From: Crambe crambe
Lineage: Eukaryota; Porifera; Demospongiae; Poecilosclerida; Crambeidae
NCBI GenBank assembly: GCA_963924555.1
Contig: OZ004583.1
Span: forward strand, 6,081,221 to 6,145,220
Reading direction: 5' to 3'
DNA length: 64,000 nucleotides
A model generated the notes under the pieces. The model did not search any database and was not told the origin of the DNA. It saw only the letters and a program-made list of their open reading frames with translations. Shown here piece by piece: positions 1-64,000 of this stretch. Numbering within the stretch: position 1 is the stretch's first letter; each line of letters begins with the position of its first letter. The translations under genes and the position numbers were made by a program.

Positions 1-144
1 TGGGTATACAGGACTTAATACGACGCATTAGACTAGAGAATGGTCTGTAGCCATTGGAATCTTTCACATTGTATATAATGTGCAATGTTGACTCCTTTGC
101 ACTCATTAGTACAGTCGTCAGGTTCTCAACTGTCATTGTGGGGT
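1..144 (-). CDS. Gene A death-fold exon DD5 (partial, cut by window edge)
   Basis: The exon begins after CTGCAG| at 145 and is open to the window edge. It starts PTMTVENLTTVLMSA, as in the gene B exon at 22762-23034. The middle differs strongly from gene B, with many substitutions and a length change, although the neighbouring intron is about 99 % identical. Confidence 0.6.
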
Positions 145-3100
145 CTGCAGGGAAAACTTGATTACTGCTAGAACTGAATGGAAATAATGACCTATGACAC
201 AATAGCTACTTTAATCACTTAAAGGGAATTGTCTATGGAAGGGATAGTTTGTGTCATGAAACCATAGAGTCATTTTGGATTCCACTGTATCCCATATGAA
301 CCATACACTGCAATTTAGTTGCTATGGCATGTACACATGCTATTGAGATCTTACAACTCTAACAAAGCATGGAAAGGGTTTTAATAGAGGGTACAAAGTT
401 GAATTCAAGCAATCCATATACACTGTTTGAGAATAAGTGTGTTCTAATTGTATTGCAGCCATACAGCTAGCTGATGGGATGTAATAGTTGACAGAGTCAG
501 TCACTATGAAATGGAAACAAGTTCCATCAGTTTACACTCAACACTTAATACAGTTCTTAAAATAGTCCAGCTATATGTACTATAATGGGAGGGGTTAAGT
601 GAGAATCTGAGAATACAATCATCTAATGAATCAATCTGGCTGAGCCAATTACAAAAACTCTGAGGAGTATGCCATGGGTAGAATCTTAATAAAGATATTA
701 GCTAGCACACAGTCAGTCAATTAGTCTAAAGTTAGGAGAGGGATGTGTGTGATGGAATAGGGGATTTCCCCTAAATTACCTGTCACTGGCTCTGCAAAGT
801 TTCTGATGCTGTCAGCATACTTGCATCGACCAGTTCTATCCATTATGCTTATGAGTTTTCTCCATGTAGTGATAGCTTGACCAGTCAGGAATTCTTCCAA
901 AGAGTAGTAGTTTTCCTCATACTCCCCCAGAAGTACATATGTATATTTCTGCACATTCTCAACAGAGAAATCTGATCCTAAAAGAGAATAATAATGTTAC
1001 TTAGTCGGGATTCTAAGCATGCAATATACGTATGCAGGGCCTAACCTTTTAAAACTCCAGGAATTATAATTCTAAGTATCAGTTCTGATATTAGATAAGT
1101 ATGAATGCTATTAATGCTACTATTAGTATGCATATGAGAAATTTTATAGGAATCCCATTCCTTAGGTTATATAGGCTAATGAGATTCTAGTGGTCACATG
1201 GTCATACCAAAAAGATATAGTCCACTTAGATTTCACTTGGTAAGTCAAAAGACAACTCAAGAGTTTCTAAACTATAGCCAGCCACTCACATCAAGATCAT
1301 TACATTCCTGGATCCTATATGGATCATGTCAATACTACTAGAATTTCTTACACTGTTAGCTTACAAAGTATCAACAAGAAATGTATCTCTCACCATTAGG
1401 AAGGTACTTTGATGCCTGTTCAGCTGCAATCTCCTCCCCACAGTGAGACAGTGCTGTCACCACATTCCCCCAGGTCACATAGGGGCACACATGGACTAGG
1501 TGATGAACGAGGGCTCCTTTCTGATCGTGAGCAGACTTGATCTGTGATATAGTATGGTCAGCGATCCCCATGTACTTTGATATGGTCTCCCAGTCCTCCA
1601 CCTCCTTTAATATCTCACTTAACAACTCAGCAGTAAATGTTGGATCTGGTAAGAGGAAAAAGTAGTCTCAAGTGTATGCCCAAGAACAGCGATGACTATG
1701 TATGTCGTACTCATCACTTTATTTATATAGCACTAAATTTTCATGGTTTGCAATAGAAGTGTGAACCTCTAATTATTTTGCAATACCACCAAATCTGCAA
1801 AAAAATTACCCCATGAAAAATTCCTGCAATATGGTAGCTTACTGTCCCCTGACCTTTTGAGAAGTTAGTCATGGCACTCTCAGCAGCCTTCATCTCTCCA
1901 ACTTCATAGAGCAGTAGGGATAATAACTTCCAAGAGGGACAACCATGACTGGTTATGTAAAAAGAGGCAGCAGCTTGTATCTTCTCCTCTCCACTTAGGG
2001 ATGAGATGCAGGAGAAAACAAACCAAGGACAGCCACCAATAGAATGCGTCTGTTTATCCAGTACAGATGACACATCTCCCTCTATCTGCATGAGTACTGC
2101 TGCTACATTCTCTACACTCAAGGTGGATTCTACAGGAGTAAACACAGCATGTTGCATGACATGGATCATAAAGTACAACCATGCAGGTTAGGTGCTATTC
2201 AGATGGCTGCATGTATGAATGAATCACACTCATCAAGACTTAGTGAAGTCTGCATGTGCTCATGCAGTCATCCTTGTATGTCTCATGCAAACATTTCTCA
2301 TAAGATAATGCATGGAGGTAAAGTATAGAGCTCATAGAGTTCCTATTGTGTAGCATTTTATTTTCAAGGAGTAGAACTTTTTTGTGGATCTTAAAATATG
2401 AAAATGGAAATTAAAACAAATACTCAAATCTTCCTACCAGTGCCACCTGACTGGGTACTGATACTAATTGTCAGTACTGAATCTGCAGTTGATCAAGTTT
2501 TAAGTGACTGTTAATTGCTCAGCCTTGCCATTTTCATTCTGGGTGCACATTATTTAGAGTACTGTGCAGCAATTAGCTGGATTGATATTTGATACAAATG
2601 TAGGCATGCATAGAGGCCGAGTTTTAAGTATGGTGAGCATGAATTGACTATAGTCAGAGCAGCAAGAAAACCAGAACACACGAATGAATATGCACATATG
2701 TATGAATATAGCCTGCTGCATAAGGGGTAGGTGCCAAGATTTGTTAAAATACTAGATGGTCAATCTGCAAAAGTTGTACAGTGGAACCTCCAATAAAGGA
2801 CCCTCCAAGAAAAGGACAACCTCCCAACAAAGGATGCTCTTTTGGGCCCCTTTCCCATAGCATTAGTACATTTTTAACCTCCGAGAAAAGGATAACCTCT
2901 CTGCAAAAACAAAGTGGCTGATCCCAAAGTGTCCTTTACTCGGAGGTTCCACTGTAATGAAAATTGAGCTCCTCCATTACAAATTACTATGTAGTATCTA
3001 TAGGTGGGCATTAATATAAGGGGTCATGATGGCAAAATAAAGTTATCTTGGCAATGGACTCTTCCAGATGATCATCACCCTGACATGCTTCAAACAATGT

Positions 3101-6100
3101 TCAAACTTATGCAACTTTCTCAGGACTTAAGCTAAAGTCAGGTCACACACATCAGGTCACACACAGAGAGACCTGAACTCTGGGCTATAATAATATCAGC
3201 TAACAATACAGTCATGCATGATGATCATACCTTGTGGTGGCTCAGCAAACTTTCTGATGTTATCAGCAACACTCTGTGGTCCTTCATAGGAAATATTATT
3301 TTTCACCATATCAAGGGCCCAAATTAGTCTCCTCCATGAAGAAGGTGCTCCCTTTCCTTCTAGCCAGGCATTGAGAACCAATGCAACACTAGATGCAGGA
3401 GCATCTTCCACTGCTAATCGTCTTTTCAATGATGCTGCCTCTATCTCCAGTATTCGTGGGATGTACTTGGTGATGTTAGGTAGTGATGTTAGAGAAAACT
3501 TGTTTACTGAGAGAAAAAAATCTTGATTGGACTTATTAATGAAAATAGCTAGTGATAGAACTAACAGATAATGATTTAGAATAAGATGTATGGATGTATG
3601 GAATAAAAGGAAGACTAGTTGTGTGATTTTACAAGGGGACAGAGCTGAGAGTCTCCTTATATGCCTACCGTAAATTGGGAAATTTTCACTGTTAAAAATA
3701 ATTTGCGGTTGGCTATAACAACGAAAATTAAACACGTGAAATATTTTCTACATAATTGGTAAAGGTAATGATACTTCAAAATAATTTTATCAACCACTTA
3801 CTCTGATCAGGATGGACTGGTGTCACCACTGGAGGAGGAGGAGGAGAAGAAGAAGGAGGAGGAGAAAGAGAAGTAGGAGAATGAGGCCGAGGAGGAGGAG
3901 GAGGAAGAGTGGAAGTACGGGAGGTCTCAGGTGCATTATTTAGATGGGGTGTGGTTAGTGGAGTGGTGTTTGGTGATGGTGATATCAGTGATGGAGTGAC
4001 TGGAGGTCTTGGGACTGATAAAACCTATAAATAATTATGGTAAAACAGTAACTTGAATCTTCTTACTTGAAGACAAGTTCTTTCATGAAACATCAAAACC
4101 TTATGGTTTGTCAGCAGACAACAATTGAGTTATTGACTGACCTCTGATCTGAGGGGAAGTGGTGGATTGGTGATGCGAGGGTTGTGCTGGAAGAGAGCGG
4201 AGTCAACTGGAGAGGAAAAGGAAGTGGGTGCAGACCTCACTAATTGGGTGGGTGGAGTCTGGAGTGGGAGCTGTGAGAATGGGTTGAGGTGGGTGGGATG
4301 AGTCGGGCCCTGTGGGTGTGGTGGAAGGGACGGGGGTTGAGTGGAGGATGAGGAAGGTGGTGAGGTGAGTGAAGGAGGCATACGTCCAGTGAAGTGAGTA
4401 GGTTGGAGGGACACCTGTAACAAGTTTGAATAGAGGTCATGTGTCATACGTAGACCACCAAGTTATAAAGAATATTCTATTTCTAATTTCATTCTGTGTA
4501 TGCTTCAATATTATTTCCAATATCTTGTACTTTTCACATTATGAAATGCACATACAATTACATAGCACGAATATTTTCTAGCTGGTTAATTTTCTTAGCC
4601 CAGCACTAAACACAAAGCTTTGTAAAGTTTAGTTTACATGATTATACATAAAGAACAACTTTGATTTGAATTTTGGACATGGCACTTAAAGTGGCTGAAA
4701 AAAAATTCTGTATGAAATCCTGGACACACTTGGACTCCTTTCGTCCTTTGTAGAGAGGTTATCCTCATATGTTTGTCCTTTATCAGAAGTTGCACTGTAC
4801 TTATGACTGGAATGTATTTCCTTGAAATTTAGACGTTGTATTTCCACACGATGTGCACAGTGTACATGTAATTATGTCCATCCCTTCAGTCTCTCATTCA
4901 TAACTTAAAGCTTTTCCATTACAACTTGATTTACTATGTATGAGGATCTCCTCCTCCCCCCTCCCACCAACCTCGTCCTGGATTGAAAATAGGGAACCAG
5001 GTGTCTTGGGTTTATGTTGTGTGTCTATTACTACTTCCAGTTATCTGGTGACCCTTGGGACCTGTCCTGGTTACAGGGGTGGCAAGTGACCCTTGGGACT
5101 TGTGCTGGTTACAGGGGTGGCAAGTGACCCTTGGGACTTGTCCTGGTTACAGTGGTGGCAAGTGACCCTTGGGACTTGTGCTGGTTACAGGGGTGGCAAG
5201 TGACCCTTGGGACTTGTCCTGGTTACAGGGGTGGCAAGTGACCCTTGGGACTTGTCCTGGTTACAGTGGTGGCAAGTGACCCTTGGGACTTGTGCTGGTT
5301 ACAGGGGTGGCAAGTGACCCTTGGGACTTGTGCTGGTTACAGTGGTGGCAAGTGACCCTTGGGACTTGTGCTGGTTACAGGGTGGCAAGTGACCCTTGGG
5401 ACTTGTGCTGGTTACAGTGGTGGCAAGTGACCCTTGGGACTTGTGCTGGTTACAGGGGTGGCAAGTGACCCTTGGGACTTGTGCTGGTTACAGTGGTGGC
5501 AAGTGACCCTTGGGACTTGTCCTGGTTACAGTGGTGGCAAGTGACCCTTGGGACTTGTGCTGGTTACAGTGGTGGCAAGTGACCCTTGGGACTTGTGCTG
5601 GTTACAGTGGTGGCAAGTGACCCTTGGGACTTGTGCTGGTTACAGGGGTGGCAAGTGACCCTTGGGACTTGTGCTGGTTACAGTGGTGGCAAGTGACCCT
5701 TGGGACTTGTGCTGGTTACAGGGGTGGCAAGTGACCCTTGGGACTTGTCCTGGTTACAGGGGTGGCAAGTGACCCTTGGGACTTGTCCTGGTTACAGTGG
5801 TGGCAAGTGACCCTTGGGACTTGTGCTGGTTACAGGGGTGGCAAGTGACCCTTGGGACTTGTGCTGGTTACAGTGGTGGCAAGTGACCCTTGGGACTTGT
5901 GCTGGTTACAGGGTGGCAAGTGACCCTTGGGACTTGTGCTGGTTACAGTGGTGGCAAGTGACCCTTGGGACTTGTGCTGGTTACAGGGGTGGCAAGTGAC
6001 CCTTGGGACTTGTGCTGGTTACAGTGGTGGCAAGTGACCCTTGGGACTTGTCCTGGTTACAGTGGTGGCAAGTGACCCTTGGGACTTGTGCTGGTTACAG

Positions 6101-8393
6101 TGGTGGCAAGTGACCCTTGGGACTTGTGCTGGTTACAGTGGTGGCAAGTGACCCTTGGGACTTGTGCTGGTTACAGGGGTGGCAAGTGACCCTTGGGACT
6201 TGTGCTGGTTACAGTGGTGGCAAGTGACCCTTGGGACTTGTGCTGGTTACAGGGGTGGCAAGTGACCCTTGGGACTTGTGCTGGTTACAGGGGTGGCAAG
6301 TGACCCTTGGGACTTGTCCTGGTTACAGTGGTGGCAAGTGACCCTTGGGACTTGTGCTGGTTACAGTGGTGGCAAGTGACCCTTGGGACTTGTGCTGGTT
6401 ACAGGGGTGGCAAGTGACCCTTGGGACTTGTCCTGGTTACAGGGGTGGCAAGTGACCCAAATTTCAGGGGTCCAGATTAGAGGGATATAGCACATGTGCT
6501 CCAAAAACATTTGTAACACGAAATCAGGATCCAGTTATTAAGAGCATGAAAATACACGTGCTAAGTCATGGCCAACACACTGTATGGGACTTCAGAATGT
6601 TACCTTATCTACATTATTAACCACCATTGTCTCTTTGTAGTAGTGTATGCTCCAAGAACCTTTGCTACATGAATATGATCTGATTACTGGGAGCGTGCAA
6701 AGCAAATATAAGCAGAACTCTATCAAAGTTTACCCACACACAGTCACAATATTTATATGGGACTTAGGGAATTTCCCCATTTCCATATACATGGTCACAC
6801 TGAGAAGCTTATCAATCCCACAAGTATGCAGTTGGTCATATTGGTCAGATTGAAGTGGGTAGAACATGAAATCAGGGCTATAGCTGCAGGACCATATGGA
6901 TGACCAGTGAAGTGGGGTGTGTGACCTACCTGAGGTGGGTGTGGTTGGTGTGAAGGATACATGCGAGTCATAGGAGGACGTGGAGGAGGAGGAGGTTGTA
7001 ATGAAGGATAGAGTGTCGGAGGAAAACCAGAAGGAGTAAGAAGTCCTGGAGGAGGGTCTGGAAGGATAAAGAGTAAAATAAAGAGGTTGTCTTTCCATTA
7101 AGCTAATTTGCCTCTTTTACTGGTGGACTTTGACCTTCCTAAAGCCTCTCATAGAGTAGTAAAAACCACACCCAATAGCTACACCCACCTGCTTAATTTA
7201 AAATGATTAGTGTATCATTTAAATATTTAAAGTCCAGGAAGATACAAAGTCATTCAATACTACCAAATTTTGATGACCATTACCTAATATCAAGATGTGG
7301 TAAGGCCAAGCTTTAATAGAGACTCCGACCCTGTTACTACTTACTGTTTGGCATTGGAAGTGTTGGAGGAGATGAGTGTGGTGGAGCAGAGACTCCTTCA
7401 GGGAGACAAGTGGGAGTGAGGGTTTCTGATGATGGGACTGGAGGGTTATAAGACATATGAGAAGTCAGGGGGTGACAATATCACAAAAAGCAAAAATAAA
7501 TAAATAAAAAATAAACGATTGGATGATAATATGTCTCCCGTAAGTGAGGGAGGTGTTAAAAAACATGGAAATCTATTTTGTCAGGTCTCACCTTCAAGCT
7601 TCTGTTGTTTAGTAGGAGGTTCTACTTCAGTTTGATCAACCTCTAAATCAGGAAATGATAAGATAATCATACTTGGTAGCTAAGTATGAAGTCCTCCTAG
7701 TCCACCATACAGGAAGAGGGTCATTATTAGACCTTTTGGTGTGAAGGAATTTTAACGAGATTCATAAGCAAAAAGTCATGATCTGGTGGCCACACCCATT
7801 GGTGGGCAAAGTTGTATAACCTTAGCAGATGGTGTTTCTCCTTTAGTGTAGATCCATTTCTACATCAGAACTACAATTCTACTATACAAATATTCCCACC
7901 AATTCACATTTTGCTTATGAATCTCTTCATTATTACTTCTCCATGGATAGTTGGAGATGAGGCTATGTGCTATCCATTATTGTTTATAGAGTATTGTAGC
8001 CAGGGATCAAACACTCAAGTAACTAGATTCTCCTTGATGGCAGTAGTTGTATAATAGCTAGCTAGCTATGTAGATGTCACAAACAACGTTCCACAACCAG
8101 TTAATACCTTTATCAGCTGCTCTAGTCTTAGTCTTGGGTCCAGGGTTCACTTCCACATCCCCAGAGAGTAACAGGATACTTATAAGGAACAATACCGGCC
8201 TGTTACGTCCTCTGGAGCGGGACTCTCCCACTACCCTCCTCCATCTCAAGCAGTTGTGCAAGTGGTGTTTGATAGCTGTACGATCATAGCTTATCTTGTT
8301 AACTTGCCACTCCCCCTCATCACACCATTGTCGCAGCAGAGACACAATCAAAGCAAACCGAAAGAATAATACGCTACCAGAACAAGATGACAT
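1..8393 (-). CDS. Gene A: 2A-leader, Pro-rich, multi-death-fold protein gene (partial, 3' end outside window)
   Basis: This is a multi-exon gene model built by hand from reading frames and GT-AG sites. In transcription order the coding exons are 8393-8108, 7642-7592, 7437-7345, 7057-6930, 4414-4142, 4024-3802, 3506-3231, 2129-1854, 1645-1394, 977-780 and 144 to the edge. All intron phases agree across the chain. The product would carry a hydrophobic 2A leader, a short basic linker, about 240 residues rich in Pro/Ser/Thr and at least five death-fold domains. By analogy with the paralog at 13-27.8 kb, a GTPase exon should lie left of the window. Death domains are protein-interaction modules of apoptosis and innate-immune signalling, so a cytoplasmic adaptor or sensor role is inferred. 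The gene structure is strong; the function is unproven. Confidence 0.7.
145..779 (-). other. Gene A intron, near-identical to 23035-23669
   Basis: No coding signal is seen. I count about six differences from the gene B intron over 635 bases, so it is a good neutral yardstick for the age of the duplication. The introns 978-1393 and 1646-1853 are likewise near-identical to their gene B partners and hold nothing else I can name. Confidence 0.7.
780..977 (-). CDS. Gene A death-fold exon DD4 (short)
   Basis: The exon is 198 bp, phase 1-1 (TTTTAG| to ACAG|GTAATT). The N-terminal half is short (SDFSVENVQKY), but the C-terminal half TTWRKLISIMDRTGRCKYAD is a typical Trp helix of a death domain. It may be a truncated death fold. 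The gene B copy at 23670-23861 differs by several substitutions and in-frame indels of 3 and 9 bases. Confidence 0.6.
1394..1645 (-). CDS. Gene A death domain exon DD3
   Basis: The exon is 252 bp, phase 1-1 (ACCAG| to AATG|GTGAGA). The domain is a clear full death domain: EILKEVEDWETISKYMGI, IKSAHDQKGALVHHLV, then TWGNVVTALSHCGEEIAAEQ. Unlike DD1 and DD5 it differs from its gene B copy (24278-24529) at only about three bases. Confidence 0.75.
1854..2129 (-). CDS. Gene A death-fold exon DD2
   Basis: The exon is 276 bp, phase 1-1 if the donor is AAAAG|GTCAGG. A stronger-looking GTAAGC lies 11 bases further on but would end in phase 0. Key pattern: STLSVENVAAVLMQIEGDV at the start, then CPSWKLLSLLLYEVGEMKAAE. 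The second-half Trp helix fits the death fold; the first half is divergent. The gene B equivalent is 24747-25022. Confidence 0.6.
2779..2954. mobile_element. 176-bp TA-flanked MITE
   Basis: The element lies in the gene A intron between DD2 and DD1. Its ends are inverted (CAGTGGAACCTCC and GGAGGTTCCACTG) and a TA dinucleotide flanks each side, as expected of Tc1/mariner- or pogo-type non-autonomous elements. A copy lies at the matching place in gene B (25671-25846), so it was present before the duplication. A decayed fragment with a similar right end lies near 4737-4800. Confidence 0.75.
3231..3506 (-). CDS. Gene A death-fold exon DD1
   Basis: The exon is 276 bp, phase 1-1, from CTCTCAG| to AAG|GTATGA. 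It carries a death-domain-like pattern: helix-forming LPNITKYIPRILEIEAASL, then SSWRRLIWALD around the conserved Trp and a final VADNIRKFAEP. The gene B counterpart (26110-26370) has about 28 substitutions and a 9-nt in-frame indel in some 245 aligned bases. The introns beside it differ by under 2 %. Confidence 0.7.
3802..4024 (-). CDS. Gene A exon 6: proline-rich, ends VVTPVHPDQ
   Basis: The exon is 223 bp, entering in phase 0 and leaving in phase 1 (CAGA|GTAAGT). It encodes 74 residues with poly-Pro blocks written by a (GGA)n-like purine run on the plus strand. Its last residues VVTPVHPDQ match the end of the single gene B Pro-rich exon (VVTPVQPDQ), so gene B joins the start of exon 3 to the end of exon 6. 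Confidence 0.65.
4142..4414 (-). CDS. Gene A exon 5: proline-rich
   Basis: The exon is 273 bp and phase 0-0, from TTACAG| to GAG|GTCAGT. It encodes 91 residues dominated by Pro, Ser and Thr, with TSPPSSSSTQPPSLPP near the middle. It probably forms a flexible linker or SH3/WW-binding region. It is absent from gene B, so this part of the linker differs between the paralogs. Confidence 0.6.
5048..6458. repeat. 38-bp minisatellite, about 37 copies
   Basis: The unit contains CCTTGGGACTTGTGCTGGTT and repeats every 38 bases, with one-base variants (TGTCC/TGTGC, AGGGG/AGTGG). Two stretches 531 bp apart are identical over about 190 bases, showing a higher-order duplication of about 14 units. It lies in the gene A intron between exons 4 and 5. 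Short apparent reading frames inside it are a product of the repeat. Confidence 0.9.
6930..7057 (-). CDS. Gene A exon 4: proline-rich
   Basis: The exon is 128 bp, from acceptor TTCCAG| to donor CTCAG|GTAGGT, entering in phase 1 and leaving in phase 0. It encodes about 42 residues with runs of Pro (QPPPPPRPP) and Tyr-Pro-Ser motifs. The phase change matches exons 5 and 6, which are phase 0 at the shared borders. Gene B has no equivalent. Confidence 0.6.
7345..7437 (-). CDS. Gene A exon 3: Pro/Ser-rich linker
   Basis: The exon is 93 bp, bounded by CCTCCAG| and A|GTAAGT and phase 1-1. It encodes PSSETLTPT followed by more Pro/Ser-rich sequence with one Cys. Its first half is nearly identical to the start of the gene B exon at 27595-27696. 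Confidence 0.6.
7592..7642 (-). CDS. Gene A exon 2: 17-codon basic linker ending KLEG
   Basis: The exon is 51 bp with TTTAG before it and GTGAGA after it, phase 1 on both sides. It encodes a short acidic-then-basic peptide, EVDQTEVEPPTKQQKLE. The gene C exon at 53196-53246 has the same length, phase and PCTKRPKLE ending, which supports both as real exons. The K-rich end could act as a weak nuclear localisation signal, but this is speculation. Confidence 0.65.
8108..8393 (-). CDS. Gene A exon 1: leader with 2A ribosome-skipping motif
   Basis: The exon encodes 95 residues from an ATG at 8393 to a phase-1 donor (AAAG|GTATTA). Residues 8-20 are hydrophobic, and a second hydrophobic stretch (residues 67-76) runs straight into LLSGDVEVNPGP. 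The last eight residues match the strict 2A consensus D-V/I-E-x-N-P-G-P, with the separation point between Gly85 and Pro86. Such motifs make the ribosome skip one peptide bond, releasing the leader and starting a second chain with Pro. N-terminal 2A leaders that double as signal sequences are known from sea-urchin NLR proteins, where cleaved and uncleaved forms go to different compartments. The same dual targeting is inferred here. A homologous leader lies at 53.4-59.9 kb. Confidence 0.8.
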
Positions 8394-8408
8394 GTCTGCC
8401 GAGATCCC

Positions 8409-8546
8409 GAGTCTCGATCTCGTGGGGTGGGGTCTTATTTGAATCTGAGCATGAGCAAAAATGGCGGGAATTTAAACATCTCGATCTCGTAGGGTGGGGT
8501 CTTATTTGAATCTGAGCATGCGCAAAAATGGCGGGAATTTAAAAAT
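8409..8546 (-). promoter_or_regulatory. 67-bp tandem duplication just upstream of gene A
   Basis: Two copies with a 67-bp period start at 8414 and 8481, immediately 5' of the gene A start codon. Each carries ATGGCGGGAATTTAAA, at about 8461 and 8528. GGCGGGAA is the core of known E2F sites, and AAAATGGCGG also resembles YY1 sites. A promoter role is inferred from position and from the duplication. Confidence 0.4.
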
Positions 8547-8885
8547 GAAGAGCAGCTGATTTCAGGGTAGATGGTCTTGAGCTGTGCAATAAAAATTTAG
8601 CTAGAAATTGAATTATAGGTAACTGTCAGAGCCCAGTTTTAAAAGAGAAGGCTGTGAATGCCAGTCCCTTGTATACTGCAACTTTCTCCCCCAATTTTTT
8701 TATTTGGCAAGATAGCAAGCTGGTTACATTCCTTTATCCTTTTCAAAGCTGTAATATTAAATGATCGATTATATATATATTTTCAGAGGATGAAGAATTA
8801 TGTGGGTTTGTTTAAAGGTAGTATTTTAACTATGTCCATAGTATAATAGCTGCACCTCCCATACTGTATGTAGCAGTGAGTAGTA

Positions 8886-9202
8886 GGCCTGAGCTAATTA
8901 TTCAGGAATAATTTTTTGAATAATAGGTAGCTTCATTCAGAAATTGAATAATAGGCTCTAATTGAGACATCTTTGGTGCTTCAGTACTATAATGGATGAG
9001 TTATGAACTATTATGACTGTCAATCCTGTCAATGTACATCCTTAATAATGATCCTTATTTCTAGCCACATTGGTCAGTCAGAGTGTTGTCATCACTCTGT
9101 TTTGAATAATAGGGGGCTGTCTCTTGAATAATAGGGAGCAAAATGTTGAATAAAATACTTGAATAATGGGCATCTATAAATGAATAATTAGCTCAGGGCT
9201 AG
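8886..9202. mobile_element. MITE with GCCTGAGCTAATTATTC ends
   Basis: The left end GCCTGAGCTAATTATTC and the right end GAATAATTAGCTCAGGGC are inverted repeats. The inside repeats the motif TTGAATAATAG several times. There is no coding content. The family is not identified. Confidence 0.6.
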
Positions 9203-9951
9203 TGAGTAGTAATCTTTTTCACTGTTATAGCTACATACGTACAGCATATATAACTCTACACTATATACACCTTTTGATAGGAACCATGCTGACTAGATTA
9301 GATTGTCTTCCGTGTCTCATGACAGTCATGCCTTCGAACGTTACAAATCAGGAATTTGATTGCTATTTCTGTATACAAAAGACCCATTTATTTCTTCTCC
9401 CCTTCCTTCCAGAAGAGGTCTGACTGACTACCAGTAAACTTACAGAGTGATGCTGCAGCATCCTGAGATTGAGGCAGATCGTATGAAGGTGTAGTGGATG
9501 TTCAGTAGCTAGGCAGGAATCCAGAATCTGTATTCAATGTGTATAACTACTTACTCCACATGCTCCATACTAGAGAAAGGTCAACAAGCTACTCATTCAA
9601 CAGGTTTCCTCGGCATTTCTTGTTTCGTTTATATCAACAGGAATTGACTAGCTACATTCGGCAAGACTAGATCTTTGAGGGCGTGTACTTTTGTTTCTCA
9701 ACTAGCTATGGGCATGCATGCGCCAATGGCAGGAGTTTAAAATATTTTTTTCTATTTCAGTGATAACAATAAAGTATATAGTTACTTTAAATTCTAAACT
9801 TTAGCTGCAGGTGGTTGATCAGCTCTGGGGAGGTCACACATCATGCTGTAACAAAAAAAATCTATTATGACATCTGGGGAGCTTCCATAGGTAGCTATGC
9901 TCATTGAGCATGGTTTGGTCAACAATTAAAGTGTTGTATGTAGTCTCTCAC
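9203..9951. other. No gene seen
   Basis: Intergenic sequence between the MITE and the death-domain relic. Short open frames here show no recognisable motif or splice support. Confidence 0.5.
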
Positions 9952-10207
9952 CTTTCATATACTTGGTGGTCACATCCTCAGCAAGTGCATGGTAACCTGC
10001 ATCACTGAGTGCCCTGGCATATCCATCCCAATCAAGAGCAGGGTTAAGGCACACCATGATCTCAGCCAGGGCCTGCTTAGGTGCAGTTCTCACTCAACTT
10101 GATTCTGTCTATTAGTGATTCAGGAAGAGAGAGAAATAGTGTAACTTGATCCCAATCTTCCACTTCCTCTAACACCTTGCTTATTCTCTCAATGCTGAAG
10201 TTAGAAT
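9952..10207 (-). pseudogene. Frameshifted relic of death domain exon DD6
   Basis: Homologous to the gene B exon at 22295-22540, with matching acceptor and donor (CTTTCATAT before the GTGAGA-type site). It reads SNFSIERISKVLEEVEDWDQ, then hits a stop after a 2-nt deletion near 10095. The other frame resumes with APKQALAEIMVCLNPALDWD. There is also a 12-nt in-frame insertion. Flanking intron similarity reaches the DD5 border near 10530, so this is a decayed piece of a third array copy. Confidence 0.75.
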
Positions 10208-10899
10208 CTGTCAATGATGAATATGAAGATTACTCTCGATCATTCACTCCTATTTACATACATATGTATGTACTTACTTATCCATGACATTTCAGGGTAA
10301 GTTACAACTGACTATGGCTAACTATCAAACTTTTGTGACAGAAACTACCTGCATTCAAACTTAAGATGGCAGGAATAGATGATCATCCTCTCATCTATTC
10401 GTACATACAGGTTTAGTTTAGTAAAGTGAGCACTGTATTAATAGTGGGGGGAATATAGTGTTTTGCACATAGCTACATGAGCTGCACTGCTATGCATGCC
10501 TATTGTAATGGATCACTAACAACGCACGGTCAATCTAGCAGCCGACCCTTTACCTCCAAAAACCAGGCTTCTCTAGTATACTAGCATGAAATAACTTTTA
10601 AAACCAATGACTTTAAAATCTCATTAATTTTCTAGCACTGAAGCAGTTTTCGTTCCAGTTACACTTCAAAATAGTCCTATCAACAACAACTTTACTCACT
10701 ATTATACCATTTGGCCAAGCAAAGGAAGCTAGCTGGTTTTACATGAAATGTGCCATGTGTTATTTTCAAATTGAATCATGTTTGCCCCCGAGAAACAACT
10801 AATCTATTCGGCATGAGGGAAAAAACTTCAAAAAAAAAGAAAGTAGGAACGAGCCAAAAAATTAAGCAGGTAGGGATAAGGAAGGAAGTGGGGTATGTC

Positions 10900-11020
10900 T
10901 TTGTTCTGTATATCCAGCCAACATAATATGTATATATGTTACTGCACTATATCTGAAGCTATACCCATAGCTTATGGCTTAAGTATGTAGGGATTGTTGG
11001 CTGGATATACAGAACAAAAG
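10900..11020. mobile_element. Hairpin MITE, core copy
   Basis: The inverted ends TTCTGTATATCCAGCCAACA and its complement enclose about 80 bases. It is the shortest of three related copies; the longer ones are at 28532-28876 and 55974-56285. Confidence 0.7.
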
Positions 11021-11408
11021 ATTGACCTTGAGCAACTAAGTTACTGTTCCTCTGGTACTATCCAGTGTAATTCATAATGGCTGCTGTGAAAAAATGAGCA
11101 GCTATGATAAGCTAGCCTAAGAATTCAGATGAGTTCAATGTTCCATTTCCAAATGGAATCTCTTTCTTGCCTCCTCCCTGCATGATGTAACATTATAATC
11201 TTTTGTAACATTATAATCTTTAGCTTGATAGCTAGGTAGACAGTTGGGGGTGGGGCAGTGCAAAGAAGATTAATTACTTCGTCTAGTATGCTTTCTTTTA
11301 TCTTTTATACAAACATAGTATCTCTGTGGGTGAATGATACCTCCTTCAATCTACGTAGCTAGCTATGTATTGTTTTGAGTAGGTATGTATGTGGGGTATA
11401 ACTGGTAG

Positions 11409-11412
11409 TAGT

Positions 11413-11453
<41 letters not shown>
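11409..11453. repeat. (GTT)n microsatellite
   Basis: About 14 GTT units followed by a G run. Simple repeat with no function seen. Confidence 0.9.
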
Positions 11454-11454
<1 letters not shown>

Positions 11455-13055
11455 TGGGGGGGGGAGGGGTATCTTTACACCCTGGTTTTATAGTAGATGA
11501 ATCAGGGGTAGCTAGCTATTCTATTCTGGATGAGGACCAGCTATAATAGATTCTATATCCATAGAATTTTTCATTGTCTCTGATGAAGTAATGGACAAAT
11601 GGCTTTGGAAATCCACAGAATGGCATCCATGCAGACTGGCTGTATGACCCCATATTCTCATAGAATACCCAGTCACCTGATCCAGAGCCGATATCTCAGC
11701 AGACTCAACTTTACCAATCTTATCAGCTGCACATACAGAGCCCCACATATAAACAGTCTTGGACTTTTCATTTGTGGTTTCTTGACAATCTAGAGTCTGA
11801 ACAAAACAAGTACTGGTAAGCAGAACCACATGCAAAGCCCTTGGATTTGTGATTTCTAGGAAATTACTTGAGCTATTTGTCATTACAGCTTATGCATGGA
11901 TGGATGGTAATGGAATTCATTTTTGCTGTTGGATATGACCAAGAAAATCATTTACCTAACACTGTAATTTCTAGTGGCTATACTACAGAGCCCCATAGCT
12001 GGTTAGAGACCTTTCATTTGTACTTTCTTTAGAGTCTACATAGCAACCCACAGAATTGGTCTTTATAATAGCTAGTGGTGTTATGATAATACAGTAGCTA
12101 TAGTTACCAGTAGTTAGCTGACAGCTTCTTCAGTACAAAGGGTACAATAATGTGGATTTTGTATAGTTAATACACTTCAGTCTATGAAATTTTATCCCAC
12201 AAACAATTTCCTGCTATACAGCAGATAACACTTGTCTATGGGTCATTCCATGCCAAATCAACACGCAAAATGGACACCCATTTGCCAAAACTCGGTGGAC
12301 ACATACCTTACCCTAAGTTATGACTTCACATGAAATTTTGGCCCCTGAAGTTATATGGTTATTGAGATACAAGCTTTTAAAGTTGTTAAGCATAGGGGCA
12401 CTAGTACAATGACTTTTGTGTGTGGTATAATGGAGAAAAGAGGATGTCCTTGTATGGGTGAGGTCAATCTCCTGATCAAGCCTGAGAGAATGGGCTGGCT
12501 TCAGTTTGGTGAACCTAGTTCAAGAAAATCTCCATCCATTGTAGACTTGCTTAGGCTTCCTGCCTCTGTTGAATAAACTCTCTCCAGGTGAGTTGCATTC
12601 CTATCACTCCTAGCCCTCCTAATTTCAATAACCATGCCTATAATTATCACCCTACTTAAATCCCTGCTCTTCACATCACCCCTTCAGCAACAAGTGAGTC
12701 AAGTGACCCCTTACCTGTATGCGCATAGTTCCAAAGCAATGCATATACAAAAGTCACATTAATTTTAATGAAGTAGCTATAGCTAAGTTGGTGGGTTATT
12801 ATTCTGAAGTTCAACTTTTGAAGCTTCAAGCAAAAAGAAAATTTGCATGAGGAAACTATTACTTGAGGAGGTTCATGAATTCTGGGCAAGTCAGCTTCCT
12901 CATCACACTATAATGAAAACAAAGGAAAGTACATGTAGATGAATAGTTATATTTGAGAGAGGGTGTGATACTGTGGCCAAAGTAGAAATTAAGAAGCCCC
13001 ATAGTTATTAAACTCACTAGATTTTGATGTTCCACTATGGAAGAGCTCAGAAGAA
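11454..13055. other. Unassigned intergenic DNA
   Basis: Contains a plus-strand open frame of 73 codons at 12355-12576, with PCMGEVNLLIKPERMGWLQF in its middle, and a minus-strand frame of 120 codons at 11521-11883. Neither has splice-site support or a motif I can name. The 12355 frame could be a transposon fragment. Confidence 0.35.
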
Positions 13056-13072
13056 TCAGATGAAGTAGTACC
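13056..13072 (-). CDS. Gene B possible last coding exon
   Basis: After the donor at 13138 the next acceptor (TTGCAG|) gives five codons and a TGA in the phase required. No clear AATAAA follows soon after. The true 3' end may lie elsewhere. Confidence 0.3.
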
Positions 13073-16000
13073 CTGCAATGCTAAAACAAGATACAGTTGC
13101 TGTCATGACTGTGTCATTAAGTAATAATTTATACTCACATTTTGATATTTTGTCAGCTGTTCCTTTCTGACCGATCTCGTCTAGAGCTTTTATCAAACTC
13201 CTCCAAGTGGGCTGACCACTAGTGGCAAGGACATTGTCAGCTCCATTTAACCAGGCTTCCACTAATTCTTTACAGAGGTATTTCATCATCTTGAGATTTG
13301 GCCAGTACAATCCAAGAGCTCCACCAAGATCCAGAAGTTGATTTTCAGTCAGGTCTCTCAAGCACATGGACACTTGATGGTGGTGAGTCATAGCTGCACG
13401 GTGAGTAGAACAGTACAAAATATCTTGATAGTAGCTTTTCAATATAGCTAACTGGGCTATACAACTGGGGACACTTACCCAGAGCAGTATTCAAAATTGA
13501 TGGCTGAACTTCTTGGATTGCTGAAACTGGCACACTGCATTCTGAAAGGGTGAGACTTCATTAAACTGTAAGCTAGCAAACTGTGTATAGCTATACATGT
13601 GCCTACACAAAGTTTTGGGATATTATTATTATTATTATTATTGTTATTATTATTATTATGTAATGTGACCAACTCTCCTCCCCTGCTACAATAAGGACAA
13701 ACATTCCTATGAGAATGAATACAAAATAACTTATTCATACGGCAAATGTTACCTTTTAATGAATCATTACTTCCACATAATTTTTCATCCACTATAAAAG
13801 AAAAAATAATAATTTAGAAGGAGAAGAAGAAGAAGAGAAGAAAGAAGAGAAGAAGAAAGAGAAGAAAAAGGAGAAGAAGAAAAAGGAGAGAAGAAAAAGG
13901 AGAAGAAGAAAAAGAAGGAGGAGAAGAAAAAGGAGGAGGAGAAGAAGAAGAAAAAAGAAGAAGAAGAAAAAAGAAGAAGAAAAAGAGGAGAAAGAGAGGA
14001 GAAGAAGAAAAAGAAGGAGGAGGAGGAGAAGAAAATAAGAAGAAGAAGACGGAGAAGAAGAAGAAACTAGCTATCAGTATGGGTGAATGGAAATCTACAT
14101 TAGCTATAATTAAATATGTACATATTATGATAATATTATTACTTTATTTAATACACACCTTTAGGTCGAAACCAGACCAGGTTGTCTTCTGATAAAATAC
14201 AGATCTCGTGTTTTTTACTGCAGTACATGAAGTAGTCTGCTTGCACCCAGCCTTGATATTTAACACGATGATTCAATGAACACAGTTCACACTTGCAACA
14301 GAAGTAATGTTGGGTCTTGGTACTGTCGTAGTGAAGATCCTCTACTGAAGAATGGATGCTCTTCTCTATAACTTTACGAATATCGTTACATAGATAACTG
14401 ATGTGAGTGTGTTTTGATTTGCGTCCAGATGGATGTAGAATTACTTGCAAATGGGATGCAAAGAATTTAAGAGTCACTCGATCTTCATAGCAACCGACAC
14501 GGAATAATACTTGGTCCCTGAATATGAAATCTGGAAGAAGTTCCCATTTGAACCAGCTTTTGAGACTAGTAGTGATCAAGGTGTTTATTAAAACACCGAA
14601 TATCCCCTTAGGGCAGTGATTACATTCAAACTCAATGTAGAGTGTGGGGATACTGGATACTTCGTCAGGAGTTTGTGACGCCTGGACATGGTTAAGGACA
14701 CATGGGATGAAATACTGGTCTTCTTTATCTCTTGATGTGGTGATTTGTGATATGATGCGGAGATGTACCAGTAATTGCAAGAATGAATTTGGATCGATGC
14801 CATCTTCTGCTGTTATCACTTTCTTGAAAACTGAAGCAGAAATGATGCCCCTATGCTTAAAATCAGAGAGTTCTTGTCGAAAAAGCCGATTTGAAGAAAA
14901 TGTCTCAACAATAAGATCTGTAACTTTATTGAAAAGCACTTGAGGTTCTCGTACGACGATGTCAAGCAAGCCTTTGACAGGAAAATACTTGATCCTTCCA
15001 ATTCGGGTATGGAGAAATTGCAACAGATGCTTCACTTGGTCTTTACTGATGCCATACTGAGCAGCTAGAGCCACACATTCATCAAAAGAAACTATGCTCT
15101 TCTTCAAATTTTCCAAATCAAGGCTGAACTGCATGTAACTGATAGGATAGTCAATGGCAAACTGATCTCCATCGATTACTATTTCACTGACTCGTGATCG
15201 AATGCATTCAAAGTCCTCTTCACTCTTGCTGTAATTATCAACAGTGAACATCAACCTGTTGGATTGCTGATCTGCAAACTGAACCAAGTGCTGGTATCCA
15301 TGCCTATTGATTAAATCATTCAACTGTCGGTCTATCTCACTGATTTTCTCTTCAGCATTGGAACCAAGCAGATCCTTGTGTGTGCCTACGATGAAAACTA
15401 GAGGTTGGTAGGTCTTGACTTCATTTTGGGCAGTTATGTCCATGGCATCGATACTAGCAAGGCACTGCAGCAGAGCATCCTCTGTGCTGATGGAAGATAC
15501 ATACGAATTGATAACTGTTCTGTCTTTTTTTCGATACGATATTTTGAATTTGCTGCGGAGATCTTGATCGATGCGAAAGAGGAAGAAAAATATGGATGGT
15601 CCAGATATCAGGAGAGGCACCATCTCTTGGAACTCCACTTGACCACCAGTATCAGTCAAATAAATTGAATAGGAGTTCTTTAGATACCTTTGAACTCTGC
15701 TGTAGCCATATTTTCTTATTACAGACGAAATGTTCTGGATTGATGGTGGAGGTGGTGGTTGCAAGAGTTGTCTCCTTGAGAGATCTACTCCATCACTTGT
15801 TAACATTTCTGAAGTGGCAGAGCCACTGGTTTGACATGGATTTGCAGACTGTGATACAAGTGGAGATGCTATTGGTTGAGGTGGAGCAATCGTAGTGGTG
15901 CTAGTCTGCACTGGTGATGCACTCTCACTAGCAGTGGATGGTGCAGGAGGAGGCACTGCTTTGGGTGTCATTGTTTTGGGTGTGATTGTTATGCTTTCCT

Positions 16001-19000
16001 TGTTCATTTGCCTCACAACAGACACCTCAAACTCGGCTTCGGACCACTCTCCAGTCTGTAGTAGAACTGTAACTGATGCATGTGTGGCAGAAGAATCTTC
16101 TATTCCAACATCCACTATAACGACAGGTTCACAGACACCAGTGGAGGGAGAGAAGTCCTTTAGTTCTTTGCGAACAAGGCGAGTGATTAACGAACTCTTT
16201 CCAGAACCAGGAGAGCCTAGAAAGACAGAATGTACTAATTTTCGTTTTATCGCTCCAGATTTGTTGATGGCTTCTTGAATCACTTCGAGAAATTCTTTTT
16301 CATCTACTTCATCCTGACCAGAATCGTGGTCTCCTACAAGTATAGTAAGAAACCATTAATAAAATGTTTCTGGACAGATAACATACTGATGTGGTGACTA
16401 TAATTAGTATATTTTATATTGTAATCATTACTAGGCAACATTTGACAGCAAGCAAGAGAGCAAGCATTTCTATAGCTTTTAGAGCTGATAGGCTCCAATT
16501 AGTTTGTACTGAAAGACTGTGGATGATACTGGGAAAAATCTTCTTTCTGCATGTGCAAGCTCATCAGCAGTCTTATAGAGGCACCTGCTAAACTGAATGT
16601 GACAAGCTATCAAGCTAGCACTATGAACCCAAGCCATCAGTTCTACACTTGGGTCAGAGAACCCAGAGACACCAGAGGTTAGCAATGAAAGGAAAGTAGC
16701 TGTCTTTACACAACTCTAAAGTGGCCATGATTGATATGGACAGAGTCATAATCTAAGCAACAGTTAGCCTTCAGACTTAGGATTTTCTACTGTTAGATAG
16801 CCTCTATTGATATACTGCAAATGCAAAAAATTTCTTCTAAATAATAATGCTAAATAGGGGTGGCCCCAAATTCAGCTGGACTATGACTGCAGCATCATAT
16901 CAAACCAAGCCGTATGGCCCCAAAATCTACGCACTTTGACTGCAGCACATATCAAACTGGGCTTGGATTGATACGATGTTGAAGTCAAAGTAGTACATAA
17001 TCTAGCTAGATTTTTTGGGGCCATACGGCTTGGTTTGATAATTACATGGCCCAACTTTTACCAGTCAGATTTCATGACGCATAATGGAATCCCCATACGA
17101 GTGGGGTCCAGTAACCTTCCATTTTAAGTAAACCAGATCACCAACAGCAGACGTACAAAGAGGTTTCTTTGAATCATGCAATTGTTTCTGCATTAACTGT
17201 TGATTTTGAACTTTTGGTGTGAAATAGTAAATCAAGTCTGGATCAAAGATGACGACCAATAAGAAGTTCTGCCGGATAGAACTGTCTTTGATACTTTTGA
17301 TCCCCAATTTGAATGACTGGATTGTTAACAGGTAGAGGTAGCTACAGGTTTAGCCCTGGAAATATGCTAGCCAGTATGGTGGAGGTGCAGCTGCTTAGGG
17401 AGCTCAAGCAGAAAGTGACCGAGTCAATTGTTCACCCCATCAAGAAGGACTTCATTGAAGGATTAAAAAGAAAAAAAAGTACCGAGGATGGTGATGTGAA
17501 AGTCTTGCCATGGAGAAAGCAAGGCAGACCACTTCTCCTTGGAGAACATTTGTACCGTAGAGTTCAGTTATATTTGAAGTTAGGGATAAATCATTCAGTG
17601 AACCAATACAGCAGTTGCTAAAAGCGAGGTCAAAATAAAGTCCAATTTTGCCTCCCCCCCCCCCCAAAAAAAAGAAGAAGAAAAACATATTTCAAACACG
17701 GGTTCCAGTTTAGCTAGACTTCGAGGGATAAAATTACTCTAGCAAAATTCAAACCTTTTGATCACATGGCAAGAGCTCTCGATTCATTACAGTTCATTCA
17801 AACTGGCTGCTAGAAAACAGCTGCTAAGATCGGTCAATTTTTTTGGCTGTATTACACCTATGGGGGACACATGTGGAGGAAGAAAATGTTTCCCATAGGC
17901 ATAATACATGGAGCAAAAAAATATTTTCAATTCAATTTTGACTGGAGCAGTAGCTAGTTTCTGAAAATGAGGACAGTATTCCACTGACTCAGGCCAGTCT
18001 GCCAAATGTGACTGGATTTAAAATTTCTTGCAAGTTGTTAGAGCCTGTTAAAGTTTAAAAGCCACATACAAAATGTACATGAACTTTGATAATGAACCAA
18101 ATTGGTTTTGATCTTGATAGGATTGATTCTGAATTCATAATAATTATGCTTATCTGCGGTGAAATTGTACCTTTCAGAACAGTGTATTTTATAAAATCAA
18201 CACCTGCTTTGAAGAAGATAATATATATGTGTGTAGACCATGTTCTAATTATAAGAACAATACTTGCTTCAAAATATTTCAAAAAGTTTTCAGATTCATA
18301 CCTTTGAGCCTGGTATCCAAGCAATAAAACATTTTAATATGAAGTTGATTAGTGTGTTGACCTGCTTTGAAACATTAGTCTATTTGCTTGTCCTTTAATC
18401 AACACTCTATCAGCTGTGTGGGTAGCATGATGCTTTCTTGATATTTGACTTGTAGATTTAGAAATAGACTGTTGCGATGAATTAAGGAAGGGAAATCTGT
18501 GTGTAACTAATGAAGTAAGCCAGTAGACTTCTAACTGGCATGAAAGTGTGGTAAAGCTAAGAAGCAACTGTCTATACAGTAGCATAGGAAGATGATTTAG
18601 AGACCTCCCAGGAAAGTTTGGTGAAATCTGATGGGAATTTTAGCATAAGTAGTGCAAGATGATTTCTTAGAGAAATGAAAATTTAGCCCAGCTGGACTGG
18701 CCCTTATAAAGCAAACCAGTTCTTCTTGGAGAACGTTTGGACAGCAAAGTTCAGTTATACTTGAAGGTCAGGTAGGGAGCATCAGCTAGGATTGTAATGG
18801 TAGCTGGGCATGGAATTTTATAATAAAAACAAATTAGAGGAGTTCGGAGGTCACATCTCTCTATCTCAACATTGCTCCTAAGTTTGTTCCAGCTAATGGA
18901 CCTATCGGTCCACAAACCAACCAGCTAAAGAATTTCATAGGGGTAAGTTCCAGCAACTACTCAGAAGAAGTAATGAAGCAAATAGAGGGAGAAGATATTG

Positions 19001-22000
19001 AAAGTATGGAACTGCAACCAATTGTCATGAGTATGGTTTCATCTGCTCAGAAATTGCTGGAGCATTGGATCCCTGAAGAAGAATAGATGTATTATAAACA
19101 CCCATGGGGTTGGGAAAATATAGAGGAAAATAATCAGTGTGGAAGCTCTTTTTGCTTCAAGAAGCAGCTGCTAAAACACCATGTGATGAATATTAAAATA
19201 CACACTTAGCTCATGTGCTCTAACTTGCACTGATAATACATATATGAGAATTGATATCAGCTGACCAGAGGCCAACTACAAAATATTTCAGCTTGAAAAT
19301 ATTTCCTAACCATTCAATTCAATTTTGACTGGAGCAGTAGCTAGTTTCTGAAGATGAGGATAATATTCCACTGACACAGGCAGAAATGGCCAGTCTGCCA
19401 AATGTTACTAAATGTACAATTTCAAGCAAGATGTTAGAGCTTGTTAAAGTTTACAAGCTACATACGAAATGTACATGAAGCCTAATTTTCAAACCAAGAT
19501 GATCAAATTAAGATCTTGATATCATTCTGAAATTCATATAATTACATGCTTCAAATATGTTCTCTGAGTGAAGTAGTACCTTTAGAACAGTGAGTCACTT
19601 CATCAATGAGGGTTAATGGTATACTATAACCCAGGTTAATAGGCATGTGGAATGAGCGTGCAAGTGACTGGGCAGGTTGCATAGGCACATGGTTGCGCAG
19701 TAGGGGTGATACTCAAGCAGTGGTCAGACTGAGAAGCAGAAGGCAAGCATACGATAGCAGAGCTGAAAAATTCACCCACCCGCCCACTTCCTGTGTAGCC
19801 TAACAAGGCTTGGGTCTTGTTAGGACCAAGTGCTGGGCACAGCATGGGTAGACCCAACATGTCTCAAACAGGACAGGGTGAGGCATGACCAAATATAGCA
19901 ACCACATCAGTTGCTAAGGGGGCATTGCAGCAAAGCACTGATTGCGGGGGTGAGCCCCATGCCCAGCACAGGTCCCAATCTAGGTAGAAGGGGTATACTA
20001 CATCGTAGGTAAGTAACGTGACATATTAAGTTTATACAAAATCATACACCCTCATTTGGATGTTTTGAAGGAGATGTAGACCGTGTTCTACATTGAAATT
20101 ATAAGAACAGTAAACTTGCTTCATGACAAGTTCAGATTCATACCCTTGAGCCTGGTATCCAAGCAATAGAAATAGCAATAGAAATGCAAACATTTTCTCC
20201 CAATAAGTTGAATCAGCTGTGTGGGTAGCATGATGCTTTCTTGATTTTTGACTTGTAAGATTTAGAAAGTTAAAGAGTTACGGTATTACGGTATTATTTC
20301 GTAAGGAAGGGAAATCAAGACTTCTAACTGGCATGAGTGTGTCAAAGCTAAGAAGCTACTGTCTATATAGTGACATAGAAGACGATTAATATTAGGAAAG
20401 TGTTGGATTTTGGACCTTTTAGATTTAACCTGATTTTAGACATAAGAAGCGCCAAATGAAGAGAATGAAAATTAAGCTTTCTTACAGTGATGGCTTTGCA
20501 GGTTCAAGGTGCTACAGCTCTAATTTACCCCAGGGAAGGTCTATCAGTATGACTTTCTCTCCAGCAAGCACACAGGCAGGACTGGATTCTCCTTCTTCAG
20601 TAGAATATACTTCAGCAAAGACATACAGTATGGCAGCTGCATGTAGCGGTGTGCAATAAATGGCATGCAATATGTGCACGTGTACGTATGCATGAACTTA
20701 ATTAAACCATGTGACTTTTTGACAGTTTTATTTTTGGTGATAAACCACCAAAGCGTCAAATTAAAATCGTTGTATACATTTCCGGCCATACAGTAGCAAC
20801 CACATCAGTTGCCAAGGGGGCATTGCAGCAAAGCACTCGAGCCCCATGCCTAGCACAGGTGCGTAGAAGGGGGTATACAATATCATAGGCAAGATATTAA
20901 ACAATCTTACACTCTCATCTGGATGTTTTGAAGGAGAACTAGACCATGTTCTAAATTGAGCAGTACCGTAGGGCAGGTTAATTTCATCAGGGAAAAAAAT
21001 TCGTCTATTTCACCGTTGGTATAAAGAGTTGAAATTTTATTCGTCATAATTTTTACTGTCATATTTTTTTGCACACATTTTTTGCGCAACATACGTGGAT
21101 CGTTAATCGCGATCGCTTTGTGTGAGAGCTAGCTAGAGAACTGCTCCAAAAGCTGCTCGTGGCTCTTCTCGAATAGTTGCACCTGGTAGGGATCTCTCTA
21201 ATCCTGATGGATCATTGTCCGCTTTGCCTATAGAAGCGGCATGCAGTTGAAGAGATGTAGGAAGAGTCTCAGATTAAAAAGAGAGGTCCATACATTAAGA
21301 TGTCCTAATGAGGTTAGTTAGTTCTCGCCTACACTCCAGCTCCTCTCCTACAGCAGCAGCCCAAATAGCTTTGTATTGCATTCGTGATAGCCACAAACGC
21401 AAGTGTCTCTCTTGAAATAGCTAGTTCACCTGCCTTTGCACTTCAACAGAAACTGGGCGGGGGGGGGGGGGGGGGGGGGGGGGGAATTTCGTCTTCAATG
21501 CACATGTGCGAAGATTTATCCGTTCAATTTAGTATAACGATTCCGGATATAGACAGAATTTTTTCCTAACGAAATTAACCCGCCCTACGGTACTTGCTTC
21601 ATAACAAGTTCCAACTTTTCAGATTCATACCATTGAGCCTGGTATCCAAACAATAAAAATCCAAAAATTTTCTCCTAATAAGTTGAAGTTGATTAGTGTG
21701 TTGACCTGCTTTGAAACATTAGTTAGTGTGTCTATTTGCTTGTCCTTTAATCAACACTCTATCAGCTGTGTGGGTAGCATGATGCTTTCTTGATTTTTGA
21801 CTTGTAGATTTAGAAATAAATGCTTTGTTCAAGAGTTACAGTACTTTATGCTTACCTCAAAGACTGCTGCGATAAATTAAGGAAGGGAAATCTGTGTGTA
21901 ACTACTAATGAAGTAAGCCAGTAGACTTCTAACTGACATGAGAGTGTGGCAAAGCTAAGAAGCAACTGTCTATACAGTGGCATAGGAAGATGATTTAGAG

Positions 22001-25000
22001 ACCCCCAGGAAAATATTGGATTTTAGGTTTAACCTGACATAAGAAGCACAAAATAAGAGTAAGAAAATTAAGCTCTCAAATCACCAAGCTGGACTGGCCC
22101 TTATGGGGTAGCTATGTTTGCTAACTTGTTACCACATACACAATATTCACAGATTCAAAATTCATAAAAACTTTCTGTACATAATATGCACAGTATGTGA
22201 AACGTAATGAAACCATGCATGACTGTAATAGCAGCAACATTACCCCTTTAAGTTTCAATGCTAATAGGCAGTTATTGGTGCGTGTAAGTCTCACCTTTGA
22301 CATACTTGGTGGTAACATCCTCAGCAAGTGCATCGTAACCTGTATGCCTGAGTGCCCAGGCCAATCTCTCCCAATCAATAGCAGGGTTAAGACGCACCAT
22401 GATCTCAGCTAAGGCTTGCTTTGGTGTAGTACTCTCACTGGACTTGATTCTTTCTATTAGATGTAAATATCGTGCCACTTCCTCCCAATCATCCACTTCC
22501 TCCAACACCTTGTTTATTCTCTCAATGCTGAAGTTGGAATCTGTCAATGATGAAATGAAGATGTACAGGTATAATTATTCCAACATGATTACTCAAAAAC
22601 TAAGTGACTATCCCATGCATTGTAGAATGAGAATTAGAATAGTATTGTGCACATAGCTACACATCATACATGAGTCAATAAATTTCCCCTACAGCATGTG
22701 CACACCTGTACTGATCATTCTGGCTATAGCTGTAATGGATCACTAAAAACAACTAACTCACCTCTAGTACAATAATAACAAGCTTTAAAGGCCACATCTA
22801 CATCTCCATAGAGTGCAGCTGCAGCAATTGCCTTCCAAGTAGGTTGATCTGGATAGCTACTGATGTAACACATGGCAGCTGCCTTCACTTGCTGCTCCAC
22901 ACTGGGTATACAGGACTCAATATGATTCATTAGATCATAAAATGGTCTGTCCCAAACTATGGATATAATGTCCAATGGTGACTCCTCTGCACTCATCAGT
23001 ACAGTCGTCAGGTTCTCAACTGTCATTGTGGGGTCTGCAGGGGAAACTTGATTACAGCTAGAACTGAATGGAAATAATGACCTATGACACAATAGCTACT
23101 TTAATCACTTAAAGGGAATTGTCTATGGAAGGGATAGTTTGTGTCATGAAACCATAGAGTCATTTTGGATTCCACTGTATCCCATATGAACCATACACTG
23201 CAATTGAGTTGCTATGGCATGTACACATGCTATTGAGATCTTACAACTCTAACAAAGCATGGAAAGGGTTTTAATAGAGGGTACAAAGTTGAATTCAAGT
23301 GATCCATATACACTGTTTGAGAATAAGTGTGTTCTAATTGTATTGCAGCCATACAGCTAGCTGATGGGATGTAATAGTTGACAGAGTCAGTCACTATGAA
23401 ATGGAAACAAGTTCCATCAGTTTACACTCAACACTTAATACAGTTCTTAAAATAGTCCAGCTATATGTACTATAATGGGAGGGGTTAAGTGAGAATCTGA
23501 GAATACAATCATCTAATGAATCAATCTGGCTGAGCCAATTACAAAAACTCTGAGGAGTATGCCATGGGTAGAATCTTAATAAAGATATTAGCTAGCACAC
23601 AGTCAGTCAATTAGTCTAAAGTTAGGAGAGGGATGTATGTGATGGAATAGGGGATTTCCCCTAAATTACCTGTCACTGGCTCTGCAAAGTTTCTGATGCT
23701 GTCAGCATACTTGCATCGATCAATTCTATCCATTATGCTTATGAGTTTTCTCCATGTAGTGATAACTTCACCAGTCAGGAATTCGTCCAAAGAGTAGTAG
23801 TAGTTTTCCTCATCCTCTACAAGTACATATTTCTGCACATTCTCAACAGAGAAATCTGATCCTAAAAGAGAATAATAATATTACTTAGTCGGGATTCTAA
23901 GCATGCAATGTACGTATGCAGGGCCTAACCTTTTAAAACTCCAGGAACTATAATTCTAAGTGTCAGTTCTGATATTAGATAAGTATGAATGCTATTAATG
24001 CTACTATTATTATGCATATGAGAAATCTTATAGGAATCCCATTCCTTAGGTTATATAGGCTAATGAGATTCTAGTGGTCACATGGTCATACCAAAAAGTT
24101 ATAGTCCACTTAGATTTCACTTGGTAAGTCAAAAGACAACTCAAGAGTTTCTAAACTATAGCCAGCCACTCACATCAAGATCATTACATTCCTGGATCCT
24201 ATATGGATCATGTCAATACTACTAGAATTTCTTATACTGTTAGCTTACAAAGTATCAACAAGAAATGTATCTCTCACCATTAGGAAGGTACTTTGATGCC
24301 TGTTCAGCTGCAATCTCCTCCCCACAGTGAGACAGTGCTGTCACCACATTCCCCCAGGTCACATAGGGGCACACATGGACTAGGTGATGAACGAGGGCTC
24401 CTTTCTGATTGTGAGCAGACTTGATCTGTGATATAGTATGGTCAACGATCCCCATGTACTTTGATATGGTCTTCCAGTCCTCCACCTCCTTTAATATCTC
24501 ACTTAACAACTCAGCAGTAAATGTTGGATCTGCTAAGAGGAAAAGTAGTCTCAAGTGTATGCCCAGGAACAGTGGTGACTACGTATGTCGTACTCATCAC
24601 TTTATTTATATGTATCATATAGCACTAAATTTTCATGGTGTTGCAATAGAAGTGTGAACCTCTAATTATTTTGCAATACCACCAAATCTGCAAAAAAATT
24701 ACCCCATGAAAAATTCCTGCAATATGGTAGCTTACTGTCCCCTGACCTTTTGAGAAGTTAGTCATGGCACTCTCAGCAGCCTTCATCTCTCCAACTTCAT
24801 AGAGCATTAGGGATAATAACTTCCAAGAGGGACAACCATGACTGGTTATGTAAAGAGAGGCAGCAGCTCGTATCTTCTCCTCTCCACTTAGGGATGAGAT
24901 GCAGGAGTAGACAGCTGGAGGACAGCCACCAATAGAATGTGTCTGTTTATCCAGTACAGATGACACATCTCCCTCTATCTGCATGAGTATTGCTGCTACA

Positions 25001-28000
25001 TTCTCTACACTCAAGGTGGATTCTACAGGAGTAAACACAGCATGTTGCATGACATGGAACATAAAGTACAACCATGCAGGTTAGGTGCTATTCAGATGGC
25101 TGCATGTATGAATGAATCACACTCATCAAGACTTAGTGAAGTCTGCATATGCTCATGCAGTCATCCTTGTATGTCTCATGCAAACATTTCTCATAAGATA
25201 ATGCATGGAGGTAAAGTATAGAGCTCATAGAGTTCATATTGTGTAGCATTTTATTTTCAAGGAGTAGAACTTTTTTGTAGATCTTAAAATATGAAAATGG
25301 AAATTAAAACAAATACTCAAATCTTCCTACCAGTGCCACCTGGCTGGGTACTGATACTAATTGTCAGTACTGAATCTGCAGTTGATTAAGTTTTAAGTGA
25401 CTGTTAATTGCTCAGCCTTGCCATTTTCATTCTGGGTGCACATTATTTAGAGTACTGTGCAGCAATTAGCTGGATTGATATTTGATACAAAGTAGGTATG
25501 CATAGAGGCTGAGTTTTATGTATGGTGAGCATGAATTGACTATAGTCAGAGCAACAAGAAAACCAGAACACACGAATGAATATGCACATATGTATGAATA
25601 TAGTCTGCTGCATAAGGGGTAGGTGCCAAGATTTGTTAAAATACTAGATGGTCAATCTGCGAAAGTTGTACAGTGGAACCTCCAATAAAGGACCCTCCAA
25701 GAAAAGGACAACCTCCCAACAAAGGATGCTCTTTTGGGCCCCTTTCCCATAGCATTAGTACATTTTTAACTTGCGAGAAAAGGATAGCCTCTCTGCAAAA
25801 ACAAAGTGGCTGATCCCAAAGTGTCCTTTACTCGGAGGTTCCACTGTAATGAAAATTGAGCTCCTCCATTACAAATTACTATGTAGTATCTATAGGTGGG
25901 CATTAATATAAGGGGTCATGATGGCAAAATAAAGTTATCTTGGCAATGGACTCTTCCAGATGATCATCACCCTGACATGCTTCAAACAATGTTCAAACTT
26001 ATGCAACTTTCTCAGGACTTCAAGCTAAAGTCAGGTCACACACAGAGAGACCTGAACTCTGGGCTATAATAATATCAGCTAACAATACAGTCGTGCATGA
26101 TGATCATACCTTGTGGTGGCTCAGCAAACTTTCTGATGTTATCAGCAACACCCCGTGGTCCTTTATACATATCTTCTATCGCATCGAGAGTCCAAATAAG
26201 TCTTCTCCATGAAGGAGGTGCTCCCTTCCCTGCTAGCCAGGCACTGAGAACCAATTCTACACTAGATGCAGAAGCATCCTTCACTGTTAATCGTTTTTTC
26301 AATGATGCTGCCTCTATCTCCAGCATTTGTGGGATGTACTTGGTGATGTTAGGTAGAGTCAACTGTGGTACTGCATGGAAACACAAAATTATAGAACACA
26401 TGATCACTACATGATCCAGTCAGAACATAATACCAGACAGTTCACCATTGCAGTGCATACCATGGTTAGTACATCACTGCTCACTAAACATAGAGATAGT
26501 ACATTACTACACACTGTACTTCACTCCACACCATATAGGAATAGTACTTCAGGATTTTATGTGGGGGGAGGAATTATAGGGAGGTTTGTGAGGTTATAGG
26601 GGGGCAGGAAGTCTTGATGTCATTATTATTTTAGACCTTGGTTACATGTGATTTGTGTATGTAATATTAGCAAGTTTAACTTTGATGTGTGTACACTGAA
26701 AGTATGTGCAACACATTTACATAGTTCTCTTGATACACACCCCTAAGGAAGATATGGGATCATAACTGCATGACAATGAGATGCTGAAGAACCTGAACAC
26801 TTCAGCTAATATCTGTCTTCTATTGTTGTTGAAATAGAAAGACAGACCACAGATGAAGATAGAGAAAACTCGTTTACTGAGAAAAAAAAATCTTGATTAA
26901 ACTTATAAACAGTTAGTGATAAAACTAATAGATAATGATTTAGAATAAGATGTATGGATGTATGGAATAAAGGAAGACTAGTTATGTGATTCTACAAGGG
27001 GGCAGCTGAGGGGGGAAACCCTCTTGAAAGAAACCAAGATCACTGCACACCATAATTATAGGGATAGTACATCACTACACACCATATAGGGATAGTACAT
27101 CACTGCACACCATATAGGGATAGTACATCACTGCACACCATATAGGGATAGTACATCACTGCACACCATATAGGGATAGTACATCACTGCACACCATATA
27201 GGGATAGTACATCACTGCACACCATATAGGGATAGTACATCACTGCACACCATATAGGGATAGTACATCACTGCACACCATATAGGGATAGTACATCACT
27301 GCACACCATATAGGGATAGTACATCACTACACACCATATAGGGATAGTACATCACTGCACACCATATAGGGATAGTACATCACTGCACACCATATAGGGA
27401 TAGTACATCACTGCACACCATATAGGGATAGTACATCACTACACACCATATAGGGATAGTACATCACTGCACACCATATAGGGAGATTTTCAGCTCTTCC
27501 AATTATGAGGATTTCAGCAAGGTGACTCTTAAATAATAAAATATATCTCGGGTATAATCTTTAGGGTAAAAACTGATAACTTATAACCACTTACTCTGAT
27601 CAGGCTGGACTGGTGTCACCACCTGCGGCACAGGAGGAGGAGGAGCTGGAGATGAAGCAGACATTTCTGTGGGAGCGAGGGTTTCTGATGATGGGACTGG
27701 AGGGTTGCAAGGCATATGAGAAGTCAAGGGGTGACAATATCACAATTATTCATTGAGAAATTGCATGATTGGATGATAATAAGGTGGCAATAAAACTTTT
27801 ATTTTTGGCATAGTAATAGAACAATCCTTACACTTGTTTAGCTACATTTTGCTCAATCTTAGGCCAGGCAAAGTTGCCAAACTACAGTGATGGTTTTGAT
27901 CATCCAAAGGGACTAAATGAACAAAGTCTTGGGCATGGTAAATAAATTTCGGCCACCACTCAAGAATCCTGGGCAGAACTTTGTAAATACATCAACTGCC

Positions 28001-31000
28001 CATAGTAGTCATCATTCAACAGGATTTATATGTGGTGTGGTGTAACTTCATGATCCTTTCACTTATGATAATTAAATTCATATCAACTTGTGCAGTTATA
28101 ACCACACGATGTGTTTTTACCATCGTTATCCACTCCAAAATAATCAGTCATATCGAACAACTTTTTATACAACCATTTAAAAAATAAAATGACATCATTT
28201 GCGCATGTGTCTGTCATGATCACATGCGCTCCTGAAGCGTGTGCGGCGAAGACAATTATCATAAGTAAAGGTCATTACTATGGTAAGTAAAGTAAACTAA
28301 CAAGTGAAGGGAAAAAAAATTATGCTAAATGAAGGCTATGTAGGGTTAGTCTGTACTTTCACCTGTAGCAGTTTCTGTAAACAAACATCAAAATTATGCT
28401 GCCTTCCCTACATCACTGCCTAAACCAAGCACAACACTCATGGAGGCAGTGATGTAGGGATTATTATTGAAGGTAGATGTTTGTTCACAGAAACTATAGG
28501 TAAAAGTACAGACTAACCCTACATTTAGCACAAGGGAAAAACATTTCAGTGAAATGAAAAAGATGTAGGGATGACCATTGCTCAAAAAAATAAGGAAAAA
28601 GGGAAGATATGAAGAATGGAAGGATGGAAATGGAAGGATGGAAATGGGATCAATCTTCGTTCTGTATATCCAGCCAACAATCCCTACATATACGTTGGGT
28701 AGCTTCAGATTATAGTGCAGTAATGTACGTATATGTAGGGATTGTTGGCTGGATATACAGAACGAAGATTGATCCCATCCATTCTTCATACCTTCCCTTG
28801 TTTCCTTACTTTTTTGAGCGATGGTCATCCCTACATCTTTTTTTCATTTCACTGAAATGTTTTCCCCTTACTTGTTCCTGGTCTTTTTTTCTCTCTCTCT
28901 CTTTATGGTTTTATGTATGTAGCTACGCATAAATGCAAGTGCTCATTCTTCTATGTGTATGCAGGGACAGAAGTTTCTTGAGATATTCTCCCAATGATTA
29001 TTTATCAGCGGGTAGAGGATGCAGATGAGAGTCTACCGGAATGGTGAATCTAAAATCCCCAAGTTGATAGAGTAGTCTATGATCGATCTAGCACAGAGCT
29101 AGAGCTAGAGCTAGTAGCTGAGTAATAATAATTTCGAATAATTGGATATCAAATACATACGCATGCATAGTATCGATAAAATGGCTTCCTATGATTAAGT
29201 TAGTCGAGTACTGTCCTCTGTAGTGTCTCCTTTTTCATCGACTCTTTCGAGGATTGACGAGTGCAAAAGATCGTAGCTGGTAGAATTTGGAGTGGATTTA
29301 TCCAGAAATCATAGCTGTAGTGGTTCGAGAGATATGGTTGTCTAAGAAGAATAACAATAACAGTAGAGAAGAAGAATCCAGCAATTTACCTGCTTGCTGT
29401 ATTTCTGAAATGGTAAGCTCCCTAACTTGGTCTGCACTTTGTAGTAGGCTCTAGTACGCTGGATAATCATTCACAGTAGCTTTTGTTAAGTCTAAGTGGG
29501 GGAACTAGAGTTTCACTTTAGTATTTGGCGCGCGCAGCCGTCTGCGTCATCCCTGCTACATAGAGAGAGCTACCGCTCTCACTTGTATAATTCATGTGCG
29601 CGCTTGAGATTTCAATTATGACATTGATGGGTGTCCAGAAATGGTTTCTATAAGAAATGGTCGTATTCTTGAAGGGCACGATTCCAGCTCCATACTATAC
29701 TATAGCCTATACTCCATATAATGCACACTATGTGCTGCCGACCTCCATCTAGGCTACACTATAAGGTAAGTTAGCTAGAGCAACAGCATAAATCTCATAG
29801 CTAGCTGGAATGACAAGTCTACGACAGCGGCTTTATGCATTTAGCTAGCTGCTACTGTCTTACCTGCATGCTTAATCATATCTGTGCAGTTCTCCAAGCA
29901 GCATATCTTTACATGCAGGCACTGATAATGAGAATGTGGAGTCCGTAGTACAGACACTGCTAGCTAGCTCAACAGTATGGAATGCTTTATAGATGATTGA
30001 TTCAAAATAAAATCCTCCTTATTGGTGATCCTGCAAACACATACACAATTATATTATTGTGCGCAGAGGGTTAGCACTTCAGTGCTTTTTCATTTAATAT
30101 GTTAAATAAAAAAGTCTTCAAGGTTACTGATCTTTCCAGTGGTTTGGGACACTGATGCGTTATTAAGAGTCCTGTGGATATAGTTCCCGTGGCAGCCATC
30201 AAAATTGAAAGTCCAATAATAGCACAGGCACAAGACCAATTTCAACTATAGGGTATAGCTAGCTAAATTAGCAACAGCTTTTATTAACTATTAATATACT
30301 TACCACTTCTCAGCTCTTTGATATCTCCAATAGATATGCATTTATCATCTTTCTTGGCGTAGATCTTTATTATGCCCATATGCATTAATTCATGAATCTG
30401 TTGGCCACTTAAATGAAACATCTCATTAATCTCACAAAGAGTAATATAAATCAATTCAATGCAACCTTCTTCAAACTTGACAAGACGTACACTTGTTTCT
30501 AGCATATGTGATATCCTTCGGTTGATCTGTTTTATATCATTCAGTTTAACACTGAAGACCGCATCAAGCTTGACATGTAGATATGTATGTTTTTTCTGGG
30601 AGTCCTCAGCATCAAAGGAATCAGCAGGAACTTCATTAAGTCTCTTTTCACAATATTGTTTAAAGTGTAGCTTATAATCATTGAATGACTCAATGAGCTC
30701 TGGATCTTTACTGCAAAAAGCTTTAATAAAGAGACTTAATATTCGAAAATCAAAAAATGACCAATGGTCATAAAGTTCTATAAATGCGTCACAGATGTCA
30801 GTCTGACTTTTCAGCACATCTATGGCAGAGTGTTCACGAAATGTATTTTTCAATATCAATATAAGCTGTTTCACTGAAGTATTCCTGTCTTCTAAGGATT
30901 GTTCTGTTTTACTAACTATCACAGAAAATTCATCTTTTATAATTTCACTCTCAGTTGTCAATCTTGAAAGAAGCTCATCCCGTTCTCTATCCGATAAATT

Positions 31001-31026
31001 TTCTATCTTCAGATATGGAAATTTTG
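13056..31026 (-). CDS. Gene B: helical domain, Pro-rich, death-fold array, Roc/COR-like GTPase, death domain
   Basis: Exons in transcription order: 31026-30304, 27696-27595, 26370-26110, 25022-24747, 24529-24278, 23861-23670, 23034-22762, 22540-22295, 16333-14159, 13791-13753, 13541-13479, 13393-13139 and 13072-13056. All internal exons are multiples of three and phase 1 at both ends. The layout, a Roc-like GTPase followed by a death domain, recalls DAPK1-type ROCO proteins but with an N-terminal array of death folds in place of kinase and ankyrins. A signalling scaffold or cell-death/immune sensor role is inferred. The 5' end is uncertain: upstream exons may include those of gene C. Confidence 0.65.
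13139..13393 (-). CDS. Gene B C-terminal death domain exon
   Basis: The exon is 255 bp, phase 1-1 (GTGCAG| to AAAAT|GTGAGT). It encodes a death domain with LTENQLLDLGGALGLYWPNL, then PTWRSLIKALDEIGQKGTAD around the conserved Trp. Its place after the GTPase exon parallels the Roc-COR-death order of DAPK1. Confidence 0.65.
13479..13541 (-). CDS. Gene B linker exon
   Basis: The exon is 63 bp, phase 1-1 (CTTTCAG| to CTGG|GTAAGT). It encodes CSVPVSAIQEVQPSILNTAL. There is no domain; it is a spacer between GTPase and death domain. Confidence 0.55.
13753..13791 (-). CDS. Gene B linker micro-exon
   Basis: The exon is 39 bp, phase 1-1 (TTATAG| to AAAAG|GTAACA). It encodes about 13 residues, DEKLCGSNDSLK. 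The size and phase fit the pattern of neighbouring exons. Confidence 0.5.
13818..14066. repeat. 250-bp GAA/GGA purine tract
   Basis: The plus strand is almost pure purine. On the gene B sense strand this is a very long pyrimidine tract just upstream of the acceptor of the 13791 exon. Such tracts can form triplex DNA and may affect splicing; both ideas are inference. Confidence 0.85.
14143..14150 (-). terminator. Possible alternative poly(A) signal overlapping a stop codon
   Basis: On the sense strand the GTPase exon reads GTGTGTATTAAATAAAG, so TAA at 14150-14148 overlaps AATAAA at 14148-14143. Retaining this intron would give a shorter protein lacking the C-terminal death domain. Alternative 3' ends are inferred. 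Confidence 0.4.
14159..16333 (-). CDS. Gene B exon: Roc-like P-loop GTPase with COR-like region
   Basis: One exon of 2175 bp encodes 725 residues, phase 1-1 if it ends at AAAG|GTGTGT. If not spliced there, it reads three more codons to TAA overlapping an AATAAA signal, giving an alternative C-terminus. G1 is GSPGSGKSS near residue 41, G3 is DTGGQVEFQ near residue 220, and G4 is VGTHKD near residue 310. A Ser/Thr/Pro-rich insert of about 100 residues separates G1 and G3. After the GTPase come winged-helix-like segments as in COR regions and a Cys-rich tail with CCKCELC. ROCO-family proteins bind GTP and dimerise through COR. It acts as the enzyme-like switch of the gene B product. Confidence 0.8.
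16898..17040. repeat. Inverted repeat with 28-bp arms
   Basis: TATCAAACCAAGCCGTATGG with eight further bases at the left recurs as its complement at the right. The loop is about 85 bases. It is probably a small MITE. Confidence 0.7.
17065..17307 (-). pseudogene. Possible integrase-type fragment
   Basis: An open frame ends with SAVGDLVYLKWKVTG. VGDLVYL recalls the C-terminal part of LTR-retrotransposon integrases. No flanking pol sequence was found, so this is a weak call. Confidence 0.25.
17313..17621 (+). pseudogene. Pogo/Tigger-like transposase remnant
   Basis: The open frame contains VLPWRKQGRPLLLGEHLYRR. The pattern KxGRPLLLGExLD with following helix is common in DDE transposases of sponge and cnidarian pogo-like elements, from memory of those families. 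The catalytic part is missing here. Confidence 0.4.
18690..19090 (+). pseudogene. Second pogo-like transposase remnant
   Basis: Broken frames give LLGERLDSKVQLYLKVR, then later DLSVNKP and MELQPIVMSMVSSAQKLLEH, which look like the N-terminal region and C-terminal tail of the same transposase type. Stops and frameshifts separate them. Confidence 0.4.
20962..21594. mobile_element. TIR element, 630 bp
   Basis: The left end GTACCGTAGGGCAGGTTAATTTC and the right end GAAATTAACCCGCCCTACGGTAC are inverted with one mismatch in their first 23 bases. Inside is a run of 26 G. It interrupts one copy of the local intron triplication. No transposase is present. Confidence 0.75.
22295..22540 (-). CDS. Gene B death domain exon DD6
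   Basis: The exon is 246 bp, phase 1-1 (TTGACAG| to AAAG|GTGAGA). It is a canonical death domain: VLEEVDDWEEVARYLHL, STTPKQALAEIMVRL, then DWERLAWALRHTGYDALAED. A broken duplicate lies at 9952-10207. Confidence 0.8.
22762..23034 (-). CDS. Gene B death-fold exon DD5
   Basis: The exon is 273 bp, phase 1-1 (CTGCAG| to AGAG|GTGAGT). It reads PTMTVENLTTVLMSAEES, CIPSVEQQVKAAAMCYIS, then QPTWKAIAAAALYGDVDVA. The second-half Trp helix supports a death fold, though the first half is divergent. Its gene A partner is cut at position 1. Confidence 0.65.
23670..23861 (-). CDS. Gene B death-fold exon DD4 (short)
   Basis: The exon is 192 bp, phase 1-1 (TTTTAG| to ACAG|GTAATT). It reads VQKYVLVEDEENYYYSLDE, then TTWRKLISIMDRIDRCKYAD. 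It is two codons shorter than the gene A copy because of in-frame indels. Confidence 0.6.
24278..24529 (-). CDS. Gene B death domain exon DD3
   Basis: The exon is 252 bp, phase 1-1. It reads EILKEVEDWKTISKYMGIVD and TWGNVVTALSHCGEE, a full death domain. It is nearly identical to 1394-1645, the most conserved exon of the pair. Confidence 0.75.
24747..25022 (-). CDS. Gene B death-fold exon DD2
   Basis: The exon is 276 bp, phase 1-1 with donor GTCAGG. It reads STLSVENVAAILMQIEGD, GGCPPAVYSCISSLSGEEK, then CPSWKLLSLMLYEVGEMKAAE. A short cluster of changes against gene A (PPAVYS versus PWFVFS) lies where the helix 2-3 region should be. Confidence 0.6.
25671..25846. mobile_element. 176-bp TA-flanked MITE, gene B copy
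   Basis: Orthologous position and near-identical sequence to 2779-2954; both have TA flanks. Confidence 0.75.
26110..26370 (-). CDS. Gene B death-fold exon DD1
   Basis: The exon is 261 bp, phase 1-1 (ATGCAG| to AAG|GTATGA). It reads LPNITKYIPQMLEIEAASL, PPSWRRLIWTLDAIED, then VADNIRKFAEP. About 20 of 76 aligned residues differ from gene A DD1. The acceptor region also differs, because about 460 bases (26400-26860) lie here that gene A lacks. Confidence 0.7.
26371..27594 (-). other. Gene B intron with extra 460-bp block
   Basis: Sequence from about 26865 to 27010 matches the gene A intron near 3490-3650. The block 26400-26860 is private to gene B and holds degenerate units of the 28-bp minisatellite found at 27040. 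Confidence 0.6.
27040..27485. repeat. 28-bp minisatellite, about 16 copies
   Basis: The unit contains CACACCATATAGGGATAGTA and repeats every 28 bases with very few changes. It sits in the gene B intron between the Pro-rich exon and DD1. Gene A has none at this site. Confidence 0.9.
27595..27696 (-). CDS. Gene B short Pro-rich exon
   Basis: The exon is 102 bp, phase 1-1 (CCTCCAG| to CAGA|GTAAGT). It encodes PSSETLAPTEMSASSPAPPP, then VPQVVTPVQPDQ. It equals the start of gene A exon 3 fused to the end of gene A exon 6. Either gene B lost about 3.4 kb or gene A gained the extra exons. Confidence 0.65.
28532..28876. mobile_element. Long hairpin MITE
   Basis: Arms of about 150 bases pair almost fully. 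They include CATTTCAGTGAAATG, GATGTAGGGATGACCA and the core TTCTGTATATCCAGCCAACA. Open frames on both strands here are by-products of the palindrome. It is the same family as 10900-11020 and 55974-56285. Confidence 0.8.
28532..29590. repeat. 1.06-kb dispersed repeat, copy 1
   Basis: The block, including the hairpin MITE, recurs in inverted orientation at 55225-56285. Shared landmarks are TTCGAGGATTGACGAGTG against its complement, the AGAAGAAGAATCCAGC stretch, and a terminal GAGAG...CTCTC palindrome. Confidence 0.75.
30304..31026 (-). CDS. Helical domain exon of unknown function
   Basis: The exon is 723 bp, phase 1-1 (TTTCAG| to AGTG|GTAAGT). It encodes about 240 residues, mostly predicted helical, such as LSDRERDELLSRLTTESE, SVKQLILILKNTFREH, YCEKRLNEVPADSF and VRLVKFEEGCIELIY. 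I recall a similar region at the N-terminus of other sponge and invertebrate multidomain proteins but cannot name it. Orientation and phases would let it splice to 27696. An ATG at 31117 is in frame upstream if the acceptor is not used. Confidence 0.6.
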
Positions 31027-31390
31027 CTGAAATAGAAGATGAAAAATATATAATATAATGACAATTATCATTTCTATAGCTACATATATAAACCACCTTT
31101 TTCTCAATCATAGCCATATATATATCTGACAGGAATTGTAAATTTGAATAATTTCATGATTGTGGTAATTCTAGGTAGCACATGGATATTTATTTGTTGA
31201 TTTGTAGCTCAGTTCTGCAAGAAGAGTAATGCTACATAATGGGGGAGCCATGGAGTCTGGGAGTGAGGGACAGTTTTCCAAAATTAATCTGGAAAGCTCT
31301 AACTAGTCTGAGAAAGAGTGCTAATTGATAGCATAGATTTTCCGTGGACACTTGCAGTGTATTATAATTCAGAAGGGCTCAGTCTCCCAT

Positions 31391-31535
31391 ATCAACGTGT
31401 TTAGCCTAGCTTCCTAGCTCAATCAGCTAGTTTGTAGTACTAATGATAGGAAATGGCCTCTGCGCATGCGCAAAGGCCACGTGTTTCCTGTCTATAAAAG
31501 TTCAGCATTTCCTATTTCCATTCAGTCTTCTTTCT
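31391..31535. repeat. DIRS left terminal inverted repeat
   Basis: Complementary to 35845-35972, sharing GCGCATGCGCA within CCTCTGCGCATGCGCAAAGG and the CTAGCTTCCTAGCTCAATCA stretch. The first 28 bases (31363-31390) pair with 35701-35728. Confidence 0.85.
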
Positions 31536-31603
31536 AGCTCACTAGTTTGCAAGTGCGTTTTGATAGATCTCAAATTCAGTCTACCCTCGATCGAATAGTC
31601 AAG

Positions 31604-32701
31604 ATGTCTTACCAAGCAGAGAACAGTCACCAAGCAGAATATGGCACTGAGATTGAGGGTTACCACGCTAGCTCAACCACAGGCATCATGGAAGCCATAT
31701 CGGCCCTGGCAGACGATGTCTCCAAGAAGTTTAGCTCTATCTCGGAGAGATTAGAGACCCTGGAAAGCAGGAACGAAGAATCAGAGATCCCTAACGAAGA
31801 TGCTAGGCCACCGGCGGCTGCAATCCCAACTCCACATGGCCATAACAACATGTTGACACTTCATTCAACACCTCGGGGTGATGATGACGGATCAAACGAC
31901 CACAGGTCCTGGGCTGACCGCTCACTGAACGAGAGGATGGACTACGAGGCGCCCCTCCCGTGGGACGATGAGGATGAAGAAGAAGCTGGGGTGAAAGTTA
32001 TAACGGTATCAGAGAACACCAAGAAGTTCCTTCAGGATACCTTCACGTGGTGCGTGAGCAACCCCACGAGGAAGAAGTGGAGAGAAAGGTACAGTGTACC
32101 CAAGTCTGCTCCAACCTGAGTCTCAAAACTGGATAAGGTCATTAAGGACCGAATCTCTTCTAAGACTGCCAAAACAGACAAAGACCTGGGAAGGATCCAG
32201 GCTTTCATCCTTGATGCCGTGGGGCCCCTCACAGCCATTGTGGAAGGGGCGGAAAAGGAGGATCTCACCTCTAAAACAGCTGCTGAAGCAGCAAGAATGG
32301 CAATGCAATTCATTGGCAATGCCTCGGCACAGCTGTCCTGGGACAGGAGGAAGGCAGCTATCATGGATATGAATCCTAAAATTGCAAATCTCGCGGAGAG
32401 AGACAGCATCTATGAAAAAGCAGCCCCCTCACTTTTCGGAGAAAAGTTCTGTAAGGAGGTAAAAGAGCACGAAGAACAACTTCGTAGCCTTGACAAGGCA
32501 TCACGGAGTGGAAGCCAAAATTTTCGTCAGGCCAGCCGCCAGCGAAAAGGAGGAGGTTATCCACCCCAATACAACAATTTCAAAGGCGGGACCTCAGGCA
32601 GATACACCACAAGAGGGGGAAGGCATCACCCATACAAAAATGGTGGAAACTATCAGAATTTCAAAGGGAAGGGGACCTTCCAAAAGAAGCAGCAGCAGTA
32701 G
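31604..32701 (+). pseudogene. DIRS gag-like gene with one in-frame TGA
   Basis: The ATG at 31604 starts a 365-codon frame interrupted only by TGA at 32117. The second half carries SKTAAEAARMAMQFIGNASA and a Gly/Arg/Lys-rich tail (GGGYPPQYNNFKGG) typical of nucleic-acid-binding Gag ends. It is probably a simple nonsense mutation. Confidence 0.7.
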
Positions 32702-32739
32702 AAGAACCTACCACAGAAACTGACTCCAATAACTTATCT

Positions 32740-33696
32740 GTGATAAGTAATCATTTTGAATCCCTTCCTCTTGTATACCCCATTATATTTTCCCAAAATT
32801 ACTGTTCTGATTGGAATTCAGTTGGAAAACTAAAATCACTCGGTGTAGTGGATATAGCGGTACAGAATACCGAGAAAAGAGCTCCCTTTGCAGGCAGACT
32901 CAAGTTATTGAATGCTAATTGGCATATCATAACCAAGGATTAGTGGGTGATACAGGCCATAAACAGGTACAGAATTGACTGGTGTGGAAGACCACACCAA
33001 TATAATAAGCCTTTTAGCAACAGATTCTCCTCAGAAGAGGAGATATGTCTGAACGAAGAGGTCCAGAAGATGACAAGAAAGGGGGCAGTGGAAATAGTAC
33101 ACAGACATCCGGAGGATGGGTTCCACTCAAACCTCTTCCTAGTCCCCCAAAAAGACGGTGGTCAGAGACCGGTAATCAATCTGAAATTCCTAAACAGTTT
33201 TGTTCAACCCCACCATTTCAAGATGGAGGAAATTCTAGTACTGAAAGATATCATGAAACAAGGGGACTGGATGACGAAAGTAGACCTAAAAGATGCATAT
33301 TTCTCAGTACCAATATGTCCAGAGGACAGGAAATTTCTCCGCTTCAGATGGAGAAACAAGACATATCAGTTCAACTGCCTACCTTTTGGTCTGTCATGCG
33401 CTCCCTGGGTCTTTACCAAGATAACCAGGGCAGCGGTGGCGATCCTAAGGAACATGGGCATTCGTCTTATCATATACATAGACGACATACTGATAATAGC
33501 AGAGACAGAGTCACAGGTAAGGGATCAGACAGCAGCCCTCTTATACCTATTGGAGAACCTGGGATTTGTGATCAACTACCCAAAATCCCAACTAAAACCA
33601 ACCCAGATGATAGACTTCCTGGGCTTCACAATAGATTCTCAGCAGATGGAGCAGGACAAAAAATACGGAGTATCAGAGCAGATACCAAGAAGCTGA
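32740..33696 (+). pseudogene. DIRS reverse transcriptase region
   Basis: RT motifs: KVDLKDAYFSVPI (motif A), LPFGLSCAPWVFTK (motif B) and YIDDILII (motif C with the catalytic Asp pair). An in-frame TAG lies at 32941. The frame fails after FLGFTIDSQQM near 33665, where the following thumb-like region moves to another frame. Confidence 0.8.
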
Positions 33697-34740
33697 GATC
33701 AGCAGAGACAGTCTCAGCGCTGAGCTATCCAGATTCCTGGAGAAGCTGAATTCCACTACTCAAGCGATTGTAATAGCGCAGCTGTTTTACAGGCACCTGC
33801 AAGAGAATCTACAAACAATCTTGAGTCAGAACGGCCAGAACTACAGTGGCATGACGACCCTTACCACACAAGCCAGGGAAGAGCTCCAATGGTGGTGGAC
33901 ACACCTTACCAACTGGAATGGGAGGAGCCTCATATCCCACCCCAACTGACTTTGGAAACAGATGCCTCCCTACGGGGATGGGGAGCGATGTGCGAGGGAG
34001 TCAGAACAGGAGGGCCCTGGTCGAGAGAGGAGCAGAGTCTCCACATAAACTGCCTAGAACTCTTGGCAGCCTCCCTGGCAGTAAATACTTCGCCAGAGAC
34101 AAGAGAAGCATCACCATACTACTGAAATGGACAACACCACTGCAATAGCATACATAAACAGGCTAGGAGGAACAGTATCTCCGCGTCTGAACCAGCTCAC
34201 AAAAGATCTTTGGCTGTGGTGCATGGAGAGAGATATATCTCTGAAAGCACAACATCTTCCAGGTATAGCAAATACCATAGCAGATGCAGAGTCCCGGAAT
34301 ATAATGGACAGAAAAGACTGAAAGTTGTGCCCCCAAGCCTTCAGGAAAATTAACCAGGAGCTAGGCCCACTGGAAGTGGACCTATTTGCCTCGAGACTGA
34401 CATCACAGCTACCAGATAATATGTCAGTTGGAGACCAGATCCAGGAGCGATTGCACAGGATGCATTCACAATGGACTGGTCTCAATGGAAAGGGTACGCC
34501 AATCCACCATGGAACTTGGTAGGCAGGGTGCTGGCACAGACAAGACACCAAAAAGCCAGACTGGTGATAGTCACACCAGTCTGGAGCTCACAAGTATGGT
34601 ACCCAACATTGCTGGACATGCTGACAGACATCCCAAGGCTGATTCCCTGGAGGGAGAATCTGATTCAACCATCACACCCAGAAGCGATGCCAGACGTGAT
34701 ACCCCAGCTAGCCGTGTGGACTATCTCAGGGGAAGATATT
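33697..34740 (+). pseudogene. DIRS RNase H region, frameshifted
   Basis: Pieces in three frames: ELSRFLEKLNSTTQAIVIAQ, then TDASLRGWGAMCEG with the RNase H Asp, HINCLELLAA, DNTTAIAYINRLGG and LPGIANTIADAESR. At least three frameshifts separate them. Confidence 0.7.
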
Positions 34741-35712
34741 GAGAGTGTCAACTTTCGGAAGAAGCTTCAGAGCTTCTCCTCGCATCATGGAGAGAGAAGT
34801 CATCCAAGAGCTATGACTCACTCTTCAGAAAGTGGCTCAGCTGGTGTAACGAAAGGAATTCAGATCCCGTTTCAGGACCTACAGGGGAAGTTAACTTCCT
34901 GGCAGATCTATTCAAGAAGGGTTATCAGTACAGATCCCTGAATGCATATAGGTCAGCAATATCATCGGTGCATGATAAAGCAGACGGCTACAAAGTAGGC
35001 CAACATTCCCTGGTAACTAGATTGCTAAAGGGTGCCTACCATCAGTGACCACCACAACCAGGTATTCATATACTTAGAGGGTAGATCAGGTGACGTCATA
35101 CATTAATGACTCAGGGGAGAATGGACAAACTATCATTGTCAGACCTAACAGCGAAGACAGTTATGTTATTGGCATTATCTAGACCTTCTAGGTCAGCAGA
35201 CCTAGCAAACTTGGACATATGATTTAGGAAATACACTCCTGAGGGAGTGGTATTCACACCTAATGCCCTGACCAAGCAGTCAAGAGCGCAGAAACCTGTA
35301 GCAGATTTTTTCTTTCCGGCTTTCCCACATAACCTCAGACTCTGTCCGGTGAAGGCACTTAAAGACTATGAAAAAAGAACAACAGACAAGAGGGGTGATA
35401 GTGTAAAACTTTTCTTAGCAACCATCAAACCACATAAACCCAGTGGCCTCATCAACAATTGCCAGATGGATTAAGAACCTTTTGGGGAAAGCAGGAGTGA
35501 ATACGGAGATATTCAAGGCCCACTCCGTACGGGGAGCATCTACTTCCACAGCTGCAATGGCAGGTATCACAATGGAGGATATCCTCAAAGCAGCTGACTG
35601 GAGTAATAAATTTTACTATAAGCCTACCAGGGACCAATCCTTTGGGAAAGTGGTGCTTTCTGGACAAGGGAACAATAGTAGCTACAAACATCATGTTGAT
35701 ATGGGAGATTGA
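34741..35712 (+). pseudogene. DIRS tyrosine recombinase
   Basis: It carries SRPSRSADLANLD with the first catalytic Arg, HSVRGAS with the H-x-x-R pair, and KFYYKP with candidate nucleophile Tyr. Stops at 35041 and 35223 and frame changes break it. The presence of this enzyme in place of a DDE integrase supports the DIRS assignment. Confidence 0.75.
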
Positions 35713-35806
35713 GCCCTTCTGAATTATAATTACAGAATGGTTCAGACCACGCAGTGGTTGCCTGCTATTCTGGATTATAAGAAGGGTGAAGTCGAACATA
35801 TCAACG
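35701..35806. repeat. DIRS internal complementary region
   Basis: Bases 35701-35728 are the complement of the element's left tip (31363-31390). Bases 35724-35796 are the complement of its right tip (about 35974-36046). The junction TATAATTA lies near 35726. Confidence 0.85.
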
Positions 35807-35844
35807 TCCCACTCATCAGCCACCCAGTTGTATTACTGACTCGC

Positions 35845-35972
35845 TAAAAGAAGACTGAATGGAAATAGGAAATGCTGAACTTTTATAAACAGGAAACACG
35901 TGGCCTTTGCGCATGCGCAGAGGCCATTTAGTACTACAAACTAGCTGATTGAGCTAGGAAGCTAGGCTAAAC
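35845..35972. repeat. DIRS right terminal inverted repeat
   Basis: Complement of the left terminal repeat; begins AAGAAGACTGAATGGAAATA and ends near CTAGGCTAAACACG. Confidence 0.85.
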
Positions 35973-36046
35973 ACGTCGACTTCACCCTTCTTATAATCCA
36001 GAATAGCTGGCAACCACTGCGTGGTCTGAGCCATTCTGTAATTATG

Positions 36047-36536
36047 GATGCAGCTGCAATTCAGTGGTTTGTAGTGTCATGTGTTTTGTGAGTTTCTGCT
36101 GCTATCAGCCACTCCATTTTTTCGTGTGTATCTAGCTAACTTTAACTTTCAGTGAAGTTCTGGTGAGTTAGGATGCAGGGTTTAGCAAGCTATATATATA
36201 GCTAGCCAGCTTTCACCTTTTTAAAGTAGTACTAGCTGTGAATCAAACGGTGTTGAGCAGGGTTCTGCCCACACTGGTCAGTGATGGTCAGATCCGATGC
36301 AAACCGACCACCAACAACCTTGCTCCGATCAGTTATTATATATGAAGTTGTTTGTAGCCCTCTGCTTATAGCTAGGCGGCCTAGATTTAGAGCTAGTTAG
36401 AGCCAACTTTTTCTTGCATGCATGATGGGCAGTAACTAGAACAATTGAGCATGCTCAGTAAGCGCCTAGTTACAACAACCACATGTGAATGTGACAGATG
36501 CAAAAGAAGTAGCTAGCTAGCTCTGCATGTGCAAGA
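36047..36536. other. No gene seen
   Basis: Spacer between the DIRS element and the transposase gene. GCTAGCTAG-type palindromes are frequent. It may include the 5' end of the hAT element, but no terminal repeat was found. Confidence 0.4.
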
Positions 36537-37945
36537 ATGTCTATTCGCCGATTCTGCAAATCAATAGAGAAGGAGAACCCTGAGCCTGGACCAATTCCTA
36601 AGCATTTCAGGCTAGATGAAGACAATGACAGCTCTGCTAGCTCTTTAGAAGATGAATCCAGCAGTGGTCACCATCTGGCACAGGAGAAGAACTCATCTAC
36701 AGCATCTGGGAGCTCATCTACAGACTCTTCAAGAAGATCTAAGAGAAACAAATTCTGTACTGAGTGGATAAAAGGAAGGCAGCATTGGTTGAAGTACGTA
36801 CCTGGTCAGGGAATGTTATGTACACTGTGTCAGAAGCATAACAAAAGCAGCCATCCATTCCCTGTAACAGACTCAGATTACAGAGCATTACAGCACATGA
36901 ACGTTGTGCTTCTCACAAATATTTATGAAAAATGGAAGCTGAAAAGAAGACCACAATTCAGAGTCCCATCAACCCCCAGGTACCTGCAAAGCCTATAGAA
37001 CAAGCCTTTACTTACCTATACTTTTTGGCAAAACAGAGAATTGTTCACACCACCAACTTTGAACCCTTGCTTGACTTGATGCAATTACATGAAGGCCAAA
37101 ATTCGAGTAGCAAAGAATGCCTTGTACACAAGTGAAAAGTCAATTCAAGAGACAATTTTCATCATTTCCGAAGTAATTGAAATGCAGATTTTGAACAAAG
37201 TGAGGCAGTCAAGCCATTTTTCCCTAATGCTGGATGAAACCACTTATTGTACTGTCACAGAACAATTGGTTATACATGCTAGGTACATTGATACAACTGG
37301 AGAGCTAAAATCTCATGATCTATAAGTGATTGATACATTACAGCCAGAAATAGAAGCACTTCGCACACCTGCACCTGGAAATGACTCACCTTGTATCAGT
37401 GTTTGTGCTGAAACCATAACTACTCATGTGTGCGAATATGTAAAGTCTGCCCAGCTTGAAATATCTAAGATGAGAGGCATTGGTACAGATGGTGCATCTA
37501 CTATGATGGGCTGTCACAATGGAATTGTTGCTCGTCTCAAGACCATTACACCCTCTGCTATCGGTGTACACTGTGCAGTAAACCACCTAAATTTAGCCTC
37601 ATCACAAGCTGGGAACAATGTTGCATATGTCAAAAAATTCAGTAACATCCTTCGTCAGCATTACAATAGTGCAGTCCAAACTGCAGGATTGGAGGCAGTT
37701 CAAACTATAATCAATGAGTCTGGAAAACTGCTTGCCCCATGCTCCACCAGGTGGCTTAGCACTGAAAGAAGTGTGAAACAGGCTAAGAAAATGCTTTATA
37801 TCTGTTGTACTTAGTCTGCAACGAGAGAGTGAAGAGCGTTCAGATGCCAAGACAGTCAGACTATATAGGCAGACTTGTGACTGAATACAGGTTTGTTTGT
37901 ACAATGTTGTTATGTGTGACACACTTCCCTATATCTTTCATCTAT

Positions 37946-37978
37946 CAAAATGCTTTCAGCATTTTGATAGATGAGAGA
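37946..37978. repeat. Perfect palindrome at insertion border
   Basis: CATCTATCAAAATGCT and its complement face each other across a 3-base loop. It marks the left border of the rearranged insert in the transposase gene. Confidence 0.8.
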
Positions 37979-38027
37979 TATAAGCTCGAGCTCGCTTGAT
38001 ATAAGCTCAATATAAGCTTAAGAAATT

Positions 38028-38479
38028 GCATCAAATCAAGCAAGGGTTCAAAGTTGGTGGCATGAGTGATTCTGTCTTGCCAAAAAGTATAGGCAAGTAA
38101 AGGCTTGTTCTATAGGCTTTGGGGGTACCTGGGGGTTGATGGCACTCTGAATTGTGGTCTTCTTTTCAGCTTCCATTTTACGAGTATTTGTGAGAAGCAG
38201 AACGTTCATGTGCTGTAATGCTCTCTAATCTGAGTCTGTTATGGGAATGGAGTTCCAAGTACTATGAGCACAATGGCTGCTTTTATTGTGCTTCTGACAG
38301 TGTACATAACATTCCCTGACCAGGTACGTACTTCAACCAATGCTGCCTTCCTTCAGAACTTGTTTTCTCTTAGATCTTCTTGAGATGAGCTCCCAGATAC
38401 TGTAGATAAGTTCTCCTCCTGTGCCAGATGGTGACCGGTCTTCTAAAGAACTAGCAGAGCTGTCATTGTCTTCAGCTCT
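38028..38479 (-). repeat. Inverted copy of transposase 5' region
   Basis: This block is the reverse complement of about 36617-37085, with small deletions and point changes. AT-rich GATATAAGCTCGCTTG-type palindromes flank it at both ends. It splits the transposase reading frame. Confidence 0.8.
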
Positions 38480-39170
38480 AGCTCGATATAAGCTTGAAGC
38501 TTATAGAGCTTATATCGATATAAGCTCGCTTGAACTGTGACTACAGTATCATACCAAAAATGGTATCAAGTATGGTCAATGCAATCAAACAGCTGAAAGC
38601 GGTAGATGGTGTGAATATGAGAACACTACCAGCATTGTTAGGAGAAATGGAGAAATCTGGAATCACACCCATCACACTTAGGAGAAGACTATTTCAAGAA
38701 GTTCATCAGAGACCCATATCTAGACACTGTAGCCAGTAATATCAGAAGATAAGTCTCTTATGGCATCTTTTGATGTCTACAATCTAGCAAAGTTCCCAAA
38801 ACTGCTCGATAGCCCAAACACAGATGAACTAGACTTACTAGAGGCATTCACAGAATATGGAAACCAAGATATCGAAACCTTAGCACATCAATTTGAGGGT
38901 GTTGTTGCCAACTCAATAGAGTGCCTGGAAGAATGGAGCAGCTTTAGACAATTTGTGTGGGAAACTGCAGTGATTTGCAACACAAGGATGTTATGCTCCG
39001 ATTCAGCATGGACACAAATCTACCCATATTTGCCGCGATCTGCCAAATGGTGCCTATATAAACTGCTGATGTTGAGGGCTAGTAGTTTCATTTTGATAAT
39101 TATTAGCTGTGAAAAAGTCCTAGAATTAGCTAGCTTGTTACTATCAATCATTCTGCCACAAACTTAAGGC

Positions 39171-39588
39171 TGGTTGGAGAAAAATTTTCAAACAGCTAAG
39201 CCAAAGGCTACCTCACCAATTTCATCATGACCACTGGGAGACTATATATGTTACCTCAAGAAATAGTCTTTAAGTCATTGGTTTTATGGATGGTGGTTTG
39301 ATATGCAAGGAGAAACAACTGTCACTCATACTGCATGTGCACTGAACAAGGCTTGCTAAAGAATGGCAGATAGAAGGAAGCTGAAGCCATACATAATATT
39401 CAAGAGTTGCTGAGTTGTCTGGAGTGGTGGTGGCATACCGTACTTCCGGGTTAATAAGCACACTTCGATATTAGGTGCACAATTTTTATTAAGCACATAA
39501 TTATTCCAATGTTGATTTTAGCTATTGTTCATTAGGCACAATAAATATTGAGTAAGGTGTCATCAGCTCAACATATCATGCACATATA
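39171..39588. other. No gene seen
   Basis: Short stretch between the transposase and the HIRAN-like fragment. No splice-supported or motif-bearing frame found. Confidence 0.4.
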
Positions 39589-39855
39589 TCACAACCCTTT
39601 CCCAAGCCTTCTATTTCCAGTAACTTCGCTGGAAACTCTTCCACCATGGCCGAGAAAGAAATGAAAGGCTCTACTAAACTTTCTAAGAACACAGCCAATG
39701 ATAGTGCTGCCTTTCATCACAGAAACAGCAAAATAATCGTGTTTGTTGCCGTGTTCTAGCACAACTCCTAGACCTTCTCCTATAGTTTGAGTCCATATGC
39801 TTTTGTAGACACAATGTCCATGAATAACGCTCTCCAGAATGAAGATAGCATCAGC
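39589..39855 (-). pseudogene. HIRAN-like domain fragment
   Basis: An 88-codon frame lacking a start ATG ends at TGA (39591-39589). It reads ILESVIHGHCVYKSIW, GLGVVLEHGNKHDYFAVSVM, then IIGCVLRKFSRAFHFFL. The pattern with xNKHDxxAVxV and a following VGxVxRxxS-like segment matches HIRAN domains, as recalled from HLTF-type and many cnidarian and sponge proteins. A stop precedes it, so it is a fragment or single exon. Confidence 0.5.
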
Positions 39856-41409
39856 CTATCAAACGTGCAGCTTATCTGTGGGTACCGGTCCGGAATGCAC
39901 ATGCGCATTTAATTACCCTGCAAATAGGCACATAATTTATTTTCTTGTTAGATAGACTCATGCTCATGCTGGAAATATGGTATAGCAGGAATGGATGGAT
40001 GAATGAAGAACTGGGTTAAACACGGTTGGGGAACACTGAACTTTTAGACAGTGACTTCTTATTTGGGATGTGAATAATATCATATTATGGACAGCGTAAA
40101 GAATGTGGTGAGGAAGTAGACTAACTCGGACATAGCTGTAATCCCTGGTAGTCTTATACTGGTCATGAGTTGGAACAAACCATTCAAGGCTGCTTACAAA
40201 GAGGACTGGATGCTGAATGGCCTGAAGACATACACAAAAGCAGGAAATGTTAATTTGCACTCCCAGTAAACTTCTCTGGGTGAAGAAAGCATGGCAGTGC
40301 AGGTGGTGAGGAACTGTGAAATTTTGGTATTCACTGCATCAAACAAGATGACATTGCTGCAGAAGCAAAAGCTGAGATCAGGAAGAAAACATACCCTCTT
40401 GGCACCACAATCAGATGAAGAACCATTTCAGAGTTGGAAGAGAATCAACAATGGAGATAGCCACATCTACATGATGCATGTACACTGTTTTTTTATTTAT
40501 TTTTTATTTCATTAAACATGCATGTTGTTGCAGCAATCATCAAGGCTTGATTCATAACCAGATATATGCTCAGAGCATCGAGAGACCAACGTTAAAAGAG
40601 AATCAATTGATTCAACACCCAGGGTGACAGATGGTAGACTAAATGAGGTCAAGGTCCATCAGCTGACACTTGTGAGTCAGTAGGGACATTGACAGATGAT
40701 AGTGAGGTAGACGAAATATCCTCTACATCATTAGATTCAAGTTTGTTAGATGATTCACGTAACGGTTGATGAGGACAAAACCGATCCTGCTGGATTGACT
40801 ATTACTGGAACTTTAAGATTAGCAGCTTGACCATTTGAAGAAACATTGTTAGTTATCAAAGGCGTTCAGGAGAGACTTTTGATATAATTGAGTTATCATC
40901 GTTGTCATCATCGGCATACTTCTGTATAGTGCACTGCAAAAATGCCTAAATAAAAATGGTGATTTTAGAAGTTGCTTTGTCTTCTACTCTTCATACTTGA
41001 GTCCTAGCACATTGAAGGTATTCTGTCTTCAAGTTAGGAGTTGCTGACAGTAGGAGGGAAGAGATATGAAAGAAAATGGTAAGTACTAGTCCAATGGGGC
41101 ATCTGATTAGAATTACTATAGAAGTGGATAGCCTGTGATGGGAGATCGATCAGCTTGAGACCAAGAACAGGAGGAGAAAAGTTAATGCATGATAAACTCA
41201 CCAACAAAGAGACTCCCAAGTAGAAAATAGATAATGTAATGTAATGTTTTGAGCTCATGGAGCTCTGATTTTTTGTATGCTGACTACAGGATAGCAGGAG
41301 ATTAACTTTTGTAGCTTCTAGTCAATCCAGCCAACCTCTTCATTTCTGCTGCATGACTTGTGCCCATGACCATCCTTACCAACTCAATTGCAGAGTTGCT
41401 ACAGAGTGG
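39856..41409. other. Unassigned DNA
   Basis: Open frames here (for example 39964-40260 minus and 40291-40515 plus) have no recognised motif. No clear repeat borders were found. Confidence 0.4.
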
Positions 41410-42060
41410 AGCCATAACTATGATAAAGCTTAGAAAGGCCATGAAAGCTTTGTGCATGGAGAATTCAAACAACAGTGGGTCATGTCAAACTAAGGTAGGG
41501 TTTCCAGCTTATATGCTACCCAAGTACCTTGTTGCTCTTCCCCAGGTTTTAGTTGGTGCTTCATAGCATCATAGATAAACTAGCTTCTACCCCGTTCCTT
41601 GTGTAGTATGGTATTATCTTTCTACTTGGTATGCAGTTGCACTTGAAAAAATTACTGGCATCATGTGGAAAAACACTAGAGCCTGAGAGACTTCCACCAA
41701 CTGAAAGAGCAGCATTCTTTCACAGTTTACGGGTTCATCATCAAGTCATTTTATGGAGAGAACTTTCAAACAAAGAGCTAGATCCTTTGCAATGGGGTTG
41801 GAAACTTGATGGAAAGATACTGATGCCCATCATGACTGATTTAGATCCTGCTCCAGATAATATGCTTAAGTTCATTCGATGCAAATAATCAAAGCGCATT
41901 TCTTCTCTGAGTACCTCAGTGCTTCGCTGCCATCACGGATCTCTAAAGCAACTTCGTCCTTCTCCATGCTATTAACTTAGAGCGCCTAACTCTACTTCGT
42001 TTTGGACTGTGCATCAGGTCAGAAATTGTACTACAGTCTCGATATTGACGATCTTTACCT
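41410..42060. mobile_element. Composite repeat R1 - cargo - R2
   Basis: The left part (R1, about 41410-41645) and right part (R2, about 41885-42060) each occur elsewhere in the window. The middle 245 bases are a gene fragment. R1 copies share GTACCTTGTTGCTCTTCCCC-like sequence ending near CTACTTGGTATG. R2 copies share TGCTATTAACTTAGAGCGCC. Confidence 0.5.
41631..41888 (+). pseudogene. C-terminal fragment of an uncharacterised invertebrate protein family
   Basis: Reads ERLPPTERAAFFHSLRVHHQ, LDPLQWGWKLDGKILMPIMT, then PAPDNMLKFIRCK before TAA. I recall the PxTxAAAxxHxxRVxxQ and LDPxxWGWK patterns from multi-copy, probably transposon-linked proteins of cnidarians and sponges. There they are followed by a Cys-rich tail, here replaced by repeat R2. 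Confidence 0.45.
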
Positions 42061-42179
42061 TACAATCTAAATTTAGCATACCTCAAGCTATTTAAGCTGT
42101 CTGTTTGCTTACCACCATATAAATGAACAAATATAGTCGAATTCCTGCTGAGCCTATCTCTTCTTTCATTGCATTTGGG

Positions 42180-42817
42180 TCACTCATCAAACTGTGACTC
42201 CTTTATTTTCTTCAATAGGGTTGTTTTTCCTTGGCCAAAAGTTGCGGAAGTAGTATCACAACCGCTCCATGCATGAATAAAGAGAATGTGCGATGATAAT
42301 GCTTCACCAGTTTTGTAAACAACATCTTTCAGCTTCCAAAGTTTCTTTTGTGACTTCATTTCTGATAAAAAGTAAACGTTTGCCATCTCTTTTTGCCAGT
42401 GATATATCAGGATATCTGTGTCATCTGCAATTACAGTGACTTCGATTCCCTGAGTTGCATACTAAGGGCACAAGCAACTATCATAGTGTCAGCATCTCCA
42501 GAACTCTGATAAACTATTTGATTATCAGCTCTCAGGTGGTGACTCAACAATGCAATGAACTGACTTTTATTTCTTTCATTGGAAAGAAATGCCTCCTGAT
42601 TTACTAGAGCCTCCATTGATTCACTGAGCTGGATATCTGCAGATACTTTCCCAAGTCTCCTAAGATGCTCCTGATCTTTTGTTGATGGTCCGCTTTCATA
42701 GCCATCAAAAATAATGCAAGTATGTTGTCCATACTTGGCATGCACATACTGCACATATGTGACCCGATTTGCGAAAACCAGCCACTCAGCGACAAAATTA
42801 ATAATGTGATAGGCCAA
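42180..42817 (-). pseudogene. Middle part of the same protein family, frameshifted
   Basis: Reads CIIFDGYESGPSTKDQEHLR, NERNKSQFIALLSHHL and GDADTMIVACAL. Then, after a frameshift near 42455, IEVTVIADDTDILIYHW and HILFIHAWSGCDTTSATFGQ. The conserved Asp residues (DGY, DADT, DDTD) suggest a PIN/FEN-like nuclease, but that is inference. It is inverted relative to the fragment at 41631-41888. Confidence 0.45.
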
Positions 42818-42939
42818 CGTTTAGTCAGTTGACCCAAAATTAGACAAAAAAATTTTTATAGCACTAGTGACAACTATGATCCTTGAACAAACAACAGACA
42901 AACTTTTGGAGCTCAGACTAAAGTACAAAGGCTTCAAAT

Positions 42940-43180
42940 GAAGCACTAAAGTCAGCTAGTCAGCCATGAAAGCTTCGTGCACGGAGATTCCAATAGCAGA
43001 AAGCCATGTGGAAAATCATCAGAACTAAAGTAGGCTTTTAAGTTTATGTGCTCGGAAATATGAACTGACTAAGCTATCTACGCTACCTTCGATACTTTGT
43101 TTCTCTTCCCCGAGCTTCGGTTGGCGCTTCTTAGTGCCAGAAGGCAAGAAACTAGCCTCTTTCTAACTTTAGTTCGAAAC
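42940..43180. repeat. R1 repeat copy
   Basis: Similar to 41410-41645, 48705-48990 and 51880-52180. Markers are a GCATGGAGAATCCAACAGCAG-like block, then CTTCCCCGAGCTTCGGTTGG. Confidence 0.55.
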
Positions 43181-43371
43181 TCCACCCATCATTTTTGCCA
43201 TGGAATTTTTGTAGTGCACGGGCGTGTCCGGAAACAATGTTTACGTAGCTTACTCAGCTTTTTCAGAAACGCTAATGGACGCTTCTTGAAACTTCTAAGA
43301 GCTGTTCCTCGGGCATCTTAGAAGCTACAGCTTTGAAATTTGCACAATAGAGAGCCTAGGGGCCATAGATA

Positions 43372-43626
43372 ATGAATTTCAACTTAACCAAAAAAATTTT
43401 AATTTTCGCTGAGTGGCTGGTTTTCGCAAATCTGGTCACATATTGCAGGAGTATATCTTTGCAAGCTGCCTTCTTAGCCCATTTCACTTTATGTAAAAGT
43501 TCCTGTAAAAATCTGCATGCAGAGGAAGCTGTAATGCTAGCCGCAAAGCACTTAGCGCTTACAATAGACACTTATAAGCCTAGTGTCTACAATCAGAAAC
43601 GCTGTAGAAATCAATTACAACCATAA
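43372..43626 (+). pseudogene. Inverted fragment sharing EWLVFAN with the 42.8-kb gene
   Basis: GCTGAGTGGCTGGTTTTCGC at about 43409 is the complement of sequence near 42768. It gives EWLVFANLVTY against EWLVFANRVTY. The following frame (HAEEAVMLAAKHLALTIDTY) may be a different part of the family. Confidence 0.35.
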
Positions 43627-43854
43627 CAAGTCAAGTTCACTCACCCAATAAAGAAACAAAACAAAATCAAACAGCCTAAAGGCACCACACATGCTCAGTA
43701 GTTATATAATAAATTGATTATTACATAGGGGCATGAGTGTGAATATCAGTCAATCAGACGAGTGATATTTCATGGTATTAATTGTAATGATCTATATTTA
43801 TTCAACGGCTGATCTATGGGGAAAATGTACTAGTGGGTGTGGTCTGTAAGAATA

Positions 43855-43880
43855 AATATATATATATATATATATATATA
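43855..43880. repeat. (AT)n microsatellite
   Basis: About 13 AT units near the edge of the repeat at 43930. Confidence 0.9.
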
Positions 43881-43929
43881 TTTTAAAATTTCAATGAGTG
43901 ACCTGAGAGCTGCAATTAACTCGACTGTA

Positions 43930-44672
43930 TAGTCGTACCCAGGCCCTATAAATAAGGGTCTGGTATCCACTGTTTGCGCGTGCGTGACCCCAGCATCTAT
44001 GAATATCATTATAGTGTGCCGATGACGATGTAGAGTGGGAGGTGCTAATTTGATGACTCGATCTTTGCCGCAGGAACAAGACTCTGTAGCCGAGTTCTCC
44101 TTGGAAGCAGACTTTGAAAAGATGATCATGGAGGCCTTCACACACTTCTTTCTCAATACTCTGACCTGATCCTCCATCCGGAGCAAGAACTGCGCTTCTC
44201 TTCCCAGCTAGCTACAATTACGAATCTCGTGCGGCCAGACCTTTCCAAGACAAATGAAAGTTCTGGTGGTCCACTACAAACGGCATAACTTAGCTCTTCC
44301 CAAAACCAGTCGGCAGATGTACAAATACTTCATAGACAGACCTGATGGGCCAAGCTCTGTTCCTCCACATAAGGCGTCTCCAAGCCTTGGACAACGGCAT
44401 CAGAGAAACAAGTATCGTTTCCGTTGGTAGTCTCGTTTGTAGCCTACCTTATTGGTAGCTGAAGGCTTGCTTCTGGCTGAAGCTGGAGAAGCACCTTCCA
44501 TTGTTCTAATTAGCCGTCATAGAAACAAGGCCCCACCCAATTATTGTGACGTTTACGTATCCTAAAATTTCCGAAAGTGCACAAATTCACGGAAAAGCGT
44601 GAAAAACCAGCACATGCGCAAGCAGTAGATACCAGGCCCTATTTTTAACTGGGCCTGGGTACGAGGCTAGTA
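43930..44672. mobile_element. Non-autonomous TIR element, copy 1
   Basis: The left end TCGTACCCAGGCCCTATAAA and the right end with GGGCCTGGGTACGAGG are inverted. A second copy is at 52366-53084. The interior has GTGTGCCGATGACGATGTAG and a long shared frame, but no transposase motif. Confidence 0.7.
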
Positions 44673-44696
44673 TAGTCCATGGGAAACAGATCTGAC

Positions 44697-44771
44697 CTTC
44701 AGGTTTAGCTTCAGGTTGAGATGATTCTGTGATAAGATAATGAGTAGGGTTATAGGATTGAAGTTTGGCAG
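44697..44771 (-). CDS. Gene C linker exon ending KPEG
   Basis: The exon is 75 bp, phase 1-1 (TTTACAG| to GAAG|GTCAGA). It encodes AKLQSYNPTHYLITESSQPE and a KPE end. The size, phases and composition match the linker exons of genes A and B. Confidence 0.45.
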
Positions 44772-45368
44772 CTGTAAAATGAACAGATAGTTAACTAAAA
44801 GCATATTTGCATAGATAATTAGAAATTACAATCTGAGAGTATTGGGCTCTAATTAGACCACCAGACCAATTATCTTTATGCAAATATGCTATCATTGGTA
44901 ACCAATGATAGCACCAATCTCATCTTGAATTTGAAAGTAACTCTGAACAGAGATCACGATGGTGAGTTTCTTTAGCAGAAATAACTACCTGCTGCAGGTC
45001 AGGGTTTCTTTCAAGATTATACCCAAGAGGGGGCAAAATGGGGGGGCAGTCATATCTGTGTGCTTGCATGCAGAAAATTTTTGGGCCTGATACATGCCCA
45101 TAACCACACCCTTTCATGCCTACTTATGTATTGTCAAAGGAACATTACCTGCACATTCAATATGTGTGCAGCGGAAGCTATACCAGCTCTAAAGATAGCA
45201 TCTATCTATGTGCCTATAAAAGTTACCTTTAGAGTTGGTACCTATTCCCAGGAATTTTTAATTCATTTTTTTGGTCAAAAAAGCTCTCCCTTTTGGGAGG
45301 CACCATGCTTAGCTAACTAAGCATAATATGAGGTTGTATAGCTAGTAACTATGTCATTTTAATAAATC

Positions 45369-45392
45369 CGGGGGGGGGGGGGGGGGGGGGGG
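45369..45392. repeat. Poly(G) run, about 23
   Basis: Homopolymer; length may be an assembly artefact. Confidence 0.8.
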
Positions 45393-45439
45393 AACAGCGC
45401 TATGCAGATTTGCTCACCATTATTTTATTATAGACTAAC

Positions 45440-45736
45440 TTGTTTTATGGTTCCTGGCTATCTGTTCAGCTAAGGCTCGGTTGTTTCCTCCGATTCTTTC
45501 AGAGACTGCCACTACTAGAGCCTTCCAAGTTGGAGGCCCAAATTTTTTGTTGTTGTAATTCATACTAAGCCAGTCTGTGATTACTCCGATCATACATGTA
45601 GACCATGATGGACTCGGTCTTTGCTCATGAATACATCTTAGTCGGTCTGAACTCAAATGGAGTCTCGCACCTATTTCTCTGGAGCGTGATAAGATCCCTT
45701 GAAGCTCTTTCATAATATCATCACGATCACTTTCAC
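45440..45736 (-). CDS. Gene C death domain exon
   Basis: The exon is 297 bp, phase 1-1 (TTTCAG| to ACAA|GTTAGT). It encodes ILSRSREIGARLHLSSDRLR, then PPTWKALVVAVSERIGGNNR around the death-domain Trp. If the donor is not used, TAG follows within one codon and ATAATAAAATAA gives a poly(A) signal, so this could instead be a last exon. Confidence 0.6.
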
Positions 45737-45958
45737 CTGAAAGTCAAGTAAATAAAGTGAAATAGCAGTCTTGTAAATAATATTATGCCCTATTCAGAAA
45801 GATATCTAAGATGTGGAAAGAACGAACGAAATTGGTTCCATATAGATTGGATTGGGGGATGTTAAATTGACCAAAAGCATCTTGTAGTTACTGCATGACA
45901 TTTTCAAAGTGATATTGAAACTCTATACCAAAATATCATTACACATAATACTACCTAC

Positions 45959-45991
45959 CTAAGGGGGTGGTATCCACATCTGCTTCAATAT
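45959..45991 (-). CDS. Gene C linker micro-exon
   Basis: The exon is 33 bp, phase 1-1 (TTGCAG| to TTAG|GTAGGT), encoding IEADVDTTPL. Only size, phase and splice sites support it. Confidence 0.4.
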   Translation of the reverse strand: MLKQMWIPPP

Positions 45992-46827
45992 CTGCAATGT
46001 ATTAAGCAAGAACATTCTGTATGCAAACTACATGTATAGCATAGTGCTATAGTTATATAAAAATGAGTGCTAAAATTTCTTCTAAATAAAAGTGTAGGGA
46101 TGTCCTAAAATCTAGCTGGGCTAGTACAATCCTTATCCACTGCCTATAGTGCTGAAATGTAAAAGTTTATTTCCTCAATGGGTAGCAATGATAACTTCAG
46201 ATACATCAGAATGTGGGGCCTTTTATTCTTTGGGGAGGGTTCCAGAAGAAGTGACTAAATTTACAGATCAAGGTGAAAGAGCTGGTTCCCGTAGACCCAT
46301 CAACTATTTGTTCCCTGGACACCAGAAATACTGAGAAGTTATTAATTTTTGTATACCTAACAGCTAATTATTCCAGGATTTTATGCTAGTTAAACATCAT
46401 TCCTTGAGGTGGGTATCATGTAAAGGCAGCAGAGGGGAGGTCGTGATCATGCCCTTGGACCAGATGTTAGGATAATTCCCAACAATTCTCCCTACTCCTT
46501 CATGCTACTTAGCATCAGACTAAGGGTTAATTAGGAGCAGGGTTTCCAGACTGATACCTCAGACTGATGGGTAACGAAAGAGATGCTACAGTCCATTTGT
46601 GAGCAGATTATAGAAAAAATTTAATGATTCAATAAAGTAGTTACATTGTCTAATGACAAGTTAAGCTCTTTTTTTTCCATTGCTATGTATATATGTAGTT
46701 GCTGTAAATACTATTGTCATGAAAATGCCAAACAAGTGTTAGGTCTAGAAGTTTTTACACGGCATTTGAAGATGCTGTGAAGGAGGGAGATGATGATCGG
46801 GTCCTGTGATGCCGAGGTACCCATTTA
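45992..46827. other. No gene seen
   Basis: A short plus-strand frame at 46149-46334 shows no motif. The remainder is AT-rich spacer before the foldback element. Confidence 0.4.
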
Positions 46828-48202
46828 CAGTGCTCCAAACTTAGAGAGTAGATTTTTTGAAATTTTGGTCCTTTTTTGTGTTTTTGCTTATTTTTCTTGA
46901 ACTACAGGTTCTGGAAGACTGAAACTTGGTACAGATGTACAGACACCCTTCTACATCATATAATTATATGGAATAAAATGTCATTGAAAGTGAAACTGTC
47001 CTTTTATTTCTCACTGTATTGTGTGCATACTTTTAGGTCCGTAGTACAAAGTGTTTAGAACAGGATTTCCACATTTGTTATAGTTAAGGTCTATTATCCA
47101 CTGAGAACCTTCCATTTGGACCAAAGTTTAAGGTCAACCACTATCCAGAACCATGGTACCAGGTAAGTTCCCACAAACTGCCACAAAGGTAAGAATTTTC
47201 CCCTTTTTTCAGAAAAAACCGAACTGTTTATACCTAAATATTGTAGTTAAGGTCTCTTATTGAGATATGCTATGCATCTACAACCCAGCTTACTTGGTAC
47301 CAGGTTTGGACTCTTAATCATCACTAGTTCTTGAGATCGTCTAAGTTTTATACCGGGTGGTACAGCCAAAAAATCGATGCGGTCAGATATCTCTACGTCA
47401 CCAGGTAAAAATATGCGCAGTGGTTACATCATAAGAGCGCAATTTACTGCCAGTTGCCCGCGCTTGGATATTTTCTCCAGCCTTGGCAGTACAGCTTCTC
47501 TTGTATTGTAGCATCAAAAATGTTGGTAGAGTCTGAGATAACAACGTTACAACCTCTCTTCTTCCATACCAGTTATTCGAACCGAGTTTTGAGCACCAGG
47601 TGTGCCTTGGTTTGAAGGTCAAGGGGTGTGCTGCAAACTGATGACGTGGAAAAATTTAACCGCAAGTGCTGTTTTGGCTAGACCGCCCGGTATAAAACTT
47701 AGACGATCTCAAGAACTAGTGATGATTAAGAGTCCAAACCTGGTACCAAGTAAGCTGGGTTGTAGATGCATAGCATATATCAATAAGAGACCTTAATTAC
47801 AATATTTAGGGGAGTTATGGCCTAAACAGTTTGGTTTTTCTGAAAAAATTCTTACCTTTGTGGCAGTTTGTGGGAACTTACCTGGTACCATGGTTCTGGA
47901 TAGTGGTTGACCTTAAACTTTGGTCCAAATGGAAGGTCCTCAGTGGATAATAGACCTTAACTATAACAAATGTGGAAATCCTGTTCTAAACACTTTTTGT
48001 ACTACTGACCTAAAAGTATGCACACAATACAGTGAAAAATAAAAGGACAGTTTCACTTTCAATGACATTTTATTCCATATATATGATGTAGAAGGGTGTC
48101 TGTACATCTGTACCAAGTTTCAGTCTTCCAGAACCTGTAGTTCAAGAAAACAAAAAAGGACCAAAAATTCAAAAAATCTACTCTCTAAGTTTGGAGCACT
48201 GT
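46828..48202. mobile_element. 1.37-kb foldback element with TA flanks
   Basis: Arms 46828-47358 and 47684-48202 are near-perfect inverted repeats of about 520 bases. The tips read TACAGTGCTCC and GGAGCACTGTA, implying a TA target duplication as in Tc1/mariner elements. The 325-bp loop has a 74-codon frame without a known motif. Confidence 0.85.
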
Positions 48203-48704
48203 ACACTACTTAAAAGCATAGGAAGGAAGAATTATAGCATTGAAGTCTTCAATATGCTATACCAGTACAAGTACCAGCTCAAGCAAAAAAGCTCATTTGG
48301 AGTAATGGTCCAGTTGAATAATACTGTGTCCAATTGACTAAATATTCTGACATCGTTTTTTTATCATCTTAGTACTTGCTACCATCATGAAAGTATTTCT
48401 CGGCCATTGCTCGAAAGTGCTAACAGTTCAGTCGTGCTGCTGTTATGATATTTCTTTTCTCTATGATATGCATATGTCAAGTACCAGCAACGGTGACAGA
48501 TATTTCAATAAAGAATTCTATGCTAGCTATATCATTGTTGATAGAATTATAATAGAACAGTGATGAGATCTTCAGTCTTCAGTATAAATCCTGTAACAAC
48601 CTGCAGTTCAAATGATGTACATAGCCAGTGCCAAGCAAACTTGTTCTAATTATTTTCTATGTGGTTCCCCTTGAAAATTACATACCAAGTAGGAAAAAAA
48701 AAAA

Positions 48705-48990
48705 AGCTTCAAATATAGCACTAAAGCTAACTAGTCCACCCTGAAACCTTCTTGCATGGAGAATCCAACAGCAGAGAGTCTGGAAAAGGACCAAAAACTA
48801 AGGTTGGCTTTCTAGCTTATACGCTTGGAAATAAAAACTAAGCTATCTATGTTACCTTCAGTACCCTGTTGCTCTTCTCTAGGCTTTAGTTGGCACTTCG
48901 TCGCAAGAAACTAGCTTCTCTCACTCTTGTTCAAAACCCTGCCATAGTATATCTCTCTGATTTTTTTCTACTTGGTATGTGGTTCCCCTT
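48705..48990. repeat. R1 repeat copy
   Basis: Ends CTACTTGGTATGTGGTTCCC, directly before an R2 copy. The junction carries the inverted pair CTACTTGGTATG / CATACTAAGTAG. Confidence 0.55.
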
Positions 48991-49064
48991 GAAATTACAT
49001 ACAAGTAGAAGTAGGAAATTACATACTAAGTAGAAAAAAAAAAGAAATACGTAATGTAATCTAA

Positions 49065-49590
49065 AATAATCAAAGTGCGATCCTTCCCTGAGTACCTCAG
49101 CGCTTCACTGCCATCATGGATCTCTAAAGCAACTTCGTCCTTCCCATGCTATTAACTTAGAGCGCCTAACTCTACTTCGTTTTGGACTGCACATCAGGTC
49201 GGAAATTGTACTACTGTCTCCATGTTGACGATCTTTACCATACAATCTAAGAACACATGCAAGCAGAGTTCTTTAGCTTTCTCCTGTAGACTAGTAGCGG
49301 CAAGCCTTGATTGCAGACAGAGATGAGACTCTGCTAAGCAGCAGCGTGTACAGGCATTATGTGGTTCAGGTGAGTATCTAGTCAGCTTTACTATCATCGG
49401 TAATTGTACTACTGTCTCTATGTTGACGATCTTTACTATGCAATCTAAGAACACATGCAAGCAGAGTTCTTAAGCTTTCTCCTGTAGCGGCAAGCCTTGA
49501 TTGCAGACAGAGATGAGACTCGTGTACAGGCATTATGTGTTCAGGTGAGTATCTAGTCAGCTTTAACTATCATCTGAATAGCTGACAAAA
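49065..49590. repeat. R2 repeat, internally duplicated
   Basis: Contains ATCTCTAAAGCAACTTCGTC and TGCTATTAACTTAGAGCGCC. Then come two direct copies (from about 49215 and 49420) of a block with ACACATGCAAGCAGAGTTCT. Confidence 0.6.
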
Positions 49591-49894
49591 AGCAGTTAGG
49601 TCATAATCAACTGCTTGCATTATGTATCCTATCGTTTATCAGGTTGTGGCCTTCCAGCTTCAATAATCTGACTTGGGACAGTAGTGAGAGAGTAGAGTTG
49701 TGCTTCCTGTGTTAACTTGCTACAAAATAATTATTGCCTTGAGGGGAAGAAACATGTTTTGATTATTTATTTATTCAGATTACATTACATTATGTTTTTT
49801 TTTCAAGACTCAACCGCATACTAAGTAGAAAAAAAAACAGGCAATAAGTCTTATTCATATTTACAATGTATGATTTTTTTTACATTACAGATGT

Positions 49895-50350
49895 GTCACT
49901 GAGAGAAGCTGTCAGCGCTTCGCTGCCATCACGGATCTCTAAAGCAACTTCATCCTTCTTCATGCTATTAACTTAGAGCGCCTAACTCTACTTCATTTTG
50001 GACTGTGCATCAGGTCAGAAATTGTACTACCGTCTCCATGTTGACGATCTTTACCATACAATTTAAGAACACATGCAAGCAGAGTTCTTTAGCTTTCTCC
50101 TGTAGCGGCAAGCCTTGATCGCAAGACAGCAATGAGACTCTGTTAAGCAGGCATTATGTGGTTCAGTTGAGTATCTAGTCAACTTTAATCTGTAGGCATT
50201 CTGGAGGTAGGCCCAAGGGCATTGGTGCCAGTGATGGTTACTCTGTAGGCCGTTCTGGAGGAGCACTGGTGCCAGTAGGCAGTTCTGGAGGTAAGCCCGA
50301 GGGCACTCGTGCCAGTGAGGGTTAACCCCGTAGGCTGTTCTGGAGGGCAC
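49895..50350. repeat. R2 repeat with short tandem units
   Basis: Same family as 49065. Its right part holds three or four imperfect units with TTCTGGAGGTAGGCCCAAGG-like sequence. Confidence 0.55.
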
Positions 50351-51879
50351 TGGGATCTCTGAGGGTCATGGAGTAAATTGATACTGTGATAAACATGTTT
50401 ACCTCTTCTTGCAGGCCATTCACCCAAGTAGCCTCATCATAAATTTTGTGCAGGTTGAATCATGCCATACCACTTGACTTCTCCCCCTGCCACCACTTCC
50501 TTCACCATAACATATTACTCCACTGATTACACCACAAGACCAAAGATACTTCACACCCTACTTATAGTAACAAATAATGTATAAATAGGTATTATGAGCA
50601 CTGCTTGAAAAAAAACAACAAAAAACAACAACAACACAACTATGAATAAAATGTAATGTAAATAAATACTGAGTACCTCAGCACTTCTACTGCCTGCATG
50701 TTGACAATCTTTTACCACATGTAGCTGCCACGTGTAGCTCATTTTGAGATAGGTTACTGAGAATACTTTGTTCTTCAAGCGACTGGTTCTTATACCAAGT
50801 TGTGCAAGTCTCGTGGCCATCATAATCACTTCAATAGCAAGGTTTGTAAGCAAGGTAGCACAAACTGGATAGTGGCGATATATATATTTGGTACGTCAAG
50901 CCCTGAGGATAAAATACTGTGCATGTACGAAATAGCTAACGATGGAAGCAAACTGCTCCAAAACTGAGCAGCAAAAAAGAGCAAGATTAGACCGAAGGAA
51001 TGCAAAGGATAGAGCCAGAAGAAGCTCTGAATCAGCGGAACAAAGACGGTCAAGGCTTGAGAAATGAAAGGGATAGAGAAAGAAGGAAAAAAACAAAAAC
51101 AAAAAAAAACAATAAGCAGAGTTTGAGTCCAGAAGAAATGAAAATGACAGGCTGGACAAAAAAAAAAAAAGGGGGAGAGATTAAATTCAGAGTCTGCTGA
51201 ACAAAGAGAAGCTAGGTTAGTAGTATCAAGGGCTTATAGACTCTACGAAAAGAGGGAATGCAACTCCAAAATATCATAATGCAACAAGTTGTGTCGCTTC
51301 GCTTGCCCTTCTGTGCTACGAGCACTTAACTAGTTATTTCATATTGTGCAGGTTGAAATATGCCATACCACTTCCCCCTCACTTCCTCACCACAACACAC
51401 TATCATCCTTACCAGCACCACAAGACCAAAGATACTTTCACACCCTACCCCATAACTTATTATCGTAACAATTATCTGTTAAGAGCTCTTACCAAAATGG
51501 TTGTCACTACTAAGAGGGTCAGAGGTCCTCCATAACAATAGGTATAATAAGCACAAATAACACATGGTGCATGCTGCTCTACTTTGTTGGTTATGCTTTG
51601 AAAATTACACACAAATAATATGTTTCTGCTCCTAGAGCTTCATTCTTCGCATCTCAGTACTTACTACTGTCATAAAAGTTATATGCCAAATTCTCTTTCT
51701 CAGCCATTGCTCAGCAAACACTGACAGTTTAATGAGGCCAGCGGAACAGAATGCCATTTCCCCCCTAGCTACGTAATTAGACGTCATGTACTAACACGTA
51801 ATATCGGCAACCCTTACCCAATATAGGTATGAGTACTCAGCCAGTCATTGATATTTCAGTACATACCAGGAGAGTTTAG
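50351..51879. other. Unassigned repeat-rich DNA
   Basis: A Lys/Arg/Glu-rich plus-strand frame at 51000-51200 is low-complexity. It carries IEPEEALNQRNKDGQGLRNE, which resembles transposon-encoded helicase leader sequences of other animals only weakly. AACACATATCATTCTTACCAG-like fragments recur at 50460 and 51355. Confidence 0.3.
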
Positions 51880-52180
51880 AGCTTAGAAAAGCTAGCTAGT
51901 CAGCCACGAAAAACTTTGTGTAGGAGAATCCAACAACAGAGAGCATGGGAAATCACCAGTAGGCTTTCCAGCTTATACACTCGCAAATATATACTAAGCT
52001 ATCTATGCTACCTTCGGTGCCTTGTTACTCTTCCCTAGGCTTTAGTTGGCACTTCATAGCATGAACTAGCTTCTCTCTAGCTCTAACTCTATTGGAAACC
52101 ACACCCCTCGTGCAGCATGATTCTAAAACGGCATATCATTATTTTTTCTACTTTGTATGCGGTTCCACTTGAAAAAAAAA
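51880..52180. repeat. R1 repeat copy
   Basis: Shares TAGGCTTTAGTTGGCACTTC and ends near CTACTTTGTATGCGGTTCC. Confidence 0.55.
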
Positions 52181-52365
52181 ATACAAGCATAGTTCTCACA
52201 ACGTGCTAAAGATATGCAGCAAGCTGATAGAGGATCACAAACAGAAGAAAACCATATTAAAAAACCATGCATGTAAACTGTATTATTTGAAAGGTAATTG
52301 TCTGTTGCTAAATAAATAATAAAAATTAGTGGCCATCTCAGACAGCCATTTCCCCCTCTGCCTAA

Positions 52366-53084
52366 CCTCGTACCCAGGCCTTATAAATAAGGGCCTGGTA
52401 TCCACTGTTTGCAGGTCTGTGACCCCAGCATCTATGAATATCATTATAGTGTGCCGATAACGATGTAGAGTGGGAGGTGCTAATATGATGATTCGATCTT
52501 TGCCGCAGGAACAAGACTGTAGCCAAGTTCTCCTTGGAACCAGACTTTGAAGAGGTGATTATGGATCTTCACACACTTCTTTCTCAATCCTCTGACCTGA
52601 TCCTCCATCCGGAGCAAGAACTGTGCTTCTCTTCCCAGCTAGCTACCACCTTTTTTTCTATTATGAATCTCGCACGGCCAGACCTTTCTGAGACTAATGG
52701 AAGTTCTGGTGGTCCACCACAAACAGCAGAGCTTGGCTCTTCCCTAAGCCAGTCGGCAGATGTACAAATACTTCGTAAACAGACCTGATGGGCCAGGCTC
52801 TGTTCCTCCACATAAGGTAAGCCCAACGTCTCCAAGGGAAAGCGACAGCATCAGAGAAATAAGTATCGTTGGTAGCCTCGTTTGTAGCTTACCTTATTGG
52901 TAGCTGAAGCAGAAGCTTGACTATAGCCATCATAGAAATGAGGCCCCGCACAATTATTGACATTTATGTATCCTAAAATTTCCGAAAGTACACCGATTCA
53001 CGGAAAAGCGTGAAAAATCAGCACATGTGCGAGCAGTAGATATCAGGCCCTTATTTAAAATAAGGCCTGGGTACGAGGCTACCC
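52366..53084. mobile_element. Non-autonomous TIR element, copy 2
   Basis: Pairs with 43930-44672. Ends CCTCGTACCCAGGCCTTATA and its near-complement at the right. A plus-strand frame (52534-52788) reads MEPDFEEVIMDLHTLLSQSS but is not intact in copy 1. Confidence 0.7.
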
Positions 53085-53195
53085 CTCTGCCCAGACTCAA
53101 TTAGGGGGGATCAAAGAGCACTGCAGAGCTAGTGGAAGCTCTGCATTCAGTAGTAATCCCTACATATTGTTCAGCTACATTTTGCTCAATCTTAC

Positions 53196-53246
53196 CTTCA
53201 AGCTTTGGTCTCTTAGTACAAGGTTGTTCTTCCCTCATATCAGTTT
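53196..53246 (-). CDS. Gene C exon 2: basic linker ending KLE
   Basis: The exon is 51 bp, phase 1-1 (TATAG| to GAAG|GTAAGA). It encodes TDMREEQPCTKRPKLE. Same length and place as gene A exon 2. Confidence 0.65.
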
Positions 53247-53396
53247 CTATAATAAGATTATCATAACTTCTTAGGTATGAAAGGGCTGCTTTACATATAA
53301 AAAGGTGATCTCTCCAGTTAATCAAGATAATTAATACCATATAATTATTCAGCCAGAGATGCTGACTCCAAGGCGTAGTTGTATGATAGCCAATAC

Positions 53397-53566
53397 CTTT
53401 ACCAGCTGCTCTAGTCGTCATACTCCTAGTCTTGGGTCCAGGGTTAAGTTCCACGTCCCCAGAGAGTAACAGGATACCCAGAAGGAACAACACTGGCCTG
53501 CCTTTTCCTCTGGAGTGGCGAGTCCCTGGTCTTTCCCCCACTACCCTCCTCCATAGTCTCACTTTC
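53397..53566 (-). CDS. Gene C exon 1b: 2A motif
   Basis: The exon is 170 bp from acceptor CCCTTAAG| (phase 2) to AAAG|GTATTG (phase 1). It reads KVRLWRRVVGERPG, then a hydrophobic stretch into LLSGDVELNPGP. The strict 2A consensus is intact; skipping would fall between Gly96 and Pro97 of the joined leader. In gene A the same coding is a single exon. Confidence 0.75.
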
Positions 53567-54719
53567 CTTAAGGGAAGATCAATAGTAGGTAATTCCATAA
53601 AAATTAGAAGTTTTAAAACATCCATATCTTCATTATACTACCCCCTATATTTAGGTCTCAAAAGTGAGCTCTCTTTGAGAGCATTCCAATAGTGTACTTA
53701 GTTACAACTTTACACCCCCCATCAGAGAGCACTCTCTATGTAGGGATGACCTATGACCCTACATAGGACGATTTTCTCAGAAAACAGTAAGTTATAGCTG
53801 CAATGACTGCTTACCTTGTATTTCATGCACATTCTTATCATGCAGGAGAATTTTGGAGGCTGAAATACTCAACACAGAACCACAATAAAAGCGCACTTTT
53901 CCATGATTTCTTATTTTCTTGTTCTTAATCATCATCATAATAATAATGGCACGATCTGGAGAAAAATTGGGGCCATGTTCTGTACATGAATCTGTTTCAT
54001 TTTACTCGGACCAGGTTCATGTCCCATTGGTTTAGCCTCTAGTTCACTTAGAAAAATGTTGCTGTCTCAGTACAGTAAACTGCATGCGTAAACAACGAAG
54101 TTGCCATGACTCAATCACTTTCGAAGTTCTCAAACAAAACTTAAAGCCATTTCTTCTGAGGTCAGAACAAAAATAAGCTCTAAGATAGCTGTACTAAGGA
54201 CAGCATTTAAACTTTGAATGGTAAGTAACACTAGAGTGTGCATTATTTAGAAACAAAAGCTAGCAGCTCAGCTGTATCTATTTAGAACTAAGACTAGTCT
54301 GTGAAATTGTTTATACCAGGCTTGATTGTGATCCAACATTGCAAAACAAGAGCTATGAATTTCATGAAGCAAGGATAATTGAACTTGCCTCTCTCCCACT
54401 ACCCAGTGGCAGAGACACCAATTTGAAAGTGGGAGGGCAAAGGTCTCACCAGAAAACAGTATAGCTATTCTGACTTCCCAGATCAGAGTGGCATGTACAC
54501 ACCAATTATCGTAATGCTTTTATATAAAACCAAAGTGGGGGGAGGGGCTTTGCCCCCCTAGTTCAAAAGTGAGGGGGGACAACTGCCCCCCCTGCCACTG
54601 CTACCACTCCTATTAGCCTCATCCCAGGCCTGAGACTACACACTTAATAGTATAACTGGTATGCGTAGTTAATTTAAGAAATTGCATACCAAGTAGAAAA
54701 AAAAAAGAAATACGTAATG

Positions 54720-55215
54720 TAATGTAATGTAATCTAATCTAATCAAAGCGCGTTTCTTCCCTGCGTACCACAGAGCTTCGCTGCCGTCACGGATCTCTAA
54801 AGTACCTTCGTCCTTCTCCATGCTATTAACTTAGAGCGCCTAACTCTACTTCATTTCGGACTGTGCATCAGGTCAGAAATTGTACTACAGTCCTCATGTT
54901 GACGATCTTTACCATACAATCTAAGAACACGTGCAAGCAGAGTTCTTTGGCTTTATCCTATAGTAGCGGCAAGCCTTGATTGCAGACGGAGATGAGACTC
55001 TGCTAAGCAGCAGTGTGTACAGGCATTATGTGGTTCAGGTGAGTATCTAGTCAGCATTAGGCCTACTATCATCTCCATGTTGACGATCTTTACCATGCAA
55101 TCTAAGAACACATGCAAGCAGAGTTCTTTAGCTTTCTCCTGTAGCAGCAAGCCTTGATTGCAGACAGAGATTACAGGCATTATGTGGTTCAGGTGAGTAT
55201 CTAGTCACCTTTAAC
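54720..55215. repeat. R2 repeat copy
   Basis: Same blocks as 49065-49590, including two copies of the ACATGCAAGCAGAGTTCTTT-type unit. Confidence 0.6.
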
Positions 55216-55224
55216 TATCAGAGA

Positions 55225-56285
55225 GTGCGGTAGCACTCTCTATGTAGGGATGACTCGGACGGCCGCGCGCGCAGCCTATAGACTAATACAAAAGTGAAAT
55301 TCTAGTTCCCCCACTTAGACCTAACAAAAGCTACTGTGAATGATTATCCAGCCTACTACAGCCTACTACAATGTGCAGACCAAGTTTCAGGACCAGAGAG
55401 CTTACCGTTTCAGAAATACGGCAAGCAGGTAAATCGCTGGATTCTTCTTCTTCTGTATTATTATTATTATTATTATTGTTATTATTATTATTATTATTCT
55501 TAGACAACCATATCTCTCGAACCACTCAAGCTACAGCTATGATTTCTGGATAAATCCACTCCAAATTCTACGAACTACGATCTTTTCTACTCGTTGATCC
55601 TCGAAAGAGTCGATGAAAAAGGAGACACTACGGAGCACAGCACTCGACTAATTCAATTAGGAAGCCATCTTTTCTATAATACGCATGCGCATGTATTTGA
55701 TATCCAATTATTCGAAATTATAACATTACTCAGCTGTCTCTAGCTAGCTAGCTCTAGATAATGATGATAGACTACTGTATCGACTCGGGGACGGTAGACT
55801 CTATTTCAGCATCTTCCTTCGACCTCCAAGTATAGCTCAACAATAACAACACCTTGACTCGTTGATAATAATTGGGCTGGTATGCTGAAGAACTATTGGA
55901 GAACCCTGCATACACATAGAAGAATGAACTCTATACATAGCTAAAACCATAAAAGAGAGGGAAAAAGACCAGGAACAAGTAAGGGAAAAAGCATTTCGTG
56001 AAATGAAAAAAGATGTAGGGATGACCACTGCTCAAAAAAGTAAGGAAACAAGAAGGATGGAAATGGGATCAATCTTTGTTCTGTATATCCAGCCAACAAT
56101 CCCTACATATACGTCGGGTAGCTTCAGATTATAGTGTAGTAATGTACGTATATGTAGGGATTGTTGGCTGGATATACAGAACAAAGATTGATCCCATTTC
56201 CATCCTTCTTGTTTCCTTACTTTTTAGAGCAGTGGTCATCCCTACATCTTTTTTCATTTCACGAAATGCTTTTCCCTTACTTGTC
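55225..56285. repeat. 1.06-kb dispersed repeat, copy 2 (inverted)
   Basis: Reverse complement of 28532-29590, including the hairpin MITE at 55974-56285. It lies within the TTAA element. Confidence 0.75.
55974..56285. mobile_element. Long hairpin MITE, copy 3
   Basis: Arms of about 140 bases with CATTTCGTGAAATG tips and the TTCTGTATATCCAGCCAACA core. Confidence 0.8.
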
Positions 56286-56521
56286 ATCTGTATTAATAGC
56301 TAACAAGGCCATAATCAACTGCTTGTATTATGGAAATGTTTCCTATCTTTATCAGGTTATGGCCTTCCAGCTTCAATAATCTGTGACTTGGAACACTAGT
56401 GAGAGAGTAGAGTTGTGCTTCCTGACCTTTCACATGTTAACTTGCTAGCAAAATAATATTTTTAATGATCAAAATAACTATTGCCTTGATAGCTTCTCTC
56501 AGTGACCAGGGTTTATTTCAA

Positions 56522-56524
<3 letters not shown>

Positions 56525-56552
<28 letters not shown>
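56525..56552. repeat. Poly(G) run, about 28
   Basis: Homopolymer followed by a pyrimidine stretch. Confidence 0.8.
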
Positions 56553-57310
56553 CTTCTGCCCCCTCTGAATGATGGCTTGCCCCCCCCCCCTAAGAATTAG
56601 CTAGCTTTCATAATGAGATTATCATAGAATTCCACATACATGTACTGGTTTGTAGTTGCCCCTCCTCAATTTTTTTCACTAGGCATTTGACCCCCCTCGA
56701 GCAAAATCCTGAATTAAACCCTGGTGACACATCTGTAATGTAACAAGTTAGTCTTTCAAAAAGACTAGGAATGCCTCGGCACGACTTCAGTGCAACCTTT
56801 ATTATTATTAAACTTTCTAAATAATGTGCACTGAGCAACATGGCTTATTGTAGTAAGGTGGGTATTTACACAGCTAGTATTCTTGCTGTTCAATGCTTTC
56901 AAATTGCCATTTTGAATGATTCTCACACATAGTTTGATTGAAGTATGTGTACTGGATTAGATTCTCCTTCAACATGGCTCTCTCTTTGGCACGTCAAACG
57001 ATCACCTAGTTCGTGTACATTGCAATCTCTGTTGTTTTTGTTCATTGCTGTCTTTTAATCAGTTCTCTGCATGGGCTTGATTTGTTGGCAAAGACGGCCA
57101 AGAAGCATCAGCACTCTCTTCACGGTGTAGCATTACTGCGTAGTGACTGCGAGCCTGAGCCTGTCTGTTTGTCTTTAGTAGAGCTTGAAGTTGTGTTGGC
57201 TTAGCTAGCTAGTAGAGAGAACTAGTTAGTGCTAATAATGCACGTGCTCGATACGCATCACCGCGGATCATTGCACGCACTATTAATACGTATCATCATA
57301 GTCACCTTTG

Positions 57311-58022
57311 GCACTGTGCCTCGGCACTCCGGTGCTGAGGCAAAAAAAGCATACATTGTAAATATGAATAAAGCTTATTGCCTGTTGTTTTTTTGGTTTG
57401 TTTTTGCTTTTTTATCTTTTCCTACTTGGTATGTGGTCGACTCTTGAAAGAAAAAGAAAAAAAAAGCTATAGATATATAGCACTAACCACCTCCTGCAAA
57501 AAAAAATAAATAAATGAAAGAACCTTTGCAAGGTGCAAACCTGCAATTGTCAGAATTCACATGTGACGTGACATGCCAAATTAGATTTGAATATTCATGA
57601 CATTGACTGCTGGCTGACAATGGCTGTACAATATTATGGTTGACCAGTGTGTTAAGTATCATAATCAAATTTGCACCAAAGTGCTAATCCTCAATACATT
57701 CTCACCACAATATACAATATTTACTACTTCCAGATCACATGGACCAATGAGATTGACCAAATATTATATTTAAAAATTGAATTGGTATGTATTCTTTTGT
57801 TGGGAGAACATAATTCAAGAGTACATTGAAATGATGGTTGAAAATTATAACTTGAAAGTTAAGTTAAATGATGTGTTGAATCAAGTTTCATGAAGCAAAC
57901 ATACGACCAAGGTAACGATTTTGTTGGTGGTATTATATTCAACCTGGGAGATTGGCTTGGTCGTACTACTAGTAGCACTGTATCAGTAGCTGGAGATTCG
58001 CCATCTTCGAGGTCTGCTGTGT

Positions 58023-58079
<57 letters not shown>

Positions 58080-58651
58080 ACAAAATGACTACTGTAACCC
58101 TCCACACATGTGCTGCAGAGGGTTAATTATAAATGGGTCTGGCATAACAAGTAGCTATAGACCACTTGCCTTTTTGGGTGTGTCCAAAATGGAGTAAAAC
58201 AGAGATCTTGAAAAAGGAAGCTATGGGCTTACTAGTGATCCAGTTTTTCCATAGCGTAAAGTCTATGGAGATAGTAGCTTTGTAACTACCATGCATACAA
58301 AGCAAATAATTAGCTTCAAATTATGCCTAGAGTTTTTGATATCAGTGAAATTGAGCCATTTTCTGTTTTGGACACACCCAAGTAAGGTAATCAGGGTGCA
58401 GTCACTAGGTGTAATGTACCCACATTCGATTTCATCCTTGCATAATCCATGTATTTAGCTCTCTTTTTTTGACCAGTTAACTATATACATCACCTTATAT
58501 GGAAGACCCACATACTTAGGAGGCCTTTGATACTCCTATCATAGCTTCTATGGGCTCAGCTGCTTAGGGATTTCAAGGGGGGTATTTCAAAAATATGTTT
58601 AAAAAAGTGTCTTTTTTTTTGCCTCAGCACCAAAGTGCCGAGGCACAGTGC
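57311..58651. mobile_element. Possible 1.34-kb element with palindromic ends
   Basis: GCACTGTGCCTCGGCACTCC...GGTGCTGAGGC at the left recurs as its complement at 58621-58651. Each end is itself a small hairpin (CCTCGGCAC against GTGCTGAGG). The middle contains a (CA)n run. No transposase. Confidence 0.5.
58024..58077. repeat. (CA)n microsatellite
   Basis: About 27 CA units. Confidence 0.95.
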
Positions 58652-59334
58652 TGGAATCGACTGTGTGTGCATGGTATGTACGTTGTAATAGTAGCACACT
58701 GTGTGTTCATGTACACCCACACAATACATTGCATGTGTGTGCAATTGGAAAAAAAAATGGAGTAGGCCTAGCCACTTAATAGAATTGAGCAGAACAGGTA
58801 GAAATCTCAGAGATTGATTGAGAAAGTAATGGACAGAAACAGCAGAGAAGACAAAAAAATTCATGAACAAGTGAACATTTCAACAAGGTAGGCCTAGTGT
58901 GCATCATACAGGCCATGCCAGGCAACACTCAACAGGAAAGCCAAGAGCATGAGAGAACATCAACTACATGCCAGAAAGTAACAGCAGAGACAACAGTCTA
59001 TAGTCGAATAAGAATTTTAGCATGACTACAGAGAGAACGACTACAAGCCAGAAAGTAAAGCAGAGGTGACCACATGTACATCAGGAAAGGCAAGAACAAT
59101 GACTATACAGGCCTTGCATGTGAAATGAGCATTTGAGAAGGGCACTGAGACACACAAGTAAATTCATCACAGGAATTGACATTTGAATCATCTGACTTAC
59201 TTAACGTACATGAGCCTAGACCCTTCATTGATCAACAGTGTCATTGTTCCATAAGGCATAAGGCTTTTTAAAGACTAACATTTACCTTCATATTTTTGAA
59301 AGCATGGCCCATAGAAGCTATGATAGGAGTATTA

Positions 59335-59425
59335 AAAAAGTACAATTCGGGAATTGAACCTGAGACCACATGTTCAATAGCAAGCAGCACTAACCAATGG
59401 ACTACAGTGGCAACACTGCAAATAC
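59335..59425 (-). repeat. tRNA-like SINE head or tRNA relic
   Basis: On the minus strand TAGTCCATTGG fits an A box, and GGTTCAATTCC about 40 bases later fits the B box of tRNA genes. A run of six T follows. The acceptor stem does not pair, so it is not a working tRNA. A tRNA-derived SINE is the likeliest explanation. Confidence 0.4.
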
Positions 59426-59722
59426 CGTTTGAAAGTGGTTGCCTTAGGGAGCCCTTTGGGCCTGCACTGCAAGCTGGGCGAGTGTTGCCTAGCCTTGGAG
59501 TCACAACAGTGCGTGAATAGTACATCCCATACACCTAACACTCGCTGCGCTCGCTCCCTTGCAGGAGCTATTATAATACATATAGGCCAGCAAAGCTGGC
59601 CTAGGTGAGTACACTATTGGAAAGCTCTCAAAGAGAGCTCTCTTTTGAGACCTAAATCAAGCTTATAGGGGGTAGTATAATGAAGATATGGACGTTTTAA
59701 AGTATTTTTGTGTTGATCCTAC

Positions 59723-59880
59723 CTTAAGTACCCGTGCAAGAGGTGTTTGATAGCTAGGCCATAGCTGGACTTCTTTTCGTTCACCTGCCATTCTCTCTTC
59801 CATTCGTCATCACACCACCGTCGTAACAGAGACATACAGAGACCGATCAAAACAAAACGAAAGAACACACTCCCTGACAT
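59723..59880 (-). CDS. Gene C exon 1a: start of 2A leader
   Basis: ATG at 59880; 52 codons plus two bases to donor TTAAG|GTAGGA. Reads MSGSVFFRFVLIGLCMSLLR, then RWCDDEWKREWQVNEKKSS and HLLHGYL. It aligns with the first 50 residues of gene A exon 1, including the early hydrophobic helix. The last base of the exon and the donor GT come from the transposon tip. Confidence 0.65.
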
Positions 59881-60365
59881 CCTTGTGGTCCACCCGTTTC
59901 ACACATATACATACATAGAGATTTTTCATCATGTGATCTCTAATACGGACTTTTCATCATGTGATCTCTAATACGGACTTGCACGGAAGACAGACGGAAG
60001 TTATACAAGTTAGTGTATACGGAAGTATACGGCTTTTTTTTTTTTTTTTTTTTTTGCCAGTTTTATAGTACATAAAACTGTATACTAAAACTGTGGAAGG
60101 ACCCAGGACCCAAATGACGTCACCATAATTCATTTAACCCTCTAGCTACGTACTAGCTAGCGCTATAGCTACTACAGAATTATCAGATTGTAGTTGGCGA
60201 TCCAACACGCTATGCATGATCATACCATCAAGAAACAACTACAGAACAAATCAAGAATAGGTAAGTAGGAATATCATCAGTAGATCATCAGCTGATGCAG
60301 CATAACGTCATACATGCTGTAGCATTTATTATTGATTTTTAGAAAAAAAGCATAGATTTATGTTC
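59881..60365. other. Region upstream of gene C
   Basis: Contains a direct repeat of ACTTTTCATCATGTGATCTC spaced by 29 bases near 59928 and 59950, and a run of 22 T at 60034-60055. Promoter signals were not recognised. Confidence 0.4.
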
Positions 60366-62560
60366 TTTCCCCCCCTGTAAACTGTTACTAGTAAACCACT
60401 GCAAACTCTTACAGCATCCATGTACACTTCTCTATTTAATGCTAGAGAGCTGTTCACCATTCTATTTGTAGATTGGACTAAGGACCCGAGGGCATAGCTG
60501 TGGAATAGAATCATGTATGTTCTTCTTTTCTTGTGAATTGTTACTAATAAACCACTGCAAACTGTTACTGCATCCATATACACTTCTCTATTTAATGCTA
60601 GAGAGCTGTTCACCATTCTATTTGTAGATTGGACTAAGGACCCGAGGGCATAGCTGTGGAATAGAATCATGTATGTTCTTCTTTTCTTGTGAATTGTTAC
60701 TAATAAACCACTGCAAACTGTTACTGCATCCATGTACACTTCTCTATTTAATGCTAGAGAGCTGTTCACCATTCTATTTGTAGATTGGACTAAGGACCCG
60801 AGGGCATAGCTGTGGAATAGAATCATGTACGTTTTTTTTTCTTATGAATTGTTACTAATAAACCACTGCAAACTGTTACTGCATCCATGTACACTTCTCT
60901 ATTTAATGCTAGAGAGCTGTTCATCATTCTATTTGTAGATTGGACTAAGGACCCGAGGGCATAGCTGTGGAATAGAATCATGTATGTTCTTCTTTTCTTG
61001 TGAATTGTTACTAATAAACCACTGCAAACTGTTACTGCATCCATGTACACTTCTCTATTTAATGCTAGATAGCTGTTCACCGTTCTATTTGGAGATTGGA
61101 CTAAGGACCCGAGGGCATAGCTGTGGAATAGAATCATGTACGTTTTTTTTTTCTTATGAATTGTTACTAATAAACCACTGCAAACTGTTACTGCATCCAT
61201 GTACACTTCTCTATTTAATGCTAGAGAGCTGTTCACCATTCTATTTGTAGATTGGACTAAGGACCCGAGGGCATAGCTGTGGAATAGAATCATGTATGTT
61301 CTTCTTTTCTTGTGAATTGTTACTAATAAACCACTGCAAACTGTTACTGCAGCCATGTACACTTCTCTATTTAATGCTAGATAGCTGTTCACCGTTCTAT
61401 TTGGAGATTGGACTAAGGACCCGAGGGCATAGCTGTGGAATAGAATCATGTACGTTTTTTTTTTCTTATGAATTGTTACTAATAAACCACTGCAAACTGT
61501 TACTGCATCCTTGTACACTTCTCTATTTAATGCTAGAGAGCTGTTCACCATTCTATTTGTAGATTGGACTAAGGACCCGAGGGCATAGCTGTGGAATAGA
61601 ATCATGTATGTTCTTCTTTTCTTGTGAATTGTTACTAATAAACCACTGCAAACTGTTACTGCATCCATGTACACTTTTCTATTTAATGCTAGGGAGCTGT
61701 TTGCAGTTCTATTTAGAGATTGGACTAAGGAGCATAAGAGTGGAATAGAATCATGTACGTTCTTCTTTTCTTGTGAATTGTTACTGATAAACCACTGCAA
61801 ACTGTTAATGCATCCATGTACACTTCTCTATTTAATGCTAGGGAGCTGTTCACCATTCTATTTGGAGATCGGACTAAGGACCCAAGGGCATAGCTGTGGA
61901 ATAGAATCATGTACGTTCTTCTTTTCTTGTGAATTGTTACTAATAAACCACTGCAAACTGTTACTGCATCCATGTACACTTTTCTATTTAATGCTAGGGA
62001 GCTGTTCACCGTTCTATTTGGCGATTGGACTAAGGACCCGAGGGCATTGCTGTGGAATAGAATCATGTACGTTCTTTTTTCTTGTGAATTGTTACTAACA
62101 AACTGTTACTGCATCCATGTACACTTTCTATTTAATGCTAGGGACCTGTTTGCCGTTCTATTTGGAGATTGGACTAAGGACCCAAGTGCATAACAGTGGA
62201 ATAGAATCATGTACGTTCTTCTTTTCTTGTGAACTGTCACTAGTAAACCACTGCAAACTGTTAATGCATCCATGTACACTTCTCTATTTAATGCTAGAGA
62301 GCTGTTCGCCGTTCTATTCGGAGATTGGACTAAGGACCCGAGGGCATAGCTGTGGAATAGAATCATGTATGTTCTTCTTTTCTTGTGAATTGTTACTAAT
62401 AAACCACTGCAAACTGTTACTGCATCCATGTACACTTTTCTATTTGATGCTAGGGAGCTGTTCACCATTCTATTTGGAGATTGGACTAAGGACCAGAGGG
62501 CATAGCTGTGGAATAGAATCATGTACGTTCTTCTTTTCTTGTGAACTCATTCATGTACAT
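60366..62560. repeat. 156-bp tandem satellite, about 14 copies
   Basis: The unit contains CTATTTAATGCTAGAGAGCT and GGACTAAGGACCCGAGGGCA. The period is 156 bases (52 codons), so the array reads open over hundreds of codons on both strands, for example about 325 codons on the minus strand. Right-hand copies are more diverged. Coding is doubtful because both strands are open and no splice or domain support exists. Confidence 0.9.
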
Positions 62561-63047
62561 CTCTGTGTTTATAGGTAAGAAGCTTTCACCATTCTATTCG
62601 GAGACTGGCCCTTAAGACATAGCATCACAATTTCTCACTTTCCTTGAATCAAGTAAGTTTTTTTCTTCTTGTCTTGTACATTTAATGTACCCACTGTTCT
62701 GTGTTGCAGGAAAAGGAATATGAATCTGGACCTGTTTGGGAACATTATTATCCTATGTCCCTGTACTGATTTTAATATTTACACTTTATATATCAAAGAC
62801 ACTGAACCTTTTAGTTTGTTCCTAACAGTGCATACACATCTTCTATGTTGTATATAATTTATATTAAAAAAACAATAACTTAATATTAAGACTTTTCTGT
62901 GCTGATGACAACTCATTCAGGTATTGTGGCCTGCATGATAGGTGTGGTCACAAAGTACATCGATGTTCATCTTGATGTTTCCAATTAGCCATTATATAGT
63001 GTTATAGCTAGCAGTTGAACTTGTTCTACTTCAATCACATTGGGATT

Positions 63048-63081
<34 letters not shown>

Positions 63082-63847
63082 TGGTACGTCATATAATCAG
63101 CTTAGATGGGGTTAATTTCCCGTCCATGAAGCATGTGGTAGACCACAGCATAAAGGTCCTGGTGTCATGATTTGACCCTCCTATCACCAAAACTACGCTA
63201 TCTGTGAGCAAAAATCTGATTTCAGCATTGTTGAGAAAAAAATCACTACAGTGTAGTACATAATGTTATGTGATCTTTTTGTGAAATCTGTCACAGACAC
63301 AAAATCAAGAATATTACCTGTTACTCGGACATCAACAAGTCTGTGGTCACCAAATCTTGTCACTGCCTTTCTACTCACCTGATCTACCCACGACAACATT
63401 ATTGTGTGTTAACTCCTTAAGGTTTCCGAAATACCCTTCAGATGTGAGCCCCACCCCCTTTTTGGATAGCTTGAGTGTGCAGGTCTGAAAAATTGTTTGC
63501 ATGCAGTCCAAGTTGATGTGAACTAATATTGCAATTATGAGGTGCAGGCATGCTCAGTAACCTGAGCACTGGACTTCCATGACACACCCTCTGTATATAG
63601 TTACCATTGGCCTAGGATCCAGGAGTGCTGTTCTAGCTAGCAAGCCAGTTCTACTGACTAATTATGTCGCAATGACACTTACTAAACATTATAACATCAC
63701 AACATATAATGATTAAGGCACCTGCTAAGTAATTAGGCCACAAAAGGAGGTCAAAATATGAATTGAGCCGGCTTGTAATTCATGTGCATAATGTTGCAAG
63801 ATCCCAATGTTATCATGAAAAGTAGGTAGATTATGCTGGATATCACA
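62561..63847. other. Mostly unassigned DNA
   Basis: A degenerate satellite-like piece lies near 62550-62610, and a run of 31 C at 63050-63080. No confident gene. Confidence 0.4.
63318..63399 (-). CDS. Possible first exon of an unknown gene
   Basis: ATG at 63399 starts 27 codons (MLSWVDQVSRKAVTRFGDHR) to a phase-1 donor ACAG|GTAATA. The phase resembles the local gene family, but no partner exon was found. Confidence 0.2.
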
Positions 63848-64000
63848 GATATGTGGTATGGGGAGACCACCTGGAGCTGATTGGGTGCTGGACACCACGG
63901 TTATGTGGTGTAGGGAGACCACCTAGAGCTGATTGGGTAATGGACACAACAGTATGTGGTGTAAAGAGTTGATTAAATGCTTAACACTGGATATGTGGTG
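63848..64000. repeat. About 55-bp minisatellite at the window edge
   Basis: Three imperfect units with GGGAGACCACCTGGAGCTGA and TATGTGGTGT. It continues past the window. Confidence 0.7.

Follow-up and report, generated by a model that had tools for sequence, protein, structure and literature searches.

At least 19 near-identical gene arrays lie within 1.8 Mb of one Crambe crambe chromosome, in both orientations, and the variable N-terminal death-fold exons of these genes have probably been homogenised by exchange between copies except at selected codons. That exchange acts together with diversifying selection is a conclusion in which we have high confidence. The earlier note had offered two alternatives, diversifying selection or the replacement of particular domains; signs of both were found, in site models and in exons exchanged between copies, respectively. 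Positions refer to the window, the whole stretch of 64,000 nucleotides analysed, which contains copies A and B with all features on the minus strand. Sixteen of the 19 arrays were aligned; L020, L023 and L027, which are interrupted or incomplete, were left out of all alignment counts.

The protein layout is best explained as a 2A-like start, a Pro-rich region, six death-fold-like domains (DD1-DD6), a Roc-COR GTPase and a C-terminal death-like domain, with DD1-DD6 best read as the variable N-terminal part of a Roc-COR protein. The probable first exon of gene A (8108-8393) is an open reading frame with an ATG, a hydrophobic stretch, a 2A-like motif of the D(V/I)ExNPGP type (GDVEVNPGP) and a phase-1 donor. 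Two Pro-rich open frames with tentative borders are probable exons of the same gene (4138-4415, with a candidate acceptor, and 3801-4024, with candidate AG and GTAAG sites). Downstream are DD1 (3231-3506), intron 1 (2130-3230), DD2 (1854-2129), intron 2 (1646-1853), DD3 (1394-1645), intron 3 (978-1393), DD4 (780-977), intron 4 (145-779) and the 5' half of DD5 (1-144, acceptor and donor read), the remainder of which lies left of the window. For gene B, alignment of the copies and of A with B gave DD1 at 26110-26370 (acceptor inferred by eye at TTTCCATGCAG), DD2 at 24747-25022, DD3 at 24278-24529, DD4 at 23670-23861 and DD5 at 22762-23034, and DD6 lies at 22295-22540. Unit B continues with the Roc-COR GTPase exon (14148-16355, ORF limits) and an open reading frame carrying the C-terminal death-like exon DD7 (13056-13490), which alone had no Pfam match. 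A 2A-like exon at 53392-53553 may serve as the first exon of gene B; 27 kb that include a retroelement separate it from the exons downstream.

Order, strand and phase suggest that the DD exons, the 2A exon and the GTPase exon form one gene. For 16 of the 19 arrays a GTPase exon followed downstream on the array's strand, with phases compatible by eye; none was found for the other three (61 of 608 GTPase candidates scored). Similarly, searching the same strand up to 30 kb upstream gave a match to the 2A-like exon for 13 of the 19 arrays and no match for six; this exon would form the N-terminus of the gene, with putative recoding. In the 16 aligned copies the order of the six DD exons per array was constant. 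Each module corresponds to one exon, and all six exons are symmetric (phase 1-1) with lengths that are multiples of 3, which would allow whole exons to be exchanged without breaking the frame.

Within the GTPase exon, COR-A scored 39.6 bits (E 6e-10) against a cut-off of 35.3, and an adjoining Roc in one frame scored 22.3 bits (E 1.6e-4), below its cut-off of 27; with COR next to Roc the exon can be assigned to the ROCO (Roc-COR) class, its Roc half being sub-threshold. The death-fold label for the DD exons is a weak one. The Pfam Death profile (PF00531) gave 17.7-18.2 bits for DD3 (E 0.0027 in gene A) and 17.3-18.4 bits for DD6 (E 0.0025 in gene B), short of the cut-off of 22.6, DD1, DD2, DD4 and DD5 had no Pfam Death match, and no LRR profile match occurred among the DD exons scanned. 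AlphaFold models were all-helical and poor (mean pLDDT of 59.9 and 55.6), indeed too poor for placing variable codons on the fold. The best Foldseek match, for the DD6 model only, was Fas/FADD at E 2.0 with none below 0.001, and a profile search of PDB sequences returned chance-level matches only and no death domain.

When copy A (1-3510) was aligned with copy B (22903-26500), the introns differed by 0.9 % (145-779; 6/635), 1.9 % (978-1393; 8/416), 2.4 % (1646-1853; 5/207, plus gaps of 1, 9 and 1) and 1.5 % (2130-3230; 16/1086, plus gaps of 1, 1 and 14), in agreement with the 1 % and 1.6 % estimated earlier by hand for the first and last of these. The exons differed by 14.4 % for the visible part of DD5 (19/132, with a 12-base gap), 12.1 % for DD1 (30/248 over 3231-3484, with one 6-base gap), 7.8 % for DD4 (15/192, with a 6-base gap), 4.3 % for DD2 (12/276) and 1.2 % for DD3 (3/252). 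The earlier note was therefore right that DD5 is more diverged than DD1 and that DD3 is almost unchanged; its high divergence for DD1 (about 28 substitutions) was confirmed, and its 9-nt indel proved to be 6 bases long. Its central claim, that death-fold exons exceed introns in divergence, was upheld, as equal divergence was rejected by the full alignment and also across the 16 copies. The alignment between A and B breaks at A 3484, near the 5' end of DD1. In B, as in many other copies, the counterpart of A 3484-3649 lies some 500 bases beyond the break (26854-27010 in B), which points to a loss of roughly that length in A; the DD1 acceptors likewise appear to differ between the two sequences.

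Across the 16 copies, divergence of DD1, DD4 (mean pairwise distance 0.125), DD5 and DD6 was 2.8-4.6 times that of the pooled introns, compared to 1.8 times for DD2 and 0.7 times for DD3 (distance 0.019). Exon divergence exceeded that of the pooled introns in 119 (DD1), 119 (DD4), 118 (DD5), 112 (DD6), 103 (DD2) and 37 (DD3) of 120 pairs, and intron windows of the same length matched exon diversity in no case for DD1 (0/1327), DD4 (0/1596), DD5 (0/1309) or DD6 (0/1417), in 18/1327 for DD2 and in 840/1399 for DD3, these counts not being independent tests as pairs share copies and windows overlap. As a whole exon, DD2 was barely above its surroundings (mean distance 0.049 vs 0.029 and 0.045 for the flanking introns), exceeding both flanking introns in just 67 of 120 pairs. 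A 30-base diversity profile placed hot spots of 0.1-0.27 within exons and values mostly below 0.05 in introns, with the shift near exon ends; variation is thus concentrated in short hot spots, and exon frameworks and introns are nearly uniform. The variable blocks of DD1 (two main ones), DD4, DD5 and DD6 were located before a conserved W and between this W and a conserved A, and DD2, hypervariable only in its middle, has essentially only the block before the W. Despite common in-frame indels, all 96 exon instances of the 16 copies were in frame, stop-free and bordered by AG/GT at the aligned ends, and local in-frame duplications were seen in exons by eye. Silent differences were also raised in the variable blocks (pS of 0.146 vs 0.059 in the frameworks), and dS in DD1, DD4, DD5 and DD6 was 0.09-0.15, compared to 0.027 for pooled introns and 0.317 for the GTPase exon. 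Because silent divergence in this downstream exon is so much higher, the introns must be regarded as unusually young, which is a second cause of the contrast between exons and introns.

Recombination between copies is, from the aligned sequences, evidently pervasive, with exons reassorted. Pairwise distances of neighbouring exons were uncorrelated (rank correlations of 0.05 for DD1-DD2, 0.02 for DD2-DD3, -0.16 for DD4-DD5 and -0.05 for DD5-DD6), DD3-DD4 being the sole correlated neighbouring pair (0.57), and the correlation of divergence with genomic distance was at most 0.13 in any region. Incompatible pairs made up 44.9 % of biallelic site pairs, and none of 500 permutations was as low as the local value. 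Copies L011 and L015, which are inverted and 513 kb apart, differed by only 0.007 in DD1, 0.004 in DD2 and 0.000 in DD4, but by 0.091 in DD5 and 0.100 in DD6; conversely, L011 agreed with L021 in DD6 alone (0.000). Identical exons are common to copies hundreds of kb apart, and some copies share DD4, DD5 or DD6.

Five of the six exons contain a few codons with an excess of amino-acid changing differences. Site models were fitted with custom code and a simple optimiser, assuming one tree per exon and merging identical rows (14-16 rows per exon). Comparison of M1a with M2a rejected the model lacking positive selection for DD1 (2ΔlnL 46.8), DD2 (120.0), DD4 (88.6), DD5 (109.9) and DD6 (70.6), and the rejection held for gap-free columns of these exons (43.8-120). 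DD3 gave 2.9, which is not significant, with no positively selected codons. Whole-exon dN/dS (0.65-1.35) does not by itself show selection and was discarded as a sufficient sign of it; silent sites within the exons are more diverged as well, which keeps the ratio from rising clearly beyond 1, and DD1 of A and B gave dN 0.175 and dS 0.267. The elevated dN/dS named in the earlier note as a test of DD1 and DD5 was not seen for the whole exons (0.72 and 1.14, not clearly above 1); positive selection in both was indicated by the site models. At selected codons, diversity was 0.456, 0.406 and 0.286 at positions 1, 2 and 3, a pattern that disfavours pure mutational hot spots but is circular in that the same data served to choose these codons. 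A comparison free of that circularity used fourfold sites up to 15 codons away from the selected ones; these showed 0.04-0.07, not monotonic with distance. The Roc-COR exon was under purifying selection in 8 copies, picked among the open ones of about 18 close copies (dN 0.074, dS 0.317, omega 0.23; dN exceeded dS in 0/28 pairs). DD3 and the GTPase are therefore constrained.

Selection could be dispensed with if exon blocks had been converted in from older diverged paralogues and the introns homogenised, leaving the site-model signal as an artefact of recombination. The intermediate dS of DD1, DD4, DD5 and DD6, between those of introns and GTPase exon, is what older blocks would give, and pervasive recombination does inflate the test, as 7 of 15 recombinant null simulations (for DD2, DD5 and DD6 only) passed the nominal 5 % limit of 5.99. 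However, the largest null statistic was 22.4, which all five significant exons exceed (43.8 or more), codon positions 1 and 2 exceed position 3 at selected codons, nearby fourfold sites stay low and the conserved DD3 sits within the same block, making this account distinctly improbable. The sharply bounded hot spots inside exons and the local in-frame duplications would suit a mutator or copy-in system devoted to the exon blocks, germline or somatic, of the sort known from diversity-generating retroelements and from antibody systems that use gene conversion. We consider such a system very unlikely, as hot codons vary more at positions 1 and 2 than at position 3 and genome searches with DD1, DD3 and DD5 did not reveal a reservoir of donor cassettes beyond the C5 cluster. 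Errors of assembly and pseudogene decay deserve hardly any credence as explanations. The GTPase exon of copy A is split over two frames, so this copy may be damaged, and some relics are present; a stray DD6 copy outside any array (9946-10238, 83 % identical to 22289-22562) loses its frame after 42 codons and contains several stops. In contrast, every DD exon instance inside the aligned arrays is open, purifying selection on the GTPase exon is strong in the 8 copies, and the likely assembly is HiFi with a QV of 58.1; with the pattern recurring in 16 copies, errors confined to these exons can be set aside.

A different kind of selection would operate if the death folds of each paralogue assembled homotypically, with their own kind, and residues at the interfaces diverged against cross-assembly, with no foreign ligand involved. 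The blocks flanking the conserved W, up to the conserved A, in DD1, DD4, DD5 and DD6, and essentially the first block in DD2, could presumably be interface patches, judging from death-fold assembly geometry, and cross-assembly would be a real problem for copies that are near identical elsewhere. Yet such insulation should disfavour the identical DD4, DD5 or DD6 found in some copies, and the fold mapping rests on poor models; we regard this explanation as possible, though unlikely.

Under exchange plus diversifying selection, frequent ectopic exchange would homogenise the 4-kb block and selection would keep differing residues at exposed positions, each copy thereby carrying its own combination of binding faces. 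Most likely, the gene set would then represent cytosolic receptors or scaffolds that form a germline repertoire: the variable death folds would make contact with partners that vary, either non-self or allelic, and signalling would proceed through the Roc-COR switch and the C-terminal death domain. We judge the case for a recognition role to be evenly balanced, and an immune, arms-race or self/non-self role for these genes is conceivable. More speculative, and in our opinion rather unlikely, is the proposal that death folds have here turned into antibody-like hypervariable domains, with six exchangeable symmetric exons per gene forming a germline combinatorial intracellular Roc-COR repertoire and a candidate sponge self/non-self locus. 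Death folds are normally conserved signalling adaptors, and in the cases known to us hypervariable recognition relies on binding folds such as immunoglobulin, LRR or TPR; little is known about the genes behind graft and fusion recognition in sponges. If true, an adaptor fold would have become a recognition fold, convergent with brown-algal LRR-ROCO genes around the same GTPase, at a defined and testable locus with named codons available for genotyping. MHC, lamprey VLR and Dscam-type genes resemble the DD exons in having variable codons in a conserved framework and exchange between copies, but are built on extracellular binding folds, in contrast to the signalling-adaptor-like fold described here from one haplotype. 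No title or abstract found in the open-licence literature describes hypervariable death-fold/Roc-COR genes.

The closest analogue would appear to be the exon-shuffled LRR-ROCO genes of brown algae. According to passages of Teng 2024 (PMC11378527), each of their LRRs is encoded by one 72-base phase-2 exon and the exons are shuffled; a few codons are under diversifying selection by M1/M2-type tests, and an immune-receptor role has been proposed but is unproven (PMC11378527; Zambounis 2012 as cited there). As far as those passages go, in both systems every module has an exon to itself, the exons are all of one phase and are shuffled, and the modules are under diversifying selection, here in five of six exons by site models; the module array would also precede a Roc-COR in both. 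The sponge modules, however, are death-fold-like, of 60-105 residues and in phase-1 exons rather than LRRs, and occur in a fixed six-module order in the 16 aligned copies; moreover, the protein would begin with a 2A-like sequence and end in a death-like domain, and the host is an animal. The parts of Roulston 2016 (PMC4981915) concerning sea urchin 2A-signal NLR proteins describe a similar N-terminal 2A-like sequence with a signal-like stretch in cytosolic receptors that carry death domains and form an expanded family, but there the switch is NACHT and LRRs are present, and here the switch is Roc-COR and 2A recoding is putative. Death-like/TRADD-N lineage-specific expansions in marine invertebrates including Amphimedon (PMC8195603, in passages) also comprise sponge death-superfamily expansions with fast-evolving parts proposed for immunity; there, the variable, rapidly evolving part is the C-terminus behind a death-superfamily unit, and a hypervariable death-fold array before Roc-COR was not found in those passages. 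Within Crambe crambe, a sister cluster on C3 (one gene read) carries the same GTPase preceded by ankyrin repeats and ZU5. Minisatellites were also observed upstream of DD1 and are candidate drivers of recombination.

Direct pairwise alignment of the tandem minus-strand copies, genes A and B, gave intron divergences of 0.9, 1.9, 2.4 and 1.5 %, and among the death-fold-like exons DD1 differed by 12.1 % plus a 6-base indel and the visible part of DD5 by 14.4 % plus a 12-base indel. DD4 (7.8 % plus 6 bases) was also variable, with DD2 at 4.3 % and DD3 at 1.2 %. The hand-counted divergences of the earlier note were close to these values, except that it had assigned 9 bases to the DD1 indel, and its variable set of DD1 and DD5 was retained with DD4 added. 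At the 5' edge of DD1, approximately 500 bases present in B (window 26357-26854) and in many other copies seem to be missing from A (window 3484-3506), so that A would use a different acceptor. The DD exons of A are open. The Roc-COR exon of A, located left of the window (C5 6072659-6074783, fetched region L028), is divided over two reading frames (348 + 420 residues), whereas the frame is intact in most of the other close copies listed; copy A itself may therefore be damaged.

The genome analyzed comprised one haplotype of 143.14 Mb in 119 contigs, with the window at C5 6081221-6145220; the available text on the Crambe crambe assembly odCraCram1.1 gives 143.20 Mb in 124 scaffolds at QV 58.1 (PMC12166358). 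An intron of A, used as query, had long matches in at least 19 places, which occur in either orientation within the 4.57-6.36 Mb interval of C5; of 546 candidates, 40 were scored. Searches with DD1 returned 19 full-length open copies, one fragment and one relic; DD5 returned 18 full copies and two partial ones, and DD3 protein 18 full copies at 94-100 % plus one at 87 %, the latter belonging to an array at 4.58 Mb that has diverged further. No match to these three exons was observed off C5 when all first-look candidates were scored. Nineteen arrays were fetched and 16 were aligned, leaving out L020, L023 and L027 as interrupted or incomplete.

Across the 16 copies, mean pairwise distances for DD1 to DD6 were 0.111, 0.049, 0.019, 0.125, 0.103 and 0.077, and those of the introns, in gene order from DD1-DD2 to DD5-DD6, were 0.029, 0.045, 0.032, 0.025 and 0.007; the alignment breaks down past DD6 (from R 6860 on) and was left out there. 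Exon distance exceeded that of the pooled introns in 119 of 120 pairs for both DD1 and DD4, in 118 for DD5, 112 for DD6 and 103 for DD2, and in 37 of 120 for DD3. Leaving out any single copy shifted the exon/intron ratios little. A 30-base diversity profile resolved narrow hot spots within the exons, with exon ends at about intron level; some 30-base intron stretches reached 0.09-0.10.

Whole-exon pairwise dN/dS values for DD1 to DD6 were 0.72, 1.35, 0.65, 1.15, 1.14 and 0.98. The elevation anticipated by the earlier note was thus not clear at whole-exon level in either DD1 or DD5; both were positive under site models. Variable blocks (pN 0.205, pS 0.146) were compared with framework (pN 0.031, pS 0.059); as the blocks were defined via amino-acid variety, the contrast in pN is circular and that in pS is not. 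Using our own implementation of models M1a and M2a, 2dlnL was 46.8, 120.0, 2.9, 88.6, 109.9 and 70.6 for DD1 to DD6. In the five positive exons (DD1, DD2, DD4, DD5 and DD6), 9-26 % of codons had omega of 5.5-25, and 45 codons in all reached a posterior >0.95. Gap-free columns gave 43.8 (DD1), 120.0 (DD2), 64.7 (DD4), 59.3 (DD5) and 79.7 (DD6). For each of DD2, DD5 and DD6, five null simulations were run in which labels were reshuffled at ten-codon intervals; over all 15, 2dlnL ranged from 0.7 to 22.4, the second largest being 9.4, and 7 of 15 exceeded the nominal 5.99, indicating that recombination inflates the site test, yet not to the observed size.

Variation at positions 1, 2 and 3 of the selected codons was 0.456, 0.406 and 0.286. 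Fourfold sites located 0-2, 3-6, 7-15 and >=16 codons from them varied at 0.071, 0.041, 0.069 and 0.011, a pattern consistent with linked silent variation within the exons under selection, though not monotonic with distance. The Roc-COR exon gave dN 0.074 and dS 0.317 in eight copies, with dN above dS in 0 of 28 pairs, and its silent divergence rose from about 0.05-0.2 in the first third to about 0.5 at the 3' end. Silent sites only a few kb from the DD block are hence older than its introns, which argues that the block was homogenized.

Exchange between copies was also evident within the block. Four of the five pairs of neighboring exons showed no correlation in pairwise distance (0.05, 0.02, -0.16 and -0.05), DD3-DD4 (0.57) being the exception, and chromosomal distance did not predict similarity between copies. 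Of 305 informative sites, 213 lay in exons; 44.9 % of biallelic site pairs were incompatible, and 0 of 500 permutations gave a local value that low. Only two shared tracts passed the permutation limit, one of 1256 bp across DD5-DD6 (arrays L018 and L019) and one of 476 bp across DD4 between inverted copies 513 kb apart (L011 and L015). Arrays L014 and L026 were alike in DD5 (0.007) and DD6 (0.008) and unlike in DD1 (0.190) and DD4 (0.338), and L011 and L021 were alike in DD6 only (0.000). Minisatellites lie upstream of DD1 in A (38 bases, window 4896-about 6600, ~1.4 kb away) and in B (28 bases, window 26973-27568, ~0.6 kb away) and could promote exchange; another, of about 156 bases, occupies window 60376-62683. 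Of the earlier proposal of diversifying selection or domain replacement, the simplest account combines both: a recombining block evolves in concert, with diversifying selection at a small number of codons.

Each of the six DD exons is bounded by AG and GT in phase 1 and has a length that is a multiple of three. In the 16 copies, 96 of 96 instances have open frames even though lengths vary (DD4, 183-216 bases; DD6, 246-294 bases); the true DD1 acceptor of 15 copies is probably inside the aligned exon. A stray DD6 copy (window 9946-10238) has lost its frame. Of the 19 arrays, 16 are followed downstream by the Roc-COR exon (735 residues) in the same orientation, and 13 are preceded by an exon that combines an ATG, a hydrophobic stretch and a 2A-like motif. 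Such an exon lies at window 8108-8393 (-), and a 2A-like sequence with a signal-like hydrophobic stretch at window 53392-53553 (-); their sequences are LLLSGDVEVNPGP and LLLSGDVELNPGP, and the 2A-like sequence had 28 genome matches including the query, of which 13 lie upstream of a DD array. Between gene B and its possible first exon at window 53392-53553, retroelement ORFs (reverse transcriptase-like and tyrosine-recombinase-like by eye) were seen at window 31538-35712 (+). Exon order, strand and phase suggest that the 2A exon, DD exons, Roc-COR exon and the death-like exon DD7, which comes after the GTPase exon, form one predicted gene. DD7 (query window 13110-13370) had at least 150 matches on many contigs, query included (150 of 314 candidates scored), which on sequence grounds would represent a very large genome-wide death-domain expansion.

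Pfam Death scores of DD3 and DD6 were below the cut-off, and structure models and PDB searches of the DD exons were weak; their death fold is putative rather than proved. Charged and aromatic amino acids are frequent at the selected codons; it is from this composition, and not from a reliable structure model, that we infer these codons to be exposed on the fold. A sister cluster on C3 (7.48-7.83 Mb; L029 4053-6810) holds about 20 Roc-COR genes with a related GTPase at 47-51 %. In the one gene read there, ankyrin repeats and ZU5 precede the GTPase instead of a death-fold array, so that the DD array would occupy the place of a binding array elsewhere, a position that supports a putative sensor role. 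The brown algal LRR-ROCO family, in the available text of PMC11378527, is the nearest documented parallel. A further death-like ORF, recognized by eye at window 45435-45743 (-) and ending in PPTWKALVVAVSERIGGNNRALAEQIARNHKTS, had no Pfam match.
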